NCBI RefSeq assembly: GCF_019649055.1
Contig: NW_026570331.1
Coordinates: 372,001-436,000 of the forward strand
Origin: Paramacrobiotus metropolitanus
Taxonomy: Eukaryota > Tardigrada > Eutardigrada > Parachela > Macrobiotidae
Length of the DNA stretch: 64,000 bases
Reading direction: 5' to 3'
Shown: positions 1-64,000 of the stretch, one piece after another
Position numbering within the stretch: position 1 is the first letter of the stretch
Layout: each line of letters begins with the position of its first letter
Translations under genes and position numbers: made by a program
The notes under the pieces: model-generated
Told to the model about the DNA's origin: nothing
What the model saw: only the letters and a program-made list of their open reading frames with translations
Databases searched by the model: none

Positions 1-3000
1 ATTTGCTGCTTTTAAAATGCTGTGCTGTTTGGCTATTTATTTCCCAATTGGATAATATTGTGCCAGTTAGCGTTGGTGTTTCAATCCCGCCTAGTGGTTT
101 TGCGCAAATACGGTTGGGTGAAACCTGGCCACTCACAGAGCGGATAAATGCTCGACAGGCCAATGCGAGAGCGGACATACTAACGTGCTCCGTTGATATG
201 TGGAGTCATATCAACGCAACACGCTACGATCTCACTTTTTCCGGGAGGGCTGGCTTTCCTGATAACGGAAACCACTATTTTTTTGGCATTAGTATTGCAT
301 GCCGAGTGGTTTTTGCCGTTGCACCAAAACCCTTGTTATGGACCGATAATCTTTGAATTTTTGTTGAACAAGCACCAAAAGACAAAGGCGTTATGAAACA
401 AAGTAATATTTAAGTTTTTCAACTATTTTGGTGAACAGTTTATAGTTTTTCGTTTTATTTCATTTGGATTTTACATTACTTCTCCACGTTGCATACACAC
501 AACACTTTTAGATGGCTTTTGCGCGAATGGGGTACAATTACAAATAATTTCGTTACACAACGTCATTGCAAATTAACAGTGTTTCAGTGGGTTTTTTTGG
601 GCATGTTTAGGAAAAATAAACACCATCATTATACCGGGTCATTTAGGCTAATAGCCTAATGTCAAATTAGTTCTCTATGATTTTTAACTTACTTTTCAGC
701 AAGCTCTCAACAACATCGCCCTCAAACTTCGTGGACAACACAATGATATTATCAGGTTGTCAGTATCTTTCGTAAAATATATTATTCCTGTTTTCTAAAA
801 TAAAAAATGTTGAACAAACTAGCAGTACCGTTTCTTAGACTGAACACTATGCGGAAAAATCATTATCACCACGCACCAAAACCATTGCCAGTACACTACG
901 ATGGCACCGCTCTTCGTGTAGCGTAGTGCAGGTTACCGTGAAAACATGTGACAGTTTCTTTTTTTGCGGCCGGCTGCTTGACTTACACAATCCAAGGAAC
1001 AAAACGTACAGCCAAAGTACAGGTCTGCATTGCATATTTCTGAGGCTTTTCCTGAAATGGTTGCAGTTTATTGTTTAATTTGGGATTATAGCGCCTTTTG
1101 CTGCTTCCTTTGCTCGTCTTCCGGCCGCTCCTCCGTGCCGGCTTGGATATCCACAGCGATGATCAAGAAGACACTGAGTAAGCTAGGAAATGCACTCTTG
1201 GGTGCACTGGTAATACCGCAACGCAGCTTGGAGGTATTTTAGCGCGCATTCGACAAAATGTAGCATCTTCAGCAGCTAATTTTAACGAGGCGTGTCTGTA
1301 CAGATACAGTACACATATACAGAAACATATTTTAAGCGGTGGCAACTGAATGATCTTGTTCTTCGGTTCGTTAAAGGATGTTTTTTCGTCTTTGTGCCGG
1401 TAGCAGAAAAAGTAATTGCGCTCGAAAGTAGGGTTGTGGAATGCTGAGGCAAGCTTCTGAAAAAACATTGTTGAAAGTGACATTGCATAAAGGTTTTTTT
1501 AACTGGACCCCACAGAGCCTCTGTCACGTCCGCCTAATACTGGAGTCATCGCACCGGTCAGTCTCACTGGCTAGAAATATTCAGGCAGCTAACCAGCTAG
1601 CACCCTGACCATTTCGAATTTTTCCTTCAAATTTTCACCCTACTGTTGAAAGTTCATTAAATTTCGTACCAATACTTTTACAAATCGTTTTGCACCAATA
1701 TGAAAATGAAACAATAAATTTATGGTTTATACATGTAACTGCTTTCACCAGTGAAAGATAAAATTAACAAAACATTTGTGTGCTCACAAAACAAGCTGTT
1801 CTCTTGTGGCTTCATATCAAGAATTTTCAGACTAGACTGCAAACAAGCTCACAATTTGTGGAGAAAAATGTATTTATTTCCAATTTCATATTCTTAGTTT
1901 TTGTAGAATGTACTTAATTAAAGACCATCATTTTTAATTTTCTGTAACCATGCGTTGTTGCGGCGCCACCTGCAGAAAAGAAAGTTCATAACTTCAAATT
2001 GTAATACGCAATCGTACAGTAGGATTTATACCCCCCCCCCCTAAATTCACAACTGTAGGATACTCTAAAACCAATTAATGTAACCAAATTACTGGAAAAA
2101 GCCCTCGCCATCTTTTGCATCCGAAATTTAGAGGCAGTGTTTAATAATGCCGCACCGTCACTCCTAACTCGCTGTACGTATCCACTCACTCCCCTATATA
2201 CCACAAAACTCTCATTTGCGCTGCGATTTATCTAATCACGCGCACAAGTGTCCACCAAGGCACCAACTGCCCTACGGTCGCTTCACGTCGATGCTATAAG
2301 ACGAAAGAAAATAAATGAAAAGCACAATGAAAAATCTTTTTAAAGGGCAATCCAAGTCAGGTCTTGTGGCAAGTCTTTCCACGTTTCATTTAAAGAAAAC
2401 AGGAGCAGTCTTTGGAAAGTTTTCCTTTTTTCTAACATTTAAAATCAGTTTAAACTCTTTCAGTTTGACCTCAAATTTTCTGCGATGCCGATTGCGACAA
2501 ATCAGCGCACTGTAATTTTCGATACACATGTCACATATACGATTAAGTCGGCAGACTTCAATTACTTACGCCTGCTTCGACTGGGGATGCTGGTTATTTG
2601 TGATCTGTTCTGCGTAATTTAATTCGCTTCATTCACAGTTTGACGCATTCGCCATGGAAAGCGGTTTAGATGCTTAAAAGCGGAAAACAAACAGCAAAGT
2701 GAGGAAAAGTTACCATTTTCTTTCATACGTATATAAATACTGTTTTCTGTACTCGTACTGAAAAATATAATCTTCCATGATTTTCTCCACGTCAACTAAA
2801 TTTTTGACGGCGATGGCCAAAAGCACCTGCAAATTCTGCACAAATTAACTAAGCAAAAATATCTGTGGAAATGCTTTCATTTTTCACCACGCTCTCTAAG
2901 CTATTTAGGTGATTAATCGTAAAATCCATATAATTGCCGCAAATAAAAACTTTTACGGAGAACAATGTGTTAAAGGTTCCCGATAAAATCCACGTTTATG

Positions 3001-3960
3001 CTTTCTAAATCGTTTCTTTTCAATTTCTCCGTATAATGTAACAACAAGAAAACGAGTAAAAAATTAAACGTCTTCTTAATATAGTTCAATTTTCTATTTA
3101 TTTTTTCTTAACATGTTGCAGCTAATTGTAAGAATTTTGGCATTCCAAAGTCCTGTCATATTGCGCTGCGCCAGTGATGCCATTGTTCTACGGTCTTCGG
3201 CTTCTCTGCTGCATTTAATTTAATCTGACAGCTAATCAAGCACAGCCTACAGCAATTTTTCCCTGATCTTCTCATGGCAATGTTCATAACGTTTCAAAAA
3301 AAGTATTTATAAAGGTGTTTCCTACCAATACCAAGTAAAAGTAAAAATTGTTTTTAAAGCTGTTTTTACCAGAGCCATCTAAATCTGTAATTTGTGGTTT
3401 TCCGGTAGCACTGGCCGAGGGCAGATACGGAAAATCTTCAAAGTATTACTATCGCTGTGCGTGCTCAAGCGGCATGCCGGTAATACTGTTTGTCGGCTGA
3501 TCAAAATACGGCCTTCATGGACAAAGGTAAACATGGCATCGTTTCCGTGCAGGCTGCTGCATCAACACCAGGCAAACATTAAACTGAAATATTGTTGCAG
3601 TTCCAATGTACTTGTTACTGCTTCCACTTTTTGGAACGCAGTTTTGATAGCAAAACATGCATTAGCATTATTTTAGAAAAGGGAGGATAGTCGTTATCGT
3701 CATGTAAGTACAAACTTAGTATTTTAAAAAATAGAATTTTAGTTAATTTTTAATAGGTAATATTTGATTATTTAATTTTAGTTAATTATTTCTGAATTTC
3801 TTATTATTAAAAACAGAATTTCTGATAATTTGTTCACACGTTTGTTAGGGTAGTTTGCCACTTTTCCCGGCTCTGCGTTTGGTAACTAAATAATTTTTTT
3901 CCTTTTGCCATATGCATTTTTTGAAATATAACTTGATTATTATGGGGTTGCATCCAAAAA
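1..3960. other. AT-rich intergenic DNA, no supported gene
   Basis: I see no domain, splice-consistent exon chain or RNA gene here. The longest open frames are composition-driven and lack recognisable motifs. Minor structure: a 9-base inverted repeat around 195-220 (gttgatatg / catatcaac) and a run of ten C at about 2032-2041. The stretch may hold regulatory DNA or unrecognised repeats. Confidence 0.5.
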
Positions 3961-3996
3961 GACCAATCAATTGAAAACTGAACGCTTTGGTTGTAG

Positions 3997-4252
3997 CCAA
4001 GGCGGAAGCGGATCCACCGCGTCCCCCTCCGAAAAAGCGCAAGAGCCGCCGCCTCGTTGTGGCGGCGGCAGGAAAAAGGGGCACTGGGAGAAGGATGGCG
4101 GAGGAAGCCCCGGAAAAATGTCGCCGATGCGGGATGGAAAGGAGAAGGATGCGGATGAGAAGCCCGGGAAGAGTCGTGCGGCGACGCCGGTCATGCAGTG
4201 TCGGGATCACGACGAGACCGTAGTTCACGGCGAAACCGACGCAGTGTGTAAG
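3997..4252 (+). CDS. possible exon of a basic, low-complexity protein
   Basis: A GC-rich island of about 250 bases in AT-rich surroundings, preceded by a plausible acceptor (ttgtag at 3991-3996) and followed by a possible donor (gtataa at 4253). One frame reads a hydrophilic, Gly/Lys/Asp-rich peptide ending in DETVVHGETDAVCK. A second frame holds a nuclear-localisation-like cluster, PPPKKRKSRR. Both frames are open, and the minus strand is open too, so the coding frame is undecided. No family recognised. The composition contrast and splice-like borders are the only support; it may equally be a GC-rich repeat. Confidence 0.22.
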
Positions 4253-4259
4253 GTATAAT

Positions 4260-5976
4260 GTGTGTAATGGGTTCCTGCTAGAGGCATCTGTAGTCGACAA
4301 CTACCTCCAACAGGAGCCCATTACAAAGACGTGTGCTAAGGCCTTTGTTCAGAGAAAAGGTTCACCGTGCAGCCGGCTGCTCCCGCTAACACTCCGCAAG
4401 CAGCTAACTTCGGCACGCTTGGGCAAGCGCTTGTAACCGGCCGAAAGGCGATAGGTGATCGGGGTGGTTAGTGAAATTCTGAAAGCACAACGAAATCGCA
4501 TTCACCTTCCCATCCGGCAATAAAATTCTAAGACCAGCCAGCTGTCCATCCGTATCCAACACAAAAAGGCCGCAGAATTTCGAAAACCAGGACTTCAATA
4601 ATTACAAATTCGTTATTCACAAAAAATTATTACCTCTAAAGTTGCCATGAAATTAAATTCGAAATGGTATCTGGTGTTAATACAGAAGTGACTTTTCTGC
4701 AACGGGCCGAACAACAGCCACTACACTACATTACTTCCTGAGACTACACTTTTAGACATTAAAAGCGAGCAGAAGAAAAGTAAAAGAAAATAAATTAATC
4801 GATCGAAGCGAATTTCTCTGTGTTCAAGAAACAGGATTTTTTATCGCATAGGGTACGCAGTATTAATATTCCTAAAATTAAATTAAATCAAATAAAAATA
4901 TTAATAATTTAGTAAAGAAACACAAAAGATATAATAACTTCACAGAAAACGTTAATTTAAAAGTAATTTCCTGATTTACGTACAGAGGTTGCGGTATTCG
5001 TATACTTTAAACCGGTGCCGGGATGTTGCAAGGAATTGCCAAACGCAACACACTGTACATGCGTAAAACGATAAAGATAGTAGGTAGCGGTAAGAATGAA
5101 TAGCGCAGCGTAGTAAAAAAAAAGCGACTGCGCTGAAGGATTCGAAAACGCACCGATATCGTCGATCCCAAAAGAGACATACCGGCGCATTATGCGATCA
5201 GATGTTCAAGGTGGCGGACGTGCAGTTCGACAGGTGATAAAATAAGTTGTTATATAAGCTTGTCCACGTGTCGACCGCAGACTGGAGAGGACATTTGCCG
5301 GTAACAAGAAACCTTCACAGCTTCCACCATTTCCAGTCCGATCGTGTAACGCTCTAATTAACAGCGAAGCTGAATGCTCGTGAATCGTGATTGGTCATTA
5401 TATGCCGGCCATGGGGAACTGAAAATAAACGTCTCGAAGGGGCATACCGGCACGTTCCGTATGACCAAACGTGCCGCTTCTCAATCCTTGGCTTGGAAAA
5501 GGTTGCCAATAAGTAACATGTTAAGTAGCACGGTTTCTTGAAATGCTTTAATTTTTCCATCTCCATCGAGTATAAAAACACGGATGGGAGTCGGTAGTAT
5601 AGTATTTACCATGTGCACCATCGGCATCGCAGAAAAATTGAGCAGACGAATTTAAAGAGCTCAGTTTGAGCTGATGTTTTTTTTAAGAAGGAAAAATTTT
5701 CGCATGGGTTTGTTTAAATGAAACATGGTAGGGTGTTTCGCAAGTTTTTCTTTAATTTTCGTCTATAAATTTCTGTTCGTGTAGCATAAACGCGAAACGG
5801 CCGCGGGGAGTGTGTGGAAAATGCCGCCCGTGAATAAGTGAGTCGCCGGAGGAATGCAACGAGCGAGCTCAGATGATAGCTTCGTAGTGTAGGCTGTGTC
5901 ACGCGATTGTGATTGTGCGATGCGGCATTGTTAATCACTGCATCTACACGTAAATTTCTGGTGTACAAGTTGTTGA
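4260..5976. other. intergenic DNA, nothing recognised
   Basis: AT-rich sequence without a recognisable gene. At about 5884 there is a short stretch (cgtagtgtaggct) resembling the tRNA-A-box-like motif that recurs at 17-26 kb, but the surroundings do not form a tRNA. Confidence 0.4.
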
Positions 5977-5981
5977 GATTG

Positions 5982-6199
5982 TGAAACAATTAAGGTGGTT
6001 TTGGTAGTTTGCTTTAATGAAGAGTAATTCCAAGTGTCGTTAACATTGTAATTGTAGCTTCTTATATACTCAGTAAAACAGTCAGATTGACTAAACTTCT
6101 GAGTAACAACTTCGCCTTTAAGGCCGGTGTATGACAAAGGGGCTGGGTGCCAACATGAGTAACAGACATTAGTAACGGTTACACTCATTTATTCTAACA
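5982..6199 (-). repeat. 3' LTR of the copia element
   Basis: 218 bp and, by eye, identical to the 5' LTR at 10216-10433. It is flanked outside by gattg (5977-5981), half of the target-site duplication. It should supply the polyadenylation region of the element. Confidence 0.96.
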
Positions 6200-6208
6200 C
6201 CCCCTTTC
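6200..6208 (-). promoter_or_regulatory. polypurine tract of the copia element
   Basis: In element orientation gtgaaaggggg directly precedes the 3' LTR (TGTTAG). This is the expected place and composition for the plus-strand primer. Confidence 0.85.
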
Positions 6209-6664
6209 ACCCAGTCCGCGGTCATTCAGTCCATGCATCCCGAGCAGTCCGGTGATGGATTTGACCTTGATCCCTCCGAGCGCCTTCGTCAGCATGTCCG
6301 ATGGATTTTGATCCGTTGGAATATAGCTCACCTCGATCGATCCGGCTTTCGTTTCCTGGCGGATTCGGTGGTAGCGAATTCCGACATGCTTGGTCCGCTT
6401 ATGGAATTCAGGATCCTTCGACAAGGCAATCGCGCCTTGATTATCCACATACATCTGGGTGGCCTTTGTCATGTCCACTCCGAGCGCATCCAGAAACGGT
6501 CTGCTCCACTCGTTCTGCTTAACTGCCTCGGCCAGTGCCATGTATTCGGCTTCCGTCGCAGAGAACGCTGTCACTTTTTGCAGCTGGGAACTCCAGGCAA
6601 CAGGTCCGCCTCCCAGGGTGAATACATATCCGGAGGTTGATTTCCGCTCATCCGGATCACCTCC
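6209..6664 (-). CDS. copia RNase H part of the polyprotein
   Basis: Third frame segment of the same polyprotein. It begins GGDPDERKSTSGYVF and carries SATEAEYMAL, the VDNQGAIALSKDP block and the typical Copia end KHVGIRYHRIR...TKAL. It follows CDSDW of the previous frame without missing residues, so only a single-base register change separates the two. The stop lies about 10 bases before the 3' LTR, next to the polypurine tract, as usual for Copia. Confidence 0.92.
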
Positions 6665-7990
6665 CAATCCGAGTCACAATATCCGGTCAACTCCATACTT
6701 GCTGTACCAAACGTCAAAGCCATAGTTAATGTGCCTTTTAAATAGCGCATTACCCGTTTAACAGCTGTCCAGTGGTTGAATCCCGGTTTCTTCCCAAACG
6801 ACGCCAGGCGGTTCACTGCGTAAGTGATATCCGGTCGCGATATGGAAGAGATGTAGATGAGGCAGCCAATCGCTTCCATGTATGGACAGCTATATGGCTC
6901 TTCTCCATCCTCAGATTTCATCAGCTTGACATTCGGATCCAGAGGAGACGTATAGGTTTTACTCTCCTGTAGTCCAAATCGCTGCAGTATGCGATTGATG
7001 TATCCCTGCTGGTTGATGCTGATGGTGCCGATCTTCCTGTTCCGACCGATCTCCGTGCCCACATAACAGTCTGGCTCATGAACCGTCAGTTCGAAATCTT
7101 CTTTAAGTTTCTTCAGGAAATCATCCACCACTTTTCGCGTCGCACCACATACCAGCCCATCATCAACATACAGACACAGTACCATGTACTCCTTACTCGT
7201 ACCTTTCTTCACGTAGACGCATGGATCTTCACTGCATGCAACAAATCCATGTCCAGTTAGTACTGCGTTCACTCGCTCGTTCCACAATCTTGGACTTTGC
7301 TTCAAGCCATATATTGAACGCTTCAACCGGCATACACGTCCACTACCGTCGTCGTACGTTGCCGGCTGGTCCATATATATGACTTTATCCAAGTCACCAT
7401 TCAGAAATGCAGTCTTCACGTCAAACTGCACCATTTCCAGGTTGCGTGCAGCAGCCACCGCTAACACACAGCGCACCGATTCGTGTCGTACGACGGGGGC
7501 AAAGGTTTCGCCATAGTCGATGCCTTGCGCTTGTGAGTAGCCGCATGCCACAAGCCGCGCTTTCCGCTTATCCAGCTCGCCATCTGGAAGTAGTTTCGAT
7601 TTAAAAACCCACTTACACTTCACAGTGCGCCGGTCTGCTGGTAGCTGTTCCAAAGTCCAAGTGCCCGTTTTATACAGCGCTTCAATTTCAGCATCCATTG
7701 CTTCCTTCCACAGGTGCCCGTCTGCTCTCGACAGCGCATCCTGAACATCAACTGGATCTGCGGCCGTGGCCATTGCGCTCAACGCAGCTCCCTTGGCTCT
7801 GGTTTCCATGGGATGCGGAAGAGGCGGATCCTTCACCAGATTCTTTGATCCCGGTGGTCGCCCTGGCCGTCGCTTCTCAACTGCTGCCTTTTCTACAGCA
7901 GTCTCGCTTCCCAGCTCATCCTCCGCATCTTCCCACTCTTCGTCATCATCCCGCTCGCTCTCATCCCCTTTGAGGCAGGATACCGTAGAG
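6660..7990 (-). CDS. copia reverse transcriptase part of the polyprotein
   Basis: Continues the polyprotein in a second frame. An acidic linker (DDDEEWEDAEDE) and a basic RRPGRPPGSKN stretch precede the Copia RT domain: WKEAMDAEI, GIDYGETFAPVV, the VKTAFLNGDL block, IYGLKQSPRLWNE, and the catalytic LYVDDGL motif. The final part enters RNase H (TGYCDSDW) and then loses frame at about 6660 by one base next to a run of G. The RT palm looks intact, with no missing catalytic residue. Whether the two frame breaks are real or sequencing errors is unresolved. Confidence 0.93.
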
Positions 7991-10142
7991 CAACTTCGGG
8001 AATCTCGTCGCCACCATCCGCGACAACCACATCTCCAACCCGCTCCACCTTTTTCGTTTCCCGGTTGAACACCCGGAATACTTTCGTGGTATCCCAATCG
8101 TAACCTACAAACAGTGTTTTTACCGACTTGGGATCCAGCTTCCGTCTCTGATCCTCCGGAACTTTCACGTAGGCAGTTGATCCGAACACCCGCAGGTGGT
8201 CAACTGTTGGCTTTCGGCGGTGCCACAATTCATACGGGGTAATTTCCAGCTTTCCCCGATTTGGCACAATGTTCCGTAGGTAGGCAGCGGTTGAGATGGC
8301 TTCATTCCACAGAAGATTTTTCTCACTTTTTGTGATGTCCGCATCGTAGAGCAGCGTTCGCGCACTGTCACAGAGCGTGCGGTTTTCCCGTTCTGCCATG
8401 CCGTTTGCTTGCTTCACGTGCGCCGGACTTCTTTCGTGCTTTATCCCTCTGTTCTGAAACAGCGTTTCAACCTCCTGGTTGATGTATTCAGTCCCGTTGT
8501 CCGTGCGAATCGACAACACCTTTCTACCAGTTTCCCTTTCTGCTGTGATAATCAACTCTTTGAATGCATTACCCACAGAGTGCTTACTTGGTAGTGTTCG
8601 AACCATTCTGTATCCGCTGCTTTCATCTTTGAACGTCAAGAGATATCGATGTCCTTCCCAGGAGTCTGCGCCCATATGACACACATCACTATGGAACCTC
8701 TCACCTGATAGAGATTCCCTTCCAGCACTGCTGTCATGGGTGTTAGCCGTTTGCTTTCCCATATGACACGCTTCACAGTCACCGCGCTTCGAGGTCACCA
8801 CCTCCAGGCCGTCCACCACCTTGTTGCGGACCATGGAGTCGACCAATGCGTCGCTGACGTGTCCAAGTCGCTGGTGCCAAATTCCCACAGGCTGCGCCTT
8901 CAGCGCACCTCCACTTGGCGGCACCACGCGTATGAAAGGTCGGTACGTTGTACCGTCACCTCGCACTCCACCCAGGAACGGCTTGCCATCTCTGCTGATT
9001 GTCATCTTGCCTTTAGCGTGGGAAAATGCGAATCCTTCTCGCTCCAAGGTCACCGTGGACAGCAGCGTAGTGTCACATGCATCGGGTGCATAGAAGACAT
9101 TCTTCCAATCCACTTCCCGCCACTGTTTCCCATCGACGGACACTTCGACGTCAATCGTGCCAATATGGGTAGCCTTGATGCTCTGATTGTTGCCAACCAC
9201 GAACGATTTGGGAACATCTAGCTTAACTAGAGTTTTAAACCAGTTGTATTTATTCGTGATATGGTCACTTGCCCCACTATCGGCGATGATCACATCCTCA
9301 CTTCCGGTCGCATGCATGGCTGATACCATCATCGATTCCTTCTTGTAACCGTGACCGGACTTGTCCTGTCGCTTGTTGGTGACTGTTTCCCCTTTTGGCT
9401 TTGACCAGCAATCGGCCTCTTTATGGCCCGCTTTGCCGCAGTTGTGGCAGCTTCCGGTGAACTTCTTCTTCGCTCCAGTTGGTAGTCGCTTACCTTTTGC
9501 GTACAGCGACTCACCGGCTGGACTGGACCCGCTTCCTTCTCCCTGTCCCTTCATCATCTTTTCCGCTAGGAGCAGCTTCTCCCGGAACTTGGACATCTCA
9601 GGATTAGGACCGGCCATCATGTTCCACGACGACACAAATGACGCGTACTGTTTGGGCAAGCTGGCCAGCGTCTTACCGATCAACCAGGTGTCGGTAACCT
9701 TTTCCGGCTTCCCGCACGCGTCTATCTTCGCCGCTAGAACATACAATGATGCCATGAATGTATTTGCGTCGTCTACCTCCTTCCACTTGACTTCGAAAAA
9801 TTCGGTCATCGCCGACATCAAGTCGTTGTCAGTCTTCGGCTCTTTCAGCTCCTGGATCCTCTTCAGAATCTCAGCGGACGTCTTGCAGTCCCGACACTGA
9901 CTGAAGGTGGTATCATCCACTGTTGCGCGCAAAATACTTCTGGCTTTTCCATCGGCAGCTATCCACTTCAGGTGGTGCTCATGCGCCGCTTTATCCGTTG
10001 CCGAATCTAGGGGCATCGTCAGTGTCCCATTCACAACAGACCACAAGGACTCACCAGTCAACACATCCTCCACCTGTACCCTCCATCGCGAGTAATTGGA
10101 GTCGTTTAACTCGGTGACCTTAATACTCTTCAACTGCGCCAT
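7893..10142 (-). CDS. copia Gag-protease-integrase part of the polyprotein
   Basis: Reads from the start codon at 10142 (protein begins MAQLKSIKV); an in-frame ATG ten codons upstream at 10172 is possible but does not fit the usual Copia Gag start. In order: Gag (about 1-225), CCHC zinc knuckle CHNCGKAGHKEADC (about 232-245), aspartic protease DSGASDHIT (about 288), pre-integrase HQRLGH with CEACH zinc residues (about 423-459), and an integrase core with Asp about 485, Asp about 548 (DNGTEY) and Glu about 584 (MAERE), a correct DD35E spacing. The frame is lost in the linker after integrase, near 7.97-8.00 kb; residues after about EIPEVALRYP are out of register. Particle assembly, processing and integration would be its roles. 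Confidence 0.93.
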   Translation of the reverse strand: MAQLKSIKVTELNDSNYSRWRVQVEDVLTGESLWSVVNGTLTMPLDSATDKAAHEHHLKWIAADGKARSILRATVDDTTFSQCRDCKTSAEILKRIQELKEPKTDNDLMSAMTEFFEVKWKEVDDANTFMASLYVLAAKIDACGKPEKVTDTWLIGKTLASLPKQYASFVSSWNMMAGPNPEMSKFREKLLLAEKMMKGQGEGSGSSPAGESLYAKGKRLPTGAKKKFTGSCHNCGKAGHKEADCWSKPKGETVTNKRQDKSGHGYKKESMMVSAMHATGSEDVIIADSGASDHITNKYNWFKTLVKLDVPKSFVVGNNQSIKATHIGTIDVEVSVDGKQWREVDWKNVFYAPDACDTTLLSTVTLEREGFAFSHAKGKMTISRDGKPFLGGVRGDGTTYRPFIRVVPPSGGALKAQPVGIWHQRLGHVSDALVDSMVRNKVVDGLEVVTSKRGDCEACHMGKQTANTHDSSAGRESLSGERFHSDVCHMGADSWEGHRYLLTFKDESSGYRMVRTLPSKHSVGNAFKELIITAERETGRKVLSIRTDNGTEYINQEVETLFQNRGIKHERSPAHVKQANGMAERENRTLCDSARTLLYDADITKSEKNLLWNEAISTAAYLRNIVPNRGKLEITPYELWHRRKPTVDHLRVFGSTAYVKVPEDQRRKLDPKSVKTLFVGYDWDTTKVFRVFNRETKKVERVGDVVVADGGDEIPEVALRYPASKGMRASGMMTKSGKMRRMSWEARLL

Positions 10143-10204
10143 TGTATTATCCTCAACACAATGATAAAACAAACTTCACACAAACACTGCTTAGAGACAA
10201 GCAG

Positions 10205-10215
10205 GTCTCATAATC
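10205..10215 (-). promoter_or_regulatory. primer-binding site matching an elongator tRNA-Met anticodon arm
   Basis: Directly inside the 5' LTR the plus strand reads gtctcataatc, the anticodon loop and 3' stem of metazoan elongator tRNA-Met(CAU), so the element RNA is complementary to it. Copia-type elements are known to prime from an internal half-tRNA-Met cut near position 39/40; here the match ends at about that position. In known Drosophila copia the primer is the initiator tRNA, which fits this sequence less well (only cataa shared in the loop). The tRNA sequence is recalled from general knowledge. Confidence 0.7.
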
Positions 10216-10433
10216 TGAAACAATTAAGGTGGTTTTGGTAGTTTGCTTTAATGAAGAGTAATTCCAAGTGTCGTTAACATTGTAATTGTAGCTTCTTATA
10301 TACTCAGTAAAACAGTCAGATTGACTAAACTTCTGAGTAACAACTTCGCCTTTAAGGCCGGTGTATGACAAAGGGGCTGGGTGCCAACATGAGTAACAGA
10401 CATTAGTAACGGTTACACTCATTTATTCTAACA
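10216..10433 (-). repeat. 5' LTR of the copia element
   Basis: 218 bp and, by eye, identical to the copy at 5982-6199. In element orientation it starts TGTTAGAATAAATG and ends TTGTTTCA. It should carry the promoter and the start of the genomic RNA. Confidence 0.96.
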
Positions 10434-10952
10434 GATTGTCTACTTTTTTATATCAGTTTTCGGATTATTGTAAGCATTGCCCGTTTGGCTTGAATCGTCA
10501 GATTAAATGTTAGTAGTTTTCGGATAGCAAACCTGTTGGGCACTAGTGCTGTCACTGCTGTGTGCCCGGACAACCGAAGCAAACGACAATATTAATCTAG
10601 AGATTGTAGAATTTATTTTATAATTCACTAGAATTTTGTTTTATTTGGAAATGCATGCTGAAATTGAAAAATGAATAAGTAAAAATTGTTAATCAAATTG
10701 GTCCGCGTTTATTTGTTTCGAAATTTGAAAATCTGACTCCTGTTCAGAGCGATCTTTATATTAACGTGTTTTTTTTAACAATGTATTTTTTTTATGAAAA
10801 ATTGGAAGAAGGTTGGTGGGCATTGGACAATACAATTTTTGGTACGCTGTACGGTTAAACTTCTGGAATTGCATTTCGCCCAACACTTTCCAACCGGATG
10901 TTGCGCTAGCGTTAACATGGCAAGGGAATGTTATGGAATGTTAGCGTTAGCT

Positions 10953-11016
10953 TTCTCGCCCGGCACAAATGTTAACGCGTTAACCATTAACATGTTAACA
11001 GTTTTGCCGGCCACAC
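10953..11016. repeat. gttaac-rich hairpin repeat, copy 1
   Basis: A stretch bounded by tcgcccggcacaaatg and cagttttgccggc that folds on itself and contains several gttaac and the palindrome gttaacatgttaac type core. A closely similar unit lies at 11578-11640. It looks like a small non-autonomous element or its end. Confidence 0.55.
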
Positions 11017-11533
11017 GACAAACGGTTCTCACGCCAACAGAACAAATCATTTGGCTTGAGAATTCGCAACACGATATGCAACAACGGTTTGGACGTGCGT
11101 GCGTGGGCGTTCGACTCCTCAAATTTTCCACATTGCCGATTGTGCACACAGTGCATACCACCCATTTCCATCCGGTGTTATAATGCCCGATGGTACCGGA
11201 AAAACTGGAGCGCTCTAAGAATCCGCGCTGCCGTATTTAGTTGAAATGTCAGCCTTTTTCATGCCTAGGACGCAGAAGCGTCGCTGTTGGTTATACTGAA
11301 CGTGACGATCAGTACCTTCAAGACCTTTCTGTGCACGAATACAATTTGCGTATTTTTCGTTTTAGTCAACACCCTCTCCCCGTCGCAGTTTTACGGACAT
11401 CATTTTTTACGACCGCTCAATAAAAAAATTTTTACTTGCAGCAACTGCAAAAAAATTGTACTCAATATAATTATAATTAAACATATTGTTAGATTTGTAA
11501 CCATAAATCGATGTACAGCGTGCATGATTCGGG

Positions 11534-11640
11534 CGTTAACAGTTGAGCCCGGCGAGAATGTTAATTGATGTTTACATTCTCGCCCGGCAAAAATGCATGC
11601 TAATGCGTTAACCGTTAACATGTTAACAGTTTTGCCGGGT
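11534..11640. repeat. gttaac-rich hairpin repeat, copies 2 and 3
   Basis: Two adjacent hairpins: gcccggcgagaatgttaat pairs with the inverted attctcgcccggc (about 11549-11588), followed by a second unit ending taacatgttaacagttttgccggg like the copy at 10953. The shared gcccggcra ends suggest one family of foldback repeats. Confidence 0.5.
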
Positions 11641-12761
11641 ACATATTCCCATACAAAAAAAAATCATTTTGCTGCACAGTTGCTCTTGTACCGCTTATTT
11701 GGAGCTTTGTGCCATGTGCCGGTTTGCTCCTCTTAAATGTTTCAGGATTTGCATTTTGCACGGAGCCAGTCTGACCACTAATTTCACTGCCTTGTACAAC
11801 GAACGGTAAAGTGCAGTCATATGTTGAAAAATAGAAGACAGAGCATCCAGTGCAATGGATTACTCACCGGCGGCTGATACTCGTCTGACTCACTCTGATG
11901 CCAAATAAAAATAAGTACAAGCGAATACCAAACTTAAACCTTTTTTTTCTGCAGCGGGCGCCACATTTTATGGAGAAAGTTACAAAAAGCAAGCCGCCTT
12001 AATTTTTATATTTCATATTTAATTGTTTTTTAATTTTCTTACAAAAAAAACCAATGAAATCTTTTGACACCATCAAGGGCAAACTGCACACCACCAAATC
12101 CTCGGGACACCACCGTTTTGAACAAAATTATTTAAATGTTATTACTGGCGGAAAAAAGACAGCTTTTTCGTCTCGTGGTTGATTCCTCTTTTTTGACACC
12201 TCCGCTTCCGTGATAGCTAGCGAATTTTTTGGTTTTACTCGCTCGGCCGCCCGATCAGGACGGTGTATGAGTTCTGCAAGCGCTTATTTTCGAATGATGT
12301 TATTACCCACTTTCTCAAGGTTTTCCAGAAACGAAGCTCTGCTTTTGGCCAGTTTTATTGAGCAGCTCTTGCGCAAACGCTAAAGCTCAAAGGGCACAGT
12401 CAATTCCGTTTCCTTGGTTTTGGACAGCCTTATAGCACACCGTGATCCGCTTTTCCGGCAGTAATGTCCCATAAAGCACCCAACAGTACCAACAGCTCAT
12501 ATTAGTCTTATACTTCATTTGTTTCATGAAATACGGGTATATATCAGATCAATAGTAGTTAGTCACAATTCACAGCAACAAAATGTTATTTAATGCTGCC
12601 CCTCCTTCCATTGTTCCAAGTACACTAGTGGCTAGGCTTCGCTGAATTATATACAGCCTCGTCGTATATACAACCGACCACTATATGTCTTCGAAACTAC
12701 GAGTATCAGGTTGGTGTCCTGAGACCGCCGGCATTTTTATGTATATGGTGGTGTCGGAAAA

Positions 12762-12868
12762 ATGGTGGCCCGAGTCAGGACGTGGTGCGAAGAGTGGTGT
12801 GCGAAGCCTGGCGGTGGTGAAAGGTGGTGTGCGGAAACTTTGGTGGTAAAACGTGGTGTGCGGAGCTT
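12762..12868 (+). repeat. degenerate gtggtgtgcg minisatellite
   Basis: Irregular tandem copies of a roughly 20-base unit containing gtggtgtgcg, with strong G bias on the plus strand. The open frame across it is a by-product of the repeat. Confidence 0.55.
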
Positions 12869-13330
12869 TCTTCATAATTTTATGTGGTTTAATAAAAAAT
12901 TATTTATTGCGAATATTATTTTCCGTATTTTTTACCAAACAATAGGAAAACCTTTTTTATTTAGACGATTTTTAAAAAAAAGAGTGCACCGTTCGGAACT
13001 ATTTTTTATATCTTCAAAAAGGAGTACAGCTTTTCTCAAAAATTCCAAATCCCAAATTTGTTACGTTCCAGTAAATTTCGTTCCAGTTGTAGATAAAAAA
13101 AACATCTGCAAAACAATCTGTCTGATATGTGGCTGAACCGCTTTACTACAAAAGCCCCAATGTAGTTACTCGCTACATTAGGCTAACGGAAGCAGATGCA
13201 TTTAAGAGAACAGCTGTTTTCGCACCGGTTATACATGTATACTGATTGGCCGATTGTTGATTTTCGGTATCGGAGATGTCACTTTGTTTTGGGCCACTGA
13301 CTAGGTAACGCTTTGGTGGCGGTTTTGGAA

Positions 13331-13700
13331 AGGTCATGGACTGTCCGAAAGTCCAGGTTTCCAGGCAATACAGTGCTCAATTCCAGGCAATGTAGAGCCG
13401 GCGTTTCTGTATGTATGCCGTCGCCCATTGGCCATCGGTAATGCCTCTAATTGCCAAACGAGAACGACTTCCCTGCGACAGCGGGGAAAAGGCCGAGCAG
13501 TTAATGAAGTACTCCTTCTGAATAAACTCTTCAAAAATAAAAAGCCAGGAAAATTTCGCTCCCATCTCCCTCCGGTCTGGCAATGCACGCCAACGTGCAT
13601 TTTCTAGTAAATATGCACCGGAACTTAAACATCCATAATTGATACATACGCACATAATTTACATACATAGCTTTATGATATTTATGTATTCGTATACGGG
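13331..13700. other. unassigned low-GC/GC-mixed DNA
   Basis: Minus-strand open frames cover 13334-13655 but share no motif with a family I know and have no splice-supported neighbours. Left unassigned. Confidence 0.3.
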
Positions 13701-13829
13701 TTTTTCAAATTGTGGAAAAGTCGCAATCTGATCGCTGGCCCCACTCAGCCGAACAGGTCAGGGTTTCCGAGAAAAGGAAATCTGCACGCATGGCGATTGC
13801 GGCCACTGATGCCGAAGATTTCTCTTGCA

Positions 13830-14219
13830 TTTCTTTCATCCGCTCGACTGGTGCTAACAAACCCAAATATGTCGACCAAGCGGGAGTGGTACATTCGACC
13901 GGTCAATCTCAGTCGCCGTCATTAAGGAGAATTCCACAGATTGGTGACTGACTTACGGAATTCGGATCCACAACGTCACTTTCAGTATTGCCGTATGTCT
14001 GTGGACACGTTCGACCAGCTGTTTGTGATAGTGAACCCCAAGTTACGCCATGGTAACAATCATAATTTTCCAATATCCGATCAAGAAAGGTTATACATAA
14101 CCTTACAGATTTTAGCCACAGGAGCATCTTTGACGAATAGTGCGATTCGATACAGGGTGGGCGTTAACATTTCATCAAAGTTTCAAGAATCAGTTCAATT
14201 TATTCAGCAAAGTTTTTAA
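13830..14219 (+). pseudogene. PIF/Harbinger-type transposase fragment (HARBI1-like N-terminus)
   Basis: One frame reads KREWYIRPVNLSRRH, then an in-frame TAA at 13923-13925, then GEFHRLVTDLRNSDP followed by FQYCRMSVDTFDQL and SDQERLYITLQILATG. This matches the N-terminal helical region of Harbinger transposases and HARBI1 (W-R-P-N-R...GEF.L..ELR...F..YFRM...F). The frame stops at 14219, before any DDE catalytic residue, so roughly the first third of the protein remains. Premature stop plus truncation make this a relic; no terminal repeats were identified around it. The match is by recollection of the family pattern, with good confidence in the motif order. Confidence 0.75.
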
Positions 14220-14790
14220 TCAAAATAAAATCAAAATAATCAGCAGCGAGCGTGATTAGAAAATGATTCACTTTGCGCCGTTTAACATAAATGTACCGTA
14301 ATTATCGAATTTGAAGCCCCCCCCCCCCAAATACAAGCCACAAAATACAAGCCCATGCCCGTAATTGGAGCCCACCCCGTGGGTCATTTGTAATATTTGT
14401 AACCCTGGGCTTCTAATTCGATAAATACGGTATACACACTTCTATATATTGTCATTTTTGTGTATCCGTGTACGGTGTACCGTACAGTACATCGCATCCG
14501 CGTGTGCGTCATGGTGGTCAGATGGAAACTATTGGCTACAAGCCTCCGAACTGTCTTTTTTGTAGCGGGGGGACCGCCCAACCCGAACACGAGCAGAACT
14601 GTCTTTTTACATGACTTTTCTTGTCGTTTTGTAACTGATCGGGAAGCTTTAACAGTTTGATCTTGCGAACAGTTTGTGTTCGCGAACAAGTGGTTCATAG
14701 TTCAAACTGTCTTTTCGCAATTGTTTTTCAAGACAGCTCCGAACATCAACTATGAAAGCGGCTTAAGACGCCCACGCTGACTTCGCCACG

Positions 14791-15565
14791 ATGCACTTCG
14801 ACGCAACCAACCACCCGCCGGAGGTGGTAGGCCGGCTGCGCCACTTGCAGCATCTCTGCTTCCCCTACCGCGCCCGTCTTCGTCCCCACGCCTTCCTCAA
14901 CGTCACCGTAGTGGCCTTCGACACCGCCCAGTCCGTTAACACCAACGCCTGCAGCTTCCAGGTCCCCACGCTCCGGCGCCTTGCAGCGACGTCCCGGCGG
15001 TACCCCCATTTAACAAGGTGACTGACTGCAGCACCACCGAGGAGGAAACTCTCTATACAGTCACCTGCAACCAAGGCTTCACCGTCTTCGACGGTCTCCC
15101 GATTCCCGGGAAGCCCGCTGCCGCAACGGCGCATTCGCGCCCACCGGGAGCGTCTCGGTCGCTGACTGTGTCCTGCGGAGGGTCGCAACGCGGTATACGA
15201 CACCACCACCCGGATCCTGTATATCTCGCCCCTCCCGCCGTCCCCGGAGTGCCTCCAACTGCATTCCGCCGCGTTGACCAATCTCCAGGCGCCGGTGTCC
15301 GAGCTCCTATCGACGAAATGCTCCAAATCCATCCACGTGTTGGTGACGGTGGCCGCGTTGTCCGCCACGCTCCTCCCGTCCAACACCTCCAGTCTGGCGC
15401 TCCAGGGAGTCATCCTGTACCGGATTACCCCCGCCCGCGTCCTCCCGTGTTTCTATGACCTTTGCAGATTTGACCATCGACACGCTTCCTCGCCCTCTCG
15501 GGCCCGTCGACCGACCAGCAGATCAAAAGCCTCGCGCATCTAGCCGATCCTGAGATTATGTTGAG
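14791..15565 (+). CDS. polydom/SVEP1-like gene, exon with HYR and sushi domains
   Basis: First recognisable exon of a plus-strand extracellular-protein gene. An HYR-type end (NVTVVAFDTAQSVN followed by NACSFQV) is followed, after a one-base frame change near 14.97 kb, by a sushi domain: PCSDV, VTDCSTTEEETLYTVTC, NQGF, then after another one-base change near 15.10 kb REARCRNGAFAPTGSVSV. A third change near 15.18 kb leads to a region ending SLAHLADPEIML before a possible donor (gtgcgt at 15566). HYR next to sushi is typical of polydom/SVEP1 and related matrix proteins. The upstream end (von Willebrand A domain in SVEP1) is not visible. No nonsense codon lies within the matched blocks. Confidence 0.6.
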
Positions 15566-15795
15566 GTGCGTCTTATTTATTTGTAGTTTTAATTTATTTA
15601 AGTAATTTACTAGTTTTATATTCGAATAACAATTAGAATAAATAATTAAACTTCGTCCACCACGTGATTTAAGAAAGGGACCCTTATTTTTTCTTAACAG
15701 TTGTTGATAGAAGTACTCGCACTAAACGTAACCGGTCGAACCTTGAGAAAAATAAGGAAATAAAAATAAATAAAGTTAAAATATAAAAATTGTAG

Positions 15796-16010
15796 GTCTT
15801 CAGTGTGAATCCAGCGTCTGCAACTGTCCGGAGGGATTCGAAGGCACGAATTGTGCGAATAATATCGATGATTGCGCCGATGCACCGTGCGCTAACGGCG
15901 CACGTGTAGGGATCTCATCCACGACTTCCGCTGCGACTGCCAGCCGCCCTTCAGCGGCCGCTACTGCGAGGATATCGCCGATCTGTGTGCCAGCGCCAAC
16001 TGCGTTAACG
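15796..16010 (+). CDS. polydom/SVEP1-like gene, EGF-like exon
   Basis: After acceptor tgtag (15791-15795) the frame reads CNCPEGFEGTNC then NIDDCADAPCANGA, a calcium-binding type EGF repeat. After a one-base break near 15908 it continues CRDLIHDFRCDCQPPF and SGRYCEDIADLC...CVNG. It ends at a clean donor (gtcagt at 16011) in phase 1, the usual phase between EGF modules. Six-cysteine spacing is correct on either side of the break, which falls right beside a Cys codon. Confidence 0.75.
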
Positions 16011-16647
16011 GTCAGTACAAGGAAGGGAAAAATAATGTCCCCAAATTTTTTAATATTTACAAATTTTTTTCTTATAATTTAAAAGAATTACAGACTTATG
16101 TTTACAGTCCCAATATAAATGGTATAGGTATCTAAAGTATTAATATATGTATATTGCTTGACATATTTTACGGTGAAATAACGTCTCTTTTTTTACGGTG
16201 GAGTATTTGTTAAAAATATAGATGTTTTACGGTCTGAAATATTTGGTATAAAATATTTTGCCATTATTACTCTGTACGTATTTCACCATGCTCTCCTTGA
16301 TGAAACTGCCTTAACAAGGTGAATACGTAGTGGAATGACTGGGCGGTATTGGTGGTACGAGTAATTCTTTCAACAGGTTCTTATAATAATTCGAATTTAA
16401 TCAGTAGTTCGATTGTGAATGAGAATAATTTTACCACAGCATTTAACCTGCAGAGCACTTATAATAGAATTAATCAAATAAAAATTTTTTCTCAGTAATC
16501 GAATTTTGTAAGAAATGTGTCTACCCTATGTACAGCATAAGTTTCAATTATGCCATTAGGGAAAAATAAAATTTTAACTAATCACAATTGATCAACAGTG
16601 GAAAACTATCTTCCAATAATTATGTCAAGGGAAACCGCGTGCCGCAG

Positions 16648-16918
16648 GTATTTGCTACGATGAGCTGCGCGCGGAAATCCCGACGGGAGTGTGCGTGTGC
16701 CAGCCGGGTTGGACGAGCGCTAACTGCAGTGTGATGGTGGACAACTGCCAGGAGAATTCGAGCTGGAACGAGGGGACGTGCGTCAACGGACTAGACAGTT
16801 TCACCTGTCAGTGCGCCGAGGAACGCACCGGCGCCAAGCGCCAGTATGTGATTGACCACTGCCAAGGTGTGCAATGCCAACACGGTGGAATATGCAGCCG
16901 TCTCAACGGCGGATTCAG
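16648..16918 (+). CDS. polydom/SVEP1-like gene, EGF-like exon
   Basis: An uninterrupted exon between acceptor gccgcag (ending 16647) and donor gtcaga (16919). It joins in phase to the preceding exon and reads GVCVCQPGWTSANCS, DNCQENSSWNEGTCV, SFTCQCAEERTGAK, then DHCQGVQCQHGGICS and NGGF. These are EGF modules with normal C-x-C-xx-G spacing. This is one of the few exons of the gene without a frame break. Confidence 0.82.
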
Positions 16919-17071
16919 GTCAGAACTGGCTTAAATATTCGCTGCTATTATTTTTAAAAATATTGACCTCTGAAATTTACTAGGCATTTTTAAATAGGCT
17001 GGTAAACTATATCCAAACGGTCGATACAAATGTGGCCGGTCATTTGGTCTTACTAATATCGTGTGTGCAAC

Positions 17072-17084
17072 GTAGTGCAGTGGC
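17072..17084 (+). repeat. tRNA A-box-like motif (gtagtgcagtggc)
   Basis: One of a set of near-identical 12-13-mers in introns and intergenic DNA between 17 and 26 kb. The pattern matches the D-arm/A-box of tRNA-Val-like genes (tagtgtagtggtt). No complete cloverleaf is present here, so it is read as a degraded tRNA-derived SINE head or a family of short repeats. Confidence 0.45.
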
Positions 17085-17482
17085 TACCTATATCCGGAGA
17101 CCTGCTCATCAAGCTATCTTCCGTTTTTAAAGCCGATCTAATATGTTGCATTCTAAAATTTTTTTTTGATATCTATTGTAGATTTGTGTAAGTATTCATA
17201 TTTCATTTACTTCTATTTAATTGTGTGAACATTTTTTTATTTATACTATGGCATAATATGCATATAGCTTTTTGTATCTATATGTTTGTTATACTTCTCA
17301 ATTAAAATTATAGTTGTGCGTATTAGGTAAAATATCTGATTTGCATCTAAAAATCTGAAGACTTTAATCGATACCGGAATGTTTATCTAAATGCGTTGCA
17401 CTTGTGTACCAGTTACCTCATCGTGCTCGTTTACTTTTCGATTCTGCATCGCACGGTCCGTGTTTTCTGGTGTATATGCGAG

Positions 17483-17874
17483 TGTCCAGCATGCGAGTGA
17501 CCTTTGCGAGACGCCCACGGACGACTGCCAACCGTCGACCTGTCATGCCAACAACACCGAGATCTGCGTGGACATACTGAGCGACTTCCAGTGCGTCTGC
17601 CGCCCCGGGTACGGCGGGCGGACGTGGGACCAGCTGAGGAATATGTGCGCGAAGCAGCCGTGCCGCATTAAAGGTAGCGGCGTGGAGGATGCGGCCACCA
17701 CCGAGGGTTTCCACTGCGCCTGTCTGCCGGGCTGGCGAGGGGCCTTGTGCGACGTGCGGGAGACGGGGTGCGAGACCCAGTCTGTTTCGATGTGGCGCCG
17801 GGCGGGAAAGCGGCCGTTTATTGTCAGTGCCCGACGCCGTTAACGGTCAGCCGGTGCCAATTTTTCGTCAATCT
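17483..17874 (+). CDS. polydom/SVEP1-like gene, EGF-like exon
   Basis: EGF modules: DLCETPTDDCQPSTCHAN, CVDILSDFQCVCRPGYGG, CAKQPCRIKG, GFHCACLPGWRGALC and DVRETGCETQS, then a one-base frame change near 17788 (where a Cys codon is expected) into FDVAPGGKAAVYCQCP and SRCQFFVNL. The donor gtaagt at 17875 is clear. The start (acceptor gcgag, ending 17482) is the least certain border. Confidence 0.72.
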
Positions 17875-19198
17875 GTAAGTTGCCGTTTTTTGTGTGGTTT
17901 TCAGCTATGTAGTTATAAGAGCTGTAACAGTCGTTTTGAACAGAAACATGGTATTCGTTTTTTTAATGACCACATATTTATGAAAAATTATCTTTTTACA
18001 CTGTTAAATGTATCTAATAGGTTTTAAGTTTTAGTGTTTAAACTATATTTTTATATTTGTCATGATTTAGAGTTTTTTATACATTGTCGAATGTGATCGT
18101 ATTTTTTGAATCATCGTCGGTATAATTTTTTTCTTAATTGTCCAGACAGTTGTCTCGCGATTTTGATGTAAGCTTTTGTTGTGGTAGTTCGGGTTCATGG
18201 TTTTCCTGCGCTTTTCTATATAACAAGGATGAATTTTCTTTGAAAAATAAATTTTGCGGCTGAAAAACATTACGAGGGGGTGACAATAGTCGCACCCGAG
18301 AATATTTATATTACGATCGTAGATTTTCGATGTTTGCAGCATTATGCATGCATCCAAATGGTGCAATGTTCTGGTGGAGAGTTTTGACAACTCAAAAATG
18401 TATAAAAGAATTGCAAAATTTATGTTTTATGTCAGCGACGGCCGTTCGCAATGAGAATTATGAGATGTTAGCATAGCATACACATAATAATAACGAAAGT
18501 GCTATGCGCCAGGAAATTTCTCGCAAAATTAAATTTTGAGTTTTTTTAAGTTGGTAATATCACTTTACGAAGTGTAAGTATAACCCATACGTCTGACTGC
18601 GATTACAGTCCGTTTCTTTATCACTACTAGTGCTTAAAAAAATCGCTTTTAATACAGTCGCCAACGGTGCTGGTAGGAATTATATATATCAGCTAATGTT
18701 TTGATCATATACGCTGTAAATTCAGTTAATACTTCACACCGTTAATACGTTATACCGTTATTTTCGTAAAGACTGAGTTCTTGGAGAGCGCAGTTTGTAC
18801 TTTTTCTAATGAATCTTATGTGTAGCTATGCTGGTAATGTTAAAAGTAATTCACAAAATTGACAGTATTAGATTATTAACAACTTGAACGATAAATTTTG
18901 AATTTTAGCGAATTTCCGGGCGCATAGCAAATTGACTATGCGCCATGAAATTTCCTGGCGCAAGGAAGTGACCTTTAATAATTTAGTAGTACGTCTGGCT
19001 TTAAGATTGTGTGTCCTAGGTTTGCTGCCTAGATGGGGTAACTTTTATCTCTTAAAGACTAAAGTCAAACAAAAAAGTATACTTATAATTGTGTAAGCTA
19101 ACCAAAAAAATTCTCCAATAGTAATAACGATGACCAGTGACCCCATTGCGGGTATTTCAAACTGCTTTCTGCCGACTTGCAACTGAATTATTTTAAAG

Positions 19199-19528
19199 CG
19201 CCGACTGCGACACGGAGGACAGTCTGTGCGGTCCGATGTCGTGCCCGGCGGAGGCGACCTGTCTGAGCACGAAGAAGGTCGGGATCGTGAGCCGGCGGAC
19301 AAAACCGGCGCTGACTGCAGTAAACCCGCCGATCGCCATTCCGATTTCGTCTTCAACGAGGAATCCCGCTCCTCCGCAGTAGAATCGCTGATGCCCTTTG
19401 TCCTCAACACCACCGCCCTGTTGGTGGCTTTCTGGATGCAGTTCGCGGAGACCAGTGACAACGGGACCGTGCTGCAGCTGCACGGCGCTTATAGCGATGT
19501 GCATTTCGACGACGCCAAGCGATTGATG
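19199..19528 (+). CDS. polydom/SVEP1-like gene, EGF end and start of pentraxin/LamG-like domain
   Basis: Acceptor ttttaaag ends at 19198; the split codon joins in phase (NL|ADC). It reads CDTEDSLCGPMSCPAEATC, a one-base break near 19285 at an expected Cys codon, then EPADKTGADCSKPADRH. A jelly-roll start follows: SLMPFVLNTTALLVAFWMQF, DNGTVLQLHGAYSDVHFDD. The FW.QF..T.DNGT pattern fits the pentraxin/laminin-G sandwich that follows the EGF block in SVEP1. Donor gtaagg at 19529. Confidence 0.7.
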
Positions 19529-19569
19529 GTAAGGAGGGAGAAAAAACTGGAAAAACTATTTAAAAAATT

Positions 19570-19696
19570 GGAAAAATATGTAGACATAGAATTTATTAAT
19601 TCTATGTACGACATAGAATGTTGTATGTATGACTATGTTGTATGTATGTATGTATGTCTATGTTGTATGTATGACATAGAATGTAGACATAGAATT
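19570..19696 (+). repeat. simple repeat of tatgta/acatagaat units
   Basis: Imperfect tandem array of tgtatgtatgt and gacatagaatgt units inside an intron of the polydom-like gene. Microsatellite-like; the reading frames across it have no meaning. Confidence 0.8.
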
Positions 19697-19829
19697 CGGA
19701 CATGCTGCAACACTTTTGTTTGACACATAATTCCAATAAATGTATCGTTTTTCTCAGATGATTTACTCGATAAAACAAATTCAGTGAAACCGATTGGTCG
19801 TGGGTCTTCTTGTAAATTTGTCGCATTTC

Positions 19830-19841
19830 GTAGTGTAGTGG
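19830..19841 (+). repeat. tRNA A-box-like motif (gtagtgtagtgg)
   Basis: Preceded by gcatttc, like several other copies. The downstream 60 bases do not give a clear B box. Confidence 0.45.
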
Positions 19842-19888
19842 CTTATTGCAGAGAATTCTTATTCCAAGAATTTATTATTCTGTAACAG

Positions 19889-19950
19889 TGTGCTGTAGTG
19901 ACGCTGTAGTGACGGTAGTGACGGTGTAGTGCTGTAGTAGTGACGGTACA
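19889..19950 (+). repeat. ctgtagtgacg minisatellite
   Basis: About five irregular copies of a 9-12-base unit (tgtagtgacg) within an intron. The unit resembles part of the gtagtgtagtgg motif found in this and neighbouring introns, from which it may have expanded. Confidence 0.65.
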
Positions 19951-20122
19951 GCATTCTACCGGAAATCCGCACTAGGTCGGGCGCAGATAAAAGTTTCAAA
20001 TTTTTCTGTGGTATCACGTCGGCTTGGAGGTACAATACGGACAAAATAACTCTAGTATTGCAGAAGTTATTGCCGTTTTTTATTGAATGATGTTTTTTGC
20101 ATTTTATTATGATTGTTTTCAG

Positions 20123-20610
20123 TTTTCCGCCAGCTAGCCATAATTAACAAGTACCGGCATCTCCATCGCTTTTTTCCCCCGACCATCCCTCTAACCGCCA
20201 ACGTTCCGCTGAACGACGCCGCCTGGCACCACGTGGTCATCACCTACTCCACCCTGGACGCCGCCTGGAACAGCATCGTCGACTCCATCCGACTGGGCGG
20301 TGTCCCCCATCCGCCCTCCACCCCTCCCCGCCTTCGGCTCCATCATGTTGGGCGCCTTCTGGGGCCGGGTCAGTCAGGTACGCATGTGCGACACCGTCCT
20401 GGACTTTCGCACGGAGATCCCCTTCTTGCAAGACTGCATCCGCGGGCGGAAGAACAGCGACCGCGGCCTGCTGTACCGTCTGGTGGATGTCCTGCCGGTC
20501 TGCGGGTTCGTCGACGTGCAGCGACCTTCGCGGTGTGGACAAAAGAAGGCCCGGGTGAAGAAGGGGCAGACGCTTCACGCTGGTCTGTCCGGTGATGATC
20601 ACCACTCAGG
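20123..20610 (+). CDS. polydom/SVEP1-like gene, pentraxin/LamG-like C-half
   Basis: Acceptor gttttcag ends at 20122. VPLNDAAWHHVVITYSTLDA is the characteristic W-HH strand of pentraxin/LamG domains. A frame change near 20.33 kb leads to FGSIMLGAFWGRVSQVRMCD, FLQDC and VDVLPVCGFVDVQ; a further change brings FTLVCPVMITTQ, the start of an HYR domain continued in the next exon. The donor is gtaaga at 20611. The WHH core and the following order support the family; the multiple register changes prevent a single translation. Confidence 0.7.
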
Positions 20611-20692
20611 GTAAGAAAAAATGAAAATGCAGTACTAGTCGTTATCGTAACAAGAGATTGACATTGAGCACTACTGCACATGTCGGGTAATC

Positions 20693-20704
20693 GTAGTGTT
20701 GTGG
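20693..20704 (+). repeat. tRNA A-box-like motif, diverged (gtagtgttgtgg)
   Basis: Diverged copy in the intron after 20610; one mismatch from the consensus. Weak on its own. Confidence 0.3.
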
Positions 20705-21039
20705 CTGACAGTAATCGTTAGGTAATATTCCACAAGTAAGCAGCGGTGGTCATTCTACGTAACTGCGCCTGACTAAGTTACACGGAAGTAAAATCAATTT
20801 TTGTATTTATTACGGAAAAATAGAAACATAATTTTTGTACTAATTCTCATTAATTAATTGCGCATATCTATTTTGCGGTAATCTAATAACTGTACTGCAC
20901 GGGAGCGATTGCTTAGTTTTTCGTGTAGGAAAATGCTGGACTAACAGTAAAATCGGAAATTTTATACTTTACAAGCTTGTTCGGTAATTTCTGCCGGTTC
21001 AATACAGCGAAATACACAAATTTGCGTGTTACGCCAAAC

Positions 21040-21051
21040 GTAGTGTAGTGG
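21040..21051 (+). repeat. tRNA A-box-like motif (gtagtgtagtgg)
   Basis: Exact match to the consensus within the intron 20611-21313. Followed by gcaatcgctatagcgcaaac, no clear B box. Confidence 0.45.
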
Positions 21052-21313
21052 CAATCGCTATAGCGCAAACTTCGCGCTAAATATGTGCTATCTGTAGCTT
21101 TACGACAGAAATTACCGGACAAGCTTGTACATGTATGAAATGTGTACTGCAAAACTGCAAAAAATAATATGAGCTAAGAATTAATGATCTTCCCTATTAA
21201 TAGTTTTAATACTTTCAATAGGGCTTCAAGGCAAACGTGTCATAAAATTGGTAGGCGTATGTTACAGTTTGTTTACTACTTCCTTAAATCGGTCATTTTT
21301 TACCGTTTCCCAG

Positions 21314-22183
21314 GTTACGATATCCTCTCGTGGCCACTGCCAAAAGGTCACCGGCCCCGCGCCCTTCTCGCCAGCACCCTTCCGCCAACCTCCGCCCTAT
21401 CCCTCGGCCGGTACGCCGTCTCCTCCGTGGATTACGCGCCGGCCTCCGTCCTAACCTGTCACTTTGAAGTCATCCTCCATGCCGACACCCCGGCCTGCCA
21501 GGACCCCGAGCCGCCCCTCGGGGGCACCGATGACTCGTTGCCCCGTAGGAGACGGGGCAACGAGCGTCTCCTACGGGCCCAGCGAGCGCTACCGTCGCTG
21601 CATTATCTCCTGTCCCTCTTCCACCTCCGTCGAACGCGTGCCGAGTTATTTTCAGTGAGAGGACGACGGACGATGGCATCCCGACTATCACGGGGACGGC
21701 CCGCTAACCCGCTTCCCGGCCTGCAGCCCGGTATTCCCCGCCCGGCGGGTGGTGGCGGTGGAGGTGACGTACAAGGGGAGCAGACGACGGCCTTTTTGAA
21801 GGAGAACATCGCCCGGAAGTTGCTGCAGTTGCCGCTGGATTGGCCGCTGTGTCTGGCGGCGAATTGTCCTGGGTTGGGCGCCACGATCGCCTGTGGGTAG
21901 GAGGGACGGCGGGCCCGGCGGCTGATTGATAGGGAGGATGGGGTGGTGGTGAGTGTGACCTTTCCGGTGGTCAGCCAGCCGGTGCTCAAGAAGCGACGCC
22001 CGTGAGCAGTGTGATGGAGCAAATGCTGCTGTACACCGCCAACGGGGCGGCGGTCAGCTGCGAGGAGGAACTGGCTAAAGCGCGCCCGAATCTGCAGCGC
22101 ACGGTGATTCACGACGGGTTTCACCGTGATAAGGCCTGAAGGACGGGCAGTTAGTGCCTTGCAGTCCCGGCACGTTTTTCCCG
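21314..22183 (+). CDS. polydom/SVEP1-like gene, second HYR-sushi exon
   Basis: Acceptor gtttcccag ends at 21313. GYDILSWPLPKG completes CPVMITTQ of the previous exon into an HYR domain ending YAVSSVDYAPASVLTCHFEV. A sushi domain follows (ACQDPEPPL..., then in a second frame SVSYGPSERYRRCIISCP, then in a third DDGRWHP...PACSPVF). The last third (AVEVTYKGS, LQLPLDWPLCL, VVVSVTFPVVSQPVLKK, HDGF) is unassigned, and the exon ends CSPGTFFP-like just before donor gtaagt (22184), where a GCC2/GCC3 cysteine repeat begins. Several one-base register changes are present but no stop falls inside matched blocks. Confidence 0.65.
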
Positions 22184-22758
22184 GTAAGTTGGTGTTTATG
22201 AGCAATTTTCAGATGGTTATCTCTAAGGGAAGCAATTATCAACGGGTTTTTCTAAAGGAGATTTTTTTAAAATTTAATTTCCATAAATTTGGATCTTTCC
22301 ATAGATTGAGATAGTTTGCCTAAACAATATTTATTTTGTATTTATTTAATTAGACATTGTTTAGATCAACCTATATTTGTTGTATATAAAAGTTATTCTT
22401 TATATAATTTTCACAAATGAAATTAAATCTTTCTGAAAAGAAAACTGAAATCTAAAATCTAGAAAGAAATATTAGCGCTCAGTTTATCTTTTGCATTATT
22501 TTCAAACGAGGAAATTGAAGAACAGCTTTCAGCGTTATCTGAACAATTTATTTTCTAAATTTCAAAGCATTTTAACGGAAATAATAATCGAAATGGCGCT
22601 GAATACGGTATTAAAAGTTCTAGAAAACGGATTTTGTTGGAATTTATTAGGTGTTTTTGATTTGTTTAAAAATTCAGTTAAGTAAGGAAAAATTTTAAAT
22701 TTTTGATAAACATGAATTTGAAAATAATTTTGTAAAAATTTATTCACGGAACTTGTAG

Positions 22759-22961
22759 GGCAACGACTGCGTCCCGTGTCCAGTGCATGAGATACGTCCA
22801 GGACGAATGGGCGCAATCCGCTGCAAAACCCTCTAAAAGGGGCGGGATTGGCCGCGGAGGGGTGTCGCGAATGTCGGCGGGGGTCCTACCGGGAACGGGG
22901 ACAACGCACGGTGTGTGTCGGGTGTCCGGCGGGATTCTCAACAGTGGCCAACCCCCTTCAA
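22759..22961 (+). CDS. polydom/SVEP1-like gene, GCC2/GCC3 exon
   Basis: Acceptor cttgtag ends at 22758, joining in phase to the previous exon. GNDCVPCPVHEIRPGRMGA then, after a frame change near 22.83 kb, EGCRECRRGSYRERGQ and VCVGCPAGFSTVANPLQ. The C-x2-C...G-Y/F...G...C-x2-CP-x-G pattern is the ephrin-receptor-like GCC2/GCC3 repeat also found in SVEP1. Donor gtgagt at 22962. I could not find later exons in the repeat-rich DNA that follows, so the 3' end is either beyond my recognition or missing. Confidence 0.68.
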
Positions 22962-23029
22962 GTGAGTGCGGTGTGCCGTTGCGCGGGCCGCGCTCGGTTT
23001 TGGATGTGGCCGGGGGTGGTGAGTGAAAA

Positions 23030-23603
23030 AGGAGAATTTGGGCGACAATGAGAATTATTGGGTATATTAGAAGACAAGAATAGCAAACACGGGATAACTG
23101 TATTGGCAAGCAAATTGCCGGCAGGATATTACACTGTCGAAGCACGAATCTGATAAATCAACGGGAATCGTGTACTTATGGTGGTATCGTGATATGCCGC
23201 CAGCCGGCACTAGACCTTTCCCTAGTCACCGGTGACAATTTCATGCTGTAAAAAGTATCGAATAAGAACCATTAGGTCCTTCAGACTGAATCAGACAGCT
23301 GCTTTGAAACAACGCTAGCTATAAGTGCTTAAAAATAGGAGGATTTTGTGAAAGAAAGAAAAACATTCGTCGGCAGTCCTTCCGAAGAATTTCGCGAGAA
23401 ATCTTTCGCCACTTTTCATTTAAATAAAAAAGGAAAGCTTTCCGCAAGAGTATTTCAAATTTAATTAAATATTTATAAAAAATTAGCAAAATTCGGTAGT
23501 ATGTAGCTAGTAAGTGATCGTGTAACGGATGCGGTATACCAGGTGATTTTTGATGAAGCCATGCTTCCATCGCCGCTGCAAGAAACTTAACACTGAAGCT
23601 TTT
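23030..23603 (+). repeat. dispersed repeat, copy 1
   Basis: Shares blocks with 25590-25948: tgagaattattgggtat / tgagtattactgggtat, gataactgtattggcaag and caaattgccggcaggatat, then a later block aagctttccgcaagag / aagcttcctgcaagat. Both copies end in the gtagtgcagtgg motif. The middle parts are diverged or unequal in length. Probably a SINE-like or other non-autonomous element. Confidence 0.6.
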
Positions 23604-23615
23604 GTAGTGCAGTGG
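23604..23615 (+). repeat. tRNA A-box-like motif with possible B box
   Basis: gtagtgcagtgg, followed about 20 bases later by gaggttcccggtccc, the closest thing to a tRNA B box in this set. It lies at the 3' side of a dispersed repeat (23030-23600) that has a second copy near 25.6-25.95 kb, also ending in this motif. Confidence 0.5.
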
Positions 23616-25404
23616 TACTGTACATATGAGGTTCCCGGTCCCAGCCTGCTTTAGGATATTGTTGGCGGTTTTTCCTTGTTTACATAATTATCCCTGCAAA
23701 TATGCTGCCATTTTTTACCACTGGTGCTTACTTTCATTTATTGTTGGTGACTTTTATAACATTGTTAATAATTCTCCAGTTTGTTCTCACAGAGTGGTTT
23801 TCTGTGAAACATATTGCGGCTGTTTCCCAGCCGCTAACTTTTTTAGTTCAGAATTTCCGGTTTGTCCTTTGCAAAAAAATTTGCCACTTCTCCACCAATG
23901 ATTTCCTCTTGAAACTCGTCAGGCCGAATGGGCTTGAGCAACTATTTGAACTCAAACCGACGAAAATGCTGACTTCCTAATTACCTAACCACGCATGATT
24001 TGTTTACCGCTAATATCATTTATTAGGTACACCCGCATTTTAGTCTGATTGCATTATTAATTTATTCAGTGCTAATTACCCAATTCATTCTGTATGGGCA
24101 AATGACCATGAAAAACTCGTATTAATTGCCGTAGAGGATCGTTTAAGATTTAAAGCTCTTTTAGTATTTTCCTGTTGATTGTTTGTTGCGGTGATTCTTT
24201 ATATAAAGTACGTCGGTGTGCAAGGTTTTGCAGTTTTTGGAAACAACATATCTGGAGCAGTACGGAGAGTGACATTCTTTCGTGGGACTGTGCAGGTGAG
24301 GAATGCGCATAGCGCACAGCTGTATCAAAGTGGTGGAGGACAGCTGCCGGACATCGACAACAAGGCCGACAAGCTGCAGGCAGTGTAAATTGTGTGATAT
24401 TGTAGTGTGATGGCTAATGTTGCTCCTGGTTTGACTCTCTAACTGTAATTAGCAGTCTGGCAACTAAGCATGTAAATCTAATAAATTAAAACATAATTTT
24501 TTTATTGAGTTTTCATCTTTATTGTCTATAAAAAATACGAAATAAATATGTTACCAGATTATTTTGTGCCAGTAAAACTGTAGCACCGACTAAATACATA
24601 ATTAAAATTTAAAACAATGCCAAAAAATAACTTTGTGAAATAAATAAAGCTGTCTACAAGCACAGACTTGTGCAACATTGTAATGTACTCTGTACTGTAC
24701 AAGCTCAAAACCAGTGAACTTGAAACTCCAACGCGCGTACAGAATCACTACGAAGTACCAACAATGAACTGCGTATTGCAACGTCAAAACACGTTAACCA
24801 ATAATATGTGATACATGTACTTATACAAATACGTGCGTACAATGTAATATACACATACATGCACCGGCACGTATGGTTCTACAAGGAGCAGCTTCCGCTT
24901 TGCCTCCGCGTTTCCTGTGGTATAATATCTGCACTGTGGAAGAAAAATAAATCTACAATATGGACAACATTTACAAGACTTAATTTTATTTATTTGTTTA
25001 CAATATTTACTCTGATGTAGTGTGCCCGCCCTTGCACTTTTTTGTTATTTTGATGGCTATTGCGGCATTGCCTATTAAAACATTTGCTTTGCAATAATTA
25101 TTTATTCGTATAGAAGTATGCCAGCACAACGGCAATCATAGCTTGTATTAGAAATGCTGTGACGTAAAAGCATCTAACGAACGACCGATATTTTCTTGAA
25201 TTATATGTATTTAAATAAAAATTGGAAAACCGACCTGGAAGACCTCTCCATGATTTTTGCACTTGAAAAATTCAGGGAAACATTTCGTATTTTCTTGCGT
25301 CAAGTGTTGCCGCTAAGCGGACGTGCCGCAGTTTGTGAGAAACATCGAGCATGAATTGTCAAAGTCTCGTAGCATTGTAAGGAGCTAGTGCAATTGAGAA
25401 TTTC

Positions 25405-25416
25405 GTAGTGTAGCGG
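25405..25416 (+). repeat. tRNA A-box-like motif (gtagtgtagcgg)
   Basis: Preceded by aatttc. One change from the consensus. No intact tRNA structure follows. Confidence 0.4.
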
Positions 25417-25589
25417 TTCTCGTCGGGTGGTACGGATTTGACGGATGCAAGTTGACGCTGCGGACTATCAAGCAGTGGGGCGCAATATCTAATTTCAAAT
25501 TAGTGCATTACTTTGTTTAAAATTAGACTACCTCAAGCTTAACCCGATTTGTGACCGTAAATGAGCATTGCCTACGGTAGGCGAAGAAA

Positions 25590-25948
25590 AAGAAGTTTAA
25601 AAAAAAATGAGTATTACTGGGTATGTTAGAAAACAAGGGTGCCGTTACTAACGTACTGTGTTGAGAACACACGATAACTGTATTCGCAAAGCAAATTGCC
25701 GGCAGGAAGCTACACTGTTGAACTTCAACAGTGTATGGTCTAATCATTTGTTTCATATAAATAAAAACTGGGGCAAGCTTCCTGCAAGATTGTTTCAGAT
25801 TTTATATTTTATTTCCTTATAGAAAGCGAAAGGGTTTGTGTAGTAACTAAGCGAACGAGAACTCTTAATATGGACGTCGTACCGGTTGTTTTAACTTTTA
25901 AGGAGGTTACTTCGATCGTCGTAGCGAGCAGCTTAAATTGAGGCATTT
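25590..25948 (+). repeat. dispersed repeat, copy 2
   Basis: Second copy of the unit at 23030-23603, shorter by about 200 bases. The conserved core is around 25670-25720 (gataactgtattcgcaaag, caaattgccggcaggaagc). Confidence 0.6.
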
Positions 25949-25960
25949 GTAGTGCAGTGG
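25949..25960 (+). repeat. tRNA A-box-like motif (gtagtgcagtgg)
   Basis: Identical to the 23604 copy and in the same position relative to the dispersed repeat upstream. Confidence 0.5.
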
Positions 25961-26519
25961 TTCAGACACACCGTACCGTTTGCGTCGATTGACATGAACT
26001 TGTGTGGTTTATCTCCAGTTGTGGCGTGATAACTTTGTAATTTGGGACTTGCTCAACTTTTTTCAGCTGGATAATCCTGAACGGTGGACTGTACTTTATA
26101 ATCGTATAAATATACGAAAACTTTGTTTGTACGAGGACATTTGGGTGCTGTGAACATACCCTGCAGTGCAGGGTATGTTAAGCTAATCGTACGAGGTAGT
26201 TCCAGTGCGAGCCTTAGTGCGACGGCTCCGAGATTACGATACAAAACTTTTGTTTCAGCGTAAAATCAATTATTGTGATTTGCACATTTATGTCTATTTT
26301 GCGGAGACACCGATAGAACGCCAGATGATATTGATGTCTACGCAAACTTGCTGATCTTGAAATTTTTGTACCATCAAATTAGCTGAATAATTGGGTGATC
26401 CGTTTTCAAAATATTCAGCCAAGCTGATACGTTGTTGAGAAGAGTCGAAGCATGTATAGTAATAGTAATTTTTAAATGCCTTTTCTGGAAGGAATATATT
26501 TATATAGGACGGATCTGTC

Positions 26520-26665
26520 TTACATCCGTCAATATCCTGCTGTATCTTTGTATCCACCATATCCACTAAATATCCAAAAATATCCGTATCTTTCGAGACA
26601 GCTCGGGATATGGATATGATATTTGGATATTTATGCTCTGGATACACTTTTGGATATTGGATATT
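26520..26665 (-). repeat. ggatat-rich imperfect tandem repeat
   Basis: Repeated atatcc/ggatat words produce a long minus-strand open frame with I/Y/S/D-rich translation. Treated as a repeat, not a gene. Confidence 0.6.
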
Positions 26666-26673
26666 ACCATCCT

Positions 26674-26802
26674 TACCCTGCACGATTAGGCTGCGATGAA
26701 CAGCCGGCTAAATTTATAGCCGTTTGCATTCAGACTGTGATATCAGTAGCGTTGCGAGCTACGGCTAACCAGCTGTTCATCGCAGCCTAATCGTGCAGGG
26801 TA
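26674..26802. mobile_element. 129-bp hairpin MITE
   Basis: Starts taccctgcacgattaggctg and ends with its reverse complement (cagcctaatcgtgcagggta), with about 45-bp arms and a short loop. It is nested at one end of the larger inverted-repeat structure. The ends, taccctgca, also occur at 26154-26179 as a tight palindrome. Non-autonomous; superfamily not assigned. Confidence 0.75.
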
Positions 26803-27925
26803 TGTTCACAGCACCCAAATGTCCTCGTACAGTATTTAAGAAGAAGTTGTTTTGCCTGATTTGGTAACGTGAGATTTTTATTTCGGAAGTTGTGATTTTA
26901 TGCTTTAATTACGTGAAATTTTTCGGTGGTTCTGCAGATACGAATGATAAGCTGATTAAACTCGATGTCGATGAGGAGACGAACAGCCAGATTTAGCATT
27001 CGTACGAAGTGTCCGGGGGAAGGGGAAACTGCAGCTTCGATCCTTAAGGATTCTATGAAAAGTACTTGTGCCTGTAACTTATTGGTTATCAATACTGTAG
27101 ATTTTCTGGTATTTTTCCAACGGTGATTGATTCAAGTTTTTATGAGTTTTTATGATTAATTTTATAATTATTTTTATTATGAGCTTCCCATTTATTTCTC
27201 GCAAAGTGTTTTGTCTCAGAAATATACAAAGTACTGTATCTTGGCTTTCCAACCGCTAAATTTCTTTGTTTTAGCTAATCAGTTTTTCTTTGCGAAATAA
27301 TTTTGACATTTTTCCACCGCTAATTTCTTTCTTTTTTGACCTTTTTGACCTTTCATCAAATAATGTACATGTAAATGCTGTTATATTTGCATGTATAAAC
27401 AGTACTTGTCTACTTCGGCACGAGCGGTGTTTAAGTACAGTAAGTACGAGTACTTGTTCAAGTACGAACCGCGCAGCGGCTCGACGACTAACTGTGAGCT
27501 ACCAAATCACACGACTGAACCTTTTATTTTATCAAGTAACTGTTGTGTACCTCGCTTCCTACTTTTTATTGAGCAGCTCTTTTTGTTTTTCTTCACCGCT
27601 GAACGAACACAAGAAAAAAATTAAAATCGGCAGAAATGCCACTGCATTGAGAATTAAAATTTGTTTGGGCGCTGCCTCAAACAGTTTCCAATTTGACTCG
27701 CCTGGATTTGATGTCGCGTTGAGGCCGGCAGTTACGGTTTGTCTGTGACTCTATGTAATACGACTCGTATTAATTATTATGATTTTTACGTTAGCAGTCA
27801 AGTGCAACTGTACATGTACAAATTACTCATCACACAGAATATACTATGCGTGTATTAAGTTACAGTAGTACTGTGACTACTGTCTGTCTGTTCGGTTGCA
27901 CAACTCGGTTGCACAACTCGTCGAG

Positions 27926-28180
27926 GCGGTATCCATAAATTACGTCACGCAAGTTGGGGGAGGGGGGAGGTCGTGAAAGCGTTACTGTTGTTACAAAGGG
28001 AGAGGGGGTATTAAAAACTTTGTTACGATTCTGACGTCACCATGCTATATCTATGGAGGGGTTCTAAATTTGTTACGTAGCGCTCAGGGGAGGGGATCTG
28101 AGTTCGTTAGCACTGGTGACATAGGGGGAGGGGGGTATCAAAATGTCGAATTTTTGCGTTACGTAATTTATGGATGCCGC
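27926..28180. mobile_element. 255-bp MITE with purine-rich interior
   Basis: Ends gcggtatccataaattacgt and its near-perfect inverse acgtaatttatggatgccgc, about 27-bp inverted repeats. The interior carries several runs such as gggggaggggggagg. The ends resemble a widespread animal class of DNA-transposon termini beginning with tccataaattacgt; I do not assign a superfamily. No coding capacity. Confidence 0.8.
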
Positions 28181-28510
28181 TTTATGAACGACAAGTCGAG
28201 CAGTCGTACTGTAAGTACATGCAGCAACTTTTGCACCTGCTTTGCAGGTAGTGCACAGTAGAAGCGACTCTCTGATTGCAAACAGTGTACACTACAATGT
28301 CACAGCTTTTCTTTTTATTTCAAAATTTAATTACACAGCAGGTCGGTGCTAGAGAGTTATTATTCTTATTTAATTTGTGCACCATCAAGTGTGTTCACTT
28401 ACAAAGTTACAGTTACGTTCCTGACTGCCCGCTGTGCCAATCACTAGTTGCAGTTTCCTGACCATCGGTTTGTAGCTGCTTGATAGTTTCACCTCCTAAT
28501 TCCCTGCACC

Positions 28511-28788
28511 ATGTCGAAGCCGAGCAGCTCTGCAGATCACCGACCTTCTCGGGATTGTCCCGCGACGGCGATGGAGTTCATGCGCGGAATGCGTGATCTG
28601 CAGGCAACGGGCACCTTCTGCGACGTCGTCTTGAAAGGCAGTGACGAATCTTCGCAGGGGATTCCTTGTCATCGCACAGTGCTCAGCGTGCAGAGTCCCT
28701 ACTTTCGCGCTGCCTTCGCGCACAGCTGGAAAGAATCTTCTGAACCAGTTTTCCGGCTGGCCAACATCGATAGCTCCACATTGAAGGT
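28511..28788 (+). CDS. BTB-Kelch (KLHL-type) gene, exon 1: BTB N-half
   Basis: Starts ATG at 28511 with an accc-c context (caccATG). It reads a short leader (MSKPSSSADHRPSRD), then the BTB fold: MEFMRGMRDLQATGTFCDVV, HRTVLSVQSPYFRAAF and KESSEPVFRLANID. The CDVVLKG...CHRTVLSVQSPYF pattern is that of KLHL proteins, which act as substrate adaptors of CUL3 ubiquitin ligases. Ends at donor gtaagt (28789) in phase 2. Exon 1 lies outside the inverted duplication, so only this locus has the BTB start. Confidence 0.88.
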
Positions 28789-29043
28789 GTAAGTCCTCGT
28801 AACAGCGTAGCACGATGGTAATTCAGCTAAGCTGCTTCGGCGATCAGTCATAGCGCTCCATTGCATGTGCAACCTGGCAGTCTAATCGTAAATATTAAAA
28901 TCTGCATATTAACCGAAGAGCTGGAGATTTCACTTTTGTTCTTTCGCTATTGCATGAGTCAGCGTCAGTGATAATGTTTTGTGAGTTTATGCAGCTGTGT
29001 TGTTATCAGCAATCATTCTGTGATCAGACTCGAATCCCCGTAG

Positions 29044-29320
29044 CTTGGTGACGTATTCCTACACGATGGATCTGCGCCTGAGCGATGACACCATCGTGCC
29101 TGTTTTGATTGCGGCGCAGTTCCTGAAGATGACTCCAGTGGCCAGAATGTGCTGGAAGTACGTGAAGCAGCGCCTGCCTCTGTCCAACTGCCTGGACGTC
29201 CACGTTCTGGCTTCGCAGCATAACAACCCTCGTCTGGCCAGCGCAGCTCTGCACTTGTTCCATCTGCACTTTCTCAGCTTGGCCCAAAGCCTGGAATTTT
29301 TACAGATGGACACGCAACAG
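29044..29320 (+). CDS. BTB-Kelch gene, exon 2: BTB C-half and start of BACK
   Basis: Acceptor ccccgtag ends at 29043. It joins in phase and reads VLVTYSYTMDLRLSDDTIVP, VLIAAQFLKMTPVARMCW, the typical BTB C-terminal helices, then NCLDVHVLASQHNNPRLAS, the BACK domain opening. Donor gtactc at 29321. Uninterrupted. Confidence 0.88.
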
Positions 29321-29792
29321 GTACTCAGTCCGCTTGTTTGATAAATGCATTTTCGTGCGCTATGTTTAAAAACAGATTAACTGTACAGTTGGAGGTAGGA
29401 TTTAATGCTATAACTTCAGATTAAATTCAGCATTCCACAATCAAGCTGGACTTCAAATACTTTGAAGGTTTCAAAAATTAAAGAACTTGTTTTCTTAGCA
29501 ATTAGCATTTTGGAAAATGGAGAAACCATGTAAAATGCGGATTTTATAAAATCACTGCTTGTACTATAAAAACTAATAACTGTTTCTAGACAAAAATTTG
29601 ATTTTCTTTGGATTTCGACTTTCGATTTAACTATATTTCAGCGCGATTCCTTTTCGAATTATTTGATAACTGTTGTTGGAAGTTCAGCCTTACTCAAGAC
29701 TATAACTATCTGAAAGTAATCAAAAAATTTAATGATGATTACACCCTGCATACATATCACATTCGCCATGCGCTTAGTGAATTCATTTGCAG

Positions 29793-30032
29793 TTGACGTC
29801 GCTGATCGCATCGAATGCAGTGGAGGTGTTTAGTGAGGACCATGTGTGGGAGGCGGTGAGGCGTTGCTTGGACCACGACCGTGCCGGACGAATGGCGCAC
29901 ATGGCCGCCGTCCTGCAGAATGTTCGCGCTGCATTCCTCAGCGACCAGTATCGGGAGGAATGGCAGTCCGCAATGGCCGCCTATGGACTGGCTCTCGGGA
30001 AGCGCAGAGCACTACACCGCGCCATTCATACG
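29793..30032 (+). CDS. BTB-Kelch gene, exon 3: BACK domain
   Basis: Acceptor tttgcag ends at 29792. LTSLIASNAVEVFSEDHVWE, AVRRCLDHDRAGRMAHM and VLQNVRAAFLS form the BACK domain (usual V...E..V..A...W...D...R), ending HRAIHT. The original donor is still seen (gtaatg at 30033), but the matching acceptor and the first part of the next exon are deleted here (see the 44085-44682 copy). Reading through is out of frame with the Kelch repeats. Confidence 0.82.
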
Positions 30033-30040
30033 GTAATGCC

Positions 30041-30494
30041 GCAGCGTGTTGCTGGACGCCGTTTCCATTCTCGTTTCCCACCATCACGGCATGCACATCG
30101 TCCGGGGGGGCATTCGCTATGTGAGCCTCCGTGATGAGTGGCGCGTGGTGGACCCGACGTCGCGCCGGAGGGCGACGCTTGCCTCGCTTAATGATAGGAT
30201 TTACTTCGCCGGTTGCTATGATGACGGCACACAGACGTCCTTGGAAGTCTTCCATCAGCAAAGCAATACCTGGAGCGATGCTGCTCCGCTGCCCATTGGC
30301 CTGTACGGCTTTTGCCATGGTGGCATGTGACGGTCGACTGTTTGTGTTGGGCGGAGAAGGCGACGACAATTCTTGGCAATGTGTCTTTTTTTACGATCCT
30401 GATTTAGATAAATGGACCCGGCTGCATAACATGCCGCTTGGACGCACATACTTTACTGCCTGCGTGGGTCAAGGCAGATTGATCTTTGTTTTCT
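30041..30494 (+). pseudogene. BTB-Kelch gene, exon 4: Kelch repeats, 5'-deleted and frame-broken
   Basis: Kelch region: VLLDAVSILVSHHHGMHIV, GGIRYVSLRDEWRVVDP, LNDRIYFAGCYDDGTQTS, then one extra T at about 30316 shifts frame into VACDGRLFVLGGEGDD, FYDPDLDKWTRLHNMP. The inverted copy lacks that T. Comparison shows about 278 bases missing here, spanning the intron and the first roughly 140 coding bases of this exon. A GT donor (gtacgc) remains at 30495. With an out-of-frame junction and a frame shift, this locus probably cannot make a full Kelch propeller as written. Confidence 0.8.
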
Positions 30495-30579
30495 GTACGC
30501 GTGTTATCATATACAAAAGACAGCATGGCATGGTTGAAATCGTTCAGCTGTCGAAGTAGTTGTCTTATGCAACGTGTAG

Positions 30580-30654
30580 GTGGTGGCGTGGATGCGAAGG
30601 ACCTTTGGCGCGTGGAGGCTTATGACCCGGCCACCGGCCATTGGGTTAGAAAGG
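30580..30654 (+). CDS. BTB-Kelch gene, exon 5: short Kelch exon
   Basis: Acceptor cgtgtag ends at 30579. It reads GGVDAKDLWRVEAYDPATGH then WVRK, the end of a Kelch blade (YDP..G.W). Donor gtgggt at 30655, phase 1. The preceding intron is only about 85 bases. Confidence 0.82.
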
Positions 30655-30994
30655 GTGGGTGCTAGTTCGTTGTTCGTTGCAGTTTGATTTCTGCGTTAAA
30701 CGGCGCTTTCAACAATTATCCGTTGTTATTTGTCAGTAAACCATTTTTCCTTACGAAATTCATTTCAGCTGATAAATAGTACGGTCCGCCAACATGTGTT
30801 TGGATAAAAACTGAACTGAAATTTATAAACTCGAGTGCGGATGCATAACTTAAGCGATCGGCCTTAAATCAAGTAGTGCGCTTAATGGACGGTGACAAAA
30901 TTTATGAAGTTATATACGCGAAGTGACTAAGTACGGGAAACCTCGTAGCTTGCTGCTTGGGCATAGTAGTGGCATCATCGTTATGTGACTGCAG

Positions 30995-31185
30995 CGGATC
31001 TGGTCATGGACCACATTTATCCCGGATGCGCGTACGTGGAGGGGAAGCTGTACGCCATTGGAGGGGATCGACGGGTAAAAAATGGTAATGGTTATTACAC
31101 TATAGTGGTGTACGATCACGAGAGGGACACCTGGGCGCTGCTTCCAAAGAATTACCGACTCCCGCCTATCCATTTGACTGCGTAG
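30995..31185 (+). CDS. BTB-Kelch gene, last exon
   Basis: Acceptor gactgcag ends at 30994. It reads ADLVMDHIYPGCAYVEGKLY then AIGGDRRVKNGNGYYTIVVYD and ERDTWALLPKN, a complete Kelch blade (Y.IGG...VYD...W), ending PPIHLTA and TAG at 31183-31185. The inverted copy at 43394-43584 is nearly identical. Confidence 0.87.
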
Positions 31186-31564
31186 TCATGAAGATGAAAC
31201 GCCGCTGAGGCGCGCTCCGGACTGCAGCTGACGAAACGGTGCCGTATAATTTATTTTCTTTTCCTTGTTTCTTTTTTTTGAGAATTTTCAAATCCCCTTC
31301 CTGATAGCATTTTGTATCTTTACTCGGATGTTGTGAGCTAACTGTCGGATTGTCGATGTGATCGGTGGATTGGTACCTTATTAGTTTTCTTCGCGATGAT
31401 GTATTGTTGCTGGAATAATTTTTCTTGCCAGATGCTCTATGGGTTACAGTTACAGTAGGTTGAACCTGTTTTTGTGCGTAATGAGCCAGAAACATTGCAA
31501 AAGGAGAAGTTATAAATCGTAACGATCTGCGACAGAATATCAACCAAAACAAAAAATGCGCTAC
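31186..31564. other. 3' flank of the BTB-Kelch gene (left arm)
   Basis: Shared with the right arm (43010-43393). The minus-strand open frame (and its plus-strand mirror at 43012) is conserved in both arms with few changes but has no recognisable domain; it most likely reflects duplicated 3' UTR/flank. Confidence 0.5.
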
Positions 31565-31915
31565 AAAATAGTGACAGGACTGCAAGAGATCGCTTTTGAA
31601 TAAGCTTAATCTGAATTAACTAATCCGAGTCATCCGACCACTCGCGGTCCGTTCAAGGTCACACAGGTTCATCAGAACGCTCAGGACAATGCGAGACAGT
31701 CACTCCCAGCGCAGATCCTGTAGTCCATCCCCGCACCACATCTTCCCTCGGTAATGCAAAGACGAAAGCGGATCCGCGGTCTACGTTCGGCATAACAGCA
31801 GCCGAACAGAATGCGCTTGATCAGAAACTGAATCACTTACTAATGATTTACGGCCGATTCTAATTTTCCTAATATTCATAAGATTCGAATAATAAGGAAA
31901 ACAGACGGCTTCGTC
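31565..31915 (-). repeat. inverted copy of the 3' flank of the 53-56 kb F-box gene
   Basis: Reverse complement of about 55810-56105: shared words include gatccgcg, gcgagacagt, cagatcctg, ccactcgc and cttaatctgaatt, plus the 3' end around the gaatattacgagaattagaatc stretch. It is present only in the left arm. This ties the left arm to the F-box cluster about 24 kb away. Confidence 0.8.
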
Positions 31916-31919
31916 CAGT

Positions 31920-32175
31920 ACCCGGTAGGGAAACTGCATGCCATCAGAACGAAATCGTCCGATGTTAGCGATACGCGCTGGGGTGAATTTCCCAACGGGT
32001 CGCGAATCTGTTCGTAGGGAAGCAGTTTGCGACCATAATTCGCGATTCGTTTACTTTACAGACTGCCGTGTGTAACAGCTCTTGGCCTCGTCCGGCGCGA
32101 TCGCTGTCAACCACACCCACAGAGCCCGCACGCCGTCGCTGTTGGGCACCGGCAGCGCCATCTCCAACGATAGTG
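31920..32175 (-). pseudogene. F-box-family fragments in the left arm
   Basis: Minus strand: a C-terminal F-box-family piece (like VWNALEMALPVP...ELL..AVCK of the 55-kb gene) joined directly to a mid-protein piece (SLTSDDFVLMACSF then TGYWTKPSV). The normal gene order is reversed by this junction, so it is a chimera of fragments. The same junction is in the right arm at 42105-42490, so it predates the inversion. Confidence 0.65.
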
Positions 32176-32758
32176 GACAGTACTCTAAAAGTAACCGGGA
32201 TTTACATGTTTAATGAGCTTGAACAATAGAATAGATTAAAAAATGACCAACGGTCGCAACGGTCGAGGTCAAAAGGCCAGGTTGGTATGTGTGTCAAGGT
32301 GATCAGCTGATCAATGCTCACTTTTACGCGCCGCAGGCCATTGTGCGGCATTTCTATCTTCTCTCTATAAATGAATCAACGTAAATGTGTAGGAATATGA
32401 TTATACGTGCGTGTGTACGTTACTGAAGCGCCTGACGCTGTCCTGAGAGCTTGCAAGATTCTTTACGGCAATTGTGTCTTCTGCTGTGAACTCTTTTAAT
32501 CGATGTTGTACATAGTCGATCAGCTGACGCTGTCTGCACTGCGGCACAATAATTTATGCGGCAATAATACCGGAAATCTGCTGAAGTTTATTGCAAAAAA
32601 TTTTCGTCTGTACAAAATGCATCTCAGATCACGTAAAAAAAGGAAAGTTAATGTTCCTTACAAAAACAAACTGTTTCTGAATCGTAAAAAAAAGCTGTTT
32701 TACCACAACGGAAGCATTTCGATCATCAAAATACATCACTACATAATCAGGAGAAAAT

Positions 32759-32967
32759 CTATACAGGGCTGTTTAAACCGCGTCCTCCACAATCGTAGCG
32801 ATTTGACAGTTCAATAGCCTCTGGGCCATATGCTGCTCCACGTGCTGAACGGGCTTTCAATGCAGCCCAGCCACGCCGAATCACGCAGACAACAGAGACA
32901 GCTGTGAGAGCAGCAGCCAAGATTCCCACACAGGCATAGATCACGTTAGACACTGTCACATCGGCAT
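32759..32967 (-). CDS. small membrane-protein last exon (left arm)
   Basis: After an acceptor (tttgcag) reads DADVTVSNVIYACVGIL, then a hydrophobic helix AAALTAVSVVCVIRRGWAAL followed by a basic/polar tail ending GGRGLNSPV. A single-pass membrane segment with cytoplasmic positive charges (type I topology likely). Near-identical to 41254-41462. Joins in phase to the exon at 33053-33106. Confidence 0.65.
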
Positions 32968-33052
32968 CTGCAAATCCAGGTCAAGATTTTCAATAATAAA
33001 TTATGTTAAGAAATTGTTTTAAAATGAGCGACGGTCTAAAATTTAATCCTAC

Positions 33053-33106
33053 CCGGTAAAGGCATGGCCGAGGTGTAGTCGTTCGGCGGATTAATGGAGT
33101 ACATTT
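33053..33106 (-). CDS. small membrane-protein penultimate exon (left arm)
   Basis: Reads (E)MYSINPPNDYTSAMPLP between an acceptor (tctttcag) and donor (gtagga), phase 1. Mirror of 41142-41195. The ATG at 33104 could serve as a start, but a further in-phase exon upstream in both arms makes it more likely internal. Confidence 0.55.
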
Positions 33107-33461
33107 CTGAAAGAGAAAGTTAGCGTGGTTTCATTTTTGAATTTTAAATGCCTAGCAGGTCGCAAGGGAGCAGCCGTCGTTCCATGTGCGATATCGATGG
33201 TGGACAATTTGGTGCCGTTGCAGTGACTAATAACAAAAGTCTTTATAATAGCGTTGCTTAAGAATCCGCAGCGAAATTATGAAAAAATTAATTTACTGCG
33301 CCGCGTAAAAATCAGCGGCAAAAATTATAAATAGATTAGTTGAACGCACGTAAAATTAAATATCACAGAAGAATTATATCACAGTAGTTTTCAGAAATAT
33401 AAACATCGGTGGACGTAGTACATAAACCTCGAGCGTGGCAGGGCACACCACGTAATCATCT

Positions 33462-33510
33462 ATTCATGGCCATGATTTGTGCCATAAATTCATAAATCAT
33501 GGTCATGAAT
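33462..33510. repeat. short hairpin, 49 bp
   Basis: attcatggccatgatttgtg pairs with the inverted cataaatcatggtcatgaat. Sits about 130 bases inside the spacer from the left arm. Confidence 0.65.
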
Positions 33511-33726
33511 GTATGATCACGGCTGAGGGAGATGTCCGTCTTCGAGGAGGCACCACGCGGAGGTCGTCGTCGAGCAAGCACTGCACGCGATTAAAGTTCG
33601 CGATTTGCCTTTGATTTCTCTTGACCTTCTAATTCGCTGTTGGTAACCAGAATTCTGTTTATCAACAGGGAATTTCAATCGCGCGGTCCTAGATGGATTT
33701 GGGGGACGAAGTTCGGGAAAAGGCAA

Positions 33727-33804
33727 AACACGCAAGTACAATTCATAGTCAGAAATTATGGAAAAACCAACATAATTTTTGACTATGAATCGAACTTGCG
33801 TGTT
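33727..33804. repeat. hairpin with ~35-bp arms
   Basis: aacacgcaagtacaattcat and its inverse atgaatcgaacttgcgtgtt, continuing through agtcagaaattatg / cataatttttgact. The loop is about 8 bases. Possibly a very small MITE. Confidence 0.75.
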
Positions 33805-33891
33805 GTTGCCGTGCATCAGGGTTACCCGCAATCTCCTGCCCGTCCGTGTTCAGCACATGGCAAATCTCCGCATACCGGCACACCGATAGTG

Positions 33892-33962
33892 ATTCTAATA
33901 TCAGGCAGGAATATAAATTCGTAATTTTGCCATGAATTTATATTCCTGTCTTATATTAGAAT
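33892..33962. repeat. hairpin with ~29-bp arms
   Basis: attctaatatcaggcaggaa and the inverse ttcctgtcttatattagaat, extended by tataaattc / gaatttata, loop about 13 bases. It abuts the truncated 3' end of the ARH3-like relic. Confidence 0.78.
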
Positions 33963-33974
33963 TAAAAGAGTAAA

Positions 33975-34800
33975 AACAAAAAATAAAATACAGCAGCTGG
34001 TGACATTGCACGCACAGCGCAATAGATCGCCAACGGCACAGTTTTCAACGCTTTAATTCCATTGCCCAGAGCTTTGACTACGTCCTGCGGTTCCGTATTG
34101 TCTGCCAAGAACTTCTGCATTTTCTTTAAACGGTTACTGTAAAACTTGAACTGATTATTGACTTCCATACTGTCACAGAAACTTATGAGCGTAGTAATAA
34201 AGCCAGCAGGGTCTGGATGCTGCAAATGCACAGTTTAAAAACTTGCGCAGGCCTGCAGCTTGGCTCCGCGAACGGCAAGCAAATTGCCGAGCGTCTAACG
34301 AGAACTCTGATCCACGTCTTTCAGAGCAGAATCCAGATCATACTAGTTATGCAGAACCAACGGTGCCACTCGAACAGCGGCACCGTTTCCGTACGAGCCA
34401 GTTCCACGGCATATTAGGGCGGCCGGAAAATAGACTGTTTTGGCTGGATTCCGTTGAGTTTTCACGCAAAGAACTCATCTTTTACAGTAGTGAAAAACTG
34501 TCGTCTTTCTGGAAATTGGAAATAACAATCGGCCAGATTCTGAGCAAGGTGTGTATCGATAAACTTTTGACAGTCAATGAGTGAGTGAGCTGCCGCCCCA
34601 CTCAAATACGATACATATAGCTACTTGGCATCCAGCAACTCTTGGAGGACAATGTTTCCACAACGGTCGGAAAGGCGATTGGTTGGATATCGCGCTTTTC
34701 TCGCTTGAACATCCCACCGGCACAATCGCCGATGTACGCCCCTATCAGGCAATCTTTAAAGCGAGCAGAGTCATGAATTCTGCTAGCATCCATTTCTAAA
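33975..34800 (-). pseudogene. ADP-ribosylhydrolase (ARH3/ADPRS-like) relic
   Basis: Minus strand, in order: ARFKDCLIGAYIGDCAGGMF (the domain start, with GDC as in ARH3), then in another frame THSLIDCQKFIDTHLAQNLA and DCYFQFPE (helices after the Mg-binding TDDT site), GTGSYGNGAAVRV (the conserved GSYGNG loop), LQHPDPAGFITTLISFCDSM, and YSNRLKKMQKFLADN...VVKALGNGIKALKTVPLAIY. These follow the ARH3 order closely. The TDDT segment falls in a damaged stretch near 34.61-34.63 kb, several stops and frame changes interrupt it, and the C-terminal GGDTDT part is missing beyond 33.97 kb. Such enzymes remove ADP-ribose from serine; as written this copy is inactive. Confidence 0.7.
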
Positions 34801-35313
34801 ATCTGAAAGTTTGGCTCGATTTCTAAAATTTGCAAATGGCGTCCTATCATGCTGTTATTCCGCCGGTCATGCTGCGCACACCACAGGCAAAGGACGTAAA
34901 AGTGATTGAGCCTATAAAAGGCGTATCGAAGGAAGGGCGTCTGTGAGATTATGGGTGCTTTGGATGGGTAAGTTTAAGTCCTATGGGATCGTTTCCCATA
35001 TCTGGGCATATACTTGCACTTTTGCGATATAGCCAATGAGCCTGAAACAACAGTTCAGATCTCTTTGTGTCATTTTAAGAATAATTTTGAGAGAGATATT
35101 GTGTTGGATAGTATCGATCTGCGAAGGTCACACAGTTCAACCGTTGGAAGTGGCTTCCTATTCTCCGCCGCTTGTGCTTTGGCGTTGTAAAGCCAACGCT
35201 CAAAGAACTGCATGGCAGCTGGAATTTCAATGTTCCCGACAAGACAAAGGTGATTGGCTGTTTATTTCTTGAAATGCCGGATCGACCAGGAATTAGCATC
35301 TGGCTGGACGGCA

Positions 35314-35930
35314 TCAGCGGCAGTACATGACTTCCACTCCGTTATCTGCATCCAATATTATGAGCTGGCACTCATACTTTCTTGCGGATAGATAGGCAAA
35401 TTTATCCACGTCCTGGAATGTAACTGGCTGACGAATAGCGACATGTGCCTCTCGGCACAGACGCTTTGCAATACTGAATTGTCCCGCTTGTTCTGAGTCT
35501 TTGATATATTTGACATTCCGCATTTGTTGGACGATCGCTAGGCCGACAGCGACCGACAGCGACTGCTCTTGCACAGCACAAAGAGTCCGACGGATCCTGG
35601 TACAGGTTTTGCTTGATTCCGATGACACTTTTTTTCGATCTAAGAATTCTTCAATCCGGAAGTCGCTCAAATGCTGCGACATAAGGTGGATGTGTACCTA
35701 ACGGGTCCAACGCAAAGAACGCTTCTCCCGAGCAATCTATTCTTCCAATTATCGCTGTAATGGCTTCCGGGGTCAGTTCTTTTGCAAACATCGTTTTCGT
35801 GGAGAAGGTCCCATTTGCATGATTTGGGTGTCGAAAAATCAGTTGGACTCGATCCTGTGGACGAACTTTATAGGTGAAAAAAACATTGATATCAATTCCA
35901 TGTAAAATTGTTCCAGCCAGTATAAGGTAG
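35314..35930 (-). CDS. unknown minus-strand coding region
   Basis: Two linked frames: upstream KVRPQDRVQLIFRHPNHANG, FSTKTMFAKELTPEAITAII and GRIDCSGEAFFALDPLG (about 35930-35700), then HLSDFRIEEFLDRKKVSSES, RIRRTLCAVQEQSLSVAVGL, SIAKRLCREAHVAIRQPVTF, ending ADNGVEVMYCR-stop. Amino-acid composition looks coding. The join at about 35.68-35.70 kb is either a very short intron (gtacac...gcag) or a frame break. I do not recognise the family. It may continue to 35075 in another frame. Confidence 0.4.
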
Positions 35931-35939
35931 ACGTAAAGT

Positions 35940-38540
35940 CCATATTTTCAAATGGTATATTATGACTAGGTTAAACGAGTCCTCAAGGGTTCGGGTCCGA
36001 GCCCCGTGGACGATGTGGCGCGTAGATCCATCCACCGAGAACATCATCCTACAAACGACAAATTGTTAAACGAGACAATAAAGGTTTTTGTCAAAATTCA
36101 CAGTCGGTTAAAAGAGAGATTAGTGTAACGTGTGCACATATATTTCGATTGGCTGCCGCAATGTCATAGGGGCGGTGTCGTACGTCAGCTTTGAGTGCAG
36201 CCGTTGGAGAACTCAAAGGACCAAGGATTTAGTTGTACAAAATGTTAAACAAAATAAAATGTCTCGCTTTCTACTTGGGCCACTTAAAACATCGCCGCTT
36301 CGGGAGAAAGACTTCGGGCGACGACGGCGATATAGTACATGATGCCTATAACGGATCCGTGGACGATCTGGCGTACCGGACCTCCTTTTGTTCTACGTTT
36401 ATTATTAGGTGAGTGGATGCATGATATTTTCTCCCAGTATTGAAAACTTTGCATTCAAGACGCTGCCGATATCTAGCCTTTCACACGGGTGCACACATGA
36501 CCGGGTTCAAGACAGTTTTAGGATGATTATCTATATAGCTGCTGTATTCTGGAATATGTATTTGTTGCACGCCACTGATGTGAAACTTTTCATGCTATCG
36601 ATACTGTTCGTTTACTCCTGGATATGACACTAGTAGAAGAATATTTTCTTCAAAATGTTGTTCAGCCAAATAAATAAATTTATGACCCAACAAATAGATG
36701 CGGAAAGATTTAAAGTAGCGTTGCCCATAACAAATCCATGTAAGAAACAGTAACATTGCAGATTTATGGACAGAACTGAACTACACTAAAGTCAATCCAA
36801 AATGCATTTTTTTTCGGTTTATTTTGACCAGTTTGTTTTATTGCGGCCCTGCTCCTACTTGTGGCTAATTCTACTTTTATTCTGTGCAAGAATACTTTAG
36901 TACTGTGTCGCATAATTTATCAAAGCAATAATTTTCCACTGAATTCGGACAGCGATTTAATGTAGTACGCTGCAGCGTTCTACATTGCATTGCAAACTGG
37001 TACTGCTCATTACACTAATCAGTTGTGTGCGCAGCAAAGTTAAGATAAACTATTTCTGATTCACTCACCCCCTCAAAAATTGTTCATGTCCCAAGCGCAG
37101 CGTAAAAATGTGCGGCAAAAACAAAATTAGTGATGCAACGTATTTGATAAAACAAAATAATATTACAACGCTGGCTTGAATAGCACATTGAGTGTCTATG
37201 CACTTTTCTGCTGTAAGGAACCGGGTTTAAGTCAAAAAGTTTTTTTGGTATATCTTTCGAGCAAATATTGTACACTTGACTTGGAGAGATTTTGGCATTA
37301 TATTCTACGACTACGGTTTAAAATTTGATTTAGGAAAAGACGCTGCCATTTAATTTCCTGGTGGTTTCACCTTTCCAGTATATTATTACCTATGCGCCAC
37401 AATTTTTGTTACGGCAAATGTGTGTCCGTCTTATTTAGGAGCACAGTTTGGAGAGTACGGTGTCAGTACTTAGAAAATGGTGCAAGAAATCTCATAGTAT
37501 TTTGTCCAAAAAAATATGTATATCGCGCCGCATTTTTTGTTACGGCAAGTAGATTTACGATATTTTTATTATACAGTTTTCGGCATCGTTATGTTTGCGC
37601 ATACGTTCACTTTTATGTGAATATTCGTTCACTTTTATTAAATGCGCCGCAATACCAGTTGCGGCATTTATTGTTTTCATCCCGCTCCAATATGTGATTA
37701 TTACTGTACTGACACCCTGCACTCGGAGAAAGTTTTAGCTGTGCAGCCACGCGTACGTTGTACGACCGCATTCACAGCTCACTCACTCAGCTTGCAGCTG
37801 CGTGTGAACTGCTGGCTACTGGCTGAACGCAATCGGCTTTACTTTCCTCTGGCTACAGTGCCGTACTACTCATACTGTACAAAACTTCTCCGAGTGCAGG
37901 GTGTCAGTACAGTATGTTTAGCCAATAAAAGAAAAGGTACAAGACAACAGAGGATTTATTGTTGAAAAGCCAATTTAAAATAATTCGTTAGCCTAGCGCT
38001 GCATAATGCTTTAATAAAATCAGTTGATTTATCCTTTTTGCCCTTCTTCTTATTCCGGGATCTGCAATGCAAAGGTTTTATGGAATAACTATTCGGTAGC
38101 AATTTTATTCATACACAACGACACACAAGTACAGCAGATAATCGCCGCAGCACATACTGCGGCACAATGATCGTGAAGGATTAATAATTAAGACAAATAA
38201 CTCGATAATTGTTGGTATTGCGGCGCATGACATTCCGTTAACACTTACAACAAATATTTAAAGACATGCAAATAACTGCCGAATTAAATATTGCGGCGCA
38301 CCATGCTGTTATGATGGCCATGCAACAAATATCGTAATAATGACAAATATTCGGGAGTATAATACACGCATGCATTCTTGCAGCGTCCACGGGGAACTCA
38401 CTGTTTTGGTTCTTCTTTCAGACGGCCCGCCTCCTCCAAGGCTTTCTCCGCAATCTCGATGGAGAGATGCGGCATCTCTTCGTCGTTCATCGGCTGTCCA
38501 GACGAAGAAATCCCAGTACGGTCTTTATCGTAGCGCTCCA
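35940..38540. other. spacer DNA without supported genes
   Basis: AT-rich. It holds a 213-bp MITE (37702-37914) and many copies of gcgccgca/tgcggcgc words (for example near 37393, 37520, 37641, 38140, 38220, 38294). No coding region supported. Confidence 0.45.
37702..37914. mobile_element. 213-bp MITE
   Basis: Starts tactgtactgacaccctgca, ends with its inverse tgcagggtgtcagtacagta; the arms continue ctcggagaaagtttt / aaaacttctccgag for about 35 bases. GC-richer interior without coding capacity. The tgcaggg end word resembles the ends of the 26.67-kb hairpin, hinting at a related family. Confidence 0.82.
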
Positions 38541-38546
38541 CGTACG

Positions 38547-38950
38547 CTATAACAATAAGACTGAATAAGCCAAACATGAGAGGGAAGGGAACAAAAACTG
38601 CGACAAACTTTTAGGTGGTGCATAGCGGAAAGCCCCGGTCGGGCCAGTATATCCGGTGGATGTTGATGCCACTGGTTCATCCAAAGCTGCGCCGCCGTTG
38701 CTCTGATGCGCGCCTCCCCCAGCGCCGCTGCCCTGGTAAACTACGTTTCCGCCACCGTTGCCGTGATACGCCCCTCCGCCAGCGCCGTTGCCGTTATACG
38801 CGCTCGCGCCGCCACCGTTGTTCTGGTAAGCTACATTTCCGCTGCCATTGCCGCGATACGCCGCTCCGCCACCGCCGCTGCCGTTATACGCGCCCGCGCC
38901 GCCACCGTTGTCTTGGTAAGCTTCGCCTTGATATCCGCCAATTTCTCCGC
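38547..38950 (-). CDS. Gly/Tyr/Asn-rich repeat protein, last exon
   Basis: Minus-strand exon after acceptor gttctag. It encodes about five irregular repeats of a unit like GGGAGAYNGNG / GGNVVYQGSG / GGGASAYNGNG, then LDEPVASTSTGYTGPTGAF and a hydrophobic end. Low-complexity Gly-Tyr-Asn repeats are seen in secreted structural or cuticle-type proteins and in phase-separating proteins; which applies here is unknown. The frame is open on the plus strand as well, but the minus-strand exon joins in phase with two upstream exons. Confidence 0.65.
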
Positions 38951-39006
38951 CTAGAACATGTAATAAAATTAAAAATTAAATAAACGAAGGATTTTAGATG
39001 ATTCAC

Positions 39007-39114
39007 CTGGCTGAGTTTGTCCCCAACCGGTTCCAGCTTCACGTGGCGGAAACACTGGTCCTGGCCCTTCCTGCATGGCCGGGATGGGAAAATTCCCGTA
39101 GTTGATATCCGAGA
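39007..39114 (-). CDS. Gly/Tyr-rich protein gene, Pro-rich exon
   Basis: Between acceptor gttattag and donor gtgaat. Reads SDINYGNFPIPAMQEGPGPV then FPPREAGTGWGQTQP and joins GGEIGGYQGEAYQ of the last exon in phase. Too short for most gene finders but supported by phase on both sides. Confidence 0.62.
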
Positions 39115-39170
39115 CTAATAACGAAAACCATTACTTAACAAAAACCAAGCTGAATGTAAAAAAAACATAC

Positions 39171-39421
39171 CTAAATCCCGTGTAGTCAACTCGTGCACGT
39201 TATGCCCATGGTTGATAAGCGTATTAGTAAAATCGCCAATGATGATCGAGTTGTTCGTAGCACGCAAGTTGATCCCAGGAAGGCCACAATGTATATAGCA
39301 CTGACGAGTAACATTTTCGAGAGCCAGAATGCGAGCTGGTGGCCACAAATTCTGGTAAATTCCTGGAATATTTGTCTTCGTTCACATGCGCCAAATCCAA
39401 AAAGTCCGTCAGGTTTCTCGA
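39171..39421 (-). CDS. Gly/Tyr-rich protein gene, middle exon
   Basis: Acceptor tttttttag before 39421, donor gtatgt after 39171. The downstream half reads NLWPPARILALENVTRQC, YIHCGLPGINLRATNN, SIIIGDFTNTLINHGHNVHE, LTTRDL and joins SDINYG in phase 1. The upstream half is open only in another frame (EKPDGLFGFGACERRQIFQE), so one register change near 39.36 kb is needed. No family recognised. Confidence 0.5.
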
Positions 39422-39620
39422 CTAAAAAAATATTAAATAAATATTTGTCGCACAACTTGATGCGTTACATTAATTTCAGTGTATAAAATTCCTACATATA
39501 TTTTAACAGACTAGCAAATTTCTTTTGCCTTCAAATTATTGCAGTATTTTTCTTCGAATAAGAACAATACTTGCCGCTTAAAATTTTGCGCCGCGCAACC
39601 GATCAAAAATTCTGCCTTAC

Positions 39621-39917
39621 CCACAAGCTCATCTTCCGCGTAATCTGCAACATGGCGTGTTGAGACAAATATTTTCGGCAATCAGCGCTTTTGAAGACGA
39701 CCGGAGCAACTCCATGGCTTTGGTCTCCGGCGCGGATCCATTTCACAAGACGTCGATCGATAAACATGTCTCCAATCTTCGTCTGGATGATGGAAAATGC
39801 CATAGGACATGCGTTATCTCCCAACAAGTATATCATAGTTTTGTCGAAACCAAACGCATGATACCGTTGGCAATTTGCAAAGTCGATCTGCGAAAACAGC
39901 ACGGTCCCAACGTTCAT
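39621..39917 (-). CDS. Gly/Tyr-rich protein gene, possible upstream exon
   Basis: Open frame NVGTVLFSQIDFANCQRYHA, FGFDKTMIYLLGDNACPMAF, SIIQTKIGDMFIDRRLVKWI, APVVFKSADCRKYLSQHAML, ending at a good donor (gtaagg). The composition looks coding and the position fits the minus-strand gene, but the join to the next exon is not certain. Family unknown. Confidence 0.45.
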
Positions 39918-40250
39918 TGCCCAGCGAGATCTTCGTCATTAAGGGCACAAAAGCTTTGAGGTTCCAGGTCAAAGCCCAGCGAATTGGCGGATGTCTGCGT
40001 CGAAGCGTGCACGGGTTAGGGCGGTGGGGGCCCGGCGTTTTCCGTACCGAATCATATGATTACGAAAACCTCAGTTGCTCATTTTGGAAATGATTCTGAA
40101 CGAATGAAGTTGCTCACGGATGGTTTCTGCCTTTTATACGCGCCCGTTACACGGTAGTCATTTACCACTGCAGCAGTGCTTTGTGTCTACCCACGCCTGC
40201 ACCGATACATTCTTTCTATCTTCGGCCAAATTTTTTTAATTTGACTAAGA

Positions 40251-40409
40251 ATGGCTCTTCTAAGCGTAGTCATTCTCATTTCGCTCGCATCTTATGCGAG
40301 TTGCCTTTGTCTCCCCGATTGTGTATGTGAAGGTGTCGTCGTGGATTGTTTGGATTCAAACTTGGAATCCTTCCTAAGACATCTTTTCTTCAGGTTATCA
40401 TCTAATTAA
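40251..40409 (+). CDS. signal peptide plus LRR N-terminal cap (truncated LRR protein)
   Basis: ATG at 40251 opens a 52-codon frame: MALLSVVILISLASYASC is a strong signal peptide; CLPDCVCEGVVVDCLDSNLE is an LRRNT cap (CP-x-C-x-C...V-x-C-x-x-x-L). The frame stops at 40407-40409. A few bases later another frame reads PPNYTGQ, stop, NVYFIDGTSKVPKDL, looking like diverged LRR sequence. No further LRRs are visible before the repeat elements at 40.57-40.9 kb. Probably the 5' end of the gene whose membrane exons lie at 41.0-41.46 kb, now broken. Confidence 0.55.
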   Translation: MALLSVVILISLASYASCLCLPDCVCEGVVVDCLDSNLESFLRHLFFRLSSN

Positions 40410-40564
40410 TTTCTGCCGCCAAATTATACGGGACAATAAAACGTATATTTCATCGATGGTACTTCGAAAGTTCCTAAAGATCTAATCTCAGCACTCAGTC
40501 CGACTGATCTACCCGGTACGATTGCTTATAATGTTTTGCCACATATTTTATCCAGTACGATTGC

Positions 40565-40955
40565 ATATATTTATTTAAATTTTTGCAGCTGTTTTTACGC
40601 GGCGCAGTACAGTGAAACTCCTCTTAACATGCACCTTCATATAACATTCGCTTAAAGAAAGGGAGAGCGATGAGCTTTTTATGGTGCGAGATCGTTGCGG
40701 TATTGTGTCTGTCGTTATAGACAAAAATATATGGTTCACCCCCAGAGGCACCGCCCCCAAAGGCAGTGCCCCTTCTTAACATACACACCTCTACAACATT
40801 CGGAAAGCCAGGAACGGAGGGTGTATGTTATGGAGAAGTTTCACTGTACGTTCAAATAATTTATTTAGAATTTTTGCAGCTGCTTTTTACGCGGTGCAGT
40901 ACGTCGAAATAATTTATTTATAATTTTTGCCGCTGATTTTTACGCGGCGCAGCAA
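40565..40955 (+). repeat. three copies of an ~45-bp unit around the MITE
   Basis: atttatttaaatttttgcag + ctgtttttacgcggcgcagtac type units at about 40567-40609, 40855-40902 and 40911-40955. The first and second flank the pogo-like MITE directly; the third is at the inner end of the right duplication arm and has a match at the end of the left arm (33296-33333). Confidence 0.75.
40610..40846. mobile_element. pogo/Tigger-type MITE with TA target duplication
   Basis: 237 bp with ends cagtgaaactcctcttaaca and inverse tgttatggagaagtttcactg, flanked by TA on both sides (40608-40609, 40847-40848). cagtgaaa ends plus TA duplication are typical for Tc1/mariner-pogo elements. No coding capacity. It lies between the LRR 5' exon and the membrane-protein exons. 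Confidence 0.82.
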
Positions 40956-41020
40956 ATGAATTTTTTCATCGTTTCGGTGCTGATTCTTAAGCAACGCTAA
41001 TGTAAAGACTTTTGTTATTA

Positions 41021-41092
41021 GTCACTGCAACGGCACCAAATCGTCCATCATCGATATCGCACATGGAACGACGGCTGCTTCCCTGCGACCTG
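41021..41092 (+). CDS. membrane-protein exon upstream of the TM exons (right arm)
   Basis: Acceptor gttattag ends at 41020. Reads SHCNGTKSSIIDIAHGTTA then ASLRP, with donor gtaggc at 41093 and phase matching the next exon. Contains an N-glycosylation-type NGT sequon, fitting an extracellular juxtamembrane stretch. Mirrored near 33155-33226. Confidence 0.45.
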
Positions 41093-41141
41093 GTAGGCAT
41101 TTAAAATTCAAAAATGAAACCACGCTAACTTTCTCTTTCAG

Positions 41142-41195
41142 AAATGTACTCCATTAATCCGCCGAACGACTACACCTCGGCCATGCCTTTACCGG
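41142..41195 (+). CDS. membrane-protein penultimate exon (right arm)
   Basis: Acceptor ctctttcag ends at 41141; donor gtagga at 41196. Reads (E)MYSINPPNDYTSAMPLP. In phase with both neighbours. Confidence 0.55.
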
Positions 41196-41253
41196 GTAGG
41201 ATTAAATTTTAGACCGTTGCTCATTTTAAAACAATCTTGACCTGGATTTGCAG

Positions 41254-41462
41254 ATGCCGATGTGACAGTGTCTAACGTGATCTATGCCTGTGTGGGAATC
41301 TTGGCTGCTGCTCTCACAGCTGTCCCTGTTGTCTGCGTGATTCGGCGTGGCTGGGCTGCATTGAAAGCCCGTTCAGCACGTGGAGCGGCATATGGCCCAG
41401 AGGCCATTGAACTGTCAAATCGCTACGATTGTGGAGGACGCGGTTTAAACAGCCCTGTATAG
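41254..41462 (+). CDS. membrane-protein last exon with transmembrane helix (right arm)
   Basis: Acceptor tttgcag ends at 41253. VIYACVGILAAALTAVPVV is a clear transmembrane segment, followed by CVIRRGWAALKARSARG and a tail ending GLNSPV-TAG. Together with the signal-peptide/LRR exon at 40251 on the same strand it may be the 3' end of an LRR type I membrane protein whose middle is lost or replaced by repeats (inference). Confidence 0.65.
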
Positions 41463-42104
41463 ATTTTCTCCTGATTATGTAGTGATGTATTTTGATGATC
41501 GAAATGCTTCCGTTGTGGTAAAACAGCTTTTTTTTACGATTCGGAAACAGTTTGTTTTTGTAAGGAAAATTAACTTTCCTTTTTTTACGTGATCTGAGAT
41601 GCATTTTGTACAGACGAAAATTTTTTGCAATAAACTTCAGCAGATTTTCGTTATTATTGCAGCATAAATTATTGTGCCGCAGTGCAGACAGCGTCAGATG
41701 ATCGATTATGTACAACATCGATTCAAACACTTCACAGCAGAAGACACAAATGCCGTAAAGAAGCTTGCGGCACTCTCAGGACAGCGTCAGTCGCTTCAGT
41801 AACGTACACACACACGTATAATTATATTCGTACACATTAACGTTGATTCATTTATAGAGAGAAGATAGAAATGCTGCACATTGGCCTGCGGCGTGTAAAA
41901 GTGAGCATTGATCAGCTGATCACCTTGACACACATACCATTTGCCGTTTGACCCCAGGCGTTGCAACCGTTGCATTCTTTATTATGCCAACCTGACCTTT
42001 TGACCTCGACCGTTGCGACCGTTGGTCATTTTTTAATCTATTCTATTGTTCAAGCTCATTAAACATGTAAATTCCGGTCGCATTTAGAGTACTGTCCACT
42101 ATCT

Positions 42105-42492
42105 GGGATGCGTTGGAGATGGCGCTGCCGGTGCACAACACGACGGCGTGCGGGCTCTGTGGGTGTGGTTGACAGCGATCACGGCGGACGAGGGCCAAGA
42201 GCTGTTACACACGGCAGTCTGTAAAGTAAACGAATCGCGAATTGTGGTCGCAAAGTGCTTCCCTACGAACAGATTCGCGATCCGTTGGGAAATTCACCCC
42301 AGCGCGTATCCCTAACATCGGACGATTTCGTCCTAATGACATGCAGTTTCCCTACCGGGTACTGGACGAAGCCGTCTGTTTCTTCGCTGTTGATCCGCAA
42401 AGTCGAACTGCTGCTCGAGATTTAGTTTGTCAATATTCACAGTCGAGAGTTGCACTGTTTGCGACGCCCCCAGATCCTGCCTATGGGAGATG
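42105..42492 (+). pseudogene. F-box-family fragments in the right arm
   Basis: 42105-42240 corresponds to the C-terminus (VWDALEMALPVH..., ending at a tgtaaagtaaac like the 55.8-kb gene). 42243-42492 reads GRKVLPYEQIRDPLGNSPQR, VSLTSDDFVLMTCSFPTGYW, TKPSVSSLLIRKVEL, then TAG, matching the module before the donor in the 57-kb gene (SAGHFIKQMCSVPNGYWIMK), and ends at a gtaagt donor. Broken and chimeric. Confidence 0.65.
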
Positions 42493-43393
42493 ACGATGTG
42501 GTAAGTCCCTATTAGCAACGGCAGCTCAAGAACTTTTGTTTTAGAAGTACATCACTGAACTGTAAGTTTTCGCTTCTGCTTATAATAAGCGGAGGCGTAC
42601 GAGCGACACAAACAGTACCCCCGATCCGACTACACTCTACATGTCTGGTATTGGTGACATATCTTTCCTTTCCCACTGATCGGTGGCGTGATCATAAGCA
42701 TCCACTCACACACACGTCGTTCCTTTTCTAAGCCACGTAAACAGTTCAATACAAAATTTGCTGTGGCTGTTGAAAGATTCTACTCAATACTAATAACACA
42801 AAAAGAAGAAAAACCGAAAAAAAAGAGGTTCAGAAAAACAGCCCGGCGATATTACCAGTGCTCTTAGTACGTTTGGATGCAATCGAACATCGAATTTTTA
42901 GCTGTTTTGTTTATTGTGGGATATTGATATCAGTTTCGCTTTTTCTGGACCGTTTGATTTTAACAATGATCAGCGATGAACTGGTAACTTATAGATGAGC
43001 GCTTATGATATATGACTACCACTTTCAGCAAAGCATATTATTCTGTCGCTGATCGTTACGATCTTATAACTTCTCTTTTTGCAATGTTTCTGGCTCATTA
43101 CGCACAAAAACAGGTTCAACCTACTCTAATTGTAACCCATAGAGCATCTGGCAAGAAAAAATATACCAGCAACAATACATCATCACGAAGAAAACTAGTA
43201 ATGTACCAATCCGCCGTTCCCATCGACAATCCGACTGTCAGCTCACAACATCCGAGTAAAGATAAAAAATGCTATCAGGAAGGGGATTTGAAAATTCTCA
43301 AAAAAAAGAAACAAGGAAAAGAAAATAAATTATACGGCACCGTTTCGTCAGCTGCAGTCCGGAGCGCGCCTCAGCGGCGTTTCATCTTCATGA

Positions 43394-43584
43394 CTACGCA
43401 GTCAAATGGATAGGCGGGAGTCGGTAATTCTTTGGAAGCAGCGCCCAGGTGTCCCTCTCGTGATCGTACACAACTATAGTGTAATAACCATTACCATTTT
43501 TTACCCGTCGATCACCTCCAATGGCGTACAGCTTCCCCTCCACGTACGCGCATCCGGGATAAATGTGCTCCATGACCAGATCCG
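43394..43584 (-). pseudogene. right-arm Kelch copy, last exon
   Basis: Near-identical to 30995-31185: ADLVMEHIYPGCAYVEGKLY, AIGGDRRVKNGNGYY, TIVVYDHERDTWALLPKN, PPIHLTA-stop. One visible residue change (D to E). Open in itself, but part of a copy lacking the BTB start. Confidence 0.82.
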
Positions 43585-43924
43585 CTGCAGTCACATAACG
43601 ATGACGCCACTACTATGCCCAAGCAGCAAACTACGAGGTTTCCCGTACTTAGTCACTTCGCGTACATAACTTCATAAATTTTGTCACTATCCATTAAGCG
43701 CACTACTTGATTTAAGGCCGATCGCTTAAATTATGCATCCGCACTCGAGTTTATAAATTTCAGTTCAATTTTTATCCAAACATATGTTGGCGAACCGTAC
43801 TATTTATCAGCTGAAATGAATTTCGTAAGGAAAAATGGTTTACTGACGAATAACAACGGATCATTTTTGAAAGCGCCGTTTAACACAGAAATCAAACTGC
43901 AACAAACAACGAACTAGCACCCAT

Positions 43925-44000
43925 CCATTCTAACCCAATGGCCGGTGGCCGGGTCATAAGCCTCCACGCGCCGAAGGTCCAACGCATCCACTCCACCACC
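43925..44000 (-). pseudogene. right-arm Kelch copy, exon 5 with altered donor
   Basis: Reads GGVDALDLRRVEAYDPATGH, then WVRM. The donor position is atgggt where the left copy has gtgggt, so normal splicing here is doubtful. Confidence 0.75.
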
Positions 44001-44084
44001 TACACGTTGCATAAGAAAACTACTTCGACAGCTGAACGATTTCAACCATGCCATGCTGTCTTTTGTAAATGATAACATGCTTAC

Positions 44085-44682
44085 CGAAAACAAAGATCAA
44101 TCCGCCTGGACCCACGCAGGCAGTAAAGTATGCGCGTCCGAGCGGCATGTTATGCAGCCGGGTCCGTTTATCTGAATCAGGATCGTAGGAAAAGACATAT
44201 TGCCAAGAATTGTCGTCCCATTCTCCGCCGAATACAAACAGTCGACCGTCACATGCCACCATGGCAAAGCCGTACAGGCAAATGGGCAGCGGAGCAGCAT
44301 CGCTCCAGGTATTGATTTATTAGTGGAAGACTTCCAAGGACGTCAGTGTGCCGTCATCATAGCAACCGGCGACGTAAATGCTATCATTAAGCGAGGCAAG
44401 CGTCGCCCCCGGCGCGGCGTCGACGTCGTCCACCACGCGCTACTCATCACGGAGGCTCACATAGCGGCTGCCCCGCCGGACGATGTGCATGCCGTGATGG
44501 TGGGAAACGAAAATGGAAGCGGCGTCCAGCAACACGCTGCGGCAGCCTTCGCCGTCAGCGGGCAGATCATTTAGGCGCCACGGGGCCGGGATCGATGGAC
44601 TGAAGTCGTACACGGAGCTTGTAACGGGAGCTGTGAAGTCTGCGCTGTCACGCTCGCAACCGCGCACGCAGAAGATCACGTC
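44085..44682 (-). pseudogene. right-arm Kelch copy, exon 4
   Basis: Keeps the exon start lost in the left arm: acceptor gctcag, then DVIFCVRGCERDSADFT, VYDFSPSIPAPWRLND, GCRSVLLDAASIFVSHHHG, then ASLNDSIYVAGCYDDGTLTS. Two consecutive TAA codons (about 44319-44324 on the plus scale) replace the two Gln codons of the left copy. Beyond them ACDGRLFVFGGEWDDNS and YDPDSDKRTRLHNMP stay in frame, without the left copy's extra T. Donor gtaagc is intact. The stops make it a pseudogene as written. Confidence 0.82.
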
Positions 44683-44828
44683 CTGAGCATCTGAAACCAG
44701 CAGTGCAGCAAAACGAAGTGGATTGCGAATACAAGACCCACATATCCCACGGCAAAACTAGCTCATGAAGTATTTTGCAATGAATTTGAATGGTACAGCG
44801 TTATTAAAGCGGCTGCGAGGTCCTTACC

Positions 44829-44905
44829 GTATGAATGGCGTGTTGCAGTGCTCTGCGCTTCCCCGAGAGCCAGTCCATAGGCGGCTATTGCGGACTACCA
44901 TGCTG
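44829..44905 (-). pseudogene. right-arm Kelch copy, 3' remnant of the BACK exon
   Basis: Corresponds to 29955-30032: the last roughly 25 codons of the BACK exon (AYGLALGKRRALQ type end) with intact donor gtaagg. The exon's 5' part and the BTB exons are absent, so this copy has no start. Confidence 0.75.
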
Positions 44906-45343
44906 AGAAAACAAATTCTTTAATTTTGAAACGTTCAAAGTTTTTGAAGTCCAGCTTGATTGTGGAATGCTAAATTTAATCTGAAGTTAGAGCATTAAAT
45001 CCTACCTCCAACTGTACAGTTAATCTGTTTTCAAACATAGCGCACGAAAATGCATTTATCAAACAAGGTTCGCTTTTATTTACTCATTCAAATCAATATT
45101 TTCGGTTTTGCCAAACAATTATGACCAATCTCACTGCTAGAATGATCCAGTTGTCTGAAAAGCTTAAATGCCAGAAACTTAATTAATTTCTACTGAGACG
45201 GATGACCTGTCAGGTTTTTGAATACTACACAGATTACATGGGTTACTGCTAGCCCGGCAAGAATAGGATGCATACAGAGTACATTCTAACCGCAAGCGAA
45301 CACAACCCGGACGCATTTTTACGAAGCGCAATCTGGCTACCAG

Positions 45344-46027
45344 TTAAGGGATTTGGCCCGGTACATAGCTTCAAATTTGTATACATCCACGGCAACTTTC
45401 GCTGTCGCGCACTCCTAAACGCTTTTTTTCATTGCTTTATGATGATCTATAGCCAAAGGATTCGTATAAATAGGCGACAAAACCGTTTGTGCGCGCAACA
45501 TCCGGTTCGTGAGTTATTAGTGAAACAAAATTCCAAAAGCTTAAACGCACGGAGTTGTACCAAAAGTCTCATTATGAACCGATGCTCTTCTAATTTTGCA
45601 CGAAAACACACATTACTATGAAGATCGTTTTGGTACCGAACCAGCTTTCCACCATTTTTTTCAAATTTTAAATTATTTTTTAAAATTTTTGAAATTCATT
45701 TTAAAATTTGGAAAAACTAGTAAAAAGCTGGTTCGGTACCAAAACGATCTTTATAGTAATGTGCGTTTTCGTGCAGAATTTGAAGAGCATCGGTTCATAA
45801 TGAGACTTTTGGTAAACCACCGCGCGTCTAAACGTTTGGAATTTTATTTCACTAATAACTCCCGAACCGGATGTTGCGCGCGCAAACGGATTTCACGCCT
45901 ACGTATACAAATCCTTTGGCTACAAAATGTCATAGAGCTATGCAAAAAAGTGTTTAGGAGTGCGCGACAGCGAAAGTTCCCGTGCAGATACCGAATTTGG
46001 TACTATGTACCGGGCCAAATCCCTTAA
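45344..46027. mobile_element. 684-bp foldback element bounded by TTAA
   Basis: Nearly the whole element is one palindrome: ttaagggatttggcccggta at 45344 and its inverse taccgggccaaatcccttaa ending 46027, with arms of about 310 bases (diverged by scattered changes) around an AT-rich loop near 45655-45722. Conserved paired blocks include ttggtaccgaaccagctt / aagctggttcggtaccaa next to the loop. TTAA at both ends would suit a piggyBac-type duplication, but since TTAA is itself palindromic the boundary is ambiguous. No coding capacity. Confidence 0.88.
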
Positions 46028-46275
46028 CGCAGCCGTGTATTAATTTGCACCACCCTTTCCCGCGGTACGGCAACGACGGACGCGGAACAGCTGACTGCGT
46101 CAAGCATAACACCTAGAGTATCAGCAAGAAGTCCATCCACATATAAAATGAATCCGCACGCCGATAAAACCGATTTCCCCGAAAGATTTACAGATAGGGG
46201 ATAAAGAACACCTGAGCCGCTTACTTCGCAAAAACCAAGCTCTCGGCTTTCCGGCGCGAGCGTCTTCAACTATTC

Positions 46276-46948
46276 TTACACTGCTCCTATCACTTCACTG
46301 TCTGGAATCAACAGCGCCGCCTCCACCGCATTTCCCAGCGTGGACGCCAAATCGCTGCTCAGCGGCAGAGGTACCATGTTCATGTCGCCATTCATCTGCA
46401 AGGAGACGTACCAGCTTGGCAGCAGCTCCGTCAAACCGTCATAAAGCAGACACACCCCGCAGCAAATCAGATAGATGGCCACACACGGCAGACCCCGACA
46501 CGCTGCACCGAAACCACCAAAGTAACCCTTGAAATGTAGCCGGCCCAACGAATCCATCGCCAAGACGGTGCACCTCGCACTCGACTGGTTGGAAATAGTC
46601 ATCGCCATATCCGGCTCGGAAATCACGTTCGTGATACCGAAGAAATACAGCACCATCAGACGGATCCCGGGATGGGTCCGCCCGACATAATGGACCATTT
46701 TTAGTTCGTGAAGGAAATCCGGCAACTGGATCGCGTGTTCGCGTTCATGAATATTGACGCGCTTGATGGAGGGCATCCGACAGACGCATGCAGCGACCGT
46801 CTCGATGACAATGTTGGCCGTCAAAGCCGGTGCGTCCAGAATAGCATTCCACGCGGGGCACCCGCAGCATTGTCTGTGTCAGGGCGTCCAGATGGGTTAA
46901 CACCTGCTCCCACTCATCCATGCCAGAGAGCGGGATTCGTCGCTCCAC
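46276..46948 (-). pseudogene. Tudor-like/F-box family gene A, F-box part
   Basis: Minus strand: IPLSGMDEWEQVLTHLDALT, QTMLRV, then a register change of two bases near 46.87 kb, at an expected Cys codon, into AWNAILDAPALTANIVIETV, LKMVHYVGRTHPGIRLMVLY, and a C-terminus ending LASTLGNAVEAALLIPDSEV. It matches the F-box region of the intact gene at 55 kb (LSLGVHEWLQVFAHLDTLTQ...). F-box proteins recruit substrates to SCF ubiquitin ligases. The frame break and a shortened C-terminus suggest a decayed copy. Confidence 0.68.
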
Positions 46949-47214
46949 AGATACGCATGTGTTCTACCAAAAGTTTATAAACCAATGAAAGTTTGTCTGT
47001 GTGGAAAACAAATTTACGCAAACGCTGCAGTCAATACCAATAACTCATGGTAGCCGTGCTTTTCCCAATCGTACCCAGGCTGGTCTATACGCTGCCATTA
47101 GTAAGCGTCCTAATCACCTAAACGTTCGCTATACAAGCGTCGTGTCATCCCCTCGCCGCTGTGAAAGGCAGACGTCACCGTTCAGCTCCACACCCGCGAC
47201 ATCGATGCAAACCA

Positions 47215-47840
47215 CCGGGTGAGGTTTCTTGGGTTACCAAACGCGTCGCCCGTTGGTCTGCAGTTCCATCAGCACCTGTCTCAGATGAGCCGCAGGCACC
47301 GCACGCCACTCAAACGTCAGCGGCACAATGCGCTTGGCAAAACGTCCCGGTCCAATGCGCAGCAGGTGCGTCACCTGCGACACCTGCAGCTCCTCGTGGT
47401 GTTCTTCCGGCCAGGCAGGATGACGAACGTGGTGCTTTGGGGAGAATGTCCGGCCAGATGGCGCCGCTGTCCTTCTGCCCCTGCACGACCGACGCCGTTA
47501 AGCCGTTACACCGATCCGATGTTCCCGACTCCTTGAGACTAATCAGGTTCCCTGGCCACCCACGTCATGCCCCAACGGGATGTTGACGGCGCAGCACTGC
47601 CACCGGGATCGTCATCCAGGGCTCCAGTGACGAGACATTTTCAATTTCCATTAGGTGAATGGTATGTGATCGGATAGGAAAACACGGTTAAATGGGATAA
47701 GGTTCGCTGCGACGATTGGGGCACAGCAGATCGATGTATAGCCCGTTGTCCGCCATATCGATGTAGAGCCTGTTGTCCGCCATGTCCACCACGCGGCCAT
47801 GCAAAAGGATATGACCACAACGTTGATGTCAATAAGCCGT
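47215..47840 (-). pseudogene. Tudor-like/F-box family gene A, N-terminal modules
   Basis: Minus strand: LHGRVVDMADNRLYID directly followed by a second MADNGLYIDLLCPNRRSEP, a 27-base tandem duplication inside the first Tudor/Agenet-like module. Further on VAVLRRQHPVGA and GQKDSGAIWPDILPKA match the second module of the 54-kb gene (VLRRQYPGGAW...GAIWTDFVP). Several stops and frame changes. Together with 46276-46948 it forms one decayed gene on the minus strand. Confidence 0.6.
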
Positions 47841-48045
47841 TCCGCAAAAAAAAAACATGGCCTACAACCGGCTTTGAGACATACTACTGTCACATACAAA
47901 CGGCTTACCAATTCGCAAATGAATTTTTGAATATTCGTAATTTTAATTCGATGGCATCGCCCACTGCACGTGTAACCTGGGTGGCCACCCTCCGTAACTA
48001 TATAGATATTCACCTGTAGGAAAAAGATGGAAGATCAATTTACGC

Positions 48046-48300
48046 ATGAAATGCTGTGGATTTGGATTTTGGAAGTCGACGGTGTGCTGCAGCACGGCCA
48101 CGTCGTCCGTCTGAAAGAGAAAAACGAGAACGACAACACACCGCGGCGTCTGATTGTCGATACTTGACCCATCAGGCGGTACTGATGGATTACGAGGTAT
48201 TCGACTGCTCTACTGATCGATTCAGCAGCGCGAGCGCGGACGTCGATGTGGAGGTGCTGCTGTGTTATTGTGCTGTATTAACGGCTCGAAGTCAATAAAA
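48046..48300 (+). pseudogene. Tudor-like/F-box family N-terminal fragment
   Basis: Plus strand: LEVDGVLQHGHVVRLKEKNE, RRLIVDT, one-base register change near 48165, then LTHQAVLMDYEVFDCSTD, ASADVDVEVLL. Aligns with VEINGQLQHGYVIGLKEY... and GADVEVLLRDG of the 57-kb gene. Stops after about 80 codons and has no F-box part; the 153-bp Kelch fragment lies 190 bases downstream. Confidence 0.65.
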
Positions 48301-48487
48301 AAAATTAATAGTTCTAATAAAAATAATACCAACCAGTCAATTGCAATATAGCGTGTGTATAAAGCGCTGTTCTAAACTCGCGTGGCGGAACGTGTAGGCT
48401 TTTCCTCCCGGCCCGGCCACATATTGTTGTCTGGTGCTCCGGAAAAGGGTGCACCTTGGAAATAGTTGCACCTTGGAAATGGTGCAC

Positions 48488-48640
48488 CGCCGAAGGTCCA
48501 ACGCATCCACTCCACCACCTACACGTTGCATAAGAAAACTACTTCGACAGCTGAACGATTTCAACCATGCCATGCTGTCTTTTGTAAATGATAACATGCT
48601 TACCGAAAACAAAGATCAATCCGCCTGGACCCACGCAGGC
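48488..48640 (-). repeat. third copy of a Kelch-gene fragment, 153 bp
   Basis: Matches 43969-44121 base for base by eye, including the 69-base intron with both splice sites and flanking parts of exons 4 and 5. It sits about 4.4 kb beyond the right arm next to a fragment of the F-box family, in the same orientation as the right arm. Intron retention shows a DNA-level duplication rather than retroposition. Confidence 0.9.
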
Positions 48641-49321
48641 TTTCCTTTAGTACTTGCAGTTACGTGATCATCACAAAATGACGACCGGTACAGGAGACTG
48701 CTTTTTGGGACATTTCATGCTTAATGAGTTTTTTGTGTTGGTTACTTTCAACATGCATTATCAAACAATTTTTAACCTTCCAGATCCACTTAAGTAATTG
48801 TAAAATTATTATTGCTAGAAGTACGAGTATTCGATAAAGCACGACCCACAGTCAAATTGCTAGTAAATTAAAACCAAGAATTCGAAAGGCAAAGAAACCG
48901 GCGAAATCGCTCATGAAAAAACGGTTATTTCGCTCTCAAATGCCGCACTGCAATTTATCTTTCAATACGGTAAATATTCCATAATAAGCGGAAACGCAAC
49001 TGAAATAATCATTTTCATTCCTTCAAACACGAGCATTAACTGGCTACACCATCACTCCCTTCTATTATTGTTATTATTATTGTATTATTACATTATCACC
49101 AACCGGTCGAGAGAAACTTGCGTGAAAAATATCGCGAAAAAAACGACAGTTAATAAAAGTCTATAAAACGACAAAATTCGAAGTCAACACCGAACATCAG
49201 CAGGAAAACAAGTTGACACGACGACAAGCAGCGACGGGATTAAATACTACTGAAAAAAACGTTGATCGGTGAGCAAACGAGTATGCGACCGGAGCGGCCA
49301 TTGGACGGGCGTCTGGGCCGT

Positions 49322-49567
49322 TCAGGGACGCCAGGCGCGCGTCTCCAAGAGGGCCCGGAGGCCTGCCCGCTCGTCCGTTTTCCCATACCACAGGCGTCCC
49401 TCGCAGCGCAGCTCCCACTCCTCGGCGCACTGCACCACGCAGCCCAGCGCCAGCGGCGAGAGCTGGGAGAGGGGCGGGGCCAGACGGAAGATCGCATCCG
49501 CGCACTGGCAGCCGCCTAATCCCGGCGGACCGGCCCCGAGGCCCACCGCCTGTAGCGCACACAGCGT
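49322..49567 (-). CDS. Tudor-like/F-box family gene B, last exon
   Basis: Acceptor tccttgcag before 49567; in-phase reading TLCALQAVGLGAGPPGLGGC, QCADAIFRLAPPLSQLSPLA, LGCVVQCAEEWELRCEGRLW, ending ETRAWRP and TGA. The overall protein from the three exons is about 630 residues. Other frames here are also open because of GC bias; phase continuity with the F-box exon decides this one. Confidence 0.68.
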   Translation of the reverse strand, partial: TLCALQAVGLGAGPPGLGGCQCADAIFRLAPPLSQLSPLALGCVVQCAEEWELRCEGRLWYGKTDERAGLRALLETRAWRP

Positions 49568-49782
49568 CTGCAAGGAAACAACGCATCATACACATTATCT
49601 TCCACTTTCGTTCCCCCGCAATATCCTCTTCAATCAAACCAAACAACGTAGCAAAAATTCGTTTAAACCGAACAAAATATTCTGCCATAACTCTGCCAAA
49701 TGGCGTCTGGTGGTAGTAACTGGATAAAACTAAAAAACACTTGGTAAGAATAAAAGATAGCAGCAAGCTACACCTACGGTAC

Positions 49783-50628
49783 CTGGCACAGAATTTTCAC
49801 CATGGTCCCTTCCCAATACCGGGGGCTGTGCTTAGTGAGCTGCAGTTGCGCGCGGTTGGCCTTGATCCAGGCCACCCATTCGGCCGCGCGCCGCTCGTCC
49901 TCCCCGGTCACTCGCCACTCGACGCCCTCCGCGATCAGCGCCCACACCGACCCGGCCAGATCCGCGCTCGTTGGCTGCAAGCGGGCCACCGGGATGTGGA
50001 CGGGAATGTCCATGATATAGACCACCGTGTCCCGGTTAGGTAAGTCCTTCACGGTCCGGTGGGGGTCAACGCTGAGCAGGCGCACCCGACAATGCAGAAT
50101 CACCACCTCCGCGCCCGGCAGCCGGCGCAGCGCATCCGCCAAGTCCGCCACCCAGTTCGGGTAGGAGTTGTACAGCTGGTCGTTGTGTGGGCAGGCGTCA
50201 ACGGACAATTGCCACTCCATGCGCACGAGATGCACCACCGGCACACGGATCCCCGGGAAGTGGGCGGCAATTGCGCCGAGCTTGCACACCGTGTACAGAT
50301 CGCCTCCGCGGAGGATGAGATTGCGGGTGGTGGTGCGGAGGCAGTGGCGGATGGTGGCCATGAGGACGTAATCGGCGGAGGCGTAGCTGTTGGGCCCGAT
50401 GACGAGGATGTTAGCTAGCACGCCAGACTGCAGGACGTCATTCCAGAGGGCACAGACGGGGCACACTCGCGTCTGCTGGATCGTGTCCAGGTGAGCGAAG
50501 ACTGCTGACAGGAGCGGCAGTGACAGCCGCAATCCGTCGTCACCGGAAGATGCCACGGACAAGTCCAGCATTCGCAGCATCCGCGGCAACGCCAGTTGTA
50601 GGCGCGCACGATTCTCCTTAAAGACAGT
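49783..50628 (-). CDS. Tudor-like/F-box family gene B, F-box exon
   Basis: Between acceptor ggtgttgcag and donor gtaccg, phase 0 on both sides, 282 codons without interruption. SLPLLSAVFAHLDTIQQTRV, CPVCALWNDVL is an F-box (LP...L..VF..LD...R...VC..W). It is followed by about 220 residues with regularly spaced hydrophobics (VLMATIRHCLRTTTRNLILR, RVPVVHLVRMEWQL, AEVVILHCRVRLLSV), plausibly a divergent leucine-rich or family-specific substrate domain. Best-preserved member of the cluster. Predicted SCF adaptor (inference). Confidence 0.8.
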
Positions 50629-50961
50629 CTGCAACACCAGCACTGCAACTCTTAAATGAAATGTAATTCGCCACACATCAGCGCGTCCATGTCCGGCCAG
50701 GCAGACAGGCGCACTGACTAACTGCTAGGCTTGTACTTGCAATCACAACTTCCAGATCGCAAATTGCAAACATTAAACCAAATCCGTTTCAACAATAAGC
50801 GGGCCTACGCGAGTTAAGATCATTTGAAACTATCCTGGAAAAATTGTTTTTTTCAAATATTGTTTTTTTCAAATATATCAAATCCTGACATGAGAAGATC
50901 TGAGGGGAAATTAAAGGAAAAACAAACCTCTGAATTTCAACACAAATTAAAGGGTCCTTAC

Positions 50962-51755
50962 CCAGTGCGGCCAGTCGTTCCAGTTTGGGTCCGTGCGCTC
51001 CACGAAGAACCAACCGACGTCAGTATCCTCCAGCCGGCGCACAAACACAAACCCGGGTCGCCGCTCGACAACCGTGCCGAGTGGCCCCACGGCTTCGCTG
51101 CGGCAGCGGTCCCGCCAAGCCTCCAGGAGACAGCGCAGCACTGGCTCCGACAAGGCGGCGCACGACGCCGGCAACTGCACCCGGCCGGCGGCGTAGTCCC
51201 CGCGGCGCACCAGGGCGCGCTTGTAATCCTCCCCATAGTACTCCCGCAACGCCGCCTTTCCGGGGGGCCCGCTCGCTCCGGCCAGAATGCTGTTCCAGCT
51301 CGCCATGTTCAGATCCGTAGGCGGGTAGCGGATGCGGTTGCTCGGGACGACGAGCAGCGGCCCGGCAGCCACGCCGTCCGCGTTGAGCAACCGCAGCGGA
51401 GTGGCGCTTAAACCGTTCATCAGTCGCGTGGGCGAGTGCAGCGCCAGCTCGGCGCTGACCCACGTCCAGGGAGAGTGGGGCTGGGGACGCAGAAGCACCT
51501 CCATCGTACAGCGTAGATCCTCATCCAAATCGTAGCCAATGCCATACGGCTGGTGGAAGATGCGTCCGAAGCGGATCAGCTCGCGGCGCCGACCCGCGCA
51601 GAGCAAGTCGATGTACAGACCGTTCTTCGCCACGTCCACGACCCGCCCAAACAACAGCCGCCCACTCGCATCCCACACATCGACGGTGTCGCAGCGATCG
51701 CCCAGCTCCTGCGCAGTCTCCCGCACAGTCAGCTCCAGGACGCCAGGCTGAGGCG
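50962..51755 (-). CDS. Tudor-like/F-box family gene B, exon with Tudor/Agenet-like modules
   Basis: Minus strand, uninterrupted. Preceded by a probable acceptor (attgcag, ending at 51756), so an upstream exon with the start is likely; an ATG at 51771 lies in that presumed intron. Module 1: DTVDVWDASGRLLFGRVVDV, AKNGLYIDLLCAGRRRELIR; module 2: TMEVLLRPQPHSPWTWVSAE. A third part (YYGEDYKRALVRRGDYAAGR, GFVFVRRLEDTDVGWFFV) has no named match. The V-x-V...G.V.D....V/L.I pattern resembles Agenet/Tudor folds (as in FMRP), an inference from pattern only. Donor gtaagg at 50961, phase 0. The gene is GC-rich compared with its flanks. Confidence 0.78.
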
Positions 51756-53100
51756 CTGCAATTAATTCCACATTAGTAAAGAATATAAATTATAAAATAC
51801 AAATAACTAGTACTCCGTGTTATCCTATGCACAGTAAGAACAAGAGCTGCACCGTGAAGGTGGATTCACGGGAGAAAGGCAATTTCAGGCAACAGTATCA
51901 GTAAACACCAGCTGTGCAGAGCTCGACTTCGTGTTCGCGAACTGCGCTGCATTGTGCTAACCTTTCTCAGATCCATTTACCACGGGAGCGTGAAACCGAA
52001 AAAGAAAGCAGAATCTCAACGCTGACAGCTTCAAGAGAACGGTAGACACGTTTGGAATTCTATCGTGAAGCGATGAAAAAGGAAAGTACCGAAAACTGCG
52101 AGCAACCAAGGCAGAAATTCACATAATGACGGACAATTCAAATTCCAGATCCAAAATTCAAATGCCCAGACAACTGCCAATGGGCAGCGAGTTCGAAGAA
52201 AGCTGGCATAGGACGAAAATGGCCACCCAATATGGGGATCTGTTTTAAGCTTACGCTCCGCCCACCATTTCGAGCACGTCGTTTTAACTTTTAACATGCG
52301 CGGGTGTTTTCGGGGTTTGTGCAGACTGCAGAGCCATTGGTTGAGACGAGATGGCAGCACCCAATCAGGCTACCAATTAAAATTATGTGCAGTACTCTTT
52401 TTATTATGCACGTTCTGGCGGTACTGCAACGAGCAGTGGGTGCGAATTTGACGTAAACAGACTAACGAGTAACGATGTGTCTACCAATGATAGTTTCCGG
52501 CAATGCGGATTGGCTGTACTGAGGTACTGAGTTAGCGAATAATGTGACTCCTAGCGCAACACACACGTTCCATGTAATTTACACGCACTCGCACCCCGTA
52601 ACTCGCACGCTCCGCCCCTCGGTTGCAGATAAGTACTCAGTACTGTATTGTCAAGTCACCACGTAGTGGATGAGATCACCTCATCATCTTGTCACCGTCG
52701 CAGGGTTTTGGTTTGGGGCCGCTTTCAGTAAGTGTTAGGAGTCTAGGACATCCGCTTCAAGGTGAAAGTTTACTTTCTATGGCAGTTACTTTTGGTAACG
52801 AACATCACTGATGCTGTGAGTCAGTCGAGGAATCCGACTTATTCACTGTCAGCAAAGACAACAAATATCTCGAGATCTGAATGTTGAACAGTACAATATC
52901 TCCTGCTTCCAGAGTTCCCAGTTTCTGAGGTAAGATTACTGATGCGTGGATAATATCGGGCAAGCACTGTGCTAAATTGTTGCACTGCTGGCGTGCTCGT
53001 TGTCCACTGAATGCAGTTCTCGATGCTGTCTCGTAATGCTGTAGGTATTCCAATGTTCTGCCTCTCCAAAACGAGCTCTTATCTCTTCTCTTGCATTGTG
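51756..53100. other. region between divergent F-box-family genes
   Basis: No supported gene. Genes B (minus) and C (plus) point away from each other across this stretch, so their promoters or first exons should lie here. Minus-strand frames at 52805-53122 (one starting MAADDTHNAREEIRARFGE) look partly coding but need a frame change and have no recognisable domain. Confidence 0.35.
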
Positions 53101-53116
53101 AGTGTCATCGGCAGCC

Positions 53117-53305
53117 ATGTTTGTGCCACGGACCCGTAACATCACCGTAGTGGGAGACGGTAACGTCCTGCTGCACGGCCGCGTGGTGGACGTGGCGAAC
53201 AACGGGCTCTACATTGATCTGCTGTGCCCAGGTCGTCGACGCGAGTTCTTTCCATTCAACCATGTCTTCCTATCAAAATCCATGGAATTCGGGGACGTGC
53301 TATAG
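53117..53305 (+). CDS. Tudor-like/F-box family gene C, first module
   Basis: ATG at 53117 (gcagccATG). Reads MFVPRTRNITVVGDGNVLLH, GRVVDVANNGLYIDLLCPGR, RREFFPFNHVFLSKSMEF: the same first module as gene B. An in-frame stop comes at 53303-53305, just inside the inserted retrotransposon fragment, which separates this module from the second at 54328. Confidence 0.72.
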   Translation: MFVPRTRNITVVGDGNVLLHGRVVDVANNGLYIDLLCPGRRREFFPFNHVFLSKSMEFGDVL

Positions 53306-53309
53306 AACT

Positions 53310-54325
53310 TCATCTGGAGCGAGGATTCATGGGAGACGATAACGATAACCACGCCACTGTTGACGCTACTGGTGCCTCGGAGTCATGGAAATTAAAAGCC
53401 CGTCAACCTCAACCCCCGGAAACGGAAACTCTATTTCGAAAGTCCCAAAAGGCCTGGGACTTGCCGTTATGCAACGTGTCTCTTGCGGCCCTCCTGGAGG
53501 TATTTCAAGGAGACGAAATCAACACTGCGCGCCTGCTTGCCCAGTCTAGACCAGAAGCTGGAATTTGGTTGAACGCCTTGCCGTCCTCTCACATCGGTAA
53601 TCTACTGGGCGACGACGAACTGAAGATCAGCATCGGCCTCCGACTCGGCGCCACGATCTGCGAACCGCACGACTGCGTCAAATGCCACAAACCCGTTGGT
53701 GGTTACGGACACCAGGGGTTATCGTGTGCTTTCTCCGCTGGACGGCATCCGCGCCACGGCGGGTTAAATAGCATCATTTGTAGGGCCTTTGTATCCGCTG
53801 GTGTGCCTGCAAAACTGGAGCCGCGCGGCACCTCTCACACAAACGAACGCCGCCCGGATGGTTGCACGACATTTGCCTGGAAGCGCGGATTGTGTCTTGC
53901 ATGGGACGTGACATGTGTAGACACGGTTGCGCTGTCGCATGTTAAAGCCACTTCCACCACAGCGGGAGCGGCCGCTGTGCAAGCAGAGGGAAAGAAATCA
54001 GGACTATATTTCTATCTGACCGGCCGCTACCTATTCGTCCCGATCGCTTTCGAAACACTGGGCCCGTGGGGACCATCAGCGATCGCCATCATCAAAGAGC
54101 TGGGAAAAAGACTACAGCAGCACACCGGGGAAGCACGCTCACACGAATTTCTGCGGCAGCGTTTGTCCATCGAAATTCAACGGGGAAATGCGGCTTCGGT
54201 GCTGGGCACGATGGAAGGGCTGGAGAAGCTGAACGAAATTTTTCTGTTATAGTTCAGTGTTTTTCTTTTTATGTTTATGTATTGCGTTTTTGATTTGACC
54301 AATAAAGTGTGATATCAGACGATCC
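53310..54325 (+). mobile_element. 5'-truncated non-LTR retrotransposon fragment: zinc finger and restriction-like endonuclease
   Basis: A 300-plus-codon open frame ending TAG... at 54252: WLNALPSSHIGNLLGDD, ICEPHDCVKCHKPVGGYGHQ, GLSCAFSAGRHPRHGGLN, LEPRGTSHTNERRPDGCTTF, WKRGLCLAWDVTCVDT, LGKRLQQHTGEARS, LSIEIQRGNAASVLGTM. The Cys/His cluster followed by RPDG...WD fits the C-terminal CCHC plus PD-(D/E)XK-type restriction-like endonuclease of early-branching non-LTR retrotransposons (as in R2/CRE/NeSL types), from pattern memory. No RT domain is left, as expected of 5' truncation. It interrupts gene C between its two modules; ccatgga occurs at both edges and may be a target duplication. Confidence 0.6.
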
Positions 54326-54327
54326 CC

Positions 54328-54810
54328 ATGGAGGTGCTGCGCCGTCAGTATCCCGGTGGAGCGTGGCGCTGGTGGCCCGGTACCATGCTGGATCCGTTGT
54401 CTCATTCTCCCTCATTATTTACGACGGATTACGCCGTGGTGGCCATCGTCCAGGGACGGGACGACCGCGGCGCCATCTGGACGGACTTTGTCCCCAGGGA
54501 CCGCCTTCGCCATCCCGTGCCAAACGACTGCTCGAAGCAAGATGGTGTGGAACCAGAGATGGCGTCAGTGGTGAAGCTGCTGCCAATTGCACCGGGGCGC
54601 TTTGTCAAGCGCAGGATGCCCCTGCCCACCGAGTGTCGTGCGGCGTCACCAGCACAAGTGCTGCAGGTGATGAAGGAGCTGCAGGCTAAACGGCGGTCTT
54701 CCAAAGGACAGGTGGTCTGCGTCAATGTCGCAGATGAGCAGGTGCATTTCATTGTGCAGCTGAACGGTGACGTTTGCTTTCCGCTGCGGCAGGTCGAAGA
54801 CAAGGCACAG
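54328..54810 (+). CDS. Tudor-like/F-box family gene C, second module exon
   Basis: Reads MEVLRRQYPGGAWRWWPGTM, YAVVAIVQGRDDRGAIWTDF, VPRDRLRHPVPND and a following family-specific part (GRFVKRRMPLPTECRAASPA, VCVNVADEQVHFIVQLNGDV). In frame to the donor gtacgc at 54811. The module is shared with genes A, B and D. The upstream join to the first module is broken by the retrotransposon fragment. Confidence 0.75.
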
Positions 54811-54846
54811 GTACGCTAATTCGTCAATCGTCACTGTCTCCTGTAG

Positions 54847-55839
54847 TCGGATATCTACATTCCATGGAGATTTCAAGTGTCCGTTTGTTTTACTCCGGTT
54901 TTGGGGAATCGGTGTTGTTCATTGTTACATGAAATTGTTCGGGCGTTGCATAAGGCGCTGGTTGGTCGTGTTCCGAAGATCCTGCGTGGGATAAAGACGC
55001 CGGTAGAAACTTTGAATATCTGCGAAACGACGGATGAACCGCTTTCGCTGGGCGTGCATGAGTGGCTGCAGGTGTTCGCCCACTTGGACACGCTGACACA
55101 GACCAAGCTGCGCGCGGTGTGTTCGGCGTGGGACGCTATTCTGGACTTGCCAATCTTGACGGCTCACATAATCTTCGACACGAGCGCTGCTCGCAGCCCT
55201 TTGAGTAATCTGCATTATATTCTCATGGCACCCCTTTTCAAATGCCTGCACTCGTCCAGCCATCATGTTATTCTACACGATCGCGACCAATGCATCGACA
55301 TGACAAACTTCTTGATGATGTTGGATATTATTCACTACATGGCGCGGACTGACCACGGAATCCGCTTGACGGCGCTGTATGTGGTTGGCGTGACTCACTT
55401 ATCGTCATTTGTCTCCATCAATCTTGATTACTGCGAGGTGCATGTTCCCAACGATCTGAATGCACTTGAGGTTTCGTTCCCGGGCCACCTCGATGCTCTC
55501 GTTGTGTCAAGTCGCGATCTGCCGTGTGCTGCCATTCATCTGGTACGGTGCCGGGTGTCTTTTCGCTATTGTCTGAATGGTCTACTGCCTTCTTGGGACG
55601 GTTCTTGTGACGCTGGTCCGAAGCTGCATTTCGATTTGGTCAAGACGCGTCTACCACTAAACGGAGATGTGGCGCTGACGGTGTGGAATGCGTTGGAGAT
55701 GGCGCTACCAGTTCCCATCGACGACGGCGTGCGGGCTCAGTCGGAGTGGCTGACGGCGATCGCGGCGGAAGAAAGCCAGGAGCTGTTGCGCGTGGCAGTT
55801 TGTAAAGTAAGCGAATCTTATGAATATTACGAGAATTAG
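54847..55839 (+). CDS. Tudor-like/F-box family gene C, F-box exon
   Basis: Acceptor tctcctgtag ends at 54846; phase 0 with the previous exon. Reads SDIYIPWRFQVSV..., then EPLSLGVHEWLQVFAHLDTL, TQTKLRAVCSAWDAILDLPI (F-box), followed by a long regular region (LHYILMAPLFKCLHSSSHHV, IHYMARTDHGIRLTALYVV, LDALVVSSRDLPCAAIHLV) and TVWNALEMALPVPIDDGV...ELLRVAVCK. It runs to TAG at 55837-55839, or splices at gtaagc after AVCK (55807). Uninterrupted for about 320 codons. The upstream intron would be only 36 bases. Confidence 0.78.
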   Translation, partial: SDIYIPWRFQVSVCFTPVLGNRCCSLLHEIVRALHKALVGRVPKILRGIKTPVETLNICETTDEPLSLGVHEWLQVFAHLDTLTQTKLRAVCSAWDAILDLPILTAHIIFDTSAARSPLSNLHYILMAPLFKCLHSSSHHVILHDRDQCIDMTNFLMMLDIIHYMARTDHGIRLTALYVVGVTHLSSFVSINLDYCEVHVPNDLNALEVSFPGHLDALVVSSRDLPCAAIHLVRCRVSFRYCLNGLLPSWDGSCDAGPKLHFDLVKTRLPLNGDVALTVWNALEMALPVPIDDGVRAQSEWLTAIAAEESQELLRVAVCKVSESYEYYEN

Positions 55840-56106
55840 AATCAGCCGTAAATCATTAGGGATTGATTCAGTTTCTGATCAAGTGCATTCTGATTGGTAG
55901 CTGTTATGCCGAACCTAGACCGCGGATCCGCGTTCGTCTGTGCATTACCGCGGGAAGATGTGGTGCGCGGATGGACTGCAGGATCTGCGCTGGGAGCGAC
56001 TGTCTCGCATTGCTTTGAGCGTTCTGATGAACCTGGGGTGCCTTGAAGGATCCTGCGAGTGGTCGGATGACTCGGATTAGTTTATTCAGATTCAGCTTAT
56101 TAAGAA
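55812..56106 (+). repeat. source region of the left-arm insert
   Basis: 3' flank of gene C. Its reverse complement occurs at 31565-31900 in the left duplication arm (see that entry). It contains the paired words gacagtcgctcccagcgcag/atcctgcagtcc type blocks in both places, with scattered differences. Confidence 0.78.
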
Positions 56107-57160
56107 GCGATGTCTTGCAGTTCCAGTACAGTCACTATCTTGTAGCTCGTTTTTTGTGTTGCTTGTGGACGTTGTGACACTGGAAGTCTTTGGCGTTCGA
56201 CAAATTCCTGCTTCTGGTTCTTCTTTTGCGAAAACATTTTGATAGTAACCAACACAATTACGAATTGTCTGGTGGTGTTTCCATTTGGAGCCGGGTGCAA
56301 TTTCTGTTGGAAAATAAACGTTTCCGTTGTAATTTCCGGAATGTTTTTTCCTCCATAACTTCCCGTCCGAATGTTGCGCTCGCTGACGGGTCTTTGTGCG
56401 CCAGTGTATAGAAATTATTCGAGTCCAAAAATTATTCCTCGGCTTACAGCAACGATAGAAAAAGCGCGAAAGCGAAAGAAAGTTAACCATGATTGCACGT
56501 TTGGTACCATGTACGCATTGTACGGTGTACCAGCTGCAGTTCATGACTGCAGCACTATAGCAGCAGTGCATGACACGTGTTCATTTCTTCGATCCGCACG
56601 CATAGGTGCTGCAACAAAACAACCGAATTCCTGCGCTAGTACCATGCAAAACTTTAACAAATCTAAGGATCCAAACTGTAAAGATTAAAAACCGTATTAA
56701 TTACAAGGATCAAAAGCCTGGCAGTTATAGACCGATAACTGCTTTCAGGTTACAACAACTCAGACAGCAGTGGCCAGTGAGGCGATGTTCAGACACTTCG
56801 TACAATACTTTTTTCAACTAAACCGCTTTATGCTTCTTGGCCTCTGTGTTTCAATCATTACCTGAACAGGTTTACCAACACAATCACATTTGGACTTACG
56901 TGCCAACGCGGCATATGCAAGCGGATACTGCCAGTCAGCAGAATCAAATTGGCCTTCAGCAGAATTCACGCTTGAATACAGTACTATAAGTGATGTTTCG
57001 CTGATCTGGCCTGTTAGTTGTGGGTTTTCGCAGTCACTACGGCAAGCCTTACTTCCAGAACTCTTCTGCACTTGTGCGTTAACCGACAAACTGCAGGTGC
57101 TAGTGCCTCTCCCTACGAATTGTCGTACGGCTAATGTTCTGCCTCCTAGCAAGACGTCCA
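56107..57160. other. intergenic DNA upstream of gene D
   Basis: No supported coding sequence. The plus frame leading into gene D is open back to 56890, but the residues before 57169 do not resemble the family, so they are probably 5' UTR or an upstream untranslated region. Confidence 0.4.
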
Positions 57161-57168
57161 ACATAGGA

Positions 57169-57777
57169 ATGCACCTGTACAAACGAGCGGTGTATGCGTG
57201 GAACGCTGTAGATGTGGAGATTAACGGACAACTGCAGCACGGCTACGTCATCGGCTTGAAAGAATACGACAACGATCCCCCGTACCTGATGATCGATTTC
57301 AGATGGCCAGTCCAGCAGGTGGTTCTGGTTCCCTACGGGAGGATCTGGAGCTGCTCCACCACTCAGTCGAGTAGCCCCGGCACGGGAGCCGATGTGGAGG
57401 TGCTGCTGCGTGACGGCCAGAACAACCTGTGGAAATGGTACCCCGGGAGAATGCTGATTCCGTGCTTCCAAGAGCTGGATAAGGTGGCGTTGGTGGAGGT
57501 GATGATAGGCGGGCAGTGTCGTCGCAAACTAATTCCCGGCCAACAAATTCGGGTTTGTTCGGGAGACGGTATCAAGCCAGGACTTCTTTCAGCGGGACAT
57601 TTCATCAAGCAGATGTGCAGTGTACCGAATGGCTACTGGATTATGAAACCGTCCTGGTCGGCATGGCTGCTACGACGAGTTGAGCGAGAGCACAATCTGC
57701 GATTTTTTAAAATTCTCGGCCGGATGATGCACTATGTTCGGGGTAGCCAGGGGCCGTCTTTGACGGATGAACATCTG
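57169..57777 (+). CDS. Tudor-like/F-box family gene D, module exon
   Basis: Start chosen at 57169 (MHLYKRAVYAWNAVDVEING) because family similarity begins there. Module 1: NAVDVEINGQLQHGYVIGLK, YLMIDFRWPVQQVVLVPYGR; module 2: GADVEVLLRDGQNNLWKWYP, VALVEVMIGGQCRRKLIPGQ. A third conserved part, SAGHFIKQMCSVPNGYWIMK with LLRRVEREHNLRFFKILGRM, also seen in the duplication arms, ends DEHL at donor gtacgt. Uninterrupted, 203 codons, phase 0. Confidence 0.8.
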
Positions 57778-57873
57778 GTACGTCATTGTTTGTGATCGAC
57801 TGTTTCTACAACTTTAAAGTTTATCTTCTTATCGCATAATTGTAGTAATAGGCTTTCCACTTTTCCAACATAG

Positions 57874-58701
57874 GCGGTTGTGTTCGAAAGAGAGAGAAAG
57901 TCTAGAACAGCCCGTTCCTACCTTTTGCGTTCTGCCGACAACGGCGAGCTGGATGGCGAACCCAAGCCACAGGAATCGTCGAGTGTCGGTGAAGGTGCTT
58001 TGGCACTGCCTTTGCCCGTGTTGAAGAAGATCTTCTACTCACTGGACACCGTTGAGCGACAGGGCTGCCGACGCACCTGTCAACTGTGGGAGCCATTCTC
58101 ACCTCGGCGGAGTTATGCAGCGAGGTTCGTGTGTCGCGACCAGATCCTACCTCTCCCTGTCCAGGAACGCGGGATCGTATTTACGCCACGTATGCCTGCA
58201 TCTTCAAGCACATCACGTCCGCCATCCGCACCGTCGGTATACGTTACGCGGACACGTCCTACTTTGATCGCCCCGCCGCGGAATGTGCCGATGAAACGCT
58301 GGATATAATTACCAAAGTTCTGGGAGACGCTGGACTGCGCATTCACCGTTTGATCATGTTCCAGCAGTTGATCGAGATCGCACCGTCGGTATATCCTGGC
58401 CAATTGAAACTGAGCCAGCTTTCCGCCATGATAGCCGCGCAGCTGTCCAAACTCGCACCATTCTGCGATCGTGTGATCTGGAAAGACTATGTCGTCACAA
58501 TGTTATCCAAAAAGGATAACTGCCGTCTGATGGAATTTGACATTCCCGCTGCTGTCTTCTCGCCGGGACATGTCGGTGAGGCGCACATTGTCGAACTGTT
58601 GGAGCAGCACCTGTGCTGGGAGGGGCCGCCGTTGGATGTGCATTGCCCATTTCATGGCCAACGGAATTGACAACGAAGCGGCGGCCCGGAAAGTGGCGCA
58701 G
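57874..58701 (+). CDS. Tudor-like/F-box family gene D, F-box exon (frame-broken)
   Basis: Acceptor ccaacatag ends at 57873. AVVFERERKSRTARSYLLRS, then F-box ALPLPVLKKIFYSLDTVERQ, GCRRTCQLW. One base appears missing at about 58089, after which the family sequence continues in another frame: GAILTSAELCSEVRVSRP, YACIFKHITSAIRTVGIRYA, ECADETLDIITKVLGDAGLR, VYPGQLKLSQLSAMIAAQLS. A second register change near 58.63 kb restores a frame ending NEAAARKVAQ at donor gtatgt. Otherwise well preserved, so either two real frame shifts or sequencing errors. Confidence 0.72.
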
Positions 58702-58935
58702 GTATGTGCATCAGACTACGCATCGTGTTGACATGTGTTTTACGGTAGAAGCAGCTTGCTAGCAGTGGTTGCTGATTCTCACAGACTCACACCAGATGCG
58801 ACTTTCATTCTTTTCTGATTTTGTAAAACGGTTTTCCGTGATAAAAATTTCTGGAATATTTTGTCTAATAGCGCTGGTGTTTTCTTTTGTCTCCTGGCGT
58901 ACAGCTTTGTGTAACCCGCTGAAATAATTTTGCAG

Positions 58936-59091
58936 ATTCTAGAGGACTACCAGTACTGTGATCCGCGTCCCTCCTCGCAGTTTCGGGGACGTCAATGGAG
59001 TGCAAAGAATCTAACGGGCGTGGACGTTGGAAAATTGAACCGATTCTGCCTGCGGGCCTTGTCGCATTACATGTCCACCATCCACGAATGA
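58936..59091 (+). CDS. Tudor-like/F-box family gene D, last exon
   Basis: Acceptor ttttgcag ends at 58935, in phase with the previous donor. Reads ILEDYQYCDPRPSSQFRGRQ, WSAKNLTGVDVGKLNRFCLR, ALSHYMSTIHE and TGA. 51 codons, so easily missed. Confidence 0.6.
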   Translation: MLEDYQYCDPRPSSQFRGRQWSAKNLTGVDVGKLNRFCLRALSHYMSTIHE

Positions 59092-60640
59092 TAATTCCCA
59101 TTGGGAGCGTCCAACGATACCTGCGCCGATTGGCCTGAGTAGGCAGACGTGAAATTTTCGGGCGTGGACCTGCGTTGATCTACTTTTACGCGTGTTTAAG
59201 CCAGGGTTTGTCCTACCCAGCCACTTAAGGATATCCAATGGCACAGTTATTAATAACTTCTTTAGATATTTGAGACTAATCGTTGTGCTTTACCATGTAT
59301 CAGTTGGTAAATAACAGGCAAGGTAGTAACTGTTCGTTCTAACATTTGTTATGCAATCCATGCTAAACTCGCCTGCAAATGCTGATCTAACTGCAGTATG
59401 TAGAATTTCTTCTCACAAAACACTCGCAGCACGCCACGCGATGAGAAAGATGGTCTACTTACAGCGTTCACAGTTGTACTCCAAATCTTATCGAAAATCT
59501 TGCTCAGTAGTCAGTATAGATAGATACCGGGATCAGGGACGGCCAATAATTTAGTCAGGACATCCAACATTGTTGCTCTGACGCTGCATGTGCACATCAT
59601 GGCCACTGGCGTGCGGGGGTCGCTCGTCACGGAACCTCACGGAAACGCTCTGTGATGGGGTACAGAAAGTCGTATTTTCTCCGCTTAAGGAAAGAGACCC
59701 TTGATTTCAGCGGCGTAGATTGGCACAGCCGGCAACGCACTTGACGATTGTTTCAATAAACGACCAGTACATACCGAGAATACACCAAATACTTCAGTAT
59801 GGAGACTGCTAGTTTGACTTTTCTCAAGAACCGATCACTTTTAAATTATGCACAGGTATGTACATCTTATAATAGCCCTGCAGGCTACCAACGATATTAT
59901 TTGCTTCGAAAAAGATTGGCTGGTAGAGCGGGATGTCGTGGCCTTAACATAATGGATGTTGGGAAGGGCTATTGCGGCGAAACGCGCATTTCTCTAATTG
60001 ATCTAACTGGTAGGCTCAGGAAAATAATTTTCATTAGCAAGCCCATAATATGCTTATACCATGTCGATAGTAACCTTCGTTGTGCAGACGTTCCAATCAT
60101 CAAGATTATTATTAAAATGGTTTTTCAAGTCTGTCAGTTCTCATTATTATTTTCCTGTATAATTATTAACCATATGTGATTATGCATGGTACATTATATA
60201 CTCAATTATTTCTGCATATGCGAATGAATTCCAGTCACTATTCGCCTTTTTATTCGCGTCGTGCCGTAGTTATTATAAACTAGTACGTTTAATTGGTTTC
60301 CTTCGTGTTCAACAACAGTAACTACATACTACGGTTACACATTCCAAGAAAGTTGTTATGGTTTGAATGTCGTGTGTACATGGTTACGATAAAATCATTA
60401 TAACATAAAATATATCAATCATCATAATCATTATAACATAAAACATATAGATCATTATAACATCAATTACATATCTCTGTATATCCATCAAAAATCCATA
60501 TGCCCGTGGAATAGAGCGATAGAGCGAATCTCATTGCGACAAGAACATTAATTTTATGAAGAAAAATAAGCAAAAACCCATAAAACCGCGACAGAAACCA
60601 CAAAGCATAAAGCTACTCCAGTGCATCGTGCATCGTATCG
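59092..60640. other. intergenic DNA
   Basis: No supported gene. Contains a short tandem array at 60390-60462 (atcattataacataaaa units). Confidence 0.45.
60390..60462 (+). repeat. short tandem repeat (atcattataacataaaa)
   Basis: Three to four imperfect units of about 17-30 bases containing cattataacata. Confidence 0.7.
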
Positions 60641-60646
60641 CCATAT

Positions 60647-60987
60647 TCATCCTGCCACACCACCTCTTCGTATCCCGTCCACCCGTCCGCCCACAGTACC
60701 GTCCCCGTGCACACCCCCTGCGTCCCGGCCTGCCCGCTGCCCGCAGTCACTGGTGGCACGTTCCGCACTGCCCTCTTCCCAGCCGCCCGACATCTCTGAC
60801 GCACGCAACAAACACTCGGCATTCTGAACACCGCTGGCCGTGCCTGAGACGGTCTGCGGCCCAAATTCGTCAACGCGTGCAGCAACGATCCACCGGGCGA
60901 TGTCACGGCGATCTGGTGGCGGGAGCGATGCTTCCACTGCCTCCGATTCGGGAAAGCCGGCAAGGGCGGCTTCATGACTGCTGCGGC
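60647..60987 (-). CDS. possible minus-strand exon, family unknown
   Basis: After a good acceptor (gtttacag) the minus strand reads LPCRSSHEAALAGFPESEAV, EASLPPPDRRDIARWIVAAR, VDEFGPQTVSGTASGVQNAE, CLLRASEMSGGWEEGS. A second minus frame ends convincingly (GTVLWADGWTGYEEVVWQDE then YGDTMHDALE-stop at 60613), so a register change in the middle is possible. GC-rich against its flanks. No family recognised. Confidence 0.35.
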
Positions 60988-61679
60988 ATGGCAACTGTAA
61001 ACATTTCCGAAGACATGTGACAAATTTAAGTTTGTGGTTAATGTGAGCGTCGTTGGGACCCTGGACTATCTAGCTACACTTTCTGGTGGAATGTGTGCGG
61101 TCTAAAAATGCCCAGTAATCTTTACAGTGAGCATCAAAATGCCGCTAAAATAATATTGATTTTTCCTGTGTTTTCATTACTTCCTTATTTTTTACACAGA
61201 TGATTCTGCTTATTCAGGCATTTCGCTAGATTTATCCATACGATCAACTGCGACTGGCCAGCACAAATCAAATGAATTTACCAACGCGACTAGTTGAGAG
61301 CAGTTCAGAACAGGAAGATCAAGCGATTTCCGTACTTTCTGAGCATTATCTTAAAGAAGACGATACTTTTCCATGTTACGAAATCCTGGTTCCTTAAAAA
61401 TTAAGGAAAGGATTAAATTATTTAATTAAAATATTTTCGATATACATAACTTACTTCTATAAAACACACAAGCACAGAGTATTTTGACATTACTTTTTCG
61501 TTTTTCTACACTGGCTTTATAAGAGGCGATACATTTTTAAGCTTTCACAAGTACGGTAAAACATGAATTAACGGATACTTTCTCAGTTGACAGCACCAGT
61601 GAGATCAGAAGCAATCGTTTCTGGCGAAGGCGTCGTCGATCGCGGGGCGTTGCAATTCTGCGCCTGGGTGCAACGGGAC

Positions 61680-62111
61680 TTAAAGTGCGCTTGCAAAGCC
61701 GCGCGCCCTTCGGAGGCCGTATCCGTTACGGGGACCGACAATCCGTTCAAAACACCCACGACACTCCATGAAGCCGGCGTTGTGGCTCCGACTGGCAGTC
61801 CATTGTCGGGGAACGGTTCCGGGGAGAAAGCTCGGCAGCCCACCTTTGGACTCACCGACGGGTGAATTGCGCGGCGTTGTGGCAGCTCCCGGCGCTGCTG
61901 TTTGCCCTTTTGGCACTGTAACGCTATTTTGTGCGGCAGCAGTGTTGCTGCTGCTAGCGGCATCCGGCGGTCCAGTTCCGGCGGCGTCGTACTCGCCACT
62001 ACCCGTGGAAAACGTGCCACACTCTAAACACGTGGTCATCGTTGCGTACGAGACACAAACGACAACAGTACCAAGCTGCACAGTACCACCATACACCAGG
62101 CGTGTAAACAT
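61680..62111 (-). CDS. possible minus-strand Ser/Thr/Ala-rich protein
   Basis: Starting MFTRLVYGGTVQLGTVVVCV, then SYATMTTCLECGTFSTGSGE and a Thr/Ser/Ala/Pro-rich stretch (PPDAASSSNTAAAQNSVTVP, APGAATTPRNSPVGESKGGL), ending GFASAL-stop. The N-terminus could be a signal or membrane segment, followed by a mucin-like region. Overlapping frames are also open owing to GC bias; support is compositional only. Confidence 0.3.
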   Translation of the reverse strand: MFTRLVYGGTVQLGTVVVCVSYATMTTCLECGTFSTGSGEYDAAGTGPPDAASSSNTAAAQNSVTVPKGQTAAPGAATTPRNSPVGESKGGLPSFLPGTVPRQWTASRSHNAGFMECRGCFERIVGPRNGYGLRRARGFASAL

Positions 62112-62334
62112 TTTAACAACTTGCAAATCGTAGGTTCGTAAGACGGCTACGTAATGGACGTTAAAAGAACAAGTCGAACTTAAGCTCCTCTACTTAAGAT
62201 GTAAGCGTACGAGTATATTTGCTAATGCCATGAAGCACAAACACTGGAAATGCACGTAATCTTACCCTTTGCATCCTCAAAGGCAGCATCCTCACTGTAC
62301 GTCATGTAATTACCTTAAAAATAAACCCAATATG

Positions 62335-62714
62335 TCATCCATAATCACGACAAATAAAACGCTTTGATAAAGAACTCTTCAGTATTGGCCGCTCGCAACC
62401 TTCTCGCTCTTCCGAGTCGCGCTGCGCTGATTCGTCGCCATTGGCTGCCACCCGTCCTGCTGGGGGTGTGATGGCTTCCTCGTTGGTTGAATGCTGCGGC
62501 GCCGTGCCGGCAGCGTCTGGGGATTCATGGGTCGGCGACACCAACTGGCCACGTTTCGGGGCTGGACTTTGCCTCGTCCGACTCACTATCGGACACATCA
62601 GGCAGGTATTTCCTGGGTGGTACACCTCCAACCAGGCCGTAGTAGCCCGTAAATAAAACTCATCAACTTCTGCCTTTCTCCGCTTGTACGCTTCCGCGAC
62701 CTCGTGGCCCTCCA
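62335..62714 (-). CDS. disordered C-terminal exon of the Cys-rich gene
   Basis: Acceptor attactag before 62714; reads VEGHEVAEAYKRRKAEVDEF, YLRATTAWLEVYHPGNTCLM, CPIVSRTRQSPAPKRGQLVS, then acidic and Ser/Pro-rich sequence and KSSLSKRFICRDYG-stop. Helical start, likely disordered tail. In phase with 62912-63188. No family recognised. Confidence 0.5.
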
Positions 62715-62911
62715 CTAGTAATAAAACTCATTAAGATTACCGTTTTTCGTCAAAACGTAATTCTGTCTGTAGTATATTAGAAGTGCTCAAATTTGCTTTA
62801 TGTTGGGTTAAATTACTGAGAGTTTCTGGAGAAAATCATTGTGAGGCGTTATATTCTCGACGTGACAGTGGATTTCCTCCAGGACAAATATTAGAAACGC
62901 CTTGTTATCAC

Positions 62912-63188
62912 CTTTTCCGACTTGCCCCCAGTGCCCCCAGTACACCCGGTACTGGGGGCACTTTCGGGGCCATCGGCAGAGAAGGTAATCCCGCATATAA
63001 CGCGGGTTATCCTTCCAGTGTTTGCACGGATCTTGCACGTTTCCGGTGATGCAGCCGAGCATGTGCGCATCGCAGTAGTCTTTCCTCCAACGCTGGATTT
63101 CCATACTCTTACAGTATGGGCAGAAGTAGTACTTTTTCCCTGGGATAATAGCGCGCTTTTTCAACGCCGCTGGGGTGCGCTGCGGAGC
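62912..63188 (-). CDS. exon with Cys-rich possible zinc-binding module, family unknown
   Basis: Acceptor ttcttgtag-like (ctcttgtag) before 63188; reads APQRTPAALKKRAIIPGKKY, YFCPYCKSMEIQRWRKDYC, DAHMLGCITGNVQDPCKHW, YLLCRWPRKCPQYRVYWGHW. The C-x2-C...C-x2-H...C spacing suggests zinc coordination of an unnamed type. Donor gtgata after 62912, phase 1. The next exon at 62335-62714 joins in phase. Confidence 0.55.
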
Positions 63189-64000
63189 CTACAAGAGAAC
63201 CGTGTTCGCGTCTACTTAACAAAGAGACCACACTCTGAACAACGCAAAATTTCGGTCATGTAATCATGTTTCCAGTGTGCCTTCTGGGCATACGACGCTA
63301 TTTGTTTTACGAAAGTCAGCATTCGTGGGAAAAATTCCGAGCAATAATTTTACAACCACACCCACTACTTTTAGCTGCACATAACTGTTTGTAGTCGACC
63401 GGATCGCAGCGAAGGTCTTCTAATTCAACAGAACTAAAAAAATGTCTGTCTGTCCCGGAAGTGGAATGTAACTTCGTTATGTATATCGCAACCTTTATTG
63501 AGTTCCACTTGCTGTTATGCGGCAAAAAACCCCTATTACAAATTAGGGGAAAAGGCACGCATAACCTATTCTTTTTAAAAGTTTTGTAAACAAAACTTGT
63601 GCAACGGAAGCATCAATAAGGTAAAAGACCGCTTGCTCTTCTCTACTTATCTACTTTACACATGGATACTTTTTTTTGGTAATTTTTTAAAAAAATGATA
63701 GATAAAATATAGATATATAGGTGGACAAGAGTAAAGAAAGGACAAACACAATACAAAATATGCGGGATGTGTAGCAAGTTACAATGCAACACACACCAAC
63801 CGCATACAAAATTATCATAATTACTGCACATTTAAACTCATGCACGCTTTTGATGGAAGCCTGGCAAGTTGCTTTCGGTGGATTGCGATTACGGTTCCGA
63901 TTGCTGAAAATCGCACAGCGGGAAAAGAAAAGCGCAGTATAGGCGTAGTCGAGTAAGCGTGGTAGCGAGAAAGATACAGGACACAGTGTGTGAAAGTCTA
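63189..64000. other. intergenic DNA or upstream introns
   Basis: No supported coding sequence. The 5' part of the minus-strand Cys-rich gene is expected in this direction and may lie beyond the window. Confidence 0.4.

Follow-up and report, generated by a model that had tools for sequence, protein, structure and literature searches.

The window analysed here, the whole stretch of 64,000 nucleotides, carries four copies (A to D) of an F-box/Tudor-type gene family at 46.2-59.1 kb, along with a short extra fragment and a piece in each of two inverted duplication arms. Within 46276-59091, copies A and B lie on the minus strand and copies C and D on the plus strand. The module order, common to the copies, the fragment and the arm pieces taken together, is the one given in an earlier note on this DNA, namely two tandem Tudor-like modules, a third conserved part and an F-box. 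The same note had counted at least five members or fragments within 13 kb and more in the arms, which agreed with the four copies, the fragment and the two arm pieces returned by profile and tblastn searches. The profiles, which were built from the copies themselves and match them by construction, were run on the six frames of the window and scored 90-97 bits (Tudor1), 170-196 bits (Tudor2-KH0) and 77-93 bits (F-box) in B, C and D. Copy A gave 29-30 bits in two Tudor1 pieces, 71 bits with Tudor2-KH0 and 17.5 bits with the F-box profile, while the fragment scored 17 bits with Tudor1 and the arms 58 and 43 bits with Tudor2-KH0. The top scores on the reversed window were 10.6, 7.4 and 8.2 bits for Tudor1, Tudor2-KH0 and F-box, respectively, and no additional copy was found by these profiles in the six frames of the 64-kb window.

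The exon of copy B that encodes Tudor1, Tudor2 and the KH0-like part (50962..51755, minus strand) was defined by its open frame, homology to C and D and hhalign, and has a GT donor after 50962 and an AG acceptor before 51755. It is followed on the same strand by an F-box exon of 282 codons (49783..50628), which is in phase 0 at both ends, and by a predicted last exon of 81 codons and a TGA (49322..49567) that was placed by frame and splice strings and has no Pfam match at E<=0.1. A 5' exon with the start codon of copy B was searched for and not found. Copy C, on the plus strand, starts with a start codon and Tudor1 (53117..53296; 74% amino acid identity to B over 34 codons), and a possible weak donor lies at 53297. 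Between Tudor1 and Tudor2 there is a retroelement-like insert (53275..54318, plus strand), whose edges were set by comparison with copy A, as DNA similarity between A and C ends at 53274 and returns at 54318. A 344-codon frame (53218-54252) extends into this insert; the insert had no match in Pfam or NCBIfam, and the tail of the frame was similar to 12659-12573 (E 0.001). Frame, profiles and splice strings placed the Tudor2 and KH0-like exon of copy C at 54319..54810, and a Pfam match and splice strings placed its F-box exon with extension at 54847..55806 (both plus strand).

The exon of copy D encoding Tudor1, Tudor2 and the KH0-like part (57169..57777, plus strand) was supported by its frame, a predicted model, Foldseek and splice strings. 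The F-box exon of this copy (57874..58701, plus strand), assigned by Pfam, frames and splice strings, contains frame shifts near 58090 and near 58640, and a predicted last exon (58943..59091, plus strand) follows from frame and splice strings. Copy A (46279..47818, minus strand) is decayed, with Tudor1, Tudor2, KH0-like and F-box pieces interrupted by stops and frame changes and a 27-base tandem duplication at 47730-47783; a 200-codon frame of its F-box extension (46279-46878) remains open and has no Pfam match. The short fragment on the other strand (48069..48262, plus) resembles Tudor1 and the start of Tudor2 of copy D, with a tblastn E of 1.5e-5 over 48002-48262 and a Tudor1 profile E of 5.5e-4 at 48069-48125. 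The duplication arms (29333-33349 versus 45067-40899) are 90-95% identical in their main blocks, and each carries a fragment in which a C-type F-box end adjoins a D-type KH0-like piece (31899..32226, minus strand, in the left arm; 42046..42503, plus strand, in the right arm). For the F-box-extension profile, in which the row of copy B was out of frame (stops written as X), matches were used only for the arm fragments, A and C.

Kinship among the copies was uneven. The D-B pair of Tudor exons and the A-B pair of F-box exons each gave a z of 3.4 and scored below the best of 500 shuffles; these pairs are linked through C only, and the D-B Tudor similarity is not significant when the two are paired directly. 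The extension after the F-box, of about 200 residues, is common to A, B and C only, and in D the downstream stretch showed no similarity to either B or C (shuffle z of 1.5 and -1.2). Of the C-terminal F-box with a regular extension proposed earlier, the F-box is supported, and the extension does not include D. Divergence was highest at third codon positions in Tudor1 between B and C (dN 0.17, dS 1.86; 34 codons) and in the F-box exons between A and C (dN 0.53, dS 1.32; 185 codons), with dS near saturation in both, and constraint at the protein level is visible in these two comparisons of coding sequence.

The earlier view of a family expanding by local duplication was right as to duplication, which is clear; duplicating and decaying describes the cluster better, because lesions are present in three of the copies, A, C and D. 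These lesions, namely the stops in A, the insert in C and the two frame changes in D, together with the chimeric fragments in the arms and the missing 5' exon of B, would be expected of a graveyard of dead duplicates and fragments that yields no working protein, the gene perhaps working elsewhere in the genome. We regard this as unlikely, though to be taken seriously, since the three located exons of B are free of lesions (264, 282 and 81 codons open, GT-AG sites in phase), the insert of C could be spliced out in frame by GT/AG strings with a weak donor, the two frame changes of D cancel as assembly errors could, and third codon positions carry the greatest divergence in the pairs cited above.

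The nature of the head was investigated by profile searches and structure prediction. A profile of the N-terminal exons, searched against 177,635 distinct PDB sequences, matched FXR2 (E 0.032), FXR1 (E 0.064) and FMRP (E 1.4) and nothing else at E<=10, and the profile from an earlier alignment matched FXR2 (E 0.036) and FXR1 (E 0.043) only. When the family was aligned by hhalign to FMRP and FXR1 with D as master, the score was 30.8 over 127 columns of FMRP 5-140, whereas 200 shuffles of the columns averaged 12.0 (sd 2.3) and went no higher than 25.6. The head exon of B as master scored 39.2 against FMRP, the shuffles being those made with D as master, and C as master, a row without Tudor1, scored 18.4, a value that fell within the spread of these shuffles. 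In Pfam, none of the Tudor, Agenet and KH models matched the exons at E<=10, NCBIfam did not match Tudor, Agenet or KH in them, and single-sequence PDB searches with the heads of D and B returned nothing at E<=10. Taken singly, the E-values for the FXR link are marginal.

The AF2 model of the copy D head (57166-57792) reached a mean pLDDT of 69.4 and a pTM of 0.58 in one good model out of five, the other four being at 47-51. It contains two five-stranded barrels and then a beta-alpha-alpha-beta-beta-alpha order, so that in the model the succession of strands and helices is that of two Tudor barrels and a type I KH fold. In the Foldseek search with this model, ranks 1-8 of 886 were FMRP (seven) or FXR1 (one), and the top match was FMRP Tudor1-Tudor2-KH0. 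The six FMRP chains with KH0 had E-values of 5.0e-6 to 9.7e-5 and Tudor-only FMRP/FXR1 chains about 1e-3. The six best chains gave TM-scores of 0.39-0.46 at rmsd of about 8, which indicated that the domain placement of FMRP is not reproduced in the model. Profile, fold and kept residues thus agree on tandem Tudor (Agenet) modules of FXR type. The earlier prediction of tandem Tudor/Agenet-like modules was supported, and the head can be sharpened from a generic Tudor/Agenet assignment to the N-terminal block of FMRP/FXR1/FXR2.

The residues of this block were then compared with those of FXR1. The inter-Tudor lock of FXR1 includes E65 and R112 (PMC2970552). B, C and D retain both of these, and the piece in the right arm retains R112 as well; the Tudor1 lock residues are not kept, E6 being Asp in B and D and Thr in C, and R47 being W or F. 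The methyl-lysine pocket of FXR1 Tud2 is printed as V66, Y95, "W97" and E104 (PMC2970552). As the solved chain has Ala at position 97, W79 may be meant and was used here. V66 is kept in all three of B, C and D. Copy C retains W at position 79, where copy D has Y and copy B has V. Y95 is also retained by copy C, though in a gapped and uncertain stretch, and is replaced by V in copy D and by L in copy B. Position 104 is acidic in one of three, with Asp in copy C, Lys in copy D and Leu in copy B. The pocket therefore looks kept in C and not in B or D, and of the modified-residue reader suggested earlier, at most copy C would qualify. A family of generic Tudor/Agenet readers of methylated residues joined to an F-box, with no special tie to FMRP, would fit the apparently kept pocket of C and the tandem domains of SETDB1, UHRF1 and plant Agenet proteins, which appear among the Foldseek matches from E 1.7e-3 onwards. 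Such a family is quite improbable, as those domains come after the FMRP/FXR chains, which lead both the profile and the fold search and are the one family matched by sequence at E<=10, and as the pocket is lost in B and mostly in D.

The third conserved part of the earlier note is present in the copies and is probably KH0-like, a likeness that the note had not seen and that follows from the fold of the copy D model and from FMRP Tudor1-Tudor2-KH0 leading the Foldseek list. By sequence, KH0 alone was not significant (hhalign 9.1 versus 8.3 in shuffles, sd 1.8), and Arg at the position of R138 in the KH0 region is kept in C only. The sole match of the KH0-only profile A4, UnaG (E 1.2), is unrelated and was taken as chance. 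A previously unexplained module of the family would thereby be given a name.

The F-box is the part of a protein that plugs into the protein-destruction machinery. F-box or F-box-like was the top Pfam family in the F-box exons of B (F-box PF00646 E 0.098, F-box-like E 0.1), C (F-box-like E 0.025) and D (PF00646 E 5.5e-4), with the match in a corresponding position in each exon. All scores are under the Pfam cut-off, with 20.2 bits for D versus 20.5 and 12.9-14.8 bits for B and C, and the piece of copy A had no match. The F-box exon profile matched only FBXL3 in PDB at E<=10 (E 0.13), and the first F-box piece of D alone found nothing at E<=1 there. The structure model of the C F-box exon was poor (pLDDT 41.8), and its Foldseek matches, RAD51 and others, were discarded. 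As the DNA appears to be that of an animal, searches of the B head against a bacterial/archaeal collection and of the C F-box exon against a viral collection served as controls only; neither returned a close relative. Phase-0 GT/AG sites, located identically in copies B, C and D, join the head exon to the F-box exon; the gap of 36 bases in C would be very short for an intron. That two neighbouring genes, one for a Tudor protein and the other for an F-box protein, were duplicated jointly would agree with the separate exons and with the ATG just before the F-box of B, but is highly improbable, as order, strand, short spacing and the phase-0 GT/AG are alike in three copies and C and D have no in-frame ATG ahead of the F-box.

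We therefore favour, as the probable reading, that the copies derive from a multi-exon animal gene joining an FMRP-type head to an F-box and most likely form a family of SCF substrate adaptors; the module order, the homology of the copies, the in-frame splice sites and the FXR match by profile and predicted fold speak for it. The gene would be expressed as a protein with Tudor1, Tudor2, a KH0-like block that may be a true KH0, the F-box and, in A to C, the shared extension of about 200 residues. Its F-box would dock on Skp1 of an SCF (Skp1-Cul1-F-box) ubiquitin ligase and its head would pick the target; in FMRP, the N-terminal head binds protein partners such as FUS (PMC5430443). Because the pocket looks kept in C and not in B or D, the choice of target probably differs by copy, and targeting by B and D is unlikely to depend on methyl-lysine. 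More tentatively, a duplicated FMR1 N-terminus may have been fused to an F-box in a lineage-made SCF ligase family, the look-alike head catching FMRP partners or FMRP itself for destruction, and B and D, with their diverged pockets, catching other partners than C. Among the literature matches listed, none was concerned, as judged from its title and the opening of its abstract, with the combination of an F-box and an FMRP-type head, none with both "tardigrade" and "F-box" was by its title on such genes, and F-box, ubiquitin and FMR do not occur in the main text of PMC5531438.

The N-terminal block of FMRP, familiar from fragile-X proteins, is studied for partner binding. If it heads a putative ubiquitin-ligase adaptor here, the block would be portable, the copies would offer natural variants of the pocket and of the surroundings of R138 in the KH0 region, and in some animals an FMRP-like receptor may direct partners from RNA granules or chromatin to degradation. 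The C-terminal layout of FMRP consists of KH1, KH2 and RGG parts. In these genes the head precedes an F-box instead, with no KH match among the exons run on Pfam, and they are therefore not filed as FXR-family members. They resemble the N-terminal block of FMRP/FXR1/FXR2 (PDB 4ova, 4qvz, 3kuf, 3h8z) in module order, in the barrel topology of the model, in E65, V66, W78 and R112, retained by all of B, C and D, and in the position of the head, which in C and D lies close to the probable start codon, and differ from it by an identity of 11-25%, depending on the alignment method, and by the altered pocket of B and D. With the FBXL class (PDB 4i6j, FBXL3) they share F-box sequence, whereas the scores under the Pfam cut-off and the FXR-type head in front set them apart; the C exon model was too poor (pLDDT 41.8) to display leucine-rich repeats in the extension. 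Another parallel is SCF-Fbxo4, which is reported to act on FXR1 as a substrate, fragile-X proteins binding Fbxo4 (PMC5688124). There too an F-box ligase is tied to fragile-X proteins, though in trans, whereas the present genes would encode both an F-box and a fragile-X-like head in one predicted protein.

The long reading frames between 46.2 and 59.1 kb sorted into four copies (A–D) of a duplicated gene family. Copy B, on the minus strand, has three exons (51755–50962, 50628–49783 and 49567–49322), all open, whereas copy A on the same strand was decayed. Copy D, on the plus strand, spans exons 57169–57777, 57874–58701 and 58943–59091, the second of which contains two frame changes. In copy C, also on the plus strand, Tudor1 (53117–53296) is separated from the following exons (54319–54810 and 54847–55806) by a retroelement-like insert at 53275–54318. 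The 344-codon frame of this insert had no match in Pfam or NCBIfam; we take it to resemble LINE-like retroelement proteins in their C-terminal part, and a weak GT and an AG could permit its in-frame removal by splicing. A fifth fragment of the family was found at 48069–48262 (plus strand). Together with two pieces in the arms of a nearby inverted duplication, this agrees with the earlier note, which had claimed at least five members or fragments in the cluster and more in the arms.

The head exons, which precede the F-box exon, gave no match in a Pfam search. When a profile of the head pieces was searched against the PDB, the three matches at E ≤ 10 were FXR2, FXR1 and FMRP, with no others, the single E-values being marginal; the alignment as printed extends from Tudor1 across the linker into the beginning of Tudor2. 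The hhalign comparison with copy D as master was colinear with FMRP/FXR1 across FMRP 5–140, and its score was reached by none of 200 column shuffles. The conserved start of the third module (F..K....P...) aligned to FMRP F126–R138, which is not significant taken alone. Structure prediction, proposed earlier as a check on the Tudor-like modules, supported them in copy D: the AF2 model (one of five was good) contains two barrel-like five-strand units followed by beta-alpha-alpha-beta-beta-alpha, the order of elements in FMRP Tudor1–Tudor2–KH0, and FMRP and FXR1 took Foldseek ranks 1–8 of 886, with TM-scores below 0.5. Within the limits of marginal E-values and one good model, these results together suggested a head of the FMRP type, with Tudor1, Tudor2 and a probably KH0-like third module.

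The C-terminal F-box claimed for the family was supported by Pfam matches at the same location in B, C and D, but every score lay under the cut-off of 20.5 bits (20.2 in D, 12.9–14.8 in B and C), and the open piece of copy A gave no Pfam F-box match. The sole PDB match of the F-box exon profile was FBXL3. The possibility that head and F-box belong to two genes was weighed at the exon boundary. An in-frame ATG ahead of the F-box is present in B, and none was found in C or D. In all three copies GT ends the first exon and AG precedes the F-box exon, with phase 0 on both sides and gaps of 333 (B), 36 (C) and 96 (D) bases, that of copy C being a very short intron if spliced. From these sequence features, the Tudor and F-box exons are predicted to form a single gene and not two. 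Constraint at the protein level was visible in that the third codon position was the most frequent site of change both between B and C in Tudor1 (fractions of codons differing at positions 1, 2 and 3: 0.24, 0.12 and 0.53) and between A and C in the F-box exons (0.45, 0.31 and 0.55); dN/dS ratios are rough because dS exceeds 1 in most copy pairs.

PMC2970552 gives the methyl-lysine pocket of FXR1 Tud2 as V66, Y95, W97 and E104, and the inter-Tudor lock as E6, R47, E65 and R112. The solved FXR1 chain has Ala at 97 and Trp at 78 and 79, and the W97 printed there may be a slip for 79. E65, V66, W78 and R112 are all retained in B, C and D. At the equivalents of W79, Y95 and E104, copy C carries Trp, Tyr and Asp (the Tyr being uncertain, as its column falls among alignment gaps), copy D Tyr, Val and Lys, and copy B Val, Leu and Leu. 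The Tudor1 half of the lock is not conserved: in place of E6 and R47, B has Asp and Phe, C Thr and Phe, and D Asp and Trp. Since the pocket looks kept in C but, apart from V66, is changed in B and D, the head of C could still read methyl-lysine, and those of B and D probably do not through an FXR-type pocket. The case for the modified-residue reader of the earlier note thus extends to C at most (V66, W79, the uncertain Y95 and an acidic 104) and probably not to B or D. KH0 is described in PMC9603430 as a degenerate KH without GxxG with a suggested role in protein–protein contacts, which fits a partner-binding head.

The inverted duplication (29333–33349 versus 45067–40899) is 90–95% identical in its main blocks. 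Each arm has a C-type F-box end adjoining a D-type third-module piece, and therefore the arms hold chimeric remnants; they also contain Kelch pieces. The window further contains multi-exon genes with EGF repeats (exons at 15780–17840; Pfam EGF, hEGF), a BTB-BACK-Kelch gene near the cluster (28487–30556), its product presumably a CUL3-type adaptor, and a copia LTR retrotransposon (5982–10433), whose two 218-base direct repeats (LTRs) are 100% identical and therefore indicate recent insertion. With these genes and the copia element, the window has the appearance of animal DNA. A 153-base piece of the BTB-BACK-Kelch gene is repeated at 43969–44121 and 48488–48640, these two being 100% identical to each other. 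Beside copy A, an inverted repeat of about 270 bases (45349–45618/45754–46023; 68% identical in translation) may be a small mobile element. The frame at 38550–38975 is rich in glycine, alanine and asparagine, with tandem units of 30 and 90 bases.

In the SCF scheme, the F-box sits on Skp1 and ubiquitin is transferred by Cul1–Rbx1. By this scheme the F-box of the family would dock on Skp1, the FMRP-type head would bind a target, and Cul1–Rbx1 would then transfer ubiquitin to the head-bound target. The parts and their order were observed; we infer expression, Skp1 binding and the target. A literature search for an F-box fused to an FMRP-type head returned none among the matches listed, in keeping with the earlier suggestion of an apparently undescribed design; as far as the literature searches reach, this would be an F-box adaptor with a head type previously unseen on one. 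The closest link between an F-box protein and the fragile-X family among the matches listed was SCF-Fbxo4, which acts on FXR1 according to PMC5688124.
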